Below, in pieces: positions 1 through 64,000 of a stretch of 64,000 nucleotides of DNA (positions are counted from its first letter, which is position 1; each line of letters starts with the position of its first letter). The stretch spans positions 1-64,000 of the forward strand of contig JAVKPJ010000043.1 in assembly GCA_033032175.1 (NCBI GenBank), given 5' to 3'. The notes under the pieces are model-generated. The model saw only the letters and a program-made list of their open reading frames with translations, was not told the DNA's origin and did no database searches. This DNA comes from Saturnia japonica (Eukaryota > Arthropoda > Insecta > Lepidoptera > Saturniidae). Position numbers and translations under genes: made by a program.

Positions 1-407
1 TGGTACCCTCCTGGGGTAATTCTATTGAACGTGTACACTTCATCTTCCTTATCTCCTCCTCCAGTTCGCAGTGCGCCTGCCAGGACCGATATGAAAACAA
101 CCAGTCCCGCCAGCCGCTCTCCGGAATTGGGCCCTTGGGACTCAACTTGAGCCCTCATCGGCCCCAACCCGGTACTGAGTGCGCTGCTCACACGCCACAC
201 CCAGGAGTGTTTATCGGCTCTCCAGCCTAGATCCGTAGTGTTCAGCGTGACAGGGTCACCTCGAGAAGGATGTGGCTCTTCACCACGCACTACGGTCTTG
301 AGGTGGCAGGCTAAGGCTCTCTCCAGAAGGAAAGTGCTATATTGCGCCTGTGGGTCCACCCCCTGCAGATCAGAGATACAAGTACCTCCTCACGCCTGCT
401 CGACCCC
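1..407 (-). mobile_element. E0: 5' end of a telomeric non-LTR element, cut by window edge
   Basis: Only the 5' leader and the edge of the first ORF1 module are inside the window. The right end, GGGGTCGAGC when read on the - strand, is the same terminus as in E5, E6, D1 and E10 (called leader type A here), and it joins the telomere repeat directly at 408. The first bases repeat the coding module that carries LPQEGT in the ORF1 of related copies. Which family the rest belongs to cannot be told. Confidence 0.85.
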
Positions 408-506
408 AACCTAACCTAACCTAACCTAACCTAACCTAACCTAACCTAACCTAACCTAACCTAACCTAACCTAACCTAACCTAACCTAACCTAACCTAAC
501 CTAACC
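408..506 (-). repeat. Telomere repeat tract (TTAGG)n, 99 nt
   Basis: About 20 perfect AACCT units on the + strand. The tract ends in AACC, where the poly(A) of E1 begins. Its length is 5n+4. Confidence 0.97.
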
Positions 507-528
507 TTTTTTTTTTTTTTTTTTTTTT

Positions 529-615
529 ACGTGGGGAAATCCTACATGGATCCGCCTCCCGAGCCGGGCAGCTCGAGAGGGGTATGTCAGACTCTTACTG
601 ACTAAAACCCCACGG
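529..615 (-). ncRNA. Conserved 3'-terminal RNA fold, family A version
   Basis: The outer helix pairs CGTGGGG (530-536) with CCCCACG (608-614). An inner hairpin pairs TCAG (587-590) with CTGA (598-601) around a 7-nt loop, and a third CCTC/GAGG helix lies between them. The same layout with different paired bases occurs in families B, C and N. It is inferred to be the tag that the reverse transcriptase recognises next to poly(A). Confidence 0.7.
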
Positions 616-854
616 TGGTCCTCTTCCACCCATTTGGCCGGGGAGTAGGGACAGCTTGCGCATTACTTCTACTCGCCCGACGGGTGTAGGCCCCTCATAA
701 GGGGCCACCTTCAGCGGTCTGAGGGGTCGAAATGTGTGACACCCTCCGACGAACCTACGAGGGGCGCATCGAACACTGATGCGCCTCGCCTCGGGCCTGT
801 GCATTGGCTGCAAGGGCGAAGGACGTGCCCGCGTCCGACACCCGCAGGCCGTTT

Positions 855-3800
855 TTACGGCGGCAGGAGGTCATTCCTGACCCTACGCCACCGGGTTCGT
901 CGACCGCGGGAGGGGAGCTCTGACGTCTGCTCCCTCTCCCTCTCCGCCGCCTCCTTTGCGAGCATGACGTCCTCGCAGAATGAGGCGACGGAGTTCCACC
1001 CGCTCTCACTCGCAACCATGGACGAAACGACGGTCGGGAGTGAGAGATCGGGCCCTATAGCCGCGATGAGGTCGCGGCGTGACAAGTCCCATGCGGGACA
1101 GGCGGTCAGTGTGTGCTGCGCGTTATCGACCTCGCAGCCACAATGATGGCACCCAGTTGTTGGCTCTCGGCCTATACGACACAGGTAACTCCCGAAACAT
1201 CCGTGTCCCGAGAGCACCTGCGTCAGCCGGAAGGTTAGGGTGCCGTGCCGCCTCCGTACCCACGCCGTCAAATGAGGCCTCACGGCCTCGACGGTCGTCA
1301 CGCCGGCGCTGGGGTGCTCCAGTCGTCGGTCCCACTCCGCCATGACTATGATCTGGTGGAGCTCTGCCCTCCGCGCCTCGATCTCACGAGGCGCAGGTCG
1401 TATTCCTCTCTCCAACGCCTCCCCGCGCCACCTGTAGAGCGACGCGAGGGCTTCCGCCTCCAGATCCCATGGCGGAGATCCGGCCAGTAGGGAGGCTGCC
1501 TCGAAGGAGATCGTGCGATATCCCCGGGCTGCTCTGACGGCCATCGCTCTCTGCGGCTTGCGCAGAGCGGCGATGTTACGGGCCGCCAGGTTCTCAGCCC
1601 ACACCGGGGCCCCGTAAAGGGCCATGGACCGCACGATCCCCATGTAGAGCCTTCGGCACGCGGAATTTGGACCCCCCAGGTTGGGCAACAGCCGCGCTAA
1701 CGCGGCCGCAGCGCCCATAAGACGGGGGGTCAGCTGCCTGAAGTGCTCTACAAAGTCCCATCGGCTATCCAGAACGAGTCCAAGATATTTCATATTGGAC
1801 TGGATGCCGATTGGGACGCCTCCCACGATGATCTGGGACCCTCTCGGTGGCGCATTCCGAGGCCCATGGAAACACAGAGCCTCAGATTTTTGCAGCGCCA
1901 CTTTTAGTCCCAGATGCCGAATCCGACCGACGACGTGTGCCACCCCAGCTGTTACCAATATCGCGGCTTCGCGGTGCGACTTAGCTCTCGACGTGACCAG
2001 TGTGTCGTCGGCATAACATACGACACTGAGGCCACGGAGGAGCGCACCGCGCAACACCCAGTCGTATCCGATGTTCCAGAGAAGAGGGCCCAAAACTGAC
2101 CCTTGGGGAACACCGGATACGACGTCTCGCCGACACATTCCACTCCGACCCGGGAAGACTACATACCTCTCGGAGAGGTACGCCCCGACTATGCGGCGGA
2201 GGTAGGACGGCACTCCGTGAAATCGGAGCGCCTCTCTAATTGTGGCCCAGGGCAAGGTGTTAAAGGCATTTGCGATGTCTAAAGACACCGCTATCACCAC
2301 CTCGCCCCGAGCAATGGCCTCCTCCGCCAGACTCCTCACTTGCGCGATCGCGTCAATCGTGGAGCGCCCTCTGCGGAAACCGAACTGGTTTGACGCCAAA
2401 TCCGGCCCCACGTGCGTTAAATGGCCGACGAGGCGGTTTGCAATCACTCTCTCGAAGAGTTTGCCCACCTCGTCGAGCAGCACAATGGGGCGGTACGCGG
2501 ACGGCGAGTCCGCCGGGCGCCCCGGCTTTTGGAGCAGGACTAGACGGCCGGTTTTCCACTTCGACGGAAACCGGCCCTGCTCCAGACACACGCTGAGGAG
2601 TCCCAATAGTCGGGGCTCGAGGACCTCTTGGGCCAGGACCCACGCTCGACCAGGCAGGCCGTCGGGCCCTGGGGCGGTGTTTTTGGCCGCAAGGCGTTTC
2701 ACCGCCGCCCTCAATTCTTCCCGGGTCACGTCGGGCACGTCGTCTCGGTCCACGTCGGGCTCGGCCGCGGGCGGAGCCATGTGGGGAGGTGAAAACTCCT
2801 CCCTGGAGGGAAACAGAGCGCTCACCACCTCCTCGAGGAACTCTGACTGGAGACTCTGGGTAACCGGGGGTGCCCATTGGCGAAGTTTGCCGCGTACCAT
2901 CCTGTACGGGCGGCCCCACGGATCCCGATTGAGCGTCTCCAGGAATTCCCTCTGGCCAGAGCTTTTGCGCGCTCAATGGCCCGTCGGAGGGTGAGCTTAG
3001 CTGCTCTGTAACCCTCATGCAGCTCCGCCTCTCCGGGGCTTGCGACCTGCGAATGACGTCGTCTGCGCCTTATCCTGGTGTACTGGCGGCGCGTGCTACG
3101 CAAAGTGCGCGAGCTGCGCGATTTCAGCGTTCCACCAGTACACCTGGCGCTTAGCTGGACGACGCCCAACTCTCGGCATCGCCGCGTCACACATATGCGA
3201 CACGGCGGCCGCAGTCGCTCCGCCCCATCTTCGACATCGGCAGGCCTCTCGGGTGTTCCATCCATCACCCAGGCTTGCACGATGGCAGCCTCGAGGAACA
3301 CCTCGCGATCGAGGCGTCCCAGAGCCCAACGTGGACTGTCCTCTTCCAGGGCTCTCGGGACCGGTCGTCCCGTGGTCTGAGCGGACACTTCGAATTGTAT
3401 GTATAGATGGTCCGAAAGTGTCTCTACCCCCTCCAGGCTTCCAGTCCCGAACACGGCGTGCTATTGCAGGGCTAGCGAACGATATGTCCACTATGGATTC
3501 GCCCTGCGGTCGCACGCACGTGTTTATGGAGCCCCTGTTAAGGACGAGTAGGCCTGATGTTACGGCCCACTCTTCCAGCACCTCACCCCCTATTATCCGT
3601 GGATGGGGAACCCCAAGCCGTAGATTTGGCGTTGAAGTCCCCGAGGACTAGGACGGGGTGAGGGTGGCTGCCCGAGACGACAGTGACCAACTCCACCAAG
3701 AAAGCCTCAAATTCGGCGAGACTCCACCGAGGGGGTGCGTACACCCCCACCACCACAATGTCACCGAGACGCGCCGCCACGTATCCCTGGCCCTCCTTGA

Positions 3801-4008
3801 TGTTAGCGAAGGGTGGGGAGCCAGTGGCGGGCTGGGAAATAATGGCAACCGAGCCATCTCGATCCCCCGCCCAGTTATCTCGGGGCGGCACAAAGTATGG
3901 CTCGGCTATCACGGCGACGCTGATTGACCACTGTGCCATGCTTTGGACTAGCAGGTCCTGCGCACTGGCACAGTGGTTCAGATTCCCTTGGAGAATACGA
4001 ATAGACAT
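855..4008 (-). pseudogene. E1 ORF2: endonuclease/reverse transcriptase, frameshifted
   Basis: ORF2 of an R1-clade element, whose product would nick the telomere repeat and copy its RNA onto the nick. The C-terminal 681 codons (855-2900) are open. They carry the RT motifs SAYRPIVLLDE, QFGFRRGRST, VSLDIANAFN, GVPQGSVLGP and CYADDTLV, then a CHHC...H...C knuckle near the end. The endonuclease half (QGNLNH, AEPYFVP, GDFNAKS, SIVDISF) is spread over other frames. Breaks lie near 2945, 3095 and 3590; the first two are 1-nt losses compared with E2. The start ATG at 4006-4008 overlaps the TAATAATG stop-start motif. Not functional as read. Confidence 0.9.
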
Positions 4009-4013
4009 TATTA
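4006..4013 (-). promoter_or_regulatory. E1 ORF1/ORF2 stop-start motif TAATAATG
   Basis: The ORF1 stop TAA is followed by a second in-frame TAA that overlaps the ORF2 ATG by one base. UAAUG stop-start coupling is established for ORF2 translation in SART1. The same octamer occurs in E6 and E10. Confidence 0.7.
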
Positions 4014-6180
4014 ATTGGCTTCTTCCATCTCCTCCGTCTGGACCGTCGTCGGCGCTTTAGGAACAGCCGACGAGGTCAGGGGCTGTGTCGGGGCTTTTCC
4101 CCTCTTCCCCCTCCTTCTCTTCTTGGGTGCCGACGACGCAACGCATGTCTTGCCGCCCACCCGGTGCCCAGCTGGTTTACCCGCACCTGCACATATTAAA
4201 CAATGCGGGTCCGCTGTGCAGCCTGCCGCCTTATGGCCGGGTTGACTGCAGCGATAGCAGAGTGCACTGCAGTCAACTTCTGAGGAGCATTTTGCCCCCA
4301 GATGACCGGCCTGAAGGCAACGGAAACACCTCTGTGAGCGGGGCTGCAAGACTTTTACTCGCGCCGACACCCAACCCACCAATAGCTTACGGCCGTCGCC
4401 GAGTTTCCTGGCCACCGTAACTGGGCACGAAACCACGGCCGTTCCAGCCCCATTAAAGCTGGGGCGTGGATCAGTTGCCTTAACGTGCTCTGGGAGGCAT
4501 TCCCCAGCACGTGCAATGGCGGCAATCAGCTTCTCTGCTGTAACTGAGTCATCCAGCCCCGAGATGCGCACGTCTGCACACCTCATAGGCCTGGTCACCC
4601 GAATGTCCTCAGCTGGAAAGGACGCCCTAATTTTTCTGCAAGGGCGTCTGCTTGCGGACCACTCGTTGCACCTGGAACCTCTAAGAGGGCAGCCCCTGTT
4701 GCCGCCCTTCTATAGTTGACGCCCTCAATGCCTAGAGCGCCAAGGTCGACCTGCTCCCATGTTTTCGTTAGCACCTCCCCTGTAGGTAATGCCCCTCTTC
4801 GCAGCCTCAGGTTGAAGTGTTATAACCACCGCAGTGGATTTGGAGGTGCGAAGTTTGGGGGCTCTGTTCCTTTTTGGAGGTGCTTTTGTAGCCGCCTTTT
4901 TCTTATCCTTCTTTGTGGCCTTACCCCCCTTACCTACTAACACCCACTCCCCTTGAGTGGGTTTAGGAGTGGCCACCTTCTCGCTGTAGGAAGCACGAGG
5001 GGCGGATGTGTCATCGACTTGGGACCGGCTTCCCTGCATTTTGACTGCCTTTCTTCTTAGCTGCTTGCCGGGATTCACGCTGCCGCGGAGGGCCAGTTTC
5101 AGAGGCTACCACTTTTGCAGCCTGCGCAGCCTTTCTATCCGCCGCTAAAGGAGGACGGAGTTGTCTTTCAGGGAGGAGCCTATCCTCCAAGGCCTCGAAG
5201 CGAGCACTCATTATGTTGAGTATGCGCTCGAACTTCTGGTCAATGTCAGAATTCCCGCTCCGAGGCCTCCCTGGCAACGGCGGAAACTCCTCCCTCCTCC
5301 GTGGAGCCGGAGAAGTTGAAGGGTCCAGTCCTTCTCTGTCGCTGTAACTAGAGAGACTTCAGCTCCTGGCGATGGCTGGCGGACCTTATTCAGGTCTGCT
5401 CTCATTAACGTGAGCTCCTTCCGAAGCTCTGCCAGTTCTTCCGCTTGTCTGGTGTTAGTCTCTTCTAGCCTTGCGTACGCTGCTTGGACTCTCGCCAACT
5501 CCTCGGTGGTGGTCCGACTGCGGTATTGTTCCACTGCATCCTTAATGGACACAGCCGCATCCTTGAGGGCCTTCTGGAAAGTGCCCTTTAGGTTCGCCGA
5601 TTTTTTGGCGACCTTGAGGATCACCTCCACGTCGCCCAGCACCCTTTCACTTAATTGGGAGGAGAGCTCTTCCTCCGGTGCAGTGGCAATCTCTTTAGCG
5701 GACCTGTTGTATCGTGCCCGCGATGCCTCCTCTGCCAACTCTTCTTCAGCTGTTAGGCGAAGCAACTCCTCTTTCTTCCGGATGTAGTCCTCCTTCACTT
5801 TGGCCAGTCCGATATACTCCCCGTAGTCGGGGGCCGCCCCCTACCCTTTTTGGGGGTAGAATCTGACGTCTGGGTCTGTTCAGCACCTTCGACCTTCCTT
5901 TTCCGCCAGAAGGCACCTGACGGAGCGTCCTCAGCGCCAGACATAGGGTTCTCAGATGACCCTACCGTCACCATAGAGGCCCCACTTGACTCGCTACACA
6001 CCGACAATTGTCTAGTGAAGGGTCCCTTACGATAGCCACAACGGGATTGAATTCACCTTCGCGACCATCCACTTTTCTCGCCTCACACGTAACTCCACTA
6101 GTGGAGCCACCGTCCTCGTCTTTCTTAAAACTAGGTTTATTTACAATATTTACAGAGTTTTGTTTTAAAAGTTGGCTCAT
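4011..6180 (-). pseudogene. E1 ORF1: gag-like RNA-binding protein, frameshifted
   Basis: ORF1 of the element, expected to bind element RNA and help carry it to telomeres. The last ~195 codons (4011-4598) are open and hold three knuckles: CFRCLQAGHLGAKC, CYRCSQPGHKAAGC, and a third beginning CLICAGAGKPAGH. Further upstream, in shifted frames, come an RRM-like LTLQPEA region, a predicted coiled coil around LKGTFQKALKDAA, and the AT-hook-like KKGRGRPPTTG near 5840. The start is taken as the ATG at 6178-6180, because homology of the leader with E4 stops exactly there. At least five frame breaks are present. Confidence 0.85.
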
Positions 6181-6597
6181 TTTTGTTCCCACGATTGTGG
6201 GGGAAGTAACAGTCCACCCAGGCAGTGCCCCCTGTGCCTGGGTAAGCCTAGCGTAACCCGTCAAGAGAGTCGGCCGGTTCTCTGACGGGGGTCGCACTCG
6301 TGACTGGTCTCCCACCAGCCACGCATCCCCGGGTGCGCCGCCGCTTGGGATTAGGGTAATTTTTTATAGAGGTTTTCTTCCTCGCGGTCCAGGCGGTTAA
6401 GCCAAGACCCTCGGTCCCATACGAAGCCGCGAGACGTGACCACGACACTCCGATGGGATTACGAGATCGACGGTGGCAAGCCGGACAACGTGTCCAACCT
6501 GTCCGCCCGACGGCAGAGTGAGTGCACGCCGAGCCCGCCAACACGCCACGTCTTCGAACCCTCTAAAGAGAAGATGAACGGTAAACGTCGCCCCCCC

Positions 6598-6675
6598 GTC
6601 AGGTATTAGCCGTCGGCCGAGAAGCGGCCGCCGTTGCCCGGGATGCACCACGCGGAGGTTCCTGACTCGCACCCC
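6598..6675 (-). ncRNA. HDV-like self-cleaving ribozyme at E1 5' end
   Basis: Read on the - strand from 6675. P1 is GGGGUGC with GCAUCCC, and P2 is GUCAGG with CCUGAC. P3 is ACC/GGU closing the 7-nt loop UCCGCGU. GGGCAAC follows P1', then P4 CGGCCG/CGGCCG with loop CUUCU, then a joining strand with GGCUAAUA that supplies the CUAA catalytic motif. This is the nested pseudoknot order of HDV ribozymes. Cleavage would fall exactly at the telomere junction. Fold drawn by eye. Confidence 0.8.
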
Positions 6676-6689
6676 AACCTAACCTAACC
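6676..6689 (-). repeat. Telomere repeat tract, 14 nt
   Basis: AACCTAACCTAACC between the 5' end of E1 and the poly(A) of E2. Confidence 0.97.
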
Positions 6690-9305
6690 TTTTTTTTTTT
6701 TTTTTTTTTTACGTGGGGAAATCCTACATGGATCCGCCTCCCGAGCCGGGCAGCTCGGGAGGGGTATGTCAGACTCTTACTGACTAAAACCCCACGGTGT
6801 TCCTCTTTCACCCATTTGGCCGGGGAGTAGGGACAGCTTACGCATTACTTCTACTCGCCCGACGGGTGTAGGCCCCTCATAAGGGGCCACCTTCAGCGGT
6901 CTGAGGGGTCGAGATGTGTGTGACACCCTCCGACGAACCTACGAGGGGCGCATCGAACACTGATGCGCCACGCCTCGGGCCTGTGCATTAGCTGCAAGGG
7001 CGAAGGACGTGCCCGCGTCCGACACCCGCAGGCCGTTTTTTACGGCGGCAGGAGGTCATTCCTGACCCTGCGCCGCCGGGTTCGTCGACCGCGGGAGGGG
7101 AGCTCTGACGCCTGCTCCCTCTCCCTCTCCGCCGCCTCCTTTGCGAGCATGACGTCCTCGCAGAATGAGGCGACGAAGTTCCACCCGCTCTCACTCGCAA
7201 CCATGGACGAAACGACGGTCGGGAGTGAGAGATCGGGCCCTATAGCCGCGATGAGGTCGCGGCGTGACGAGTCCCATGCGGGACAGGCGGCAAGTGTATG
7301 CTGCGCGTTATCAACCGCGCAGCCGCAATGATGGCACCCAGGTGTTGGCTCTCGGCCTATGCGACACAGGTAACTCCCGAAACATCCGTGTCCCGAGAGC
7401 ACCTGCGTCAGCCGGAAGGTTAGGGTGCCGTGCCGCCTCCGTACCCATGCCGTCAAATGAGGCCTCACGGCCTCGACGGTCGTCACGCCGGCGCTGGGGT
7501 GCTCCAGTCGTCGGTCCCACTCCGCCATGACCAGGATCTGGTGGAGCTCTGCCCTACGCGCCTCGATCTCACGAGGCGCAGGTCGTATTCCTCTCTCCAA
7601 CGCCTCCCCGCGCCACCTGTAGAGCGACGCGAGGGCTTCCGCCTCCAGATCCCATGGCGGAGATCCGGCCAGTAGTAAGGCCGCCTCGAAGGAGATCGTG
7701 CGATATCCCCGGGCTGCTCTGACGGCCATCGCTCTCTGCGGTTTGCGCAGAGCGGCGATATTACGGGCCGCCAGGTTCTCAGCCCACACCGGGGCCCCGT
7801 AAAGGGCCATGGACCGCACGATCCCCATGTAGAGCCTTCGACAAGCGGAATTTGGACCCCCCAGGTTGGGCAACAGCCGCGCTAACGCGGCCGCAGCGCC
7901 CATAAGACGGGGGGTCAGCTGCCTGAAGTGCTCTACAAAGTCCCATCGGCTATCCAGAACGAGTCCAAGATATTTCATATTGGACTGGATGCCGATTGGG
8001 ACGCCTCCCACGATGATCTGGGACCCTCTCGGTGGCGCATTCCGAGGCCCATGGAAACACAGAGCCTCAGATTTTTGCAGCGCCACTTTTAGTCCCAGAC
8101 GCCGAATCCGACCGACGACGTGTGCCACCCCAGCTGTTACCAATATCGCGGCTTCGCGGTGCGACTTAGCTCTCGACGTGACCAGTGTGTCGTCGGCATA
8201 ACATACGACACTGAGGCCACGGAGGAGCGCACCGCGCAACACCCAGTCGTATCCGATGTTCCAGAGAAGAGGGCCCAAAACTGACCCTTGGGGAACACCG
8301 GATACGACGTCTCGCCGACACATTCCACTCCGACCCGGGAAGACTACATACCTCTCGGAGAGGTACGCCCCGACTATGCGGCGGAGGTAGGACGGCACTC
8401 CGTGAAATCGGAGCGCCTCTCTAATTGTGGCCCAGGGCAAGGTGTTAAAGGCATTTGCGATGTCTAAAGACACCGCTATCACCACCTCGCCCCGAGCAAT
8501 GGCCTCCTCCGCCAGACTCCTCACTTGCGCGATCGCGTCAATCGTGGAGCGCCCTCTGCGGAAACCGAACTGGTTCGACGCCAAATCCGGCCCCACGTGC
8601 GTTAAATGGCCGACGAGGCGGTTTGCAATCACTCTCTCGAAGAGTTTGCCCACCTCGTCGAGCAGCACAATGGGGCGGTACGCGGACGGCGAGTCCGCCG
8701 GGCGCCCCGGCTTTTGGAGCAGGACTAGACGGCCGGTTTTCCACTTCGACGGAAACCGGCCCTGCTCCAGACACACGCTGAGGAGTCCCAATAGTCGGGG
8801 CTCGAGGACCTCTTGGGCCAGGACCCACGCTCGACCAGGCAGGCCGTCGGGCCCTGGGGCGGTGTTTTTGGCCGCGAGGCGTTTCACCGCCGCCCTCAAT
8901 TCTTCCCGGGTCACGTCGGGCACGTCGTCTCGGTCCACGTCGGGCTCGGCCGCGGGCGGAGCCATGTGGGGAGGTGAAAACTCCTCCCTGGAGGGAAACA
9001 GAGCGCTCACCACCTCCTCGAGGAACTCTGACTGGAGACTCTGGGTTACCGGGGGGGCCCATTGGCGAAGTTTGCCGCGTACCATCCGGTACGGGCGGCC
9101 CCACGGATCCCGATTGAGCGTCTCCAGGAATTCCTCTCTGGCCAGAGCTTTTGCGCGCTCAATGGCCCGTCGGAGGGTGAGCTTAGCTGCTCTGTAACCC
9201 TCATGCAGCTCCGCCTCTCCGGGGCTTGCGACCTGCGAATGACGTCGTCTGCGCCTTATCCTGGTGTACTGGCGGCGCGCTGCTACGCAAAGTGCGCGCA
9301 GCTGC
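6690..9305 (-). mobile_element. E2: 5'-truncated family A element
   Basis: Poly(A) at 6690-6710, a 3' UTR nearly identical to that of E1, then ORF2 open up to the break at 9305. There the sequence joins AACC of the telomere repeat with no extra bases. The truncation removes ORF1, the endonuclease and the leader. The normal right-hand join shows that second-strand cutting was exact even though reverse transcription stopped early. Confidence 0.94.
7040..9305 (-). pseudogene. E2 ORF2 fragment: reverse transcriptase, no endonuclease
   Basis: About 755 codons open without a break, closely matching E1 ORF2 over the whole RT and C-terminal region. The motifs are SAYRPIVLLDE, QFGFRRGRST, VSLDIANAFN, GVPQGSVLGP, CYADDTLV and KYLGLVLD, then CHHCGCAVDNAQHTLAAC. 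The fragment enters in the basic linker between endonuclease and RT (RRQYTRIRRRRR) and has no native start codon, so it is not expected to be made as a useful protein. It is the best intact reference for family A1 RT in the window and shows that the breaks in E1 are private to E1. Confidence 0.92.
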
Positions 9306-9414
9306 AACCTAACCTAACCTAACCTAACCTAACCTAACCTAACCTAACCTAACCTAACCTAACCTAACCTAACCTAACCTAACCTAACCTAACCTAACCT
9401 AACCTAACCTAACC
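9306..9414 (-). repeat. Telomere repeat tract, 109 nt
   Basis: Perfect AACCT units ending in AACC; the longest tract in the window. Confidence 0.97.
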
Positions 9415-9435
9415 TTTTTTTTTTTTTTTTTTTTT

Positions 9436-9523
9436 CAGTTTGGGAAAACCCATCATGGGTACCCGCCCGCCGCGGAGGACAGCAGACGGGTTATGTGGGA
9501 CTGTACCCACTAAAAACCCAAAC
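9436..9523 (-). ncRNA. Conserved 3'-terminal RNA fold, N version
   Basis: The outer helix pairs TTTGGG (9439-9444) with CCCAAA (9517-9522). The inner hairpin is GTGGG/CCCAC with loop actgta, and ACCCG pairs with CGGGT. Every helix differs in sequence from families A, B and C but is kept in position, so the fold is supported by covariation. Confidence 0.7.
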
Positions 9524-9671
9524 ATCGCCTCCGGAGCGCTTAGCGTCGGGGGCACAGGAATCGCTTGCGCATTACTTCTGTGCCCACCGACAAGCGCTGC
9601 CCCCCCGAAGAGAGGCTCTCCCCACTGGGACGCCCATCACCGACCGCAGCCCCAGCCTCCGTTCAATTTTT

Positions 9672-9977
9672 TCACGAGGTTTTATTCCTCGGTGATTTTT
9701 TAAGGAGGTTTTCTTCCTCCGGGTTCGGGCCCACACGTCCACCAGAACCCGACGCCTGGTGATTTTTTAACGAGGTTTTCTTCCTCCGGGTTCGGGCCCA
9801 CACGTCCACCAGAACCCGACGCCTGGTGATTTTTTAACGAGGTTGTCTTCCTCGGTGATTTTTTAACGAGGTTTTCTTCCTCCAGGCTCCGGCCCCGCAG
9901 GACCAGAACCCCGCCCTTGTGATTTTTTAAAGAGGTTGTCTTCCTCTCAATTTTTTAGCGAGGTTTTCTTCCTCACG
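9672..9977 (-). repeat. N1 array of seven short hairpins
   Basis: Seven units of the form xGAGG-7 nt-CCTCx, mostly separated by ATTTTTTA. Several closing pairs covary: CGAGG/CCTCG, GGAGG/CCTCC and AGAGG/CCTCT. Two longer units also carry a GGGTTCGGGCC...GAACCC segment. The unit number differs between copies of N (7, 6, 4, 6). Confidence 0.75.
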
Positions 9978-10283
9978 GTCGCAGAGGACAGGGAGAGCGG
10001 CACAACGAAACACCGACACGCCTCTTCCCCTGCGACCCCACCGCGTCCGCCATCTTTTAGCGACGGTGGCGACCCCGTCGAGGCCGCGGAAGGTAGGGTG
10101 AGCGGCACAACGAAACACCGACACACCTCTCCCGCCGCGGCCTGTCTCCTTCAGCCGCGGTGCCTCCCATACGACACCGCGGCTCGCCTCAGCGGCGGTG
10201 GCGCCCATACACCACCGCAACCTACTGTTGGCCGCTTCGTCTGAGCTCTTATGCCCAAAGCCCTGACTAGCAGCCTCGCCTGT

Positions 10284-10368
10284 GCGTTCCTCTTGGCTTC
10301 ACCGTGGGGGACCAAGCCACGGTTACTAAGCCCCCCCGCCACGACAAGGCGGGAACCCTCCGGGGGGG
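10284..10368 (-). ncRNA. Candidate HDV-like ribozyme at N1 5' end
   Basis: P1 pairs the 5'-terminal C7 with G7. P2 is GGGUUCC with GGAACGC (one mismatch here; perfect GGAACCC in N2-N4). P3 is GCC/GGC closing a 7-nt loop UUGUCGU. P4 is ACCGUGG/CCACGGU, and the joining strand has AGCCAAGA, matching GGCUAAUA of E1 in position. The strand after P1' is CUUAGUA, not GGGCAAC, which is the weakest point of the fit. Confidence 0.6.
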
Positions 10369-10462
10369 AACCTAACCTAACCTAACCTAACCTAACCTAA
10401 CCTAACCTAACCTAACCTAACCTAACCTAACCTAACCTAACCTAACCTAACCTAACCTAACC
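10369..10462 (-). repeat. Telomere repeat tract, 94 nt
   Basis: Perfect AACCT units ending in AACC at the poly(A) of E3. Confidence 0.97.
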
Positions 10463-10481
10463 TTTTTTTTTTTTTTTTTTT

Positions 10482-10571
10482 ACATGGGGAAATCCTACAT
10501 TGGATACACCTCCCGCCGTCGGGGGACAGCGAGAGGGTTATGCCGGACTCCTACCGGCTAAAACCCCATGG
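10482..10571 (-). ncRNA. Conserved 3'-terminal RNA fold, family B version
   Basis: The outer helix is CATGGGG (10483-10489) with CCCCATG (10564-10570), an A-T for G-C exchange relative to family A. The inner hairpin is CCGG/CCGG around actccta, and CCTC pairs with GAGG. E4 and E11 repeat it. Confidence 0.7.
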
Positions 10572-10810
10572 CCGCATCAGCGCGTATGTGAAACAGGGTC
10601 GCGGGAAAGGCGGTAAGCAAACGACCGCTACCCTGTTCACGCGCTCGGGTCACCCGCAGGTGGTGAAAGCAGGGACCCTCATCTCGTGGAGAGACTGATT
10701 CTCTCTCAGGCTTCCTATATATGAAGCAGCGGCTTCCCGTGCTTCTACGTCACGGTTCTCCTCTTCAAGGCAACAGACACCCCCGTGTCCATTGCCAGGA
10801 GATCTAATCA

Positions 10811-13800
10811 TCAAGGAGGCCTATCATGATGATAGCCTCCGGCTCTTCTTCTTCTGCCGCGCCCAGTTCTTCCGCGGCGAACTACGGATGTTACAGGCGC
10901 TCTTTCCCGCTCTCGCTCTGCATCTTCCTTCTTAAGCATGACACACTCACTGAAAGAGACGACGGCGTTCCATTCACTCTCTCCGTTAACCATGGAGCGA
11001 ACTACAGCTGGTAGTGAGAGATCATCGCCAATAGCTCGTATGAGCTCCCTCCTTTCATCATCCCATGCTGAACACTCCTCCACTGTGTGGAAAGCGGTAT
11101 CCGTCTGGCTGTCGCAGTGGTGACACTGAGAGGTCGTCTCTTTACCAGCGATTTGGTGCAGGTACTTGCCAAAGCAACCGTGGCTAGTGAGCACCTGTAC
11201 CAACCGAAACGTGAGCGACCCATAACTGCGATCGATCCAATCCCTGAAAACAGGTCGGATAGCCTCTATAATTGCAAGACCAGCACTAGGTGAAATCAAG
11301 GCCTCCGACCAACGCAATAACACAGCCTCACGAAGGTGCTTTCTCTGCGATTCTTTTTCCATGAGAGCAGTTCTTACTCCACGAGCAACTCTCTCAGCAG
11401 TCCACATGTAGAGTTCAGCATGGGAGCGTGCGACTAGTTCCCAAGGAGCAGAGCTCGCCAACAGGCATGCCGCCTCAAAAGATACTGTACGGTATCCGCG
11501 GATCACCCTGACAGCCATTATACGCTGTAACCTTCGTAAAATGGCAGCACTGCCTGGCGTTAGGGCATTATGCCACACCGGGGCTCCGTACAAAACCATG
11601 GACTGCACAACTCCCATGTACAAAGAACGAACTCCGACACCAGCACCACCAAGGTTAGGCAAAAGGCTTGATAGTGCAGAAGCACATCTCATAACTCTGG
11701 GGGCTAATTGCTGGAAGTGATTATCAAATCTCCAACGGGCGTCTAGAATTAGTCCCAAATACTTTAACGAGGAGCCAACATGTATACGAACTCCACCAAC
11801 AGTTATGTGCATGTCAGGAGGCAGTGCTTTGCGGGGCCCATGGAAACAAACTGCTTCTGTTTTATCCAGAGCTACTTCGAGCCCAAGCAACCGGATCCTC
11901 CCGACAACCTGAGCCACACTCGCCGTAGCCAACATGAGGGCATCCCGAACGGAATCGCCACGCGCCGTCACCAAAGTATCATCTGCATAACAAGTAATAG
12001 AAACACCGGGTAGAAGGGCACACCGCAACACCCAATCGTAACCGATGTTCCACAAGAGCGGGCCAAGGACTGACCCCTGTGGAACACCGCACGATAGCTC
12101 CCTCTGGTGGGTGCAAGCGTCCTGCCCAACGCATGTAACCTGCCTATCCATTAAGTAGGACCCAATAACTCTATATAAATAATGAGGCACTCTGTGGTAC
12201 TTTAGAGCTTCCCTGATGCATTCCCAGGGTAAGCTGTTAAAAGCGTTGGCTATGTCTAACGACACAGCTAACAGCACTCCACCCTGGGAAATCGCTTCAT
12301 CCGAGAGGGTCTTTACGCGCAAAATCGCGTCAACTGTCGATCGACCCTCTCGGAAACCGAACTGCGTTGATGAGAGATCTGGCCCCATGCAAACCAAATG
12401 TGTAATGAGGCGCCGTGACATAATTCGCTCAAAAATCTTGCCGACCTCATCCAGGAGAACAATAGGCCGGTACGCCGACGGAGACTCCGCCGGACGTCCC
12501 TGTTTCCTCAATAGGACGAGGCGACCTATCTTCCACTGAGGTGGAAACTGACCCGACACCAGACAAGCACTGAAGAGCCGCCTAAGCCGATTCCCCAGAG
12601 CACCCGCCGCAAGAGCCCAGGTACGACCTGGAATTCCATCAGGCCCCGGAGAAGTATTCTTCGCCCGAAGCCGTCTTACAGCCGTATCTAATTCATCCTC
12701 CGAGACTGGAGGAATGCTCTCATAATCGTCCTGATCATTAGTGGCCGACAATGCCACAAACGGAGGTGTATACTCCAACCTCTGTGGAAAAAGCTGAGAC
12801 AGAATGGAATCCAAGAGCTGCGGCTGAAGACTCTGCGTGATCGGAGGAGCCCAGGGGCGCAAGAAACCCAACACCATACGGTAGGGGCGTCCCCACGGAT
12901 CTCCGTCCAAAGTCTCCAGCAGGTTTTCCCTTGCCCGAGCCTTCGCCTTTTTAATGGCTATTTGAAGATCTTTTCTAGCCTCTTTGTAATACGTATACAA
13001 TTGCTCTTCAACAGCTGTATCCCGTCCCAGGCGCAATCTCCGATGTCTAGTATATTGGCGTCTAGTGGCCACACACCTAGTTCGCAGTCGAGCGATTTCA
13101 CCAGACCACCAATAAACTCGTCGCTTAGGTGGATCAGATCTGACCCGGGGCATAGCAGCATCAGAAATATGCGTCATAGTATCCCGAAACCAATGAGCTT
13201 CCTCTGTGACGTTCACTGGCCCTTCCGGTGGTGGGATCCAGGACGCAACTATAGCAGCCTCTATCAGCAAATCCTCATTGAGTCGCTTAATGGCCCACCT
13301 AGTTGTTAACGAAGTTTGCCTACCAACAACTGGGATGGTGGGCAAAACAGAGACGTCAAACCGGACATATAAATGATCCGATAGAGATTCCGTACCCTCC
13401 TCAACTCTCCAGTTTTGAATTCGTCGATCGAGAACAGGAGAAGCAAAGGTTATATCAACAATGGAACCACCCCGTTGCCGAATGCAAGTATTTATAGTCC
13501 CACGATTGACGACTGCAAGACCAATTTCTAAAGCCCATTCCTCTAAGGCTCTGCCACGCATATCAGTGACAGGAGACCCCCAAGCTGAAGACTTAGCATT
13601 AAAGTCCCCAGCCACTAACATGGGACAGGGCAATGTTCGTCTAATGAAGGATCCTAAACTGTCCAGGAACCTCTCAAATTCCAGGAATGGCTTATTCGGA
13701 GAAATGTATACCCCTATCAAGACAAGTTCTCCCCATTGCGCAGCAACGAACCCTACATCACTCATTAAAATGGTCAAAACTGGAGACCCAACAGTATTAG

Positions 13801-13975
13801 CAGATACAATGGCTACTGTGTGCGTTACATCCGCAACCCAATTGCTCCGAGAAGGAACAAAATAAGGTTCAGCGACAATCATTACTTGGATCGACCATTC
13901 AGCCATGGTATGAACCAGAAGATCCTGAGCCACGGCTGAATGGTTTATATTTGCCTGTAAAAACTTATGAGCCAT
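10811..13975 (-). CDS. E3 ORF2: endonuclease/reverse transcriptase, intact
   Basis: 1054 residues, the usual size for R1-clade ORF2. Residues 1-205 are an AP-type endonuclease with QANINHS, AEPY (E36), GDFNAKS (123-129), SIVDITF (171-177) and SDH (199-201). A basic linker follows (RRQYTRHRRLR, about 305). The RT spans roughly 440-750: SAYRPIVLLDE, QFGFREGRST, SLDIANAF (Asp 574), GVPQGSVLGP, and YADD (663-666) as the catalytic pair. A CHHC...H...C knuckle lies near 950-970. All expected catalytic residues are present. The ATG lies 5 nt after the ORF1 stop (TAA ATAAT ATG), so the UAAUG overlap seen in other copies is absent. It is expected to nick (CCTAA)n and prime cDNA there. Confidence 0.95.
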   Translation of the reverse strand: MAHKFLQANINHSAVAQDLLVHTMAEWSIQVMIVAEPYFVPSRSNWVADVTHTVAIVSANTVGSPVLTILMSDVGFVAAQWGELVLIGVYISPNKPFLEFERFLDSLGSFIRRTLPCPMLVAGDFNAKSSAWGSPVTDMRGRALEEWALEIGLAVVNRGTINTCIRQRGGSIVDITFASPVLDRRIQNWRVEEGTESLSDHLYVRFDVSVLPTIPVVGRQTSLTTRWAIKRLNEDLLIEAAIVASWIPPPEGPVNVTEEAHWFRDTMTHISDAAMPRVRSDPPKRRVYWWSGEIARLRTRCVATRRQYTRHRRLRLGRDTAVEEQLYTYYKEARKDLQIAIKKAKARARENLLETLDGDPWGRPYRMVLGFLRPWAPPITQSLQPQLLDSILSQLFPQRLEYTPPFVALSATNDQDDYESIPPVSEDELDTAVRRLRAKNTSPGPDGIPGRTWALAAGALGNRLRRLFSACLVSGQFPPQWKIGRLVLLRKQGRPAESPSAYRPIVLLDEVGKIFERIMSRRLITHLVCMGPDLSSTQFGFREGRSTVDAILRVKTLSDEAISQGGVLLAVSLDIANAFNSLPWECIREALKYHRVPHYLYRVIGSYLMDRQVTCVGQDACTHQRELSCGVPQGSVLGPLLWNIGYDWVLRCALLPGVSITCYADDTLVTARGDSVRDALMLATASVAQVVGRIRLLGLEVALDKTEAVCFHGPRKALPPDMHITVGGVRIHVGSSLKYLGLILDARWRFDNHFQQLAPRVMRCASALSSLLPNLGGAGVGVRSLYMGVVQSMVLYGAPVWHNALTPGSAAILRRLQRIMAVRVIRGYRTVSFEAACLLASSAPWELVARSHAELYMWTAERVARGVRTALMEKESQRKHLREAVLLRWSEALISPSAGLAIIEAIRPVFRDWIDRSYGSLTFRLVQVLTSHGCFGKYLHQIAGKETTSQCHHCDSQTDTAFHTVEECSAWDDERRELIRAIGDDLSLPAVVRSMVNGESEWNAVVSFSECVMLKKEDAERERERAPVTSVVRRGRTGRGRRRRAGGYHHDRPP

Positions 13976-13980
13976 ATTAT

Positions 13981-16113
13981 TTACTGCTCTACTATTACCT
14001 GCTCTTCCTCTACCCTTACTTGGGAACTGGGAGCATCCTTAACTACCGATCTATTATTGATCTGTATTTTCCTGGCTGCTTTACCCTGATTTTTATTTTT
14101 AGGCACACACGATTTGCTACCCAGGCGATGATCTGCCGGTCGCTTTGCATCAGCGCATACCGAGCAATGCGGAATGGCCGAACAATCAGATGCCTTATGA
14201 CCTACCATACCGCAACGAAAACACTGCTCACTACGATCGATTTGCGCAGTACATTTTTGCTTAATGTGGCCTACTTCCAAGCAACGGAAACATCTAGCTA
14301 CCTTAGGCTGCAACAATGTTACTTGCACAGCCACCCAACCCAAAAGGAGCCTGCGTTCCTGTGCCACCTTTTTGGCAGCCGCCACCGGGCAGCGCACCCA
14401 CACAGTGTTAGTCCCATAGGGAGCTCGTCTCACTTCTCCTACCTTCACCTGACTCACATGGCAGTCCCCTTTCGCTGCTATAGCAGCCGCCACCTCTTCT
14501 TTGGTCGAAGCATCGTCTAAACCTGTGACGCGGAGCTCCACACATTTCATGGGCCTCGACACCTGGACCAATCCATCACCCACTGTTTCTTTAAATATCG
14601 TCGACAGCCTCTCAGCTAGTAAATCTGCCTTCTCAGCGCTAGCTACACCAGGCACTTCCAGCTTGCGAGCTCCTGAAGCCGTCTCCTTGACCTTTATAAA
14701 GGCGATATCAAAACCAGTCATGTCTATCTTCTCTTTGGCTACCGATATTAACTTTCTATAGTCAATACCTTTTTCCTTTGCCTCTGGTTGGAGAGTCAGA
14801 ACAATAGCCGAAGACCGAGGGACAACTAGTTTGGCCGGTAATATTTTTCCCTTCGGTGCTTGTAGTGCTGCTAAGCGCTTTTTAGCACCTCGCGCCATTA
14901 CGGTCGACCATGTTTCCTGCGCCACAGGCTCCGGCTGAGAAGGAACTTGCTGCAAAAGAGAGGCCTTTGCATCCTGCGACGCCAGTAATTTCTTTTTGCC
15001 CTTGCCAATCCTTTTACGGGCTGGAACAGCAGAACCATTAGAGCCAGATGGATCAGCAGAACCGAGAGGGCCAGGTGGTCGTGTCTCTGACCTCCCTGTC
15101 ATATCCAGCGCTTGAGTAGGAGCATTCAAGAGTCTTCTTTCTACCGACTCTATGCAGGATCTCATCTCCTGCATCATATTGTGCATGACATTATCCAGCA
15201 TTTCCTTGGTAACCACCGATGGCACCTCCTTCTGAGACCTTATTCCTCGCTGCCGTAATGGGGAAACTTCACTTCTTGCGCTGACCGTGACAGGTGAAAT
15301 ATTGGCTGCTGAGACAATTCCCCCTTGTCGGGCCAACTGCAGCTCTACTCTCAACTCAACCATTTCCTTGCGAAGTTCCTCAATTTCTGCCGCTTGTTTG
15401 GCCTCACTAGCCTTTAACCTATCACAGGAGTCTTGGAGCTTTCTTAGCTCTTCAGAAGCATTTCTGTTGGCCAAAATAGTTGCTCTATCCACAATAGATG
15501 CAGCTGCCTCCTTGAGAGCATGCTGGAAGGTGCCCTTCAAGTTCTTTGATTTTTGCACGACTCCGAGAATAACATCGACGTCGGCAAGAATTCCTTTCTG
15601 AAGATCCGCCGCAAGTTGCTCCTCTGAAATGGGAGCATTGAGTTTTACGGCAACTCGTTCACACCTTGCCCTCGAGGCAATCTCAGCCATCTCATGCTCT
15701 GCTCTGAGACGCAGCTCCTCTTCTCCGAGGCGTATAAGTTCTGCCTTGGCTTTTGCCAGGCCCCTGTATTGTCCAGTGGTTACAGGACGGCCTCTGCCTA
15801 TCTTTTTAGATGTAGGAGTACACTGGCCGGTCACTCCAACTTCGGGTTCCGAGTCAGACGATGAATCCACCGGCAGCTGTAGACGTTCTCCATCTCTACG
15901 CAAACGAACCTCAGACAAGGGCACATCGCTGCCATCGCTGGCTGTCACCATAGCATCTCTGCTGTGTTCACTGGCGTCCGAGGGGCTCTTTAGTGTCGGA
16001 TTTTCTAAGCCATACACCACGGGCCAATTTGCAGTAGCATCAGTACCAGTCCCACTTTTTCCATCATTTTTCTTTCCTTTTTTATTTTTATTTAAATGGT
16101 TTGAACTCTTCAT
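13981..16113 (-). CDS. E3 ORF1: gag-like protein with three zinc knuckles, intact
   Basis: About 710 residues from the ATG at 16111-16113; the frame is open a few codons upstream but only through a GTG. An acidic Ser/Asp-rich N-terminus is followed by an AT-hook-like GRGRPVTTG. Next come a long charged, probably coiled-coil region with KSKNLKGTFQHALKEAAAS, a Lys-rich hinge, and an RRM-like stretch starting SSAIVLTLQPEA with a second segment LRVTGLDD. The C-terminal knuckles are CFRCLEVGHIKQKC, CFRCGMVGHKASDC and a third beginning CSVCADAKRPADH. By analogy with TRAS/SART ORF1 it binds element RNA and directs it to telomeres. It stands just upstream of ORF2 on a shared message. Confidence 0.93.
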   Translation of the reverse strand: MKSSNHLNKNKKGKKNDGKSGTGTDATANWPVVYGLENPTLKSPSDASEHSRDAMVTASDGSDVPLSEVRLRRDGERLQLPVDSSSDSEPEVGVTGQCTPTSKKIGRGRPVTTGQYRGLAKAKAELIRLGEEELRLRAEHEMAEIASRARCERVAVKLNAPISEEQLAADLQKGILADVDVILGVVQKSKNLKGTFQHALKEAAASIVDRATILANRNASEELRKLQDSCDRLKASEAKQAAEIEELRKEMVELRVELQLARQGGIVSAANISPVTVSARSEVSPLRQRGIRSQKEVPSVVTKEMLDNVMHNMMQEMRSCIESVERRLLNAPTQALDMTGRSETRPPGPLGSADPSGSNGSAVPARKRIGKGKKKLLASQDAKASLLQQVPSQPEPVAQETWSTVMARGAKKRLAALQAPKGKILPAKLVVPRSSAIVLTLQPEAKEKGIDYRKLISVAKEKIDMTGFDIAFIKVKETASGARKLEVPGVASAEKADLLAERLSTIFKETVGDGLVQVSRPMKCVELRVTGLDDASTKEEVAAAIAAKGDCHVSQVKVGEVRRAPYGTNTVWVRCPVAAAKKVAQERRLLLGWVAVQVTLLQPKVARCFRCLEVGHIKQKCTAQIDRSEQCFRCGMVGHKASDCSAIPHCSVCADAKRPADHRLGSKSCVPKNKNQGKAARKIQINNRSVVKDAPSSQVRVEEEQVIVEQ

Positions 16114-16535
16114 TTCTAATCCCACGAGAATGGGGGAAACAACCGGTCCACCCAGGCAGTGCCCCCTGTGCCTGGGTAAGCCTAGCGTAACCCGTTAGAG
16201 AGTCGGCCGGTTCTCTGACGGGGGTCGCACTCGTGACTGGTCTCCCACCAGCCACGCATCCCCTCGCGGTGCGCCGCCGCTTGGGATTAGGGTAATTTTT
16301 TATAGAGGTTTTCTTCCTCGCGGTCCAGGCGGTGAAGCCAAGACCCTCGGTCCCATACGAAGCCGCGAGACGTGACCACGACACTCCGATGGGATTACGA
16401 GATCGACGGCGACAAGCCGAACAGTTGTCAGGTCTGTCCGCCCGACGGCAGTGTGAGTACTCGCCGAGCCCGCCAACACACCACGTTCTTCGACCCCTCT
16501 GACTAGCAGAGGAACGGTAAACGTAGCCCCCCCCC

Positions 16536-16613
16536 GTCAGGTATTAGCCGTCGGCCGTGAAGCGGCCGCCGTTGCCCGGGATGCACCACGCGGAGGTTCC
16601 TGACTCGCACCCC
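16536..16613 (-). ncRNA. HDV-like self-cleaving ribozyme at E3 5' end
   Basis: Same elements as in E1: P1 GGGGUGC/GCAUCCC with one G-U, P2 GUCAGG/CCUGAC, P3 ACC/GGU with loop UCCGCGU, GGGCAAC, P4 CGGCCG/CGGCCG with loop CUUCA, and GGCUAAUA before P2'. The 78 nt start at the first base of the element. Confidence 0.82.
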
Positions 16614-16627
16614 AACCTAACCTAACC
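16614..16627 (-). repeat. Telomere repeat tract, 14 nt
   Basis: AACCTAACCTAACC between E3 and E4. Confidence 0.97.
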
Positions 16628-17042
16628 TTTTTTTTTTTTTTTTTTTTTACATGGGGAAATCCTACATTGGATACACCTCCCGCCGTCGGGGGACAGCGAG
16701 AGGGTTATGCCGGACTCCTACCGGCTAAAACCCCATGGCCGCATCGGCGCGTGTGTGAACATGGGCACGGGATTCGCGCAAGCATTCTCCGCGACCCTGT
16801 CCACGCGCTTGGGTCACCCGTAGATGTTAAATAGCGGGGACCATCGTCACTAAAAGATGAAATTACCTTCTTTCCTCACGCTTCTCAGTTGAAGCGGCGG
16901 CAAACCGTGCTTCCTCGTCACGGGCCTTCCTTACTCAGCAACGAACGCCCCCGCGTCCGCTACCTGAAGGCATGTTAGGGTGGCACTCGAAGGGGCGGAT
17001 TTGCACCGCCTCTCTGTTGACGTCTTACCCTTACTCGACGGA

Positions 17043-20000
17043 TCATGGGGCATGAGGTTCCCTTTCTCTAAACCTTTCTGCTTCCTCCTTTTGATGAAGG
17101 ACGCTCTCGCAGAAAGAAGTAACCGCATGCCAAGAACCCTCACTAGCGACCATAGCTTGAATTAAAGCCGGCAGGGAGAGATCATTGCCTATCACTGCAG
17201 CGAGTTCGTTGCGCTGAAGTGCCCATGCTGGACAAACTTCCACCGTGTGATCCACAGTATCGATATCACACCCATTACAATGATGACATTCAGATGTCAG
17301 TTCTCTACCCGCTATCTGATGCAGGTATTCACCAAAGCAGCCATGGCCGGTCAATACCTGAACCAGCCGATAGGTGAGAAACCCATGTCCTCTATCCATC
17401 CATTCTGAAAATACTGGGCGAATTGCCTCGATTGTTCGGAGACCAGCGGTAGGCAACGAAAGCTTCTCCCTCCACATATCCGAAATCACCGTCCCCCAGT
17501 AAGCTCTCTGCGTTTCTATCTCCCTAAGTAGGGTGGTCACTCCTCGCACGCTCTTTTCAGCACGCCACGTGTACATTGCCGCGAGTGCATAAGCCACCAG
17601 TTCCCACGGTGGTGAGCTAGCAAGTAGGCAAGACGCCTCATATGATACAGTACGGTATCCTCGTATCACCCTGATAGCCATCATCCTATGCAATCTCCGC
17701 AAGACCGCAGAATTGTTGGCAGTCAGGGCAACTCGCCACACTGGGGCTCCATACATGACCATAGACCTAACCACCCCCATATACAGAGAGCGGCAAGTAG
17801 CACCTGCCCCTCCAATATTGGGTAAAAGACCCGCCAAAGCCGAAGCACTTCTCATAGCCTTAGGAGCTAATTGTCGAAAATGTTCACAAAAAGACCACTT
17901 GCTGTCTAAAACGATGCCTAAATATTTCATTTTAGACCCAATTTCAATCCGTATACCATCGATAATCAGATTGCTTCCAGCGGGAGGTGCCCTACGTGGA
18001 CCATGAAAACACATTGCTTCGGTTTTATGAAGGGCTACCTCAAGCCCCATCAGCCGAATTCTTTCTACAATCTGCTCCACACTTGCAGTCACCAAATGTA
18101 TAGCATCCCTCAAAGTATTTCCATGAGCCACGACGAGCGTGTCATCCGCATAACAAGTCACCGCAGCTCCCGGAAGGAGAAAGCCCCGCAGCACCCAGTC
18201 ATACCCGATGTTCCACAGGAGCGGGCCAAGAACTGATCCCTGTGGAACACCACATGACATCTCCCTTTGGTGAGTGCTACCGTCTTGACCAACGCATGTG
18301 ACATGCCTGCCCTCTAAATAGGACCCGATAATCCTACACAGATATTTAGGCACATTATGAAGCCTTAGCGCTTCGTTGATGCATTCCCAGGGTAGGCTGT
18401 TAAAGGCATTGGCTATATCCAACGATACAGCCAATAGCACTCCACCCTGAGAAACCGCTACCTCTGAGAGAGTCTTAACGCGTAAAATAGCGTCAATCGT
18501 TGACCAACCCTCCCGGAAGCCAAACTGCACTGGAGAAAGGTCGGGCCCCACATCTTTCAAATGCCTAATTAGGCGCCGCGAAATGACACGCTCAAACAGC
18601 TTTCCAGCCTCATCAAGAAGAACGATTGGTCGATAAGCAGATGGAGAATCAACCGGTCGGTTCTGTTTCCGCAACAGAATGAGGCGACCCACCTTCCACT
18701 GAGGTGGAAACTGGCCCATCTGTAAACAAGCAGTAAAAAGACGCCTAAGCCTATCCCCCAGAGCACCTAACGCCAAAACCCAAACACGACCTAGAATCCC
18801 ATCGGGCCCCGGCGCAGTGTTTCTTGCTCGGAGCCGCCTCACAGCCACGCCCAGTTCAGCCTCAGTGACTGAGGGTACCACGTCAACGATGTCACGTCCA
18901 GTGTCAATCGAAGAAGCCGTAAAAGGAGGCGAATGCCCAGCCCTCACTGGGAAGAGGGAAGACAAAATGGACTCTAACAAGAGCGGCTGAATGCTCAGTG
19001 CAATTGGGGGAGCCCTTAGGCGCAAGGAACCCAACACCAACCGATAAGGGCGTCCCCACGGGTCTCTGTCCAAAGTCCTCAGCAAATCTTCCCTTGCCTG
19101 CACCTTTGCTTTCCTTATGGAAACTTGGAGAGTCTTTTTAGCTTCTCTATAAGCGTCATAATATAGCACCTCAAGAGTAGCATTTCGTCCTCGGCGCAAC
19201 CTACGGTGCCGAGCATACTGGCGCCTCGCGGCCACACACATTGTCCGCAATCTTGCAATCTCGCCAGACCACCAATACACTTGCCGCCTCGACTGCTGAG
19301 ATTGGACCCGCGGCATAGCGGCATCAGAGATACGCGTCATTGTGTCACGAAACCAACTGGCCTCCTCAACGATATTCACCGGTCCATTCGGTGGTGGGAC
19401 CCAGGATGCAACAATCGAGGCCTCAACCAATAAGTCCAGCTTCAACCTCTTAACTGCCCATCGAGGCGACGACGAGACATTCGCGATGGGGACCGTGGAA
19501 GATGGAGAGACATGGACGTCGAATCTAATATATAAATGATCCGACAGAGATTCCACGTCTTCAACCACTCTCCAGTCCCGAATACGTCGAGCGACATCTG
19601 GTGTTGCAAACGTAAGATCAACAATAGATCCGCCCTGCTGCCGAATACAAGTGTTCACTGATCCGCGGTTGACAATGGAAAGACCTGTCTCTAGAGCCCA
19701 TTCCTGTAGAATCTCGCCGCGCATATCGCTGGCTGGAGATCCCCACGCCACTGATTTCGCATTAAAATCCCCTGCCATAAGTATGGGACAAGGCAAAGTT
19801 CGCAATATAAAGGTCGCAAGACGATCCAAAAAAGCTTCAAACTCAGCCAACGACTTGTTTGGAGAGAAATAAACACCCAGCAGGACAATCGCCCCCCATT
19901 TAACTGCAACGAAGCCAGAATCTTTTAATATTGCAGTCATTGTGGGGGATCCCACATTGCTTGTAGAAATTATAGCCACAGTTTTTGTTACGTCACCTAC

Positions 20001-20138
20001 CCAATTGTCCCTGAGAGGTACAAAATAAGGTTCCGCTACAACCGCTATTTGTATAGACCACTCAGCCATAGTTTGAACCAAAAGGTCTTGGGCTACAGCC
20101 GAGTGATTAATATTTGTCTGCAAAAACCTATAACCCAT
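17043..20138 (-). CDS. E4 ORF2: endonuclease/reverse transcriptase, open
   Basis: 1031 residues. The endonuclease has QTNINHS, AEPYFVP, GDFNAKS, SIVDLTF and SDH. The RT has SAYRPIVLLDE, VSLDIANAFN, GVPQGSVLGP and CYADDTLV. The C-terminal knuckle is CHHCNGCDIDTVDHTVEVC, with two or so extra residues in its spacer. The C-terminus is about 20 residues shorter than in E3 and E11 and lacks their Arg-rich tail. The motif FREGRST of other copies reads FREGWST here through a single CGG to TGG change (18504-18506), which may weaken the enzyme. The ATG overlaps an in-frame TAA as TAATG, two codons after the ORF1 stop, consistent with stop-start coupling. Confidence 0.94.
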   Translation of the reverse strand: MGYRFLQTNINHSAVAQDLLVQTMAEWSIQIAVVAEPYFVPLRDNWVGDVTKTVAIISTSNVGSPTMTAILKDSGFVAVKWGAIVLLGVYFSPNKSLAEFEAFLDRLATFILRTLPCPILMAGDFNAKSVAWGSPASDMRGEILQEWALETGLSIVNRGSVNTCIRQQGGSIVDLTFATPDVARRIRDWRVVEDVESLSDHLYIRFDVHVSPSSTVPIANVSSSPRWAVKRLKLDLLVEASIVASWVPPPNGPVNIVEEASWFRDTMTRISDAAMPRVQSQQSRRQVYWWSGEIARLRTMCVAARRQYARHRRLRRGRNATLEVLYYDAYREAKKTLQVSIRKAKVQAREDLLRTLDRDPWGRPYRLVLGSLRLRAPPIALSIQPLLLESILSSLFPVRAGHSPPFTASSIDTGRDIVDVVPSVTEAELGVAVRRLRARNTAPGPDGILGRVWVLALGALGDRLRRLFTACLQMGQFPPQWKVGRLILLRKQNRPVDSPSAYRPIVLLDEAGKLFERVISRRLIRHLKDVGPDLSPVQFGFREGWSTIDAILRVKTLSEVAVSQGGVLLAVSLDIANAFNSLPWECINEALRLHNVPKYLCRIIGSYLEGRHVTCVGQDGSTHQREMSCGVPQGSVLGPLLWNIGYDWVLRGFLLPGAAVTCYADDTLVVAHGNTLRDAIHLVTASVEQIVERIRLMGLEVALHKTEAMCFHGPRRAPPAGSNLIIDGIRIEIGSKMKYLGIVLDSKWSFCEHFRQLAPKAMRSASALAGLLPNIGGAGATCRSLYMGVVRSMVMYGAPVWRVALTANNSAVLRRLHRMMAIRVIRGYRTVSYEASCLLASSPPWELVAYALAAMYTWRAEKSVRGVTTLLREIETQRAYWGTVISDMWREKLSLPTAGLRTIEAIRPVFSEWMDRGHGFLTYRLVQVLTGHGCFGEYLHQIAGRELTSECHHCNGCDIDTVDHTVEVCPAWALQRNELAAVIGNDLSLPALIQAMVASEGSWHAVTSFCESVLHQKEEAERFREREPHAP

Positions 20139-20146
20139 TATAATTA
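20136..20146 (-). promoter_or_regulatory. E4 ORF1/ORF2 stop-start region ending in TAATG
   Basis: The order is TAA TTA TAATG: ORF1 stop, one codon, then a second in-frame TAA overlapping the ORF2 ATG. It keeps the UAAUG signature known from SART1. Confidence 0.6.
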
Positions 20147-22294
20147 TTGCATAGCCCCCTTTCCTTTGGACCTCTCAGTGGTACCAGGTGCAGTCTTAGC
20201 TGCATAATCTTTAGGCCGCTTAGAAATCATGGCCGCCTTGCCCTTTTTCGTGACAGAGAGAGCACAGGAACTACCTCCTAAACGATGATCCGCCTGTCGC
20301 TTGGCCTCAGCACAAACTGTACAATGTGGAGCAGCTGAGCAATTCACAGCCTTATGACCTACCATACCACAGCGAAAACACTGCTGACTGCGGTCAATCT
20401 CTGCTTTACATCGCTGCTTGATGTGACCCGTTTCTAAGCAACGGTAACACCTAGACGCTTTAGGCTTCAACAGCCTGACCTGTGTTGCTACCCAACCTAT
20501 CATCAATCTATTTTCTTGAGTAAGCTTCTTAGCCGCCGCCACTGGACAACGAACCCACACAGTACTAGTACCATATGGAGCTCGGCGTATTTCGCCCACT
20601 CTAACCTGACTGACGGAGCAGTTTCCCTTTGACGCGATCACATTAGCAATCTCTTCACTTGTGACAGAGTCGTCCAGTCCCAGCACACGCAGGTCAGCAC
20701 ATTTGGCAGGCCTGGTTACCTCAACTATTCCTTCTCCGATAGATTCAATAAATGCAGCTCTCAGCTTCTCAGCCAGAAGATCTGCCTTTTCGCAACTGGT
20801 GACCCCAGGTACCTCCAATTTACGGGCACCGGAAGCCGTCTCCTTAACTTTGATATAAGGTATACCCAGAGTGGACACATCTACTTTATTTTTTGCCAGT
20901 GTGATCACCTTCTGATAGTTAATCCCTTTATCTTCAGCTCCTGGTCTCAAAGTCAACACGATTGCTGAAGTTCGCGGGACCACAAGTTTAGCCTGAGCCA
21001 CTTTCGATTGCAGTTCCTTCTTTTGCATGTCAGCTTTTTTAGCACCTCTCTTTGTTACCGCTGACCAATCTTCTGCCACTATTGCAGCCGGTTGAGAAGG
21101 AGCCGGTTGCAAACGCGCTGCCTCCGCAGCCCTGGCCGCCAAAGACTTCTTCTTTTTGCGGCTTTTCCCAATTGTCGCAGCTGTTACTGCAGAATTAGAT
21201 CCAAGCTTCTCAGCCATATCAATTTCTACCACCTCTCGAACAGAATTCAGGCCTGCAACCAACGGCAGACGCAAAGGTCTCCCTTCCAGCACATCCATTA
21301 ATGCATTCATTTTAGAGTGCATCTCATTTATTGCGTGATCAAACATATCTTTGGTAACGACTGATGAATCCACTTTTTGGGACCCTGTTTTACGCGGCCG
21401 CAACAAAGGAAGAACATCTTGTCGCGGCGAACTTTCTAGAGCAGGTGCGGCCAAACTAGTAACCACAGGGGTGGAATTGACAGCAACAACAGGCTGCAAT
21501 TGGCGAGCCATATGCAAGTCCGCTCGCAACTCCGCCATCTCCTTGCAGAGACGATCTATCTCTGCCCCCTGCTTTGCCTCAGTAGACTTTAGGGCTTCAT
21601 ACGCGTCCTGAAGCTTTTTAAATTCCTCAGAAGCAGTCCTGTTTGCCAAAGTAGCAGCCCTTTCCGTAATAGAAGCTGCTGCCTCTTTTAGAGCACGCTG
21701 AAATGTTCCCTTCAAATTTCGGGATTTCTTTACGACGTCGAGAACAATCTCAACGTCCTCTTGGATTCCCTTTCTTAAATCCATTACTAACTCCTCGTCA
21801 GTAGCAGGAATAATGGACCTCCTAACCAAACGGTCCCGCCTCGCTTGCGATGCTATTGCCGCCACCTCTTCCTCCGCCTTAAGGTAGAGCTCTTCCTCCC
21901 TAAGGCGAATGAGTTTTGCCTTCGCTTTTGCCAAACCCCTGAATTGTCCTGTAGTTGGGGGGCGTCCTCTGCCCCTTTTTTTTACTGAAGATGCAGGGGT
22001 ACATTGTCCTGTTACACCGGCATCCCCATCCGAATCTGAAGAGGAATGGGAAACTTGCTGAAATCCCCCCCTCCTCAGACTACGTACCTTAGCAAGAGGA
22101 ACATCACTCCCCTCACTAGCTGTAGCCATAGCTCCTCTACTTCCCTCACTTTCTTCTGAATGACCCTCCAAAGGTGTACTGCCCTTAAGACATACAGGAG
22201 GACAGACAGATGTAGAAGTAGCAGCACTCTCCACATCCAGACGTACTTTATCATCTCCGGTTTTCAATTTTTTATTAGAATTTGAACACTTCAT
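20144..22294 (-). CDS. E4 ORF1: gag-like protein with three zinc knuckles, intact
   Basis: About 716 residues from the ATG at 22292-22294. The upstream GTG extension is disregarded because GTGGGAACAAAAATG is leader sequence shared with E1. Order of parts: Ser-rich acidic N-terminus (SSSDSDGDAG), AT-hook-like KKRGRGRPPTTG, a coiled-coil region with KSRNLKGTFQRALKEAAAS, a Lys-rich stretch (KSRKKKKS), and the RRM-like segments SAIVLTLRPGA and LRVLGLDDS. The knuckles are CYRCLETGHIKQRC, CFRCGMVGHKAVNC and a third beginning CTVCAEAKRQADH. Expected to package element RNA and act with ORF2 at the telomere. Confidence 0.93.
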   Translation of the reverse strand: MKCSNSNKKLKTGDDKVRLDVESAATSTSVCPPVCLKGSTPLEGHSEESEGSRGAMATASEGSDVPLAKVRSLRRGGFQQVSHSSSDSDGDAGVTGQCTPASSVKKRGRGRPPTTGQFRGLAKAKAKLIRLREEELYLKAEEEVAAIASQARRDRLVRRSIIPATDEELVMDLRKGIQEDVEIVLDVVKKSRNLKGTFQRALKEAAASITERAATLANRTASEEFKKLQDAYEALKSTEAKQGAEIDRLCKEMAELRADLHMARQLQPVVAVNSTPVVTSLAAPALESSPRQDVLPLLRPRKTGSQKVDSSVVTKDMFDHAINEMHSKMNALMDVLEGRPLRLPLVAGLNSVREVVEIDMAEKLGSNSAVTAATIGKSRKKKKSLAARAAEAARLQPAPSQPAAIVAEDWSAVTKRGAKKADMQKKELQSKVAQAKLVVPRTSAIVLTLRPGAEDKGINYQKVITLAKNKVDVSTLGIPYIKVKETASGARKLEVPGVTSCEKADLLAEKLRAAFIESIGEGIVEVTRPAKCADLRVLGLDDSVTSEEIANVIASKGNCSVSQVRVGEIRRAPYGTSTVWVRCPVAAAKKLTQENRLMIGWVATQVRLLKPKASRCYRCLETGHIKQRCKAEIDRSQQCFRCGMVGHKAVNCSAAPHCTVCAEAKRQADHRLGGSSCALSVTKKGKAAMISKRPKDYAAKTAPGTTERSKGKGAMQ

Positions 22295-22696
22295 TTTTGT
22301 TCCCACGAAAATGGCGGAAATATACGGTCCACCCAGGCAGTGCCCCCTGTGCCTGGGTAAGCCTACCTTAACCCGTCAAGAGAGTCGGCCGGTTCTCTGA
22401 CGGGGGTTGCACTAGAGACTGAACATCCCATCAGCCATGCATCCTCTCGCGGTGCACCGCCGCTTAGGATTCGGGGTAATTTTTTTATAGAGGTTTTCTT
22501 CCTCGCAGTCCGGGCGGTTAAGCCAAGACCCTCGGTCCCATACGAAGCCGCGAGACGTGACCACGACACTCCGATGGGATTACGAGATCGACGGTCTGTC
22601 CGCCCGACGGCAGTGTGAGTACTCGCCGAGCCCGCCAACACACCACGTTCTTCGACCCCTCTAACTAGCAGAGGGACGGTAAACGTAGCCCCCCTC

Positions 22697-22774
22697 GTCA
22701 GGTATTCGCCGTCGGCCGTGAAGCGGCCGCCGTTGCCCGGGATGCACCACGCGGAGGTTCCTGACTCGCACCCC
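22697..22774 (-). ncRNA. HDV-like self-cleaving ribozyme at E4 5' end
   Basis: As in E3, but the strand before P2' reads GGCGAAUA. Its CGAA is the same base order as in the HDV genomic ribozyme, so the N of CNRA varies while C, R and A are kept. Confidence 0.82.
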
Positions 22775-22798
22775 AACCTAACCTAACCTAACCTAACC
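22775..22798 (-). repeat. Telomere repeat tract, 24 nt
   Basis: AACCT units ending in AACC between E4 and N2. Confidence 0.97.
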
Positions 22799-23684
22799 TT
22801 TTTTTTTTTTTTTTTTTTTTTAGTTTGGGAAAACCCATCATGGGTACCAGCCCGCCGCGGAGGACAGTAGACTGGTTATGTGGGACTGTACCCACTAAAA
22901 ACCCAAACATCGCCTCCGGAGCGCTTGGCGTCGGGGGCACAGGAATCGCTTGCGCATTACCTCTGTGTCCACCGACAAGCGCTGTCCCCCCGAAGAGAGG
23001 CTCTCCCCACTGGGACGCCCATCACCGACCGCAGCCCCAGCCTCCGTTCAATTTTTCACGAGGTTTTATTCCTCGGTGATTTTTAAGGAGGTTTTCTTCC
23101 TCCGGGTTCAGGCCCACACGTCCACCAGAACCCGACGCCTGGTGATTTTTTAACGAGGTTGTCTTCCTCGGTAATTTTTTAACGAGGTTTTCTTCCTCCA
23201 GGCTCCGGCCCCGCAGGACCAGAACCCCGCCCTTGTGATTTTTTAAAGAGGTTGTCTTCCTCTCAATTTTTTAGCGAGGTTTTCTTCCTCTCGGTCGCAG
23301 AGGACAGGGAGAGCGGCACAACGAAACACCGACACGCCTCTTCCCCTGCGACCCCACCGCGTCCGCCATCTTTTAGCGACGGTGGCGACCCCGTCGAGGC
23401 CGCGGAAGGTAGGGTGAGCGGCACAACGAAACACCGACACACCTCTCCCGCCGCGGCCTGTCTCCTTCAGCCGCGGTGCCTCCCATACGACACCGCGGCT
23501 CGCCTCAGCGGCGGTGGCGCCCATACACCACCGCAACCTACTGTTGGCCGCTTCGTCTGGGCTCTTATGCCCAAAGCCCTGACTAGCAGCCTCGCCTGTG
23601 GGTTCCTCTTGGCTTCACCGTGGGGGACCAAGCCACGGTTACTAAGCCCCCCCGCCACGACAAGGCGGGAACCCTCCGGGGGGG
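22799..23684 (-). mobile_element. N2: short non-autonomous telomeric retroelement
   Basis: 886 bp, poly(A) at 22799-22821. Same termini and order as N1; differences are chiefly in the hairpin array (23057-23292, six units in place of seven). No gag or RT sequence. The 97-codon - strand frame at 23243-23536 is identical to the one in N1 but consists of two copies of a GRGVSVFRCAA repeat that reflects the DNA duplication, so it is probably not a gene. Confidence 0.88.
23600..23684 (-). ncRNA. Candidate HDV-like ribozyme at N2 5' end
   Basis: P1 C7/G7, perfect P2 GGGUUCC/GGAACCC, P3 GCC/GGC with 7-nt loop, P4 ACCGUGG/CCACGGU, and AGCCAAGA before P2'. Confidence 0.62.
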
Positions 23685-23691
23685 AACCTAA

Positions 23692-23693
<2 letters not shown>
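23685..23693 (-). repeat. Telomere repeat tract, 9 nt
   Basis: AACCTAACC only, between N2 and E5. Confidence 0.95.
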
Positions 23694-23726
<33 letters not shown>

Positions 23727-24051
23727 CGTGGGGAAATCCTACATGGATCCGCCTCCCGAGCCGGGCAGCTCGAGAGGGGTATGTCAGACTCTTACTGACT
23801 AAAACCCCACGGTGTTCTCCACACACCTATGTGGCCGGGGAGCAGGAACTGCAAGCAATAACTTCCACTCAACCCGGCAGGTGTCAGCCCCTCATGAGGG
23901 GCCTCTTCCTTCGGTCTGAGGGGTCGGATGATTGGACACCCTCTGACGAACCGTCGAGGGGCGCAACGAACACAGATGCGCCTCGCCTCGGGCCTGTGCA
24001 TTAGCTGCAAGGGCGAAGGACGTGCCCGCGTCCAACGCCCGCAGGCCTTAT

Positions 24052-27000
24052 TTACGGCGGCTGTAGGTCATCCCTGACACGTCGCCGCCGTACGGTTCGT
24101 CGACCGCGGGAGGGGAGCTGTGATGCCTGCTCCCTCTCCCTCTCCGCCACCTCCTTAGTGAGCATAACGTCCTCGCAGAATGAGGCGACGGAGTTCCATC
24201 CGGTCTCGCTCTCGACCATGGACTTCACAACAGTCGAGAGCGAGAGATCCAGGCCAATCACCGCGACGAGCTCGCGGCGTGGCGTTTCCCAGGCGGGACA
24301 TTCTTCGAGGGTGTGCTGTGCGGTGTCCCTCGCACAGCCACAATGGTGGCACCCTGCTGTTGGTTCCCGGCCTATACGACACAGGTAGCTCCCGAAACAG
24401 CCGTGTCCCGAGAGCACCTGCGTTAGCCGGAATGTCAGGGTGCCGTGCCGCCTGGTTAGCCATTCGGCCAATACGGGCCGAACGGCATCCACTGTTGCCA
24501 CGCCCGAGCTCGGTCGCTCAAGTCGTCGGCGCCACTCGTCCACCACTAGGACCTGGTGGAACTGTGACCTCAGCGCCTCGATTTCCCGAGGCGCGAGTCG
24601 TAAACCTTGCTCCAGCGCCTCCACGCGTCGAAGATACAGAGACGCGTGGACTCTCGCCTCCAGGTCCCAGGGTGGGGATCCGGCTAGAAGGGAGGCCGCC
24701 TCGAAAGAGATCGTGCGGTACCCACGGGTGGCTCTTATAGACATCGCCCGCTGCGGTCTTCGCAATTGGGCAATGTTCGTGGCCGTCAGGCCGTACGCCC
24801 ATACGGGTGCCCCGTACAAGGCCATAGACCGCACGATTCCTAGGTACAGCTTCCGGCAAGAGGAATTAGGCCCCCCCATGTTCGGCAGCAGTCGGGCTAA
24901 CGCACCCGCTGCGCTCATGAGACGGGGAGCCAGTTGCCGGAAGTGCTCTTCGAAGGTCCATCGGCTGTCGAGGACGAGGCCGAGATACTTCATGGACGAC
25001 TCGACACCGATGGACACGCCTCCCACGACAATCTGGGATCCTTGAGGCGGCGCATTCCGAGGCCCATGGAAGAACAGAGCCTCGGATTTACGCAGCGCCA
25101 CCTCCAGCCCCAGTCGCCGGATCCTTCCAACGACTTGAGCGACACACGCTGTCGCTAACATCATTGCGTCGCGGTGCGTCTTCCCCCGAGCCAACACCAG
25201 CGTGTCATCAGCGTAGCACACGACGCTAGCGCCTCGGAGGAGCGCACCGCGCAACACCCAGTCGTATCCGATGTTCCAGAGTAGGGGCCCTAGCACTGAC
25301 CCCTGGGGAACACCGGATACGACGTCTCGCCGACCGATCCCTTCTTGAGCCGGGAAGGTTACGTACCTCTCACTGAGGTACGCCCCGACTATGCGGCGGA
25401 GGTAGGTCGGCACTCCATGAAAACGGAGTGCCTCTCTAATTGTAGCCCAGGGCAAGGTGTTAAAAGCGTTGGCGATGTCAAGAGACACCGCCAGTACCAC
25501 CTCGCCCCGAGCAATTGCTTCCTCCGCCTGGATCTTCACACGCATTATGGCGTCGATTGTGGAGCGCCCCTGGCGGAAGCCATACTGGTTATCCGCCAGA
25601 TCCGGCCCTATTGTTGTTAAGTGCTGGACGAGGCGGACTGCGATTATCCGCTCGCAGAGCTTCGCCACCTCGTCCAACAGCACTATGGGCCGGTATGCGG
25701 ACGGAGAGTCCGCAGGGCGCCCCGCTTTCCTGAGCAGGACCAGCTTGCCGGTTTTCCATAAACGAGGAAACCGGCCTGCTGAAGACACGCCGTGAAGATT
25801 CCCAAAAGCCGGGGCTCGAGGGCCTCTTGAGCCAGGACCCATGCACGACCAGGTATGCCGTCAGGTCCTGGGGCGGTGTTTTTCGCTTGCATGCGTTTCA
25901 CCGCCGCCCTCAACTCTTCCCGGGTCACCTCGGGGACCTCGTTGTCGTCGTCATAGTGGTCCGAGTTGGGCGCAGCCATGGGCGGAACCATCTGCGGTGG
26001 CGTGTGGTCTGCGCTTGAGGGGAACAGAGCGGCCACCACCTCTTGGAGGAGCTGCGGCTCAAGACTCTGGGTTACCGGGGGGGCACACTGACGTAACTTG
26101 CCACGTACCATTCGGTACGGGCGCCCCCACGGGTCCCGATTCAGCGTCTCCAGCAGCTCCTCCCTGGCTAGAGTCTTCGATTGTTCGATAGCCCTACGGA
26201 GGGCCAGTTTGGCCGCTCTGTACTCCTCGTAGAGCTCCTCCTCCGTAGAAGACGCGGACTGCACGCGGCCTCGCCTGCGTCGCTCCCTGGTGTACCGGCG
26301 TCGGACAGCCACACACGCTACGCGAAATTGCGCGATTTCATCAGTCCACCAGTACACTTGACGCCTGGCGGGTATCGGCCCCTTAATTCGGGGCATTGCC
26401 GCGTCGCAGACCCCTGTCATTTCCACTCGCAGCTGCTCCGCCTCTTCGTCAACGTCTGCAGCCTGGTCGGATGATTCGTCAGTCACCCAGGCCTGCAAGA
26501 CGGATGCCTCCAGAAGCGCTTCACGATCGAGGCGCTTCAACGCCCAACGCGGACCTTGCTCTGCGGGGGTCCTCCGGACTGGTCCGCCCGATGTTTGGGT
26601 GGAGATGTCGAACCGTATATATCGGTGGTCCGACAACGTCTCCACTCCCTCAAGGACTTTCCAGCCCGAAACACGGCGCGCTAAAGCAGGACTAGCGAAC
26701 GTGAGGTCCACTATTGAACCGCCCTGCTGTCGCACGCACGTGTTGACAGACCCCCGATTAAGAAGAAGCAGGCCCGTTTCGATGGCCCACTCCTCCAGAG
26801 CCCCGCCCCTGGCGTCCGTTGACGGGGAACTCCAAGCCGTTGACTTTGCATTGAAGTCCCCGAGAACTAGGACGGGGCGAGGATTACTACGACCGACGAC
26901 GCTGCCTAACTCCCCGAGGAGACCCTCGAAGTCGGCGAGACCACTACTTGGGGGTGCATACACCCCCACTACCACCACGTCACCGAAATGCGCTACTGCG

Positions 27001-27227
27001 TACCCCTGACCCCTCGAGATGTTAGAGAAGGGCAGGGCACCAGCAGCGGCCTGGGACACTAAGGCCACCGAGCCGTCCAGATCACTCACCCAGTTATCGG
27101 CGGGTGGGACAAAGTACGGCTCAGCCATCACGGCGACGTGGATCAACCCTTGCGCCATACTCTGTAACATGAGGTCCTGAGCTCTGGCGCAGTGGTTGAG
27201 ATTACCTTGAAGAAAATGGAGTGCCAT
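24052..27227 (-). pseudogene. E5 ORF2: endonuclease/reverse transcriptase, one frameshift
   Basis: Full endonuclease (QGNLNH, AEPYFVP, GDFNAKS, SIVDLTF, SDHRYIRF) and full RT (QYGFRQGRST, VSLDIANAFN, GVPQGSVLGP, CYADDTLV), then CHHCGCARDTAQHTLEEC. The single break is a lost base in a CCC run at 25771-25776, between the FTACLQQ and WKTGKLVLL segments. It splits the protein into ~515 and ~540 residue parts. Apart from that the length equals that of the intact ORF2 of E10 (about 1055). The start is the ATG at 27225-27227, which shares its A with the ORF1 stop. A decayed gene or a sequencing slip are both possible; the latter is favoured because all four breaks in E5 are of this kind. Confidence 0.9.
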
Positions 27228-27229
27228 TA
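27225..27229 (-). promoter_or_regulatory. E5 UAAUG stop-start codon
   Basis: The ORF1 stop TAA and the ORF2 ATG share one A, giving TAATG exactly as described for SART1, where ORF2 is translated by termination-reinitiation. Confidence 0.75.
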
Positions 27230-29761
27230 TAATTGATGACATTCCATTTCTGCCTCCTGGGACATTGCCGGCGTCTGAGTATCCACCGGCAACGTTACGG
27301 GCTGAGAGGGACCCTTGCCCCTTTTCCTGCCTCTCCTCTTGGTACCTTTACTGGTTTTCGGCGCAGGCTTCCCACAAGCCCTACTGCCCACTCGATGACC
27401 GGCGGGCTTGTTATCGGCAGCACATACCGCACAATACGGAACTGCTTCACACCCACCGGCTTTGTGCCCCGGTTGACTACAGCGGAAACACAATTCACTG
27501 CAGTCAACCTTACAGGTGCACTTGACACCTAGGTGCCCGCCTTGGAGGCACCTGAAGCACCTTGTAGGCCGGGGCGGCAGTACTTTCACCTGCGCCGAAA
27601 CCCACCCAATAAGCAGGCGGCGGCCATCGCCCAGTCTTTTTGCTGCATCCACGGACAAGACACCACAGACGTCCACAGTCCTCTTAACCCAGGACGGACG
27701 CCGTTCGTTTTGATTTGGTCCGGTGAACACCCTGCAGTTTCAGCAACCGCAGCGACCACTTCATCCGCCGTAATAGACTCATCCAGGCCCGTGATGCGCA
27801 CGTCAGCACACCTCATGGGCCTGGAGACTTTGACACCTTCGGCTGGGACGGCTTCTCTTATCTTGGCCGCCAATGCATCCGCCTTTTCGCTACTTGCAGC
27901 GCCCGGTATCGTCAGGAGGTACCCCCCAGTTGCTGCCTTTCGCCACCGGATACCGGAAATGCCAATGTCAGCTATCCTCACATCAGTCTTAATTTTCTTG
28001 AGGACTTCCAAGTAGGAGAGTCCTCTTTTCTGCGCCTCCGGCTGTACTGTGACCGACACTGCAGTAGTTTTAGGTGACCGGAGATTAGCAGGCTTCTCCT
28101 TCTTTGAGGCCGTCTTTTTCTTCTTTTTCTTCGGCTTCTCAGGTCGGCCGTTCTTTCCAACCAGCACCCATTCCCCCTCCGCAGGTTTAGATGCCGATGG
28201 TTCTTTTCTGCTCGTAGAAGGGGCTTGTGTTGCTGGCTTGGCTGCAACCTTATTCCCCTTTTCCCCTGCTGACTTTTGAGGAATAGGGACCTCAGACGGC
28301 CGCGCTTCCAGAGTAGCTACAGTTTTCGCCGCTATTTGTTCGGCTTTTCTGTCTGCAGCCAGAGGTGGTCGGAGTCGTTTCTCTGGCTGGAGCCTATCTT
28401 GGAAAGAATCCAGGCGGGCAGTCATGATGTTCATCATTCTCTGCACCGCCTGGTCTAACACTTCTACTGTAACCACTGCCGAAGAGTCAGTTTGAGGCCC
28501 CACTTGGCGAGGCTTCGGCAGTGGGGGAAACTCCTCCCGTGCCACAGCTAACCTTTTAGGAACTGGCAGAGAGGCAGACTCCGAAAATGTGGCAGTTGCA
28601 GGACTGGGCACCTCTCTCACCACAGGCTCCAGAGAGCGGGCCTTTGCCATCTCAGCCCTTACGTCCGCGAGCTCTTTACGGAGCTCAGCCACTTCTTCCG
28701 CCTGTTTGGAGTACCTCTCCTCTAAACTTGTGTAGGCAGCCTGGACCCTCACCAACTCTTCCGAGGTAGTCCGGCTGCTAAATTCTTGGATTGCGACCGT
28801 GATAGACGCCGCTGCATCCTTCAGGGCCTTCTGGAATGTGCCCTTGAGGTTATGGGATTTTTGGGCAACTTTCAGAATAACCTCTACGTCACCAAGAACC
28901 CTCTTATTCAATTGGCAGGCAAGTTCCTCCACGGGGGCAGGGGCAGCATTTCCCTTCGCTGCACGCTCAAGCCGCGCCCGAGAGGCTAGCTCCGCCACCT
29001 CCTCCTCGGCTGAGAGACGGATTTCCTCCTCCTTGAGTTTTAGGTATCGCTCCTTTGCTGCTGCCATACCCGCATACTCCCCAGTGGTGATGGGTCGCCC
29101 TCTACCTCGCTTTGGAGACAAAACCCGAGGCCTCGTTGTTACTTCGATCTCGTCACCAGAAACGGAATCAGCAGCCGGTTCATCCATTGGATTATCGGGT
29201 TTCCGTCTTCGGAAAAACCTGCCCATATGAGGGGACAGTCCACCTTCAGCAGATTCCACAGTCTCCATCGTATCTGCGCTATTTTCACTCGCGTCTGAAA
29301 AATATTCGACGGAGAGACGGTCGATTGAAGGATTCCTCTTTAAAACCACAATCGGTATTGAATCGGTTGTCCTGTTGGTCGCCAAAGTCGTCGTTAGATC
29401 TTCACCTTGCAAAATTGTGCCCCCCCAGAAAACGCGGGGCAGCCCGGGCTAGGCCCGGAGAGGGATTCTCCTGCTCCATTGGAGCCGGTACCCTCCTGGG
29501 GTAGTTCATTTTTTAATTTTGCACTATCCATGTTTCCTTCCATTATATCAGTGGTCCGTATGCATGCCAGAGTCGTCGTGGAATGTTCCTGATCGGGAAT
29601 CCATTTTCGTGCCAAGGTCATTGTATTTAAATTAAGCTCATGTACAAATTTGCCCCCCCCAGAAAACGTGGGGCAGCCCGGGCTAGGCCCGGGGAGGGAT
29701 TCTCCAACTCCTGAGGAGCTGGTACCCTCCTGGGTAGTACTATAATATTTGTACAATCCAT
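27227..29761 (-). pseudogene. E5 ORF1: gag-like protein, three 1-nt breaks
   Basis: Starts at the ATG at 29759-29761 by analogy with E10. Breaks are GGG for GGGG at 29731-29734, C7 for C8 at 29420-29426 and CGG for CGGG at 27652-27654 (+ strand). Restoring the frame would give an N-terminus with two copies of the LPQEGT...FSGGG module, then SPKRGRGRPITTG, a coiled coil with KSHNLKGTFQKALKDAA, and a Lys-rich segment. After these come the RRM-like SVTVQPEA and VRITGLDE segments and the knuckles CFRCLQGGHLGVKC, CFRCSQPGHKAGGC and CAVCAADNKPAGH. The stop overlaps ORF2. Confidence 0.87.
29414..29740 (-). repeat. E5: two tandem ORF1 modules that are also hairpin-rich
   Basis: Two copies (about 29414-29500 and 29647-29737) of an ~90-nt block running from the C7/C8 run to CCTCCTGGG. 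Each encodes LPQEGT...GESL.G..PGCP.FSGGG and can form a CCGGG..CCCGG stem. Copy number differs between elements: one in G1 and D1, two here, three in E6 and E10. Confidence 0.8.
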
Positions 29762-30129
29762 CACCTTTACCTCCTCCTCCAGTTCGCAGTGCGCCAGCCG
29801 GGATCGGTATGAAGACAACCACTCCCGCCAGCCGCTCCCGGAATTGGGCCCTTGGGACTCAACTTGAGCCCTCATCGGCCCCAACCCGGTACTGAGTGCG
29901 CTGCTCACACGCCACACCCAGGAGTGTTTATCGGCTCTCCAGCCTAGATCCGTAGTGTTCAGCGAGACAGGGTCACCTCGAGAAGGATGTGGCTCTTCAC
30001 CACGCACTACGGTCTTGAGGTGGCAGGCTAAGGCTCTCTCCGAAAGGAAAGAGCTGTATTGCGCCTGTGGGTCCACCCCCTGCAGATCAGAGATACAAGT
30101 ACCTCATCACGCCTGCTCGACCCCGGGGG

Positions 30130-30148
30130 AACCTAACCTAACCTAACC
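30130..30148 (-). repeat. Telomere repeat tract, 19 nt
   Basis: AACCT units ending in AACC between E5 and N3. Confidence 0.96.
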
Positions 30149-30933
30149 TTTTTTTTTTTTTTTTTTCAGTTTGGGAAAACCCATCATGGGTACCCGCCCG
30201 GCGCGGAGGACAGCAGACGGGTTATGTGGGACTGTACCCACTAAAAACCCAAACATCGCCTCCGAGCGCTTGGCGTCGGGGGCACAGGAATCGCTTGCGC
30301 ATTACCTCTGTGCCCACCGACAAGCGCTGCCCCCCCGAAGAGAGGCTCTCCCCACTGGGACGCCCATCACCGACCGCAGCCCCAGCCTCCGTTCAATTTT
30401 TTCACGAGGTTTTATTCCTCGGTGATTTTTTAAGGAGGTTTTCTTCCTCCGGGTTCAGGCCACACGTCCACCAGAACCCGACGCCTGGTGATTTTTTAAA
30501 GAGGTTGTCTTCCTCTCAATTTTTTAGCGAGGTTTTCTTCCTCACGGTCGCAGAGGACAGGGAGAGCGGCACAACGAAACACCGACACGCCTCTTCCCCT
30601 GCGGACCACCGCGTCCGCCATTTTTAGCGACGGTGGCGACCCCGTCGAGGCCGCGGAAGGTAGGGTGAGCGCCAAACGAAACACCGACACACTCTCCCGC
30701 CGCGGCCTGTCTCCTTCAGCCGCGGTGCCTCCCATACGACACCGCGGCTCGCCTCAGCGGCGGTGGCGCCCATACACCACCGCAACCTACTGTTGGCCGC
30801 TTCGTCTGGGCTCTTATGCCCAAAGCCCTGACTAGCAGCCTCGCCTGTGGGTTCCTCTTGGCTTCACCGTGGGGGACCAAGCCACGGTTACTAAGCCCCC
30901 CCGCCACGACAAGGCGGGAACCCTCCGGGAGGG
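30149..30933 (-). mobile_element. N3: short non-autonomous telomeric retroelement
   Basis: 785 bp, poly(A) at 30149-30166. Same ends as N1 but only four hairpin units (30402-30543) and several small losses in the central part. No coding potential seen beyond the 63-codon frame common to all N copies (30716-30907). Confidence 0.87.
30849..30933 (-). ncRNA. Candidate HDV-like ribozyme at N3 5' end
   Basis: As N2, except the 5' strand of P1 is CCCUCCC, whose U still pairs with G of G7. P2 is perfect. Confidence 0.6.
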
Positions 30934-30942
30934 AACCTAACC
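30934..30942 (-). repeat. Telomere repeat tract, 9 nt
   Basis: AACCTAACC between N3 and G1. Confidence 0.95.
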
Positions 30943-30966
30943 TTTTTTTTTTTTTTTTTTTTTTTT

Positions 30967-31049
30967 ACGTGGAGAAACCCGTCATGGGTACACACTCGCC
31001 CGGGGGGACGAGTGGTTATGTGAGACTCCTACTCACTAAAACTCCACGG
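30967..31049 (-). ncRNA. Conserved 3'-terminal RNA fold, family C version
   Basis: The outer helix is CGTGGAG (30968-30974) with CTCCACG (31042-31048). The inner hairpin is GTGAG/CTCAC around actccta, and CACTCG pairs with CGAGTG. The A-T pair in the outer helix replaces a G-C pair of family A. Confidence 0.7.
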
Positions 31050-31275
31050 TGTACCATCGGCCGCCATAGCGGGACGCCGCGGGCAATGCGGTTGCAATCG
31101 TCCGCGTCGCCCCGGCGGCTGGCCCCAATCGGGCCCCGGCGCTAAAGAGAGACAGTCTGGTACAACCCCGACTATCTCCCAGACGGCTGAACCAGTGCAA
31201 TGGGAAGACGGGCCCCCCGACCCGTCTCCCCTTGGTTCGGCTAGGGCAGAGGGAGGCGTGGAGCGCCCCATCCTA

Positions 31276-33384
31276 CTACCCATCGTCTACGCATATGTCC
31301 GGTGATGGACTTGTCGCTGGTATTGGCGCAAAAGGTGGCGTCCCCTTTACGGGAGGCGGCCGGCAGCCAGCGCCCCCCATATAATGTCCTGCTGGCTGTC
31401 CAGCGTCTGCGCAGTATCCACAGTGCAGCGTCACCGCCTCACATTCCAAGGCCTTATGGCCTGGTTTCCCACATCGGAAGCACAGCCCCCCCTATCGACC
31501 GACGACGGGCAAGTTGGCCGCGTATGACCCAAGCCCAAACACCTGAAACACCTCAGAGGCTTTTGCTCCAGGAGATGGACTCGGGCCGCACTCCATCCTA
31601 CAAGGAGACGTCCCCCCTCCAACAATAACTTTGCCGCCGTAACAGGGAGGGACATATGAACACTGCCCAAACTCCTACCCATGCTGCGTATAGACCCAAC
31701 CTTAATTAGAGCTGAGTCGTCACACTTCCCCTTGGACGCGACAGCTGCAACCACCTCCTCCTGCGTCACGGAATCGTCCAAACCGACGATGCGGACGTTC
31801 ACCCGCTTTACAGGCCTACCTATGGTGGCGACACCAGCTAATGCCGACTGGAGGCACTGCGCCAGCCTGTCGGCTGCTCCTGGCCTTGGGAGCCAGGAAT
31901 CTCGACGACCCTAGCTCCCGTAGCTGTCATGCGGATTGATAGGTCCGCAATACCCAGACTAGGCAGATCTGCCGACATCCTTGCCCTCAGAAGGGCCGCA
32001 CTATAGCTCACCCCCTGAGCCACTGCCTCAGGCTGAAGTGTTATGAGCACTGCAGCCGAGCGTGGGGGTGAGGGGAGCTTTGACTTGCTCTTCCGTCCAG
32101 GCGCATCCTTCTGAGGAGCCGTCGCCGCAACTTCAGTCGGTGCCTTCTTTTTCTTTCTTTTGCGACGTGACACCGTAGTCCACGTCGCATTTGGAGCCGT
32201 CGGGTTCGAAAGTTCTGGCCAGTCTGTTTCCAGGATAGGAACAGGCTCCCGGGAAGTCTGCGTCTTCTCCGCAACCCCAGCAAGGGGATCGTGTACAGGC
32301 CCAGCTGGCTTTGACTTGGATCCAGCGGTTTTCACCTTGGGCACTGTAGTTTGGGCCTCATTCCTCCTGTCTGCGGCTAGTGGAGGACGGACCACCTTGG
32401 CCGGAAGCAAACGGTCCTCCTGGGCCTCCAGGCGGGAAGATATCATCTCACCCAGAGACACCCGGAGAGACTGCCCCAAGTTTGCCACATGGTCCGCCAC
32501 TGCGTCCAGAAGCACCTGCGGCAGGATCTCTTGCTGCCTGCAAGGGGGCTCCGTCTGAGCCCGTGGTGCCGTTGTCAGAGGTGGATTCTCTGGACGTTTA
32601 CGGAGGGTAGCGAGCTCCGCCTTCAGTTCCGTTACCTCTTCGCGGAGTTTTCTAGTTTCTCGACGGAGTAACAGCGTCTCCTCAGCCACAGTTCTGGTGA
32701 GCGCTGTTGCCACCACTTCTTGCAGTACACTTGCTGCTCCCTTCAGCTCCTTTATAGAGGTTCCCTTGAGGTTGCCCGATTTCTTGCACACCTCATAAAT
32801 GCACGCCACTTTTTTATTCGCCAGAGTCCTTAACCGCTCCGGGTCAAGAGTCTCAAGGGCTAACTCCTCTTCAATTTCTGGAGACTCCAGTGTAGTAGCG
32901 CTGGATGATAGTTTCGTGGGTACAGCGGACACGCCTACCTCACCCACTATCGTACGCCTAGATCCCGCCGTATTGCCAGGATCGCAGGATTTGCCCCTGC
33001 GCGCCGTGGTAATCTTGCTGGGCGGGGACTCGGTCACGCCTACCTCATCTCCATCGCCCACGTGTCCCCTCTTTCTGCTATCAGTAGCCTCTGCCCCTTC
33101 CTCACTTGAACTATCAGTCCAGTGTCTGACTGCGAATTCATCAAGCGCCAGATCTCTCTCGATGACCACAGAGGGTCTATCAGATGTCCGTTTCGATAAT
33201 GCCAAGGTCGTTGCTTTTGAATTGTCAGTCGTCCTTGAGCTTGCCATAGTCGTTGTTGTTTTGTTCTTATCGAGCAAAATTTTGCCCCCCCCAGAAGACG
33301 AGGGCAGCCCGAGCCATGCTCGGGGAGGGATTCTCCCTTTCGGGTACCCTCCTGGGGTATTGCTTTTTTAAATTTTGCCTCCAT
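31276..33384 (-). pseudogene. G1 ORF1: gag-like protein, frameshifted
   Basis: Starts at the ATG near 33384 (MEAKFKKAIPQEGT), with one N-terminal module. A 1-nt loss near 33301 breaks the frame inside the module. A 479-codon frame (31838-33277) then carries the acidic region, the KSGNLKGTSIKELKGAA coiled-coil region and the RRM-like LITLQPEA stretch. Frames shift again near 31870 into VRIVGLDDS and CFRCLGLGHTRPTC, and once more through the second and third knuckles to a TAG at 31276-31278. The AT-hook-like GRGRP of families A and B is missing. With no ORF2 in the element it could move only through enzymes of other copies. Confidence 0.85.
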
Positions 33385-33618
33385 TTCCTTTTCTCCTCCT
33401 CCAGTTTGCGGTACGCCTGCCGGGACCGGTATAAAATCTACCGATCCCGCCAGCCGCTACCCGGAACTGGGCCCTTGGGGCTCAAATTGAGCCCTCATCG
33501 GCCCCAGCCCGGTACGGGTGCGCCGCGCACATGCCACACCCAGGAGCTTTTAATGGCCCTCCAGCCAATACCCCTCCACAGTCCCCTCTGATAACCAGAG
33601 GGATACCGGGAGGAGTGT

Positions 33619-33694
33619 GTCAGGTATCAGCCGCCGACCAGCCTGGTCGACGTTGCCCGGGGTGCACCACGAGGAGGTTCCTGACACGCACCCC
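33619..33694 (-). ncRNA. HDV-like self-cleaving ribozyme at G1 5' end
   Basis: P1 is GGGGUGC/GCACCCC, now fully Watson-Crick. P2 is UGUCAGG/CCUGACA, and P3 is ACC/GGU with loop UCCUCGU. GGGCAAC follows, then P4 GUCGACCA/UGGUCGGC, wholly different in sequence from E1/E3/E4 but still paired. GGCUGAUA with CUGA fits CNRA. The P1 and P4 changes relative to E3 are compensatory, which is the best support for the whole series. Confidence 0.85.
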
Positions 33695-33698
33695 AGGG

Positions 33699-33715
33699 AA
33701 CCTAACCTAACCTAA

Positions 33716-33717
<2 letters not shown>
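33699..33717 (-). repeat. Telomere repeat tract, 19 nt
   Basis: AACCT units ending in AACC between G1 and E6. Confidence 0.96.
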
Positions 33718-33749
<32 letters not shown>

Positions 33750-34077
33750 GTGGGGAAATCCTGCATGGATCCGCCTCCCGAGCCGGGCAGCTCGAGAGGG
33801 GTATGTCAGACTCTTACTGACTAAAACCCCACGGTGTTCTTCTCGCACCTATGTGGCCGGGGAGAAGGAACTGCTGTAGCAAAACTTCTACTCAACCCGG
33901 CAGGTGTCGTCAGCCCCTCATGAGGGGCCTCTTCTTGCGGTCTGAGGGGTCGGATAATTGGACACCCTCTGACGAACCGTCGAGGGGCGCATCGAACACT
34001 GATGCGCCTCACCTCGGGCTTGTGCATTGACTGCAAGGGCGAAGGACGTGCCCGCGTCCAACGCCCGCAGGCCTTAT

Positions 34078-37000
34078 TTACGGCGGCTGTAGGTCATCCC
34101 TGACTCGTCGCCGCCGTACGGTTCGTCGACCGCGGGAGGGGAGCTGTGATGCCTGCTCCCTCTCCTCTCCGCCGCCTCCTTCGCGAGCATAACTTCCTCG
34201 CAATATGAGACGACGGAGTTCCACCCGTTCTCGCTCTCGGCCATGGACTTCACAACGGCCGAGAGCGAGAGATCGGAGCCAATCTCCGCGACGAGCTCGC
34301 GGCGTGGCGTTTCCCAGGCGGGACATTCTTCGAAAGTGTGCTGTGCGGTGTCCCTCGCACAGCCACAATGGTGGCACCCTGCTGTCGGTTCCCGGCCTAT
34401 ACGACACAGGTAACTCCCGAAACAGCCGTGTCCCGAGAGCACCTGTGTCACCGGAATGTCAGGGTGCCGTGCCGCCTGGTTAGCCATTCGGCCAATACGG
34501 GCCGAACGGCTTCCACTGTTGCCACTCCCGAGCTCGGTCGCTCAAGTCGTCGGCGCCACTCGTCCACCACTAGGACCTGGTGGAGCTGTGACCTCAGCGC
34601 CTCGATTTCCCGAGGCGCGAGTCGTAAACATTGCTCCAGCGCCTCCACGCGTCGAAGATACAGAGACGCGTGGGCTCTCGCCTCCAGGTCCCAGGGTGGG
34701 GATCCGGCTAATTGGGAGGCCGCCTCGAAAGAAATCGTGCGGTACCCTCGGACGGCTCTGATGGCCATCGCCCGCTGCGGTTTCCGCAATTGGGCGATAT
34801 TTTTAGCCGTCAAGCTATACGCCCACACGGGGGCCCCATACAGGGCTATGGACCGCACGATCCCTAAATACAGCTTCCGGCAAGTGGAATTAGGCCCCCC
34901 CAGGTTGGGTAGCAGACGAGCTAATGCACCCGCTGCTCCCATGAGACGGGGGGGCCAAGTGCCGGAAATGCTCTTCGAAGGTCCATCGGCTGTCGAGGAC
35001 GAGGCCGAGATACCTCATTGTCGACTCGACACCGATGGACACGCCTCCCACGACTATTTGAGCTCCTTGAGGCGGCGCATTCCGAGGTCCATGGAAAAAC
35101 AGGGCCTCGGATTTACGGAGCGCCACCTCCAGCCCCAGACGCCGAATCCTACCGACGACTTGAGCGACGCCGGCCGTAGCCAGCATCGTCGCATTGCGGT
35201 GCGTCTTCCCCCGGGCTAACACTAGCGTGTCGTCAGCGTAACAGACAACGCTGACGCCTCGGAGGAGCGCACCGCGCAACACCCAGTCGTATCCGATGTT
35301 CCAGAGAAGGGCCCTAACACTGACCCCTGGGGAACACCGGATACGACATCTCGCCGACTCATCCCTCGCTGACCGGAAGGTCACGTACCTCTCACTGAGG
35401 TACGCCCCGACTATGCGGCGGAGGTAGGACGGCACTCCATGAAACCGGAGTGCCTCTCTAATTGTAGCCCAGGGCAAGGTGTTTAAAAGCGTTGGCGATG
35501 TCAAGAGACACCGCCAGAACCACCTCGCCCCGAGCAATTGCTTCCTCCGCCTGGATCTTCACACGCATTATGGCGTCAATCGTGGAGCGCCCCTGGCGGA
35601 AACCAAACTGGTTATCCGCCAGATCCGGCCCTATCGTTGTTAAGTGTCGGACGAGGCGGACTGCGATTATTCGCTCGCAGAGCTTCGCCACATCGTCCAA
35701 CAACACTATGGGCCGGTATGCGGACGGAGAGTCCGCAGGGCGCCCCTCTTTCTTCAGCAGGACTAGTTTGCCGGTTTTCCATACACGCGGAAACCGGCCC
35801 TGTTGAAGACACGCTGTGAAGATCCCCAAAAGTCGGGGCTCGAGGGCCTCTAGAGCCAGGACCCATGCACGACCAGGTATGCCGTCCGGTCCTGGGGCGG
35901 TGTTTTTTGCATGCATGCGTTTCACCGCCGCCCTCAGCTCTTCCCGGGTCACCTCGGGTGCATCGTCGTCGCCCTCCGCGTTGGGCATGGCTGCGAACGG
36001 AGCCATCGTGGGAGGTGTATGCTCTGCCCCGAAGGAAACAGAGCGGCCACTACATCTTGGAGGAGCTCTGGCTGGAGACTCTTTGTTATCGGGGGAGCCC
36101 ATTGGCGTAATTTGCCACGTACCATTCGGTACGGGCGCCCCCATGGATTCGGTTGAGCGTCTCCAGCTGCTCCTCCCTGGCCAGAGCTTTCGCCTGCTCA
36201 ATGGCCTTTTTGAGCGCCAACTTGGCCGCTCTGTACCCTTCGTAGAGTTCTATCTCTCTGGCGGACGCGTCCTGCGTGCGACCCCGCCTGCGCCGCTCTC
36301 TGGTGTACTGGCGCCGAACCGCCACACACGCGGCACGCAATTGCGCGATTTCGGCGGTCCACCAGTACACTTGACGCCTGGCTGGCATCGGCCCCTTTAT
36401 TCGGGGCATCGCCGCGTCGCAGACACGCGTCATATCTGCGCGCAGTGACTCCGCCTCTTCGTTGACATCAGCAAGCCTGTCGGGCGGTTCACCGGAAACC
36501 CAGGCCTGCATGACGGCAGCTTCCAGAAGTACCTCACGGTCTAGGCGCTTCAATGCCCAACGCGGACCGTCCTCTACGGAGGTCCTACGGGCCGGTACAT
36601 CCGAGGCCGGGTGGAGATGTCGAACCGTATATATCGGTGGTCCGACAACGTCTCCACTCCCTCAAGGACTGTCCAGCCCCGAACTCGGCGTGCTAAAGCA
36701 GGGCTTGCAAACGTAATATCCACTATAGAACCGCCCTGCTGTCGCACGCACGTGTTAACGGACCCCCGATTGAGGACAAGTAGGCCCATTAATATAGCCC
36801 ACTCCTCCAGAGCCTCACCCCTAGCGTCCGTTTACGGGAACCCCAAGCTGTTGATTTAGCGTTAAAGTCCCCGAGGACCAGGACGGGGTGAGGATGGATA
36901 CGACCGACAACGATTTGCATCTCCCGAGGAATCCCTCAAAGTCAGCGAGACTTCTACTTGGGGGCATATACACCCCTACTACGACCATGTCACCGAGATG

Positions 37001-37237
37001 TGCTGCTACGTACCCCCGACCCCTCGAGATGTTGGAGAAAGGCGGGGCACCAGCAGCGGCCTGGGACACTAAGGCCACCGAACCGTCCAAGTCACCCACC
37101 CAGTTATCTGCCGGTGGAACATAGTACGGCTCGGCCATCACGGCGATGTGGATCAACCACTGCGCCATGCTCTGGAACAAGAGGTCTTGAGCTCTGGCAC
37201 AGTGGTTGAGATTACCTTGTAAGAAATTGAGTGCCAT
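34078..37237 (-). pseudogene. E6 ORF2: endonuclease/reverse transcriptase, many frame breaks
   Basis: Every motif of E10 ORF2 can be found, but spread over about seven frames. The 36821-37252 piece has QGNLNH and AEPYYVP; 36574-36789 has SIVDITF and SDHRYIRF; 35458-36201 has SAYRPIVLLDD, QFGFRQGRST and VSLDIANAF. The YADD motif lies in 34890-35537, and CHHCGCARDTAQHTFEEC in 34074-34487. The start ATG (37235-37237) is in the TAATAATG context. The density of 1-nt changes against an almost identical sister copy suggests poor consensus quality as much as real decay. Confidence 0.88.
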
Positions 37238-37239
37238 TA

Positions 37240-39942
37240 TTATTGATGACACTCCATTTCGCCTTCATGGGAAGTCGCCGGCGTCTCAGTGACAACCGAT
37301 GACGTCGAGGGCTGGGCCGGGTTCTTACCCCTGCTCCTGCCCCTATTTCTTCGCCCCGTTTTTGGTTGAGGGCGCAGGCTTACCACAATCCCTGCTACCC
37401 ACTCGATGGGCAGCAGGACTGCCTGAAGCTGCGCAAACCGCACAGTGTGGCTCCGCACTGCACTCAACGGCTTTATGCCCCGGTTGACTGCACCGGAAGC
37501 ATAGCTGACTACAGTCAACCTGGCAGGTGCATTTATTGCCCAGATGTCCGGCTTGTAAGCATCTAAAGCATTTTCGAGACCGAGGCTCCAAGAGCTTAAT
37601 TTGTGCCGACACCCACCCAATCAGAAGTCGTCGGCCGTCCGTGACTTTTTTCGCTGCCGCCACAGGACAAGAAACTACAGCCGTACAGAGCCCCCTTAGC
37701 CCTGGACGTACTCCATTCGTTTTCACCTGCTCCCGGGGACATCCGCCAGTCTCGGCCACAGCAGCGATAACTTCATCTGCTGTGACGGATTCGTCTAGGC
37801 CCGAGATACGAATGTCTGCACACCTCATGGGCCTGGATATTTTAATGCCCTCTGCTGGAAGCACCTCTTTAAATCTGGCTGCCAGGGCATCTGCTTTATC
37901 TCCACTGGCGGCACCAGGAATCTGGACAAGGTAACCACCGTTCGCTGCTCTCCTCCAACGGATCCCTTCAATACCCAGGTCACCAGCTTGACGTTGGTTT
38001 TTTTTATTCCTTGGAGCACCTGCAAGTAGGAAAACCCTTCTTCTCCGCCTCCGGCTGCAGAGTAACTGACACCGCAGTTGTTCTTGGTGCTCGGAGTTTA
38101 CGGCCCTTCTCCTTCTTAGGAGTTGACTTCTTCGATTTAGCTGGCTTTTTAGGGCGACCGTTCTTACCAACTAGCACCCATTCCCCTTCTACGGGTTTAG
38201 GCACTACGGCTGCTCCCTATTTGTGGAAGGAGCTAACGAAGCTCGAATTGCCGTAGCATTGTTAGCCTTCTCCTTGGTTCCTCTTTTTACGTTTTTGACG
38301 GCTGACAACGGAGGAGTTGGAAGTTTAGAGGACCGTTCTTCAGGTACGAGTACTGCTTTTGCATTAGCATTCCTACGATCTGCGGCCAATGGAGGTCGCA
38401 TCCGCTCCTCGGCGGGAGCCTGTTCTCCATAGCCTCTAGCCGAGCGAACATTATGTTTTCCATTCGGAGCATCGCCTGCTCGAATCTTTCAGCAGAGACT
38501 ACTTGAGGCGGCTCCATCTGAATCCTCGACTCGCGCGGCTGCGGCAGGGGAGGAAATTCCTCCTCGCCGCCTTCTTGCGAGGTGGCACAATCTGCTGCCG
38601 GGCACCGTAATGGGCTGTGACGCCTGTGCTTGAGGGTGCAGCTGGCTTATTTGCACTCTCATATCAGCTAGCTCCTTTCGAAGCTCCGCCATCTCCGTCT
38701 GTTGACGGAGTAAGTCCTCTTTTAGGCGGTCATTGTCCGCTTTAAGCGAGCCGTTTCACTATTTGTGGTCCGGCATTGGAGCACTTCCAAGATCTCTTTT
38801 AAAGAGTCTGCAGCATGGTTTAGGCTTTTTGGAAAGTCCCCTTCAGATTGCCGGATTTCTTGGCTACTTTTAGAACCACCTCTACGCTCTTTTTAGCCAA
38901 TTCGTTCAGGTCAAGAGTAGCCTCCGGTTGATTTGTACCATGCGCCCTAGTGGCAACTCGGAGTTGCCTGGCTTCCTCATCCAGGTCTGCCACCTCTTGC
39001 TCCGCACGGAGACGGAGCTCTTCCTGCTCAAGGCGGATTAATTCCTTTTGTGCCACATACTGACCCACATATTTACCTGTGGTCGGAGGGCGACCCCTGC
39101 CTTTCTTCGCGGGAGTTATACGAGCATCCTTCGTGATATTGTCCGGCTCAACGTCAGAACCGCCTCTGGGGCAGAACCTTCATCCAAGTTTTTCCCTTTC
39201 CGCTTACGGAAAAACTTACTTAAGCAAGGATACTCACTCCCCTCAATGGATTCAACGGTCTCAAAGGTGTCCGCACTGCAGTTACTACTGTCTGAGAGAC
39301 ATTCAACAGACGCCATTCTTTCAAGAGCCGGCAGCCTTTCCAGTACAACAATTGGTGAAGCAACAGAAGTCCTTGAGCAAGCCAAAGTCGTCGGAGTAGT
39401 TGAGTCTCGCAACAATTCGCCCCCCCAGAAAACGCGGGGCAGCCCGGGCCAAGCCCGGAGAGGGATTCTCCAGCACGAGTAGTGCTGGTACCCTCCTGGG
39501 GTAGTTTACTATTTACTGTTGCACTGTCCATCATGTTTTCTTCATCGGATACCCATTTTCGCGCCAAAGTCATCGTGTTTAAATCCAACTCATGCAAAAT
39601 TTTGCCCCCCCCAGAAAACGTGGGCAGCCCGGGACAAGCCCGGGGAGGGATTCTCCGGTTAAGGTACCCTCCTGGGGTAGTTCAAATTGTAATTTTGCAC
39701 TATCCATGTTAAACGATCGATCAGTAGTCCATTTTCGTGCCATAGTCGTCGGTTTATCCATCAGTTCGACATCCAAATCGTTTCCATCAAGAGTCCTTGT
39801 ACTCGCCAAAGTAGTCGTTGTGTGTAAATTTCGCAAAGCTTTGCCCCCCCAGAAAAGTGGGGCAGCCCGAGACGTGCTCGGAGAGGGATTCTCCCGTTAG
39901 GGTACCCTCCTGGGGTAGTCGATTTTTCAACTTTGCGTCCAT
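37240..39942 (-). pseudogene. E6 ORF1: gag-like protein with three N-terminal modules, frame-broken
   Basis: Counterpart of the 904-residue E10 ORF1. The ATG is at 39940-39942. Module copies lie at about 39836-39922, 39596-39682 and 39412-39505, each with a 1-nt change that shifts frame at the G or C run. The C-terminal part with knuckles CFRCLQAGHLGNKC, CFRCSQPGHKAVEC and CAVCAASGSPAAH is open in 37343-38170, and a further break follows before the stop at 37240. Confidence 0.86.
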
Positions 39943-40306
39943 ACTTCCTTACTCCTCTTCCAGTTCGCAGTACGCCTGCCGGGCCGGTATGAAAACCACC
40001 AGTCCCGCCAGACGCTGTCCGGAAATGGGCCCTTGGGACTCAACTTGAGCCCTCATCGGCCCCAACCCGGTACTGAGTGCGCTGCTCACACGCCACACCC
40101 AGGAGTATTTATCGGCTCTCCAGCCTAGATCCGTAGTGTTCAGCGTGACAGGGTCACCTCGAGAAGGATGTGGTTCTTTCACCACGCACTACGGTCTTGA
40201 GGTGGCAGGCTAAGGCTCTCTCCGAAAGGAAAGAGCTGTATTGCGCCTGTGAGTCCACCCCCTGCAGATCAGAGATACAAGTACCTCATCACGCCTGCTC
40301 GACCCC

Positions 40307-40313
40307 AACCTAA

Positions 40314-40315
<2 letters not shown>
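40307..40315 (-). repeat. Telomere repeat tract, 9 nt
   Basis: AACCTAACC between E6 and G2. Confidence 0.95.
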
Positions 40316-40360
<45 letters not shown>

Positions 40361-42385
40361 GTGGAGAAACCCTTCATGGGTACACACCCGCCCGGGGGGA
40401 CGAGTGGTTATGTGAGACTCCTACTCACTAAAACTCCACGGTGTACCATCGGCCGCCATAGTGGGGCGCGCGGGCACTGCGGTTGCAATCTGCCGCAACG
40501 CCCCGGCGCTAAAGAGAGACAGTCTGGTACAACCCCAACTGTCTCCCAGACGGCTGAGCCAGTGCAATGGGAAGACGGGCCCCCCGACCCGTCTCCCCTG
40601 GTCCAGCAAGGACAGAGGAAAGAGGCGGTTAAACACCCCCACCTACTGCCCATCGTCTACGCTCAACCCCTAAGGGGGTCTTGGCGCTGCAGGCGCTCTC
40701 CCCGTCTTTTGGACGGGTGGCCTACATTTCGCTCCTCCCATGAAATGTTTCGCCTGCCTTCCGGCGTCGGCACACAGGGCACAGTGCAGCTTTGCAGCTG
40801 TGCACTCTTGCGCCTTGTGGCCAGGCTGTCCACAACGGAAGCAAAGGCCTCCCCTATCAACTGCCGAAGGGCATGTGGGCGGGTATGGCCCACGTCCAGA
40901 CACCTGAAACATCTCAAAGGCCCCCCTTGCAGGAGACGGACGCGTGCCATACTCCAGCCAACAAGGAGACGACCTAACTGCACCAATGTCCTGGCAGCGG
41001 CGACTGGGAGTGACAAGTGAATTGCGCCATTGCCTCTCCCGTAGGGACGTATCTCACCAGCCCTAATAAGGGTTGGCTCGCAACCGCCTTTAGCCGCCGC
41101 TGCCGCTACGACTTCATGCGCCGAGACGGAATCCTCCAATCCAATGATTCGGATGTCTGCTCTTTTAATGGGCCTCGCCACTGTGGCTACATCTGCCATA
41201 ATCTCACTTAGCTTTAGGGCTAATTGATCCGCCTGCTCTACTCCCCGGGCACCCGGTATCTCAATAATACGGCTGCCCGAGGCAGTACACCGAATAGATA
41301 TTTTATCGATCCCCAGGTCAGACAAAGGGAGACGGTCCCGTGCTCTAAGTAAAGCCTCACTATACGATAGCCCCTCCGCCACAGCCTCAGGCCGCAGTGC
41401 AAGGAGCACTGCAGCCGAGCGCGGTGCCGAAGGAAGCTTAGGCTTGGGCTTGGGCCCAGGCATTCCCTTATGTTTGGAAATCACCCCCGCAGTAGCCTTC
41501 AGATTCGATGAGGCCTTTTCCTTCTTTTTTCCGTCGCTTGGCTACGGTCGTCCATCCCGATCCAGCTCCAGCCTGATCTTGGGCAGGAGCAGCAGGCACG
41601 GCCTCCTGTGGATGGACTGTCGTCGTCACATCAGGGATGGGCATCGAAGCCTTAGGCTTTGCAGCTTTGGACCTCGCGGCCTTTCGTCCTACAGGTGAGA
41701 TCCAGAAGGACCAGGAGCCACCCTCTGTCCGCACCTAAGGGCGGGCGGGACCACTTCGGAGGGTGGAAGACGATCGTCCAGACGTGCGGATATCATCTCC
41801 CCTAACGACAGCCGGAGAGATCTCTCCATCCTGTCCATGTATCCATCTAGCACCTTGAGCAGTGTCTTTGGCAGGATATCTGTCACTTCGCTGGACAACT
41901 CCAGATCCACCTGCGGTGAAGCCTGAGGTAACACCTGTGGCAATGGTGACGGTGGACGGAGGTGGACACTCCACCCGAACACGTAACGACGCAAGTTCCG
42001 CCCTCAGCTCCTCGACTTCACGACGCAGCCTCCCCGTCTCACGGCGCAGGAGAAGATTCTCTGAAGTCACCGTGCGCGTAAGAGCGGTGGCCGTTACTTC
42101 TCGCAGAGTCCATGCTGCTTCTTTGAGCGATTTGATGTAGGTACCCTTGAGGTTGCCAGATCTTTTGGCAACCTCAAGGATCTCATCAACATTCTCCGTC
42201 GCAAGAGCCCTCAGACTATCAGGGTCGAGCAACTCAATTCCCTCGAGCACTCCTACATCGGCGCTTTCCGACGGCTCATCCTTGATCGGTGTGGCAATAG
42301 CACAGTCATGTGACCCACCGGCCTTTCCAGCTTTCGTTGCACGAGTCGAACCCTTGTCACGGGATCTCCCTCTCCCCGCTACCCC
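40316..42385 (-). mobile_element. G2: gag-only element, family C, 5'-truncated
   Basis: Poly(A) of 42 (40316-40357), family C 3' UTR, then ORF1 directly, with no ORF2 sequence between. The copy stops inside ORF1 at 42385, where it joins AACC. Its ORF1-to-3' UTR arrangement is the same as in G1 and G3, so the gag-only form is a lineage and not a one-off deletion. Confidence 0.86.
40670..42385 (-). pseudogene. G2 ORF1 fragment: gag-like, frameshifted and truncated
   Basis: The C-terminus is intact in one frame (40670-40912): CFRCGQPGHKAQEC and CALCADAGRQAKH, then a Pro-rich end at a TAG next to the 3' UTR. A shift near 40900 leads into 40663-41484 with LLALRPEA, IRIIGLEDS and the start of the first knuckle (RCFRCLDVGHTRP). 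Two more shifts near 41475 and 41715 reach the coiled-coil region with KRSGNLKGTYIKSLKEAA. The N-terminus is missing. Confidence 0.83.
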
Positions 42386-42422
42386 AACCTAACCTAACCT
42401 AACCTAACCTAACCTAACCTAA

Positions 42423-42424
<2 letters not shown>
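42386..42424 (-). repeat. Telomere repeat tract, 39 nt
   Basis: AACCT units ending in AACC between G2 and D1. Confidence 0.97.
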
Positions 42425-42487
<63 letters not shown>

Positions 42488-42762
42488 GTGGAGAAACCCA
42501 TCATGGGTACACACCCGCCCGGGGGGACGAGTGGTTATGTGAGACTCCTACTCACTAAAACTCCACGGTGTACCATCCGCCGCCATAGTGGGGCGACGCG
42601 GGCACTGCGCTGGCATTCTGCCGCGCCGCCCCGGCGGCCGGCCCGGCTGCACCGGGCCTCGGCCTAAATAGGAGACGGCTCAGTACACCCTAGCCGTCTC
42701 CTCCGTCCGCCGAGCCTGTGCAATGAGAAGACGGGCCCCCCGACCCGTCTCCTCTGGCTCGG

Positions 42763-43161
42763 CTAGGGTGGCGGGAGTTGGCGAATGAACCGCCTCCTCC
42801 TGCCACCCGTTCTTCTTTGTCGGAGAGGGCCGCTCAGGGGATCCCCCTCGCGTGCCCTCTCCGCAGCCTCCTTCTGCGAGATGACTTCCTCGCAGAAGGA
42901 GGCCATCGCCTTCCATACATTCTCGCTGCCGAGCATGGCTCTCACCACACTCGGCAGCGAGAGGTCTCTCCAACAGCTACGGCCAGAGTGCGGCGCTGCC
43001 CCACCCACGCAGCACACTCGGAGAGAGTGTGCTGCGCCGTGTCTTCTGCAGCCCCGCACTCGTGGCACGTAGTGTTCGGTTCCCTCCTGGCAATCTTGTG
43101 CAGGTACCATCCGAAACAACCATGTCCGGATAGCACCTGCACAAGTCTAAAGCTCAGGGAG
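42763..43161 (-). pseudogene. D1 ORF2 remnant: C-terminal knuckle region
   Basis: Matches the end of E7 ORF2: LVQVLSGHGCFGWYLHKIARREP, read in two parts because of a 1-nt shift near 42965, then CHECGAAEDTAQHTLSEC and a tail ending RRFIRQLPPP at the stop at 42763. Cut off from the RT domain and without a start codon, it is a relic. Confidence 0.82.
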
Positions 43162-45195
43162 ATACATCGCAATGCAGTTTGATTGCTGCACACTCTGCCG
43201 CCGCATGGCCGGACCCCCCGCACCTGTAGCACAGAGCGCTCCTGTCCTCCATCGCCACACACGTTGGGCGAGTGTGGCCCAGGCCCATACATTTGAAACA
43301 CCGCATGGGTTTCTCCTGCAGCGGATGGACCCGGGCCACACTCCATCCAATCAGGAGGCGCCCCATCTCTGCCAGTTTTCTGGCCTCAGCCACGGGGAGT
43401 GATATCTTGACCACTCCCCCCCTCCAATCTTGCCGGATGGGACCAACCTTCACCATGGAAGGCTCACATCCGGTCTTAGCGGCCACAGTGCAGACCACCT
43501 CCATCTGGTCGATCGTCTCATCGAGGCCAGTGAGCCGAAGCTCCGCACGCTTAATCGGTCTGGCGACAACAGCCACCCCTTCAAGCACTGACGTGAGCTG
43601 TGCAGCCAGACCCATCGCCTTGATCTCGCTCTCGGAGCCAGGTATCTCAATTAACCTGGCTCCTGTAGCTGTCGTGCGGAGCTTCAGCTCTTCTATCCCT
43701 AGGTCCGCCAACTTGACCGCTTCCCGCGCCTTTAGCACCGCAGCCGAGTAAGTCACCCCCTTCGCCACAGCCTCCGGCTGCAGCGTTAGAAGTACCGCAG
43801 CCGAGCGTGGCACAGAGGGCAACTTCGGCCCAGCCTTCTTTTTCGCCGCAGGAGTGGCTGCAGGCTTGGACGCAGATGCAGGCGCAGCTGGGGCCTTCTT
43901 CTTTTTTGGCCGCCGCGTTACAGTCACCCAGGTTTCTTCTCCTGCCTCAGAAGGATCCTGGGAACTGGTGATGCCCGGGAGCGCAGCCCACTCCACGCCC
44001 AGCGGCGTCGGTGTCGGAGGTGGAGATGGCCCCGATGTGTCCGCCCTACTGGATCCAACCTTCAAAACCGATCGGGGCCGTTTGGCCACCACCGACTTAG
44101 ACCCCGCACCAGGGCCAGCAAGTCTGGAGGGCCCAGGTGCATCATCAGACCTGGTTTCCTCGCCACGCCTTTTATCGCCCGCTAACGGTGGGCGGATGAT
44201 CTTTTTGGGAAGGAGGCGGCCATCCACCTCCAGGCTGTCAAACCTTGCGTCCAACACCTTCCCCATCGTGGAGTGGATGGCCTGAATCGACCCTTCCAAC
44301 CTCCCCACAGCTTCCGCCAGCGCCTTCTCCCATCCTCGGGAAGGCACCTCATCCTGCACCGGTTGAGGAGGAGGTGGAGGAGGCCGCATGATCTGCCTTG
44401 CTCCGGCTTCCCGTCGCCACGCGAGGACCTCTTTCTTGAGGTCTTCGACTTGCTGCCGGAGCACCCTCGTCTCTCTCCAAGACGAGCCGTCTCTCCACTC
44501 ACGGTGCGCTCCATGAGCGCATCGACCACCTCCTTAAGCTCCTTTGCCGCACCCTTGAGGGCTTTGATAGCGGATCCCTTCAAATTCCCCGAGGTGCGAC
44601 AAACCTCCAGGATGGTGCCCACACCACCCTCCGTGCGGGACTTCAGCGCCTCCGCGTCAAGGTTCTCCACACTAATGCACCCCTCAGGGACACCCTCACC
44701 CCCCACAAAAACAATTTCATCATCCGCGAAGCTTGCAACCTCAGTTCTTTCCTTAAGAAAGGAACCTTCGGGCGCACTTTTCTTCAAAATAGAGCGACCT
44801 GCGCTTCTTGAGCGACCCAAACCACGGGCAGCTCCCCTTCTCGCCGTGTTTTGCTTTGGAGGCTCGAGATCAGGATTCAGGAATTCCTCACCCAAATGCG
44901 TCCGCTTTCTGCCGTCAGCAGACCAGTTCTGAACGGTCAATCCTTCCAGGGCCAGATCTTTTTCCAGCACTACTATTGGTCCCTCAATTGTCCGTTTTGT
45001 ATTTGCCTGAGTCGTCCTTTCACTGGCATCAACAGTCCTTATTCTCGCCATGGTCGTCGTACTTTCATCAGAACGCAAAATTGTGCCCCCCCCAGAAAAC
45101 GTGGGGCAGCCCGAGCCAGGCTCGGGGAGGGATTCTCCAGCTCTTGAGGAGCTGGTACCCTCCTGGGGTAATTCTTTTTGAAACCTTGCCTTCAT
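43162..45195 (-). pseudogene. D1 ORF1: gag-like protein, one frameshift and lost third knuckle
   Basis: The ATG is at 45193-45195 (MKARFQKELPQEGT), with one module. The N-terminal half lies in one frame to about 44480, the rest in another (43154-44464). Regions in order: module, basic RGAARGLGRSRS, KTSGNLKGSAIKALKGAA-like coiled coil, Pro-rich PPPPPPQP, RRM-like LLTLQPEA and LRLTGLDE, then CFKCMGLGHTRPTC and CYRCGGSGHAAAEC. The third knuckle stops at KLHC, where the deletion joins ORF2 sequence and a stop follows. A short upstream ATG of three codons (45201-45203) precedes the start. Confidence 0.83.
45082..45174 (-). repeat. D1 single ORF1 module with two hairpins
   Basis: CCCGAGC (45110-45116) pairs with GCTCGGG (45120-45126), and CCAGCTC (45137-45143) with GAGCTGG. 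In E5, E6 and E10 the same stems use different bases. The block also codes for LPQEGT...FSGGG. Confidence 0.75.
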
Positions 45196-45560
45196 TTCTC
45201 CATTTTTCTCCACGTCCAGTTCGCAGTACGCCTGCCGGGATCAGTAAGAAACAACCGATCCCGCCAGCCGCTACCCGGAACTGGACCCTTGGGACTCAAA
45301 GTGAGTCCTCATCGGCCCCAGCCCGGTACTGGGTGTGCTGCTCACACGCCACACCCAGGAGTATTTATCGGCTCTCCAGCCTAGATCCGTAGTGTTCAGC
45401 GAGACAGGGTCACCTCGAGAAGGATGTGGCTCTTCACCACGCACTACGGTCTTGAGGTGGCAGGCTAGGCTCTCTCAAAAAGGAAAGAGCTGTATTACGC
45501 CTGTGGGTCCACCCCCTGCAGATCAGAGATACAAGTATCTCATCACGCCTGCTCGACCCC

Positions 45561-45562
45561 AA

Positions 45563-45564
<2 letters not shown>
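45561..45564 (-). repeat. Telomere remnant AACC, 4 nt
   Basis: Only AACC separates the D1 5' end from the poly(A) of E7. It still obeys the 5n+4 rule, with n = 0. Confidence 0.85.
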
Positions 45565-45618
<54 letters not shown>

Positions 45619-47709
45619 GTGGAGAAACCCATCATGGGTACACACCCGCCCGGGGGGACGAGTGGTTATGTGAGACTCCTACTCACTAAAACTCCACGGT
45701 GTACCATCCGCCGCCATAGTGGGGCGACGCGGGCACTGCGCTGGCATTCTGCCGCGCCGCCCCGGCGGCCGGCCCGGCTGCACCGGGCCTCGGCCTAAAT
45801 AGGAGACGGCTCAGTACACCCTAGCCGTCTCCTCCATCCGCCGAGCCTGTGCAATGAGAAGACGGGCCCCCCGACCCGTCTCCTCTGGCTCGGCTAGGGT
45901 GGCGGGAGTTGGCGAATGAACCGCCTCCTCCTGCCACCCGTTCTTCTTTGTCGGAGAGGGCCGCTCTGGGGATCCCCCTCGCGTGCCCTCTCCGCAGCCT
46001 CCTTCTGCGAGATGACTTCCTCGCAGAAGGAGGCCATCGCCTTCCATGCATTCTCGCTGCCGAGCATGGCTCTCACCACACTCGGCAGCGAGAGGTCTCC
46101 TCCAACAGCTACGGCCAGAGTGCGGCGCTGCCCCACCCACGCAGCACACTCGGAGAGAGTGTGCTGCGCCGTGTCTTCCTGCAGCCCCGCACTCGTGGCA
46201 CGTAGTGTTCGGTTCCCTCCTGGCAATCTTGTGCAGGTACCATCCGAAACAACCATGTCCGGATAGCACCTGCACAAGTCTAAAGCTCAGGGAGCCATGC
46301 TCCCTGGCGCACCAATCCCGGAGGACCGGGCGGACGGCGTCTATGGTATAACGCCCATAGCGCGCGTCCGCCAGGTCCTCCTCCCATCTCCTAGTGACCC
46401 CCTCCCGGGCCTCCCGCCGGACCCTGTCTACCTCTGTGGGAGCTGGAAGCTCCCCCAACGCTCTCCTCGCCGCCGTGAATTTGTACACGGCGGCGAGCAA
46501 CTCCGCCTCCAGCTCCCACGGCGGGGAGCCGGCAAGAACCATGGCCGCCCCCGCGGACACCGACCGGTACCCGCGGATGACCCTCAGCGCCACGACACGC
46601 TGCGTAGCACGCAACACGCGTCTGTTCGTGGCGCTAAGGGCATCCGACCAGATCGGTGCCCCGTAGACGGCCATGCTCCTCACTACTCGGCAAACAAGCG
46701 GCGACAGCTCGCGCCCGGCCCTCCCGAATTCGGAAGAAGCCGGCCGAGAGCCGCCGCCGCTCCCACTATCCGCGGTTCGAGCCCCTTAAAGTGGGACTCG
46801 AACCGCCAGCGTCCGTCCAGGATGAGGCCCAGATATTTCATCTGGGCCCCAACCCGGACCCTCACCCCCTCTACATTTATGTGGGCCCCAGGAGGCGGCC
46901 CACACCGAGGCCCATGAAAGAGTATGGCCTCGGTCTTCTCGGCCGCCACCCTGAGGCCCAACGCCTTTATGCGCCCGACCACGAGGGCAGTGCCCTCTGT
47001 GGCCAGGCGCGCCACCTCTTCAAAGGTCCCCCCCTGGGCCACGACGAGGGTGTCGTCCGCGTAGCAAAGCACCCGAATCCCCGAAGGGAGCGCTACGCGG
47101 AGCACCCAGTCGTAGCCCATGTTCCACAGGAGCGGCCCCAACACCGACCCCTGTGGAACACCGCACCCCACGTGCCGCCGAACCACATTGCCCCTCCCGT
47201 CCGTGGAGGCGACCTCCCTGCCCTGGAGGTAGTCCCCCAACAGCCGCCGCAGGTACGAGGGCACTCCGAAAAACCTGAGCGCCTCCCGTATAACACCATG
47301 CGGCAGACTGTTGAAGGCGTTTGGCGATGTCGATCGACACCGCCAACAACCTACCTCCCCCTCGGCCGCCTCCGCAGACCACTCCTTCAGGGTGGAGAGG
47401 GCGTCCAACGTTGAACGCCCTCTCCGGAAACCGAACTGCCGATCTGATAGCACCGGCCCAACTTCCGCCATGTGCCGGACGACACGAGACGCCAGAATAC
47501 GCTCCAGCATCTTCCCCGTGTCGTCCAGCAACACAAGGGGCCGGTACGAGGACGGGCAGTCCGGGGGGCGACCCTCCTTCCCGAGAAGGCAAAGTCGCCC
47601 CTTCTTCCAGAGCTTCGGGAACCGTCCAACCGACAGACATCGGTTGAACAGCTCCCGAAGCTCTCCCCCCATGTGGTCCAGCGCCACACTTAACAGCCGG
47701 CTCGACCCC
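45565..47709 (-). mobile_element. E7: truncated family C element with RT and an odd 5' end
   Basis: Poly(A) of 51 (45565-45615), 3' UTR like that of D1, ORF2 from the C-terminus back into the start of the RT domain. The copy then ends with GGGGTCGAGC on the - strand, the exact 10-nt terminus of full-length type A leaders, although leader, ORF1 and endonuclease are absent. It is the only source of family C RT in the window. Confidence 0.87.
45894..47709 (-). pseudogene. E7 ORF2 fragment: reverse transcriptase, frameshifted
   Basis: RT motifs SSYRPLVLLDD, QFGFRRGRST, GCGVPQGSVLGP, LCYADDTLV and KYLGLILD are in 46683-47711. The stretch that should read VSIDIANAFN, with the first catalytic Asp, is disturbed: VSIDIA is in another frame (47020-47640) and NAFN returns to the first, so two compensating 1-nt changes scramble about 10 residues. 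Another shift near 46683 separates the RT from the C-terminal part (45811-46683), and one inside the CHEC knuckle near 46175 moves the true end RRFIRQLPPP into a third frame. Not functional as read. Confidence 0.85.
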
Positions 47710-47721
47710 AACCTAACCTAA

Positions 47722-47723
<2 letters not shown>
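47710..47723 (-). repeat. Telomere repeat tract, 14 nt
   Basis: AACCTAACCTAACC between E7 and G3. Confidence 0.96.
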
Positions 47724-47789
<66 letters not shown>

Positions 47790-48743
47790 GTGGAGAAACC
47801 CGTCATGGGTACACACTCGCCCGGGGGGCCGAGTGGTTATGTGAGACTCCTACTCACTAAAACTCCACGGTGTACCATCGGCCGCCATAGTGGGACGCGC
47901 GGGCACTGCGGATGCAATCTGCCGCGACGCCCCGGCGGCCGGCCCCAGTCGGGCCCCGGCGCTATAGAGAGACAGTCTGGTACAACCCCAACTGTCTCCC
48001 AGACGGCTGAGCCAGTGCAATGGGAAGACGGGCCCCCCGACCCGTCTCCCCTTGGTTCAGCAATGGTGAAGGAAGGAGGCGAAAAACACTCCCTCCTAAC
48101 ACCCAACGTCTACGCTACCCCCCCTACGGATGTGGTGGTGCAGGCGGTGCCCTTCCTCTCTTTTCAGGGGGCCTACATTGGGCGCCCCCCATGTAGTGCC
48201 CCGCCGGCCTTCCGGCGTCGGCACACAAGGCGCAGTGCAGCTTTTCAGCAGTGCACGCTTGCGCCTTGTGGCCAGGCTCTCCGCATCGGAAGCACAGTGC
48301 TCCTCTATTGACCGCCGTTGATGGGCAGAGCGGACGCGTGTGGCCTACCTCCATGCAGCGGTAAACACCGCATGGGCCCACCCTCCAGGAGGCGCACACG
48401 AGCCGCACTCCACCCGACCAGGAGGCGACCCGCCTCCACCACCACCTTGGCAGCGGCTACAGGTAACGCAAGATGGACTGCGCCGCTGCCCCTGCCATAG
48501 GTGTTAATAGAGCCAGCCCTGATAAGAGCTGGCTCACAACTCCCCTTAGTCGCTGCAGCCGCAACGACTTCCTCCACCGAGACGGATTCATCCAGTCCTA
48601 TGACTCGGATATGGGCCCTTTTAACGGGCCGAGCCACCACAGCCAACCCCGACAACTCTTCCTGGAGGCGCTCCGCCAGCCTATCGGCCTGCTCCGAACT
48701 TTGATCCCCCCGAATCTCTATGATCCTGGATCCAGTGGCAGAG
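47724..48743 (-). mobile_element. G3: gag-only element, family C, 5'-truncated
   Basis: Poly(A) of 62 (47724-47785), then a 3' UTR closest to those of G1 and G2, then the C-terminal part of ORF1 up to the truncation at 48743 (GAG|AACC). No ORF2 sequence. Confidence 0.86.
48124..48743 (-). pseudogene. G3 ORF1 fragment: RRM-like region and zinc knuckles
   Basis: The 48305-48655 frame holds VARPVKRAHIRVIGLDES, the SLPVAAAK-like region and the start of the first knuckle (MRCLPLHGG, with a frame slip near 48360). The 48124-48408 frame continues with CFRCGEPGHKAQAC and CALCADAGRPAGH and ends in PPAPPHP at a stop beside the 3' UTR. It is the same C-terminus as in G2. Confidence 0.83.
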
Positions 48744-48783
48744 AACCTAACCTAACCTAACCTAACCTAACCTAACCTAACCT

Positions 48784-48786
<3 letters not shown>
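48744..48786 (-). repeat. Telomere repeat tract, 43 nt, off phase by one
   Basis: AACCT units ending in AAC, not AACC, before the poly(A) of N4. It is the only tract that breaks the 5n+4 rule. Confidence 0.96.
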
Positions 48787-48855
<69 letters not shown>

Positions 48856-49715
48856 TTTGGGAAAACCCATCATGGGTACCCGCCCGCCGCGGAGGACTGC
48901 AGACGGGTTATGTGGGACTGTACCCACTAAAAACCCAAACATCGCCTCCGAAGCGCTTGGCGTCGGGAGCACAGGAATCGCTTGCGCATTACTTCTGTGC
49001 CCACCGACAAGCGCTGCCCCCCCGAAGAGAGGCTCTCCCCACTGGGACGCCCATCACCGACCGCAGCCCCAGCCTCCGTTCAATTTTTTCACGAGGTTTT
49101 ATTCCTCGGTGATTTTTAAGGAGGTTTTCTTCCTCCGGGTTCAGGCCCACACGTCCACCAGAACCCGACGCCTGGTGATTTTTTAACGAGGTTGTCTTCC
49201 TCGGTGATTTTTTAACGAGGTTTTCTTCCTCCAGGCTCCGGCCCCGCAGGACCAGAACCCCGCCCTTGTAATTTTTTAAAGAGGTTGTCTTCCTCTCAAT
49301 TTTTTTGCGAGGTTTTCTTCCTCACGGTCGCAGAGGACAGGGAGAGCGGCACAACGAAACACCGACACGCCTCTTCCCCTGCGACCCCACCGCGTCCGCC
49401 ATTTTTAGCGACGGTGGCGACCCCGTCGAGGCCGCGGAAGATAGAGTGAGCGGCACAACGAAACACCGACACACCTCTCCCGCCGCGGCCTGTCTCCTTC
49501 AGCCGCGGTGCCTCCCATACGACACCGCGGCTCGCCTCAGCGGCGGTGGCGCCCATACACCACCGCAACCTACTGTTGGCCGCTTCGTCTGGGCTCTTAT
49601 GCCCAAAGCCCTGACTAGCAGCCCCGCCTGTGGGTTCCTCTTGGCTTCACCGTGGGGGACCAAGCCACGGTTACTAAGCCCCCCCGCCACGACAAGGCGG
49701 GAACCCTCCGGGGGG
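48787..49715 (-). mobile_element. N4: short non-autonomous telomeric retroelement
   Basis: 929 bp with the longest poly(A) in the window (67, 48787-48853). Six hairpin units (49089-49324), ends as in N1-N3, no gag or RT. The 63-codon frame is at 49499-49690. Confidence 0.88.
49632..49715 (-). ncRNA. Candidate HDV-like ribozyme at N4 5' end
   Basis: Same fold as N2, with six rather than seven C at the very 5' end, so P1 has six pairs. P2 is perfect. Confidence 0.58.
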
Positions 49716-49729
49716 AACCTAACCTAACC
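49716..49729 (-). repeat. Telomere repeat tract, 14 nt
   Basis: AACCTAACCTAACC between N4 and E8. Confidence 0.96.
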
Positions 49730-51137
49730 TTTTTTTTTTTTTTTTTTTTTTTACGTGGGGAAATCCTGCATGGATCCACCTCCCGAACCGGGCAGCTCGA
49801 AAGGGGTATGTCAGACTCTTACTGACTAAAACCCCACGGTGTTCCTCTTTCACCCATTTGGCCGGGGAGTAGGGACAGCTTACGCATTACTTCTACTCGC
49901 CCGACGGGTGTAGGCCCCTCATAAGGGGCCACCTTCAGCGGTCTGAGGGGTCAAGATGTGTGTGACACCCTCCGACGAACCTACGAGGGGCGCATCGAAC
50001 ACTGATGCGCCACGCCTCGGGCCTGTGCATTAGCTGCAAGGGCGAAGGACGTGCCCGCGTCCGACACCCGCAGGCCGTTTTTACGGCGGCCGGAGGTCAT
50101 TCCTGACCCTGCGCCGCCGGGTTCGTCGACCGCGGGAGGGGAGCTCTGACGTCTGCTCCCTCTCCCTCTCCGCCGCCTCCTTTGCAAGCATGACGTCCTC
50201 GCAGAATGAGGCGACGGAGTTCCACCCGCTCTCACTCGCAACCATGGATGAAACGACGGTCGGGAGTGAGAGATCGGGCCCTATAGCCGCGATGAGGTCG
50301 CGGCGTGACGAGTCCCATGCGGGACAGGCGGCCAGTGTGTGCTGCGCGTTATCGACCGCGCAGCCACAATGATGGCACCCAGTTGTTGGCTCTCGGCCTA
50401 TGCGACACAGGTAACTCCCGAAACATCCGTGTCCCGAGAGCACCTGCGTCAGCCGGAAGGTTAGGGTGCCGTGCCGCCTCCGTACCCATGCCGTCAAATG
50501 AGGCCTCACGGCCTCGACGGTCGTCACGCCGGCGCTGGGATGCTCCAGTCGTCGGTCCCACTCCGCCATGACCAGGATCTGGTGGAGCTCTGCCCTACGC
50601 GCCTCGATCTCACGAGGCGCAGGTCGAAATCCCCTCTCCAAGGCCTCCCCGCGCCACCTGTAGAGCGACGCGAGGGCTTCCGCCTCCAGATTCCATGGCG
50701 GACATCCGCCAATAGGGAGGCCGCCTCGAAGGAGATCGTGCGATATCCCCGGGCTGCTCTGACGGCCAGCGCCCTCTGCGGTTTGCGCAGAGCGGCGATA
50801 TTACGGGCCGCCAGGTTCCCAGCCCACACCGGGACCCCGTAAAGGGCCATGGACCGCACGATCCCCATGTAGAGCCTTCGGCAAGCGGAATTTGGACCCC
50901 CCAGGTTGGGCAACAGCCGCGCTAACGCGGCCGCAGCGCCCATAAGACGGGGGGTCAGCTGCCTGAAGTGCTCTACAAAGTCCCATCGGCTATCCAGAAC
51001 GAGTCCAAGATATTTCATATTGGACTGGATGCCGATTGGGACGCCTCCCACGATTATCTGGGACCCTCTCGGTGGCGCATTCCGAGGCCCATGGAAACAC
51101 AGAGCCTCAGATTTTTGCAGCGCCACATTTAGTCCCA
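49730..51137 (-). mobile_element. E8: 5'-truncated family A1 element
   Basis: 1.4 kb: poly(A) (49730-49752), the 3' UTR of E1/E2 type and the C-terminal third of ORF2. It is truncated at AGTCCCA (51131-51137). The next copy, E9, has the same truncation point and the same CACATTT for CACTTTT change just before it, so one of the pair derives from the other. Confidence 0.92.
50081..51137 (-). pseudogene. E8 ORF2 fragment: C-terminal part
   Basis: Begins at LGLNVALQKSEALCF, just after the YADD motif of the RT, and runs through KYLGLVLDSRW to the knuckle CHHCGCAVDNAQHTLAAC and the stop at 50081. One shift near 50700 (a missing base around the ASLLAGSPPW segment of E2, here ASLLADVRHG) divides it into 50524-51137 and 50081-50641. 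No catalytic residues remain. Confidence 0.88.
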
Positions 51138-51151
51138 AACCTAACCTAACC
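51138..51151 (-). repeat. Telomere repeat tract, 14 nt
   Basis: AACCTAACCTAACC between E8 and E9; the exact left border is uncertain by one A. Confidence 0.94.
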
Positions 51152-52550
51152 TTTTTTTTTTTCGTGGGGAAATCCTGCATGGATCCGCCTCCCGAGCCGG
51201 GCAGCTCGAGAGGGGTATGTCAGACTCTTACTGACTAAAACCCCACGGTGTTCCTCTTTCACCCATTTGGCCGGGGAGTAGGGACAGCTTGCGCATTACT
51301 TCTACTCGCCCGACGGGTGTAGGCCCCTCATAAGGGGCCACCTTCAGCGGTCTGAGGGGTCGAGATGTGTGTGACACCCTCCGACGAACCTACGAGGGGC
51401 GCATCGAACACTGATGCGCCACGCCTCGGGCCTGTGCGTTAGCTGCAAGGGCGAAGGACGTGCCCGCGTCCGACACCCGCAGGCCGTTTTTACGGCGGCA
51501 GGAGGTCATTCCTGACCCTGCGCCGCCGGGTTCGTCGACCGCGGGAGGGGAGCTCTGACGTCTGCTCCCTCTCCCTCTCCGCCGCCTCCTTTGCGAGCAT
51601 GACGTCCTCGCAGAATGAGGCGACGGAGTTCCACCCGCTCTCACTCGCAACCATGGACGAAACGACGGTCGGGAGTGAGAGATCGGGCCCTATAGCCGCG
51701 ATGAGGTCGCGGCGTGACGAGTCCCATGCGGGACAGGCGGCCAGTGTGTGCTGCGCGTTATCGACCGCACAGCCACAATGATGGCACCCAGTCGTTGGCT
51801 CTCGGCCTATGCGACACAGGTAACTCCCGAAACATCCGTGTCCCGAGAGCACCTGCGTCAGCCGGAAGGTTAGGGTGCCGTGCCGCCTCCGTACCCATGC
51901 CGTCAAATGAGGCCTCACGGCCTCGACGGTCGTCACGCCGGCGCTGGGGTGCTCCAGTCGTCGGTCCCACTCCGCCATGACCAGGATCTGGTGGAGCTCT
52001 GCTCTACGCGCCTCAATCTCACGAGGCGCAGGTCGTATTCCTCTCTCCAACGCCTCGCCGCGCCACCTGTAGAGCGACGCGAGGGCTCTCGCCTCCAGAT
52101 CCCATGGCGGAGATCCGGCCAATAGGGAGGCCGCCTCGAAGGAGATCGTGCGATATCCCCGGGCCACTCTGACGGCCATCGCCCTCTGCGGTTTGCGCAG
52201 AGCGGCGATATTTAGGGCCGCCAGGTTTTCTTCAGCCCACACCGGGGCCCCGTAAAGGGCCATGGACCGCACGATCCCCATGTAGAGCCTTCGGCAAGCG
52301 GAATTTGGACCCCCAAGTTGGGCAACAGCCGCGCTAACGCGGCCGCAGCGCCCATAAGACGGGGGGTCAGCTGCCTGAAGTGCTCTACAAAGTCCCATCG
52401 GCTATCCAGAACGAGTCCAAGATATTTCATATTGGACTGGATGCCGATTGGGACGCCTCCCACGATGATCTGGGACCCTCTCGGTGGCGCATTCCGAGGC
52501 CCATGGAAACACAGAGCCTCAGATTTTTGCAGCGCCACATTTAGTCCCAA
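51152..52550 (-). mobile_element. E9: 5'-truncated family A1 element, sister of E8
   Basis: 1.4 kb with the shortest poly(A) in the window (11, 51152-51162). Truncation point as in E8, with one extra A before AACC. Internal substitutions distinguish it from E8, so the duplication is not brand new. Confidence 0.92.
51490..52550 (-). pseudogene. E9 ORF2 fragment: C-terminal part
   Basis: Frames 52212-52550 (LNVALQKSEALCF, KYLGLVLDSRW) and 51490-52398 (RRLYMGIVRSMALYGAPVW to the knuckle and stop) overlap. A 1-nt loss in the CCCCC run near 52311-52316 causes the switch. An in-frame 3-nt insertion near 52230 adds a residue (AEENLAA against AENLAA in E2). No YADD, hence no RT activity. Confidence 0.88.
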
Positions 52551-52572
52551 AACCTAACCTAACCTAACCTAA

Positions 52573-52574
<2 letters not shown>
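52551..52574 (-). repeat. Telomere repeat tract, 24 nt
   Basis: AACCT units ending in AACC between E9 and E10. Confidence 0.97.
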
Positions 52575-52605
<31 letters not shown>

Positions 52606-52934
52606 GTGGGGAAATCCTGCATGGATCCGCCTCCCGAGCCGGGCAGCTCGAGAGGGGTATGTCAGACTCTTACTGACTAAAACCCCACGGTGTTCTTCTC
52701 GCACCTATGTGGCCGGGGAGCAGGAACTGCTGTAGCAAAACTTCTACTCAACCCGGCAGGTGTCGTCAGCCCCTCATGAGGGGCCTCTTCTTGCGGTCTG
52801 AGGGGTCGGATAAGTGGACACCCTCTGACGAACCGTCGAGGGGGCGCATCGAACACTGATGCGCCTCACCTCGGGCTTGTGCATTGACTGCAAGGGCGAA
52901 GGACGTGCCCGCGTCCAACGCCCGCAGGCCTTAT

Positions 52935-55900
52935 TTACGGCGGCTGTAGGTCATCCCTGACTCGTCGCCGCCGTACGGTTCGTCGACCGCGGGAGGGGAG
53001 CTGTGATGCCTGCTCCCTCTCCCTCTCCGCCGCCTCCTTCGCGAGCATAACTTCCTCGCAATATGAGACGACGGAGTTCCACCCGTTCTCGCTCTCGGCC
53101 ATGGACTTCACAACGGCCGAGAGCGAGAGATCGGAGCCAATCTCCGCGACGAGCTCGCGGCGTGGCGTTTCCCAGGCGGGACATTCTTCGAAAGTGTGCT
53201 GTGCGGTGTCCCTCGCACAGCCACAATGGTGGCACCCTGCTGTCGGTTCCCGGCCTATACGACACAGGTAACTCCCGAAACAGCCGTGTCCCGAGAGCAC
53301 CTGTGTCAGCCGGAATGTCAGGGTGCCGTGCCGCCTGGTTAGCCATTCGGCCAATACGGGCCGAACGGCTTCCACTGTTGCCACTCCCGAGCTCGGTCGC
53401 TCAAGTCGTCGGCGCCACTCGTCCACCACTAGGACCTGGTGGAGCTGTGACCTCAGCGCCTCGATTTCCCGAGGCGCGAGTCGTAAACATTGCTCCAGCG
53501 CCTCCACGCATCGAAGATACAGAGACGCGTGGGCTCTCGCCTCCAGGTCCCAGGGTGGGGATCCGGCTAATAGGGAGGCCGCCTCGAAAGAAATCGTGCG
53601 GTACCCTCGGACGGCTCTGATGGCCATCGCCCGCTGCGGTTTCCGCAATTGGGCGATATTTTTAGCCGTCAAGCTATACGCCCACACGGGGGCCCCATAC
53701 AGGGCTATGGACCGCACGATCCCTAAATACAGCTTCCGGCAAGTGGAATTAGGCCCCCCCAGGTTGGGTAGCAGACGAGCTAATGCACCCGCTGCTCCCA
53801 TGAGACGGGGGGCCAAGTGCCGGAAGTGCTCTTCGAAGGTCCATCGGCTGTCGAGGACGAGGCCGAGATACCTCATTGTCGACTCGACACCGATGGACAC
53901 GCCTCCCACGACTATTTGAGCTCCTTGAGGCGGCGCATTCCGAGGTCCATGGAAAAACAGGGCCTCGGATTTACGGAGCGCCACCTCCAGCCCCAGACGC
54001 CGAATCCTACCGACGACTTGAGCGACGCCGGCCGTAGCCAGCATCGTCGCATTGCGGTGCGTCTTCCCCCGGGCTAACACTAGCGTGTCGTCAGCGTAAC
54101 AGACAACACTGACGCCTCGGAGGAGCGCACCGCGCAACACCCAGTCGTATCCGATGTTCCAGAGAAGGGGCCCTAACACTGACCCCTGGGGAACACCGGA
54201 TACGACATCTCGCCGACTCATCCCTCGCTGACCCGGGAAGGTCACGTACCTCTCACTGAGGTACGCCCCGACTATGCGGCGGAGGTAGGACGGCACTCCA
54301 TGAAACCGGAGTGCCTCTCTAATTGTAGCCCAGGGCAAGGTGTTAAAAGCGTTGGCGATGTCAAGAGACACCGCCAGAACCACCTCGCCCCGAGCAATTG
54401 CTTCCTCCGCCTGGATCTTCACACGCATTATGGCGTCAATCGTGGAGCGCCCCTGGCGGAAACCAAACTGGTTATCCGCCAGATCCGGCCCTATCGTTGT
54501 TAAGTGTCGGACGAGGCGGACTGCGATTATTCGCTCGCAGAGCTTCGCCACATCGTCCAACAACACTATGGGCCGGTATGCGGACGGAGAGTCCGCAGGG
54601 CGCCCCTCTTTCTTCAGCAGGACTAGTTTGCCGGTTTTCCATACACGCGGAAACCGGCCCTGTTGAAGACACGCTGTGAAGATCCCCAAAAGTCGGGGCT
54701 CGAGGGCCTCTAGAGCCAGGACCCATGCACGACCAGGTATGCCGTCCGGTCCTGGGGCGGTGTTTTTTGCTTGCATGCGTTTCACCGCCGCCCTCAGCTC
54801 TTCCCGGGTCACCTCGGGTGCATCGTCTTCGCCCTCCGCGTTGGGCATGGCTGCGAACGGAGCCATCGTGGGAGGTGTATGCTCTGCCCCCGAAGGAAAC
54901 AGAGCGGCCACTACATCTTGGAGGAGCTCTGGCTGGAGACTCTTTGTTATCGGGGGAGCCCATTGGCGTAATTTGCCACGTACCATTCGGTACGGGCGCC
55001 CCCATGGATTCCGGTTGAGCGTCTCCAGCTGCTCCTCCCTGGCCAGAGCTTTCGCCTGCTCAATGGCCTTTTTGAGCGCCAACTTGGCCGCTCTGTACCC
55101 TTCGTAGAGTTCTATCTCTCTGGCGGACGCGTCCTGCGTGCGACCCCGCCTGCGCCGCTCTCTGGTGTACTGGCGCCGAACCGCCACACACGCGGCACGC
55201 AATTGCGCGATTTCGGCGGTCCACCAGTACACTTGACGCCTGGCTGGCATCGGCCCCTTTATTCGGGGCATCGCCGCGTCGCAGACACGCGTCATATCTG
55301 CGCGCAGTGACTCCGCCTCTTCGTTGACATCAGCAAGCCTGTCGGGCGGTTCACCGGAAACCCAGGCCTGCATGACGGCAGCTTCCAGAAGTACCTCACG
55401 GTCTAGGCGCTTCAATGCCCAACGCGGACCGTCCTCTACGGAGGTCCTACGGGCCGGTACATCCGAGGCCCGGGTGGAGATGTCGAACCGTATATATCGG
55501 TGGTCCGACAACGTCTCCACTCCCTCAAGGACTGTCCAGCCCCGAACTCGGCGTGCTAAAGCAGGGCTTGCAAACGTAATATCCACTATAGAACCGCCCT
55601 GCTGTCGCACGCACGTGTTAACGGACCCCCGATTGAGGACAAGTAGGCCCATTAATATAGCCCACTCCTCCAGAGCCTCACCCCTAGCGTCCGTTGACGG
55701 GGAACCCCAAGCTGTTGATTTAGCGTTAAAGTCCCCGAGGACCAGGACGGGGTGAGGATGGATACGACCGACAACGATTTGCATCTCCCCGAGGAATCCC
55801 TCAAAGTCAGCGAGACTTCTACTTGGGGGCATATACACCCCTACTACGACCATGTCACCGAGATGTGCTGCTACGTACCCCCGACCCCTCGAGATGTTGG

Positions 55901-56102
55901 AGAAAGGCGGGGCACCAGCAGCGGCCTGGGACACTAAGGCCACCGAACCGTCCAAGTCACCCACCCAGTTATCTGCCGGTGGAACATAGTACGGCTCGGC
56001 CATCACGGCGATGTGGATCAACCACTGCGCCATGCTCTGGAACAAGAGGTCTTGAGCTCTGGCACAGTGGTTGAGATTACCTTGTAAGAAATTGAGTGCC
56101 AT
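52935..56102 (-). CDS. E10 ORF2: endonuclease/reverse transcriptase, intact
   Basis: About 1055 residues from the ATG at 56100-56102 (MALNFLQGNLNH). The frame is open five codons further up, but that stretch lies within ORF1. The endonuclease has QGNLNH, AEPYYVP, GDFNAKS, SIVDITF and SDHRYIRF (first ~215 residues). A basic linker (RRQYTRERRRRGR) follows. The RT has SAYRPIVLLDD, QFGFRQGRST, VSLDIANAFN, GVPQGSVLGP and CYADDTLV; the C-terminal knuckle is CHHCGCARDTAQHTFEEC and the tail is Arg-rich (RGRRTVRRRRVRDD). All catalytic motifs are present. Its start overlaps a TAA that follows the ORF1 stop directly, as in E1 and E6. Expected to nick CC|TAA and copy element RNA there. Confidence 0.95.
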   Translation of the reverse strand: MALNFLQGNLNHCARAQDLLFQSMAQWLIHIAVMAEPYYVPPADNWVGDLDGSVALVSQAAAGAPPFSNISRGRGYVAAHLGDMVVVGVYMPPSRSLADFEGFLGEMQIVVGRIHPHPVLVLGDFNAKSTAWGSPSTDARGEALEEWAILMGLLVLNRGSVNTCVRQQGGSIVDITFASPALARRVRGWTVLEGVETLSDHRYIRFDISTRASDVPARRTSVEDGPRWALKRLDREVLLEAAVMQAWVSGEPPDRLADVNEEAESLRADMTRVCDAAMPRIKGPMPARRQVYWWTAEIAQLRAACVAVRRQYTRERRRRGRTQDASAREIELYEGYRAAKLALKKAIEQAKALAREEQLETLNRNPWGRPYRMVRGKLRQWAPPITKSLQPELLQDVVAALFPSGAEHTPPTMAPFAAMPNAEGEDDAPEVTREELRAAVKRMQAKNTAPGPDGIPGRAWVLALEALEPRLLGIFTACLQQGRFPRVWKTGKLVLLKKEGRPADSPSAYRPIVLLDDVAKLCERIIAVRLVRHLTTIGPDLADNQFGFRQGRSTIDAIMRVKIQAEEAIARGEVVLAVSLDIANAFNTLPWATIREALRFHGVPSYLRRIVGAYLSERYVTFPGQRGMSRRDVVSGVPQGSVLGPLLWNIGYDWVLRGALLRGVSVVCYADDTLVLARGKTHRNATMLATAGVAQVVGRIRRLGLEVALRKSEALFFHGPRNAPPQGAQIVVGGVSIGVESTMRYLGLVLDSRWTFEEHFRHLAPRLMGAAGALARLLPNLGGPNSTCRKLYLGIVRSIALYGAPVWAYSLTAKNIAQLRKPQRAMAIRAVRGYRTISFEAASLLAGSPPWDLEARAHASLYLRCVEALEQCLRLAPREIEALRSQLHQVLVVDEWRRRLERPSSGVATVEAVRPVLAEWLTRRHGTLTFRLTQVLSGHGCFGSYLCRIGREPTAGCHHCGCARDTAQHTFEECPAWETPRRELVAEIGSDLSLSAVVKSMAESENGWNSVVSYCEEVMLAKEAAEREREQASQLPSRGRRTVRRRRVRDDLQPP

Positions 56103-56107
56103 TATTA
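56100..56107 (-). promoter_or_regulatory. E10 ORF1/ORF2 stop-start motif TAATAATG
   Basis: ORF1 stop TAA (56105-56107), then a second TAA overlapping ATG. It lies in an intact copy, so it is the best one to test for SART1-like coupling. Confidence 0.72.
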
Positions 56108-58819
56108 TTGATGACACTCCATTTCGCCTTCATGGGAAGTCGCCGGCGTCTCAGTGACAACCGATGACGTCGAGGGCTGGGCCGGGTTCTTACCCCTGCT
56201 CCTGCCCCTATTCTTCTTCGCCCCGTTTTTGGTTGAGGGCGCAGGCTTACCACAATCCCTGCTACCCACTCGATGGGCAGCAGGACTGCCTGAAGCTGCG
56301 CAAACCGCACAGTGTGGCTCCGCACTGCACTCAACGGCTTTATGCCCCGGTTGACTGCACCGGAAGCATAGCTGACTACAGTCAACCTGGCAGGTGCATT
56401 TATTGCCCAGATGTCCGGCTTGTAAGCATCTAAAGCATTTTCGAGACCGAGGCTCCAAGAGCTTAATTTGTGCCGACACCCACCCAATCAGAAGTCGTCG
56501 GCCGTCCGTGACTTTTTTCGCTGCCGCCACAGGACAAGAAACTACAGCCGTACAGAGCCCCCTTAGCCCTGGACGTACTCCATTCGTTTTCACCTGCTCC
56601 CGGGGACATCCGCCAGTCTCGGCCACAGCAGCGATAACTTCATCTGCTGTGACGGATTCGTCTAGGCCCGAGATACGAATGTCTGCACACCTCATGGGCC
56701 TGGATATTTTAATGCCCTCTGCTGGAAGCACCTCTTTAAATCTGGCTGCCAGGGCATCTGCTTTATCTCCACTGGCGGCACCAGGAATCTGGACAAGGTA
56801 ACCACCGTTCGCTGCTCTCCTCCAACGGATCCCTTCAATACCCAGGTCAGCCAGCTTGACGTTGGTTTTTATTCCTTGGAGCACCTGCAAGTAGGAAAAA
56901 CCCTTCTTCTCCGCCTCCGGCTGCAGAGTAACTGACACCGCAGTTGTTCTTGGTGCTCGGAGTTTACGGCCCTTCTCCTTCTTAGGAGTTGACTTCTTCG
57001 ATTTAGCTGGCTTTTTAGGGCGACCGTTCTTACCAACTAGCACCCATTCCCCTTCTACGGGTTTAGGCACTACCGGCTGCTCCCTATTTGTGGAAGGAGC
57101 TAACGAAGCTGGAATTGCCGTAGCATTGTTAGCCTTCTCCTTGGTTCCTCTTTTTACGTTTTTGACGGCTGACAACGGAGGAGTTGGAAGTTTAGAGGAC
57201 CGTTCTTCAGGTACGAGTACTGCTTTTGCATTAGCATTCCTACGATCTGCGGCCAATGGAGGTCGCATCCGCTCCTCCGGCGGGAGCCTGTTCTCCATAG
57301 CCTCTAGCCGAGCGAACATTATGTTTTCCATTCGGAGCATCGCCTGCTCGAATCTTTCAGCAGAGACTACTTGAGGCGGCTCCATCTGAATCCTCGACTC
57401 GCGCGGCTGTGGCAGGGGAGGAAATTCCTCCCTCGCCGCCTTCTTGCGAGGTGGCACAATCTGCTGCCCGGGCACCGTAATGGGCTGTGACGCCTGTGCT
57501 TGAGGGTGCAGCTGGCTTATTTGCACTCTCATATCAGCTAGCTCCTTTCGAAGCTCCGCCATCTCCGTCTGTTGACGGAGTAAGTCCTCTTTTAGGCGGT
57601 CATTGTCCGCTTTTAAGCGAGCCGTTTCACTATTTGTGGTCCGGCATTGGAGCACTTCCAAGATCTCTTTTAAAGAGTCTGCAGCATGGTTTAAGGCTTT
57701 TTGGAAAGTCCCCTTCAGATTGCCGGATCTCTTGGCTACTTTTAGAACCACCTCTACGCTCTTTTTAGCCAATTCGTTCAGGTCAAGAGTAGCCTCCGGT
57801 TGATTTGTACCATGCGCCCTAGTGGCAACTCGGAGTTGCCTGGCTTCTTCATCCAGGTCTGCCACCTCTTGCTCCGCACGGAGACGGAGCTCTTCCTGCT
57901 CAAGGCGGATTAATTCCTTTTGTGCCACATACTGACCCACATATTTACCTGTGGTCGGAGGGCGACCCCTGCCTTTCTTCGCGGGAGTTATACGAGCATC
58001 CTTCGTGATATTGTCGGGCTCAACGTCAGAACCCGCCTCTGGGGCAGAACCTTCATCCAAGTTTTTCCCTTTCCGCTTTCGGAAAAACTTACTTAAGCAA
58101 GGATACTCACTCCCCTCAATGGATTCAACGGTCTCAAAGGTGTCCGCACTGCAGTTACTACTGTCTGAGAGACATTCAACAGACGCCATTCTTTCAAGAG
58201 CCGGCAGCCTTTCCAGTACAACAATTGGTGAAGCAACAGAAGTCCTTGAGCAAGCCAAAGTCGTCGGAGTAGTTGAGTCTCGCAACAATTCGCCCCCCCC
58301 AGAAAACGCGGGGCAGCCCGGGCCAAGCCCGGAGAGGGATTCTCCAGCACGAGTAGTGCTGGTACCCTCCTGGGGTAGTTTACTATTTACTGTTGCACTG
58401 TCCATCATGTTTTCTTCATCGGATACCCATTTTCGCGCCAAAGTCATCGTGTTTAAATCCAACTCATGCAAAATTTTGCCCCCCCCAGAAAACGTGGGGC
58501 AGCCCGGGACAAGCCCGGGGAGGGATTCTCCGGTTAAGGTACCCTCCTGGGGTAGTTCAAATTGTAATTTTGCACTATCCATGTTAAACGATCGATCAGT
58601 AGTCCATTTTCGTGCCATAGTCGTCGGTTTATCCATCAGTTCGGCATCCAAATCGTTTCCATCAAGAGTCCTTGTACTCGCCAAAGTAGTCGTTGTGTGT
58701 AAATTTCGCAAAGCTTTGCCCCCCCCAGAAAACGTGGGGCAGCCCGAGACGTGCTCGGAGAGGGATTCTCCCGTTAGGGTACCCTCCTGGGGTAGTCGAT
58801 TTTTCAACTTTGCGTCCAT
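56105..58819 (-). CDS. E10 ORF1: gag-like protein with three N-terminal modules, intact
   Basis: 904 residues, about 190 longer than ORF1 of E3/E4. The extra length is three tandem modules at residues 1-79, 80-138 and 139-197, each with LPQEGT, GESL and GCP(T/A)FSGGG followed by T(T/M)TLA(R/S/C). Then come an acidic segment, AT-hook-like KKGRGRPPTTG, a coiled-coil region with KRSGNLKGTFQKALNHAA, a Lys-rich segment (KSKKSTPKKEKG), the RRM-like VSVTLQPEA and IRISGLDES, and knuckles CFRCLQAGHLGNKC, CFRCSQPGHKAVEC and CAVCAASGSPAAH. The ATG at 58817-58819 begins MDAKLKNRLPQEGT. The function of the modules is unknown; their DNA also forms hairpins. Confidence 0.93.
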   Translation of the reverse strand: MDAKLKNRLPQEGTLTGESLSEHVSGCPTFSGGGKALRNLHTTTTLASTRTLDGNDLDAELMDKPTTMARKWTTDRSFNMDSAKLQFELPQEGTLTGESLPGLVPGCPTFSGGGKILHELDLNTMTLARKWVSDEENMMDSATVNSKLPQEGTSTTRAGESLSGLGPGCPAFSGGGELLRDSTTPTTLACSRTSVASPIVVLERLPALERMASVECLSDSSNCSADTFETVESIEGSEYPCLSKFFRKRKGKNLDEGSAPEAGSDVEPDNITKDARITPAKKGRGRPPTTGKYVGQYVAQKELIRLEQEELRLRAEQEVADLDEEARQLRVATRAHGTNQPEATLDLNELAKKSVEVVLKVAKRSGNLKGTFQKALNHAADSLKEILEVLQCRTTNSETARLKADNDRLKEDLLRQQTEMAELRKELADMRVQISQLHPQAQASQPITVPGQQIVPPRKKAAREEFPPLPQPRESRIQMEPPQVVSAERFEQAMLRMENIMFARLEAMENRLPPEERMRPPLAADRRNANAKAVLVPEERSSKLPTPPLSAVKNVKRGTKEKANNATAIPASLAPSTNREQPVVPKPVEGEWVLVGKNGRPKKPAKSKKSTPKKEKGRKLRAPRTTAVSVTLQPEAEKKGFSYLQVLQGIKTNVKLADLGIEGIRWRRAANGGYLVQIPGAASGDKADALAARFKEVLPAEGIKISRPMRCADIRISGLDESVTADEVIAAVAETGGCPREQVKTNGVRPGLRGLCTAVVSCPVAAAKKVTDGRRLLIGWVSAQIKLLEPRSRKCFRCLQAGHLGNKCTCQVDCSQLCFRCSQPGHKAVECSAEPHCAVCAASGSPAAHRVGSRDCGKPAPSTKNGAKKNRGRSRGKNPAQPSTSSVVTETPATSHEGEMECHQ
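58286..58797 (-). repeat. E10: three tandem ORF1 modules
   Basis: Copies at about 58286-58378, 58476-58556 and 58712-58797, each starting at a C8 run and ending at CCTCCTGGGGTAG. Stems vary in sequence but are kept: CCGGG/CCCGG, CCCGGG/CCCGGG and CCGAG/CTCGG; one copy adds CCAGCAC/GTGCTGG. Confidence 0.8.
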
Positions 58820-59182
58820 ACTTCCTTACTCCTCTTCCAGTTCGCAGTACGCCTGCCGGGCCGGTATGAAAACCACCAGTCCCGCCAGCCGCTGTCCGGA
58901 AATGGGCCCTTGGGACTCAACTTGAGCCCTCATCGGCCCCAACCCGGTACTGAGTGCGCTGCTCACACGCCACACCCAGGAGTATTTATCGGCTCTCCAG
59001 CCTAGATCCGTAGTGTTCAGCGTGACAGGGTCACCTCGAGAAGGATGTGGTTCTTCACCACGCACTACGGTCTTGAGGTGGCAGGCTAAGGCTATCTCCG
59101 AAAGGAAAGAGCTGTATTGCGCCTGTGGGTCCACCCCCTGCAGATCAGAGATACAAGTACCTCATCACGCCTGCTCGACCCC

Positions 59183-59186
59183 AACC
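59183..59186 (-). repeat. Telomere remnant AACC, 4 nt
   Basis: Only AACC separates E10 from the poly(A) of E11. Confidence 0.85.
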
Positions 59187-59533
59187 TTTTTTTTTTTTTT
59201 TTTTTTTTTTTTTACATGGGGAAATCCTACATTGGATACACCTCCCGCCGGACAGCGAGAGGGTTATGCCGGACTCTTACCGGCTAAAACCCCATGGCCG
59301 CATCAGCACGTATGTGAACATGATCACGGGATTCGCGCTAGCATTCTCCGCGACCCTGTCCACGCGCTTGGGTCACCCGTAGATGGTCCAACTGGGGACC
59401 CCCGTCTCGGAGAGAGACAGCCTCTCTCCATGCTTCTCCTAGAAGCAGCGGCAACCCGTGCTTCTCCTTCACGGGTCCTCCTACAAATGGTCACAGACGC
59501 CCCCGCGTCTATTACCAGGAGGGTATAGATAAA

Positions 59534-62500
59534 TTAAGGAGACATTTGGTGAAACTGACCTCCACCTCTCCTTCTACGCCTTATTCCACCACGACGTATT
59601 GTAGGTGCTTCGGAGTCCCTCTCTCTATCTCTCTCCGCATTCTCCTTCTGTAATAACACAGTTTCGCAGAAAGTGACAACTGCGTTCCATGACTCCTCTC
59701 CACTAGTCATAGACTGAACAACAGCCGGTAAAGAGAGATCATTACCTAACACAGAAACTAGAATGCGGCGCTCCTCAGTCCAAGCCGGGCATAGCTCAAA
59801 AGTATGCTGAGCCGTGTCAAAATCACAATCACAATGATGGCATCTGGGCGTCGGCTCTCTTCCAGCAATCTGGTGCAGATACTTGCCGAAACAGCCATGA
59901 CCGGTCAGCATCTGCACCAGACGGAAGGTAAGAGAACCATGAGTTCTATCCACCCATTCCCTGAACACTGGGCGAACTGCCTGAATAATTTCAAGGCCAG
60001 CACTTGGTGATGACAAGGATTCCCACCATAAACGCAGAACGACTTGTCGTAGGCGGACCCTCTGCATTTCCTTTGCCCTTATCGTAACGCGCTCCCTTGC
60101 ATCAAACCTTTCAATACGCCAGGAGTACAAATCTGCGTGAGAGCGAGCAACCAAGTCCCATGGCGGGGAGTTCGCCAGTAGGCATGACGCATCGTACGAA
60201 ACCGTACGATATCCGCGGATCACCCTGATCGCCATTAACCGCTGCAGCTTGCGCAAAATGGCAGCACTACGTGGTGTCAAGGCTTCGTGCCACACTGGGG
60301 CTCCATAAAGAGCCATGGACTGCACAACCCTCATGTACAGGGTACGACAACTGGAGCCGGCTCCACCAAGGTTTGGTAAAAGACTAGAAAGCGCAAACGC
60401 ACTACGCATAACCTTGGGAGCCAGTTGGCGAAAGTGTTCATCAAACACCCAACGACTGTCCAAAACGAGGCCAAGATACTTCAATTTGGAGCCCACATTT
60501 ATGCGGACTCCACTAACAGTAATGTGCGTGTCGGAAGGCGGAGCTCTACGGGGGCCATGAATACAAATAGCCTCTGTCTTATTGAGGGCCACCTCAAGTC
60601 CGAGCATCCGAATCCTCCCAACCACCTGAGCCACACTCGCTGTAGCTAAACGGACTGCATCCCGAACGGTACTGCCCCGCGCTGTGACAAGCGTGTCATC
60701 CGCGTAACAGGTTACAGAGGCACCTGGCAGAAAAGAACCCCGCAACACCCAATCGTACCCAATGTTCCACAGGAGCGGGCCAAGAACTGACCCCTGTGGA
60801 ACACCGCACGATATTACTCTGTGATGGTCACGCGCATCTTGCCCGACGCATGTGACATGCCTTCCTTCCAGGTATGACCGAACCAAATGACATAAGTATA
60901 GAGGCACCCCATGATACCGCAACGCCGAATGTATACATTCCCAGGGGAGGCTGTTAAAAGCGTTGGCAATGTCTAATGACACCGCCAACAGCACTCCACC
61001 CTGAGACACAGCTTCATCCGAGAGGAACTTAACGCGAAGGATCGCATCGATGGTAGAGCGACCCTCTCGGAAGCCAAACTGCACCGCTGAAATGTCGGGT
61101 CCTATCCTGGCCAGATGTTGAACCAGGCGCCTGGCGACAACACGCTCGAGAAGTTTACCCACTTCATCCAGCAGGACAATTGGGCGATACGCAGCTGGCG
61201 AGTCCACAGGCCTTCCTTCCTTCCGCAATAGGACCAGGCGACCCACCTTCCACTGTGGGGGAAAATGTCCCGACTCCAAACAGGCATTGAATAAACGTAT
61301 GAGTCTCCCCCCCAGCGCCTCCATAACAAGAATCCAGGCCCGGCCTGGGACACCATCAGGCCCCGGAGCAGTGCATTTTGCACGAAGCCGTCTAACAGCT
61401 ACTTCCAATTCAACCTCAGTAATAGCAGGCACCTCATCACTACCCCCATATCCAGGCATAAGGGCCGAAGCCCGAAAAGGAGGAGTGAACTCCTCTCTCT
61501 GCGGAAACAATGTAGACATTATGTCATCGAGCAATCGCGGCTCCAGACTCTGCGTGACCGGGGGAGCCCAGGGGCGTAAGCAGCCCAAAACCATCCGGTA
61601 CGGACGTCCCCACGGGTCACCGTCCAGAGTCTCTAAAAGCTCTCTCCGCGCTTGAGATTTAGCTCGCCTAATGGAGAGCTGCAGAGCACGCTTCCTCTCT
61701 CTGTACTCTTCATATAGCTGGGCCTCAACACTCAAATCCCGTTCCCGACGAAGTCTACGATGCCTAGCATAGCGGCGCCTCGCGGCCACGCACAGTGTCC
61801 GCAAACATGCGATGTCGCGAGACCACCAGTAAACATGCCGCCTAGATGGCCGAACTCTAACCCGAGGCATAGCGGCATCGCATATGCGAGTCATAGCATC
61901 CCTAAACCAACTCGCTTCCATCTCAACATTCACAGGTCCATTTGGTATGGGTAGCCAGGACTCAACTATCGAGGCCTCCACTAAAATGTCCTCATTCAAA
62001 TGCTTTAGGGCCCATCTAGGGGCCGAGGTCATGTTCGCTATTGGAGCTGTAGTCACTGATGAGTAGCAGACCCCGAAACGAATGTACAGGTGATCCGAAA
62101 GGGTTTCTGAATCACCCACAACTCTCCAACCCCTAATGCGCCCCGCGACAGCAGGGGATGCGAACGTAATGTCCACGATCGAACCTCCCTGCTGCCGCAC
62201 ACAAGTATTTTCTGATCCCCTGTTAATAACAGAGAGGCCAGTTGCTATTGCCCAGTTTTGTAAGACCCTACCCCGACCATCAGTAACGGGACTTCCCCAC
62301 GCTGTCGATTTGGCATTAAAATCACCCGCCACCAGAACAGGGTAGGGCAAATTTTGCCCTATGAATGTTGCAAGGTCACCCAGAAAAGTCTCAAACTCAG
62401 CGAGGGTCTTGTTAGGTGAGAAATAAACTCCAACAACAACTATATGCCCCCACTGAGCAGCTACGTAACCCGAACTCTTCCTCTTAACTGTTAGGAGCGG

Positions 62501-62692
62501 AGTTCCTACTGACATGGAAGAGACGATGGCTACCGTACCCGACACATCACCAAACCAGTTATCCCTGAGAGGGACGAAATAGGGCTCAGCAACCACCGCC
62601 ACTTGTATCGACCACTCAGCCATGGTCTGTATCAAAAGGTCCTGAGCCGCAGCCGAGTGATTGACATTCGCCTGAAGAAACTCAAAAACCAT
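59534..62692 (-). CDS. E11 ORF2: endonuclease/reverse transcriptase, intact
   Basis: 1052 residues. The endonuclease has QANVNHS, AEPYFVP, GDFNAKS, SIVDITF and SDHLYIRF; the RT has AAYRPIVLLDE, QFGFREGRST, VSLDIANAFN, GVPQGSVLGP and CYADDTLV; the knuckle is CHHCDCDFDTAQHTFELC and the tail is Arg-rich. Complete by comparison with E3. The ATG is in the same frame as ORF1, separated by TAA and two sense codons (TAA TTT AGG ATG), so the UAAUG overlap is absent. Read-through of one stop would give an ORF1-ORF2 fusion, though reinitiation is more likely. Confidence 0.95.
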   Translation of the reverse strand: MVFEFLQANVNHSAAAQDLLIQTMAEWSIQVAVVAEPYFVPLRDNWFGDVSGTVAIVSSMSVGTPLLTVKRKSSGYVAAQWGHIVVVGVYFSPNKTLAEFETFLGDLATFIGQNLPYPVLVAGDFNAKSTAWGSPVTDGRGRVLQNWAIATGLSVINRGSENTCVRQQGGSIVDITFASPAVAGRIRGWRVVGDSETLSDHLYIRFGVCYSSVTTAPIANMTSAPRWALKHLNEDILVEASIVESWLPIPNGPVNVEMEASWFRDAMTRICDAAMPRVRVRPSRRHVYWWSRDIACLRTLCVAARRRYARHRRLRRERDLSVEAQLYEEYRERKRALQLSIRRAKSQARRELLETLDGDPWGRPYRMVLGCLRPWAPPVTQSLEPRLLDDIMSTLFPQREEFTPPFRASALMPGYGGSDEVPAITEVELEVAVRRLRAKCTAPGPDGVPGRAWILVMEALGGRLIRLFNACLESGHFPPQWKVGRLVLLRKEGRPVDSPAAYRPIVLLDEVGKLLERVVARRLVQHLARIGPDISAVQFGFREGRSTIDAILRVKFLSDEAVSQGGVLLAVSLDIANAFNSLPWECIHSALRYHGVPLYLCHLVRSYLEGRHVTCVGQDARDHHRVISCGVPQGSVLGPLLWNIGYDWVLRGSFLPGASVTCYADDTLVTARGSTVRDAVRLATASVAQVVGRIRMLGLEVALNKTEAICIHGPRRAPPSDTHITVSGVRINVGSKLKYLGLVLDSRWVFDEHFRQLAPKVMRSAFALSSLLPNLGGAGSSCRTLYMRVVQSMALYGAPVWHEALTPRSAAILRKLQRLMAIRVIRGYRTVSYDASCLLANSPPWDLVARSHADLYSWRIERFDARERVTIRAKEMQRVRLRQVVLRLWWESLSSPSAGLEIIQAVRPVFREWVDRTHGSLTFRLVQMLTGHGCFGKYLHQIAGREPTPRCHHCDCDFDTAQHTFELCPAWTEERRILVSVLGNDLSLPAVVQSMTSGEESWNAVVTFCETVLLQKENAERDRERDSEAPTIRRGGIRRRRRGGGQFHQMSP

Positions 62693-62698
62693 CCTAAA

Positions 62699-64000
62699 TT
62701 AGCAGATATCTGAAACCTGCCCTCCCCTTGGCCCTTTGGCGACCTTGGGAGCAGCTACTTTAGCTGCCGACTTACTAGCAATCCTATAAGAAGATTCACA
62801 CATTTTACGTCCCAGCACGTGGTCCGCTGGCCTTTGTGCATCGGCACACACAGAGCAGTGCGGGGCAGCGGAACAACTACTTGCCTTGTGACCCTCCCTG
62901 CCACAGCGAAAGCACTGCTCACTGCGGTTAACTTTCGCCGTACAACGCTGCTTGATATGACCAGTTTCCAGGCATTTAAAGCACCTCGCAACCTTAGGCT
63001 GAAGCAATTTCACAGTTGCAGCAACCCAGCCTAACATTAGTTTGCGCTCCAGCGCAATCTTTTTTGCAACCGCAACTGGGCAGCGAACCCAAACGGTGCC
63101 AGTGCCATAGGGTGCTCGCCGCACCTCACCCACCTTCACTTGTTCCACCGTGCAACACCCCTTTGTAGCTATCGCAGTCATTACCTCTTCCTTCGTAACA
63201 GAGTCATCCAAACCTGTGACCCGTAACTCAGCACTTTTTGTTGGCCTGGACACTTGCACCATGCCCTCACCGACTGATTCCGAAAAAAATCGTCACGAGC
63301 TGACTAGCCAAACGATCAGCTTTTTCTGAGCTCGCACTGCCCGGCACCTCCAGCTTGCGGGCCCCGGAGGCCGTCTCCTTAATTTTAAGGAAGGGGATAT
63401 CAAACTTAGTGACATCCACCTTATCCTTGGCTATCTTCACAATCTTTATGTAGTCTACACCGTTGTCCACCGCCTTTGGCATGAGAGTTAGAACTATTGC
63501 AGACGAGCGTGGAACAACTAATTTGACCGCATTCACAGTGACCGGTAATGCGTCCTTACGAGCTACAAGTTTCTTATTTTTTGTACCCCGTCCCACCACA
63601 GTTGACCATCCTTCCTTCTGTACAGGATCTGATAGAGAGGGAACTGACGGCAAAATAGATTCCTCCGCAGCTTGCGCTGCCATTGACTTCTTCTTCTTCT
63701 TCTTACTCCTCTTCTTTTTCCCAGCCGGAGCCAAAAGACTAGAAGGTTCTGAAGGTCGCACCTCGGGCCGCAAAGCTGTAGCCACCGCTACAGGAACCTC
63801 TATTTCCCCTGCCATCGGAGCACGCAATAGCACCGACTGTAAAGCCTCCATGTGAGACCTCATTTCTTCCGCTACCTTCTGCATTGCACTATCTAGCATG
63901 TCAGAGGTAACCATCACTTGAGACTCCTTTCGAGACTCAATTTCACGGTCTACTTGGTGGGTCCGCTGAATGTCGATTCTAACTTCATGCAGCTCCTTAC
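62699..64000 (-). pseudogene. E11 ORF1 (partial): gag-like, one 1-nt shift in an A run
   Basis: The C-terminal 187 codons (62699-63262) have LRVTGLDDS and the knuckles CFKCLETGHIKQRC, CFRCGREGHKASSC and CSVCADAQRPADH. A run of seven A at 63283-63289, where six would keep the frame, separates this from 63267-64000, which holds KKKRSKKKKKKS, SAIVLTLMPKA and GARKLEVPG. The upstream frame is open to the window edge (LHEVRID...). Since the only fault is in a homopolymer, the real gene may be intact. Confidence 0.85.

Follow-up and report, generated by a model that had tools for sequence, protein, structure and literature searches.

Four stretches of the Saturnia japonica DNA analyzed here (64,000 nt in all, hereafter the window) are very probably HDV-like self-cleaving ribozymes, which form the first ~78 nt of SART-type, TTAGG-specific non-LTR elements and would drive a cycle of RNA release. 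The four elements, E1, E3, E4 and G1, share the nested double pseudoknot P1-P2-P3-P1'-P4-P2' at their extreme 5' ends (Table 1). Diverged relatives in the same genome keep the pairing through two-sided changes, and dispersed copies have exact 5' ends. Two other kinds of 5' end in the window, the A and C types, are candidates for less familiar versions of the fold.

Table 1. Features of the window discussed in the text, in window coordinates
Feature	Positions	Strand	Basis
E3 HDV-like ribozyme (element 10464-16613)	16536..16613	-	Rfam E-value scan, core descriptor, alignment A2
E3 P1; P2	16607-16613/16578-16584; 16599-16604/16536-16541	-	
E3 P3; L3; P4	16595-16597/16585-16587; 16588-16594; 16563-16570/16550-16557	-	
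E3 putative catalytic C; predicted cut	16547; 5' of base 16613	-	cut by homology to HDV
E3 ORF2, 1054 aa, endonuclease + reverse transcriptase	10811..13975	-	domain scan
E3 ORF1, 714 aa, CCHC zinc knuckle	13981..16125	-	domain scan
E1 HDV-like ribozyme (element 508-6675)	6598..6675	-	Rfam scan, descriptor, alignment
E4 HDV-like ribozyme (element 16629-22774)	22697..22774	-	Rfam scan, descriptor, alignment
G1 HDV-like ribozyme (element 30944-33694)	33619..33694	-	Rfam scan, descriptor, alignment
CCCT separating the telomere repeat from G1, end of GGTTAGGTTCCCT	33695..33698	-	13-nt repeat
A1 candidate ribozyme; element runs off window start	233..407	-	descriptor
A8 candidate ribozyme	29950..30124	-	descriptor
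A11 candidate ribozyme	40131..40306	-	descriptor, shuffles
A13 candidate ribozyme	45387..45560	-	descriptor
A19 candidate ribozyme	59008..59182	-	descriptor
C4 candidate ribozyme, mismatch in P2' (GGAACGC)	10284..10368	-	missed by both descriptors
C7 candidate ribozyme, short non-autonomous element	23600..23684	-	descriptor, shuffles
C9 candidate ribozyme, P1 CCCTCCC	30849..30933	-	descriptor
C16 candidate ribozyme, six C in P1	49632..49715	-	descriptor

An array of SART-type elements

Elements follow one another head to tail along the minus strand of the window, with short TTAGG tracts between them and poly(A) tails that occur on that strand only. The junctions read TTAGGTT/element...poly(A)/GGTTAGG, which matches the SART insertion rule and orientation as given in the accessible part of the SART1Bm paper (PMC7265360). 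The SART layout of two ORFs, an AP-like endonuclease plus RT, a poly(A) tail and a length of about 6-7 kb was found in E3, E4 and A19, and a Pfam domain scan showed that the long ORFs of the array encode an endonuclease-RT protein and a CCHC ORF1. The sole ORF of at least 150 aa on the minus strand of G1 had no Pfam domain. Insertion site, orientation, poly(A) tail and ORFs all mark the elements as telomere retrotransposons of the SART type. The name SART was absent from the 120 protein matches listed, most of which carried no name at all; the TRAS1 endonuclease was a distant match, and the named species among the matches listed were mostly moths and butterflies, plus ants, a bee and one record labelled bacterium. 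A pattern search of the window and of 200 kb of contig C1 from the same genome (one pattern; at least five matches) revealed no element 5' end lying in TRAS orientation. Viral contigs held no relatives by pattern or by protein, and contigs of other genomes gave one distant match (24% identity; L001), which was set aside.

Identity among the elements is patchy. By blastn, E1 is 92% identical to E3 and 87% to E4 over ~500 nt at the 5' end, E3 and E4 are 74% identical over the first 1.3 kb, and the remainder of these three elements aligns at 65-75% or not at all; the last ~110 nt of E1 match E3 or E4 at 83%. E3 and G1 share only their first 78 nt (82.5%) and last 109 nt (77%), and G1 aligns, from its position 129 onwards, with the A type starting near position 180 (77-81%). 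Given this patchwork, the ribozyme looks either exchanged between elements or held by strong selection. A11 and A19 are 99% identical over 6.6 kb, which indicates recent copying.

Two adjoining copies at 49731-51137 and 51153-52551 are 97% alike and have nearly the same 5' truncation point, so they are probably a tandem duplication. Within C1:1-200000 (L010-L029), series of junctions recur ~25.0 kb apart (114843/139853, 117319/142329, 131537/156552) and 16.4 kb apart (43324/59710, 52156/68541), as segmental duplications within the array. Separately, the Rfam family mir-3389 matches nine places on the plus strand, antisense to element ORFs (12032-12098, 2058, 8243, 18195, 25258, 35283, 47106, 54141 and 60749), one of them above the gathering score. 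For eight of these places the ORF has an RT domain, and 47106 lies in an ORF outside the domain scan. The annotated mir-3389 microRNA may be a fragment of a SART-type retrotransposon.

HDV-like folds at four element 5' ends

We scanned all 64 kb, both strands, against every Rfam family in an unguided E-value search up to E 10. RF02682 and RF00094 were found at the four E/G sites on the minus strand and nowhere else. Each RF02682 match begins at the first element base (38.0 bits for G1, 32.5 for E1, 32.5 for E3 and 30.8 for E4); the RF00094 scores were 37.6 (G1), 29.1 (E3), 29.0 (E1) and 28.9 (E4). All four fall below the gathering scores of 44 and 50, respectively, and a scan of the window at gathering scores returned mir-3389 and no ribozyme. 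Two copies elsewhere in the genome, found among 16 further sources, exceed the RF02682 gathering score (44.4 and 44.2). The covariance-model search suggested by the first-pass annotation thus points to HDV families at exactly the expected places, with window scores under the curated cut-offs and two relatives passing that of RF02682.

Numbering alignment A2 (rows E1, E3, E4 and G1) from the first element base, P1 occupies columns 1-7/30-36, P2 10-15/73-78 and P3 17-19/27-29, the last closed by a 7-nt L3; GGGCAAC follows P1' at 37-43, P4 pairs 44-51 with 57-64, and a CNRA motif stands at 67-70 (CTAA in E1 and E3, CGAA in E4, CTGA in G1). The P4 loop of G1 is two bases shorter, which places its later parts two bases earlier. 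P2 is GTCAGG/CCTGAC, and since the structure lines of RF02682 and RF00094 leave P2 unpaired, this helix is evidence beyond the model matches. The HDV active site comprises U20, C24 and G25 of L3, P1.1 and the catalytic C within CNRA. All of these bases are present in all four rows. The first-pass annotation had described this arrangement, and its coordinates, its sequences, the HDV order of helices within the first 76-78 bases, the 7-bp P1, 3-bp P3 and 7-nt L3, and the two flanking motifs were all borne out. Near P3 and next to P4, the pseudoknot-free folds of E3 and G1 do not reproduce the native nested helices, so misfolding of these two RNAs is possible.

A core descriptor (P1 of 7 bp, P3, TCC in L3, GG after P1', P2 of 6 bp, and CNRA) matched at four starts on the minus strand (33694, 22774, 16613 and 6675), at none on the plus strand, and at none in 36 dinucleotide-shuffled windows of which one strand was searched. 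With the core bases left out, the descriptor gave 27 starts on the minus strand and 0 on the plus strand, against a shuffled mean of 3.1 and a maximum of 7. Any such topology anchored at the element 5' end arose in 2 of 34,941 shuffles of E3 and 1 of 37,261 of G1. A model built from the four window copies (R1) had its best other match at 46724-46806 (17.6 bits), inside element X14.

Covariation among E/G copies

Within the window, P4 shows two two-sided changes between the E copies and G1, and P1 a one-sided one, a level reached in 28 of 500 shuffles. Two earlier claims about these changes needed revision. The P1 difference (GCATCCC to GCACCCC) had been called compensatory and is a one-sided change from G.U to G-C. 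P4 had been described as replaced with its pairing kept; the two two-sided changes there are real, and the E copies carry a G.A mismatch at pair 45-63.

Contig C1:1-200000 holds more diverged E/G copies. Alignment A5 took 18 of the 25 E/G copies from the window and C1, one per distinct sequence or nearly so; two pattern matches (window 47209 and C1 6391) were judged not to be ribozymes and left out. The 18 copies (17 distinct) showed 22 cells with two-sided change against 6.5 in shuffles that ignore kinship, none of 500 being as high. A6 extended this to 35 copies in 27 distinct rows, including 17 of 20 dispersed copies (L057, L065 and L066 depart from the motif and were dropped). Here 98.0% of cells are paired, compared with 31.4-41.4% after the 3' partners have been shifted by 1-3 columns. 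Against shuffles that ignore relatedness, A6 has 27 two-sided-change cells (8.2 expected; 0/500 as high) and five pairs with two-sided change (2.6 expected; 13/500 as high). Further pair types showed no excess in A6 (13 against 13.8 in shuffles; 500/500 as high).

The five pairs fall in P1 (two), P2 (one) and P4 (two). P1 changes from U-A to C-G and, in two copies (L010:124-204 and L029:2394-2474), from G-C to A-U; P2 changes from G-C to A-U in three distinct copies. T20, C21, C22, C24, G25, G37, G38 and C67 are invariant across the 35 rows, and P3 and P1.1 are uninformative because neither ever varies. Compensatory two-sided changes are thus seen in P1, in the P2 pseudoknot and in P4. Together with the Rfam scan and the descriptor and its shuffles, covariation that includes P2 supports the proposed HDV-like identity.

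It is very improbable that these folds are dead relics or chance. Some copies are indeed damaged (C4 in P2', and L057, L065 and L066). Against this reading stand the 36 empty shuffled windows, the two-sided changes that keep pairs, and the A11/A19 pair, which speaks for recent copying.

Exact 5' ends and flanking duplications

A 28-base ribozyme pattern had 670 matches in the genome (332 + 338). The flank before GGGG varies from copy to copy in all 20 dispersed E/G copies fetched, and the motif is kept through P2' in 17 of them. Since the pattern contained GGGG, the 5' strand of P1, the presence of P1 is not independent here and the informative result is the change of flank. For the A type the anchor was placed inside J1/2, away from P1 (343 genome matches, 20 copies fetched). 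GGGGTCGAG stood before the anchor in 17 of 20 copies, with one change in L032, L040 and L047, and no sequence further upstream was shared among the 20 copies, except in L046, which carries a partial copy of the 5' end. Half of these copies (L030, L031, L032, L036, L038-L042 and L044) had no TTAGG tract or poly(A) in the 16 bases printed. By eye, and uncounted, AGG seems to lie about 10-17 bases upstream of the dispersed non-telomeric E/G copies (L050-L069), which would fit an endonuclease that uses telomere-like sites.

The first-pass annotation had put P1 flush with the telomere in all four elements. G1 departs from this, having four bases, CCCT, between TTAGGTT and P1. These are the end of GGTTAGGTTCCCT, which recurs directly behind the G1 poly(A), where the next element, C9, begins, and we therefore read them as part of a target-site duplication. 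Upstream of A8, GGTTAGGTTCCCCC likewise recurs behind the A8 poly(A) (14-nt repeat; 30125-30129), U12 has a 14-nt repeat behind its poly(A) (42381-42385), and a 14-nt GGTTGGGGTCGAGC is readable at the junctions of X14 (47700-47709). The X14 line of the duplication search itself was not used because the matched place lies 7.3 kb away and is not the element's own tail. The bases between the telomere and G1, A8, U12 and X14 are likely target-site duplications that include the first bases of the next element.

Plain telomere lies upstream of 24 of the 48 copies in the window and C1, where the duplication test is uninformative. Among the other 24, six have a repeat of 13-15 nt that finishes at the first base of the element and turns up again after its poly(A), and 18 have no such duplication; a stricter earlier form of the test found the repeat in two copies. 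Untemplated addition of CCCT-type bases was considered and dropped, the repeat being found downstream in 6 of 24 elements. The change of flank and the duplications together indicate that the RNA-derived part of each copy begins at the predicted cut.

Copies starting at one exact base would also be expected from an internal promoter that starts transcription at the first element base, with the HDV-like fold kept for translation start or protein binding and cutting a minor activity. High transcriptional activity is described in the accessible part of the SART1Bm paper, and a text search counts no "ribozyme" in its full text (PMC7265360). A promoter alone has no need of TCC in L3, GG after P1', CNRA, or a covarying P1 and P2, and we think this explanation improbable beside self-cleavage.

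Candidate ribozymes in A and C elements

The window listing has 19 element 5' ends: four E/G, five A, four C and six others (T3, U12, X14, T15, T17 and T18). T3 and T17 align inside E1 and T18 aligns to T17, so these three are truncated; U12, X14 and T15 are, in our reading, truncated elements as well. Taking the six as truncated, we give roughly even chances to the broader proposition that all intact 5' ends of the array (13 of the 19) are HDV-like ribozymes of at least three architectures, with a P2-P3 hairpin and no P4 in A, a P1.1 pair changed from C-G to G-C in C, and modules swapped between diverged elements.

The A type begins GGGGTCGAGC... and has five copies in the window. Its P1 is GGGGTCG/TGACCCT and its P2 CCGTAGTG/CACTACGG, L3 (TTCTCGA) lies ~140 nt in, and CTGA precedes P2'. 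A large paired arm fills the long J1/2, and a hairpin stands between P2 and P3. The 11 nt that separate P1' from P2' leave no space for a P4. The C elements (784-953 nt; four in the window) are built differently. C7 has P1 CCCCCCC/GGGGGGG, P2 GGGTTCC/GGAACCC, L3 TTGTCGT, P4 ACCGTGG/CCACGGT and CCAA; in this type L3 position 22 is G and the first base after P1' is C, instead of C and G. Three of the C elements are also internally repetitive, at 9691-9974, 23052-23292 and 49082-49323, with tandem units of about 29/67/96 bases built around TTTTTTAACGAGGTT.

A second descriptor (TNNNCG in L3, a P1.1 pair 22-38, and CNRA), written after A and C had been seen, gave 21 rows on the minus strand and 0 on the plus strand of the window. 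A1, A8, A11, A13, A19 and G1 were each matched at their first base. The remaining 15 rows are the cores of C7, C9 and C16 in several P1 registers, which include the predicted first C for C7 and C9 and start one and two bases upstream for C16, with others up to ~95 bases upstream. It misses E1, E3 and E4, whose P2 has 6 pairs, and C4, whose P2' is damaged. Shuffled strands averaged 0.18 starts, with a maximum of 4 (488 shuffles). Anchored at the 5' end, the topology arose in 6 of 476,143 shuffles of A11, 2 of 702,943 of C7 and 2 of 670,949 of G1. By this post hoc descriptor, the A and C types have the HDV topology with active-site bases, C4 excepted.

A competing reading, to which we give somewhat less than even weight, is that the A and C 5' ends are ordinary stem-loops, in which the G-run of C7 pairs with CCCCC of the P4 loop, and GGGGT of A11 with ACCTC. 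For C7 the pseudoknot-free MFE is -38.6, compared with -28.4 for the nested helices named above and a further -9.4 for P2 by itself; for A11 it is -69.8, and the corresponding figures are -38.2 and -9.6, the first of them too weak, most of the J1/2 arm being left unpaired in the named fold. No Rfam HDV match was found for the A type or C7. Model R1 found no A 5' end and gave the C elements 12.4-12.8 bits in a wrong register, displaced 28-29 bases into the element, and so lends the C type no support. Copies of each type hardly differ, so covariation is lacking. P1 of the C type is also of low complexity, and its G-run can pair with C/T-rich stretches up to ~95 bases upstream. Against stem-loops, the anchored topology of A11 and C7 is about as rare in shuffles as that of G1, and apart from the shifted P1 registers of C cores the second descriptor matches only element 5' ends in the window. 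We regard the A and C forms as candidate HDV-like ribozymes, likely but unproven.

Discussion

HDV-like ribozymes are already on record for this group of elements. The abstract of Ruminski et al. (2011, J Biol Chem 286:41286) is said to agree on telomere-specific SART ribozymes. Telomere-specific SART appears among the retrotransposons with HDV-like ribozymes in the accessible part of a later paper, which cites Ruminski 2011 (PMC11620745). The remark in the first-pass annotation that none had been described for such elements was therefore wrong, and, SART ribozymes having been published, the E/G copies are an addition to a known kind, with the same fold, 5'-end place and element group, the last by name, as far as the source available to us goes. 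What is new here, and less certain, is that two types of 5' end absent from the first-pass annotation, A and C, fit the HDV topology when P1 is placed at the first bases of the element. A search of titles and abstracts, with most subscription papers outside its coverage, found no description of A- or C-like forms.

R2 elements offer another close comparison. Their ribozymes, in the accessible part of PMC3774820, have a P1 of 6-7 bp, a P2 of at least 5 bp, a P4 that is sometimes too short to form, and a spacing between P1 and P1' of up to over 700 nt; the short P4 and the wide spacing are precedents for the A and C forms. The order of helices is the same as in E/G, with CCUCCUCGUGG in L3/P3 of G1. 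L3/P3 of G1 is CCTCCTCGTGG, an 11-mer that is called the most conserved in R2Dm and that a zebra finch R2 shares unchanged (PMC5035012, as available in part). R2 lies in 28S genes and cuts upstream, in rRNA, in most species tested (PMC3774820, same part), whereas P1 of E/G starts with the element's own first base. The same source describes R2 SIDEs (short internally deleted elements), which are non-autonomous and combine a 5' ribozyme with a 3' end recognised by an autonomous partner. C elements have a similar layout; unlike SIDEs, only about the last 100 nt of C7 align by blastn to E3 and G1, and nothing aligns to A11. J1/2 domains, a further precedent, speed cutting, and drz-Agam-2-1 has a P1.2 domain in J1/2, according to the part of PMC4908430 available. 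The A type likewise has a large paired arm between P1 and P2, but differs from drz-Agam-2-1 in its hairpin between P2 and P3 and in having almost no P4.

We envisage the following cycle. A transcript that crosses telomere repeats, or that emerges from the element upstream, would continue into the next one in the head-to-tail row, where the ribozyme would fold and cut just before the first element base. The released RNA would start exactly at GGGG with a 5'-OH; it may be translated, and would also serve as template for target-primed reverse transcription. Reverse transcription ending at the cut would give precise full-length 5' ends.

Covariation within a single genome supports the release of telomere retrotransposons from TTAGG-containing read-through RNA by self-cleavage, and many element RNAs could come from one long transcript of such an array. 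Should the A and C forms prove to cleave, they would widen the definition of the HDV ribozyme and show how profile searches miss such forms.
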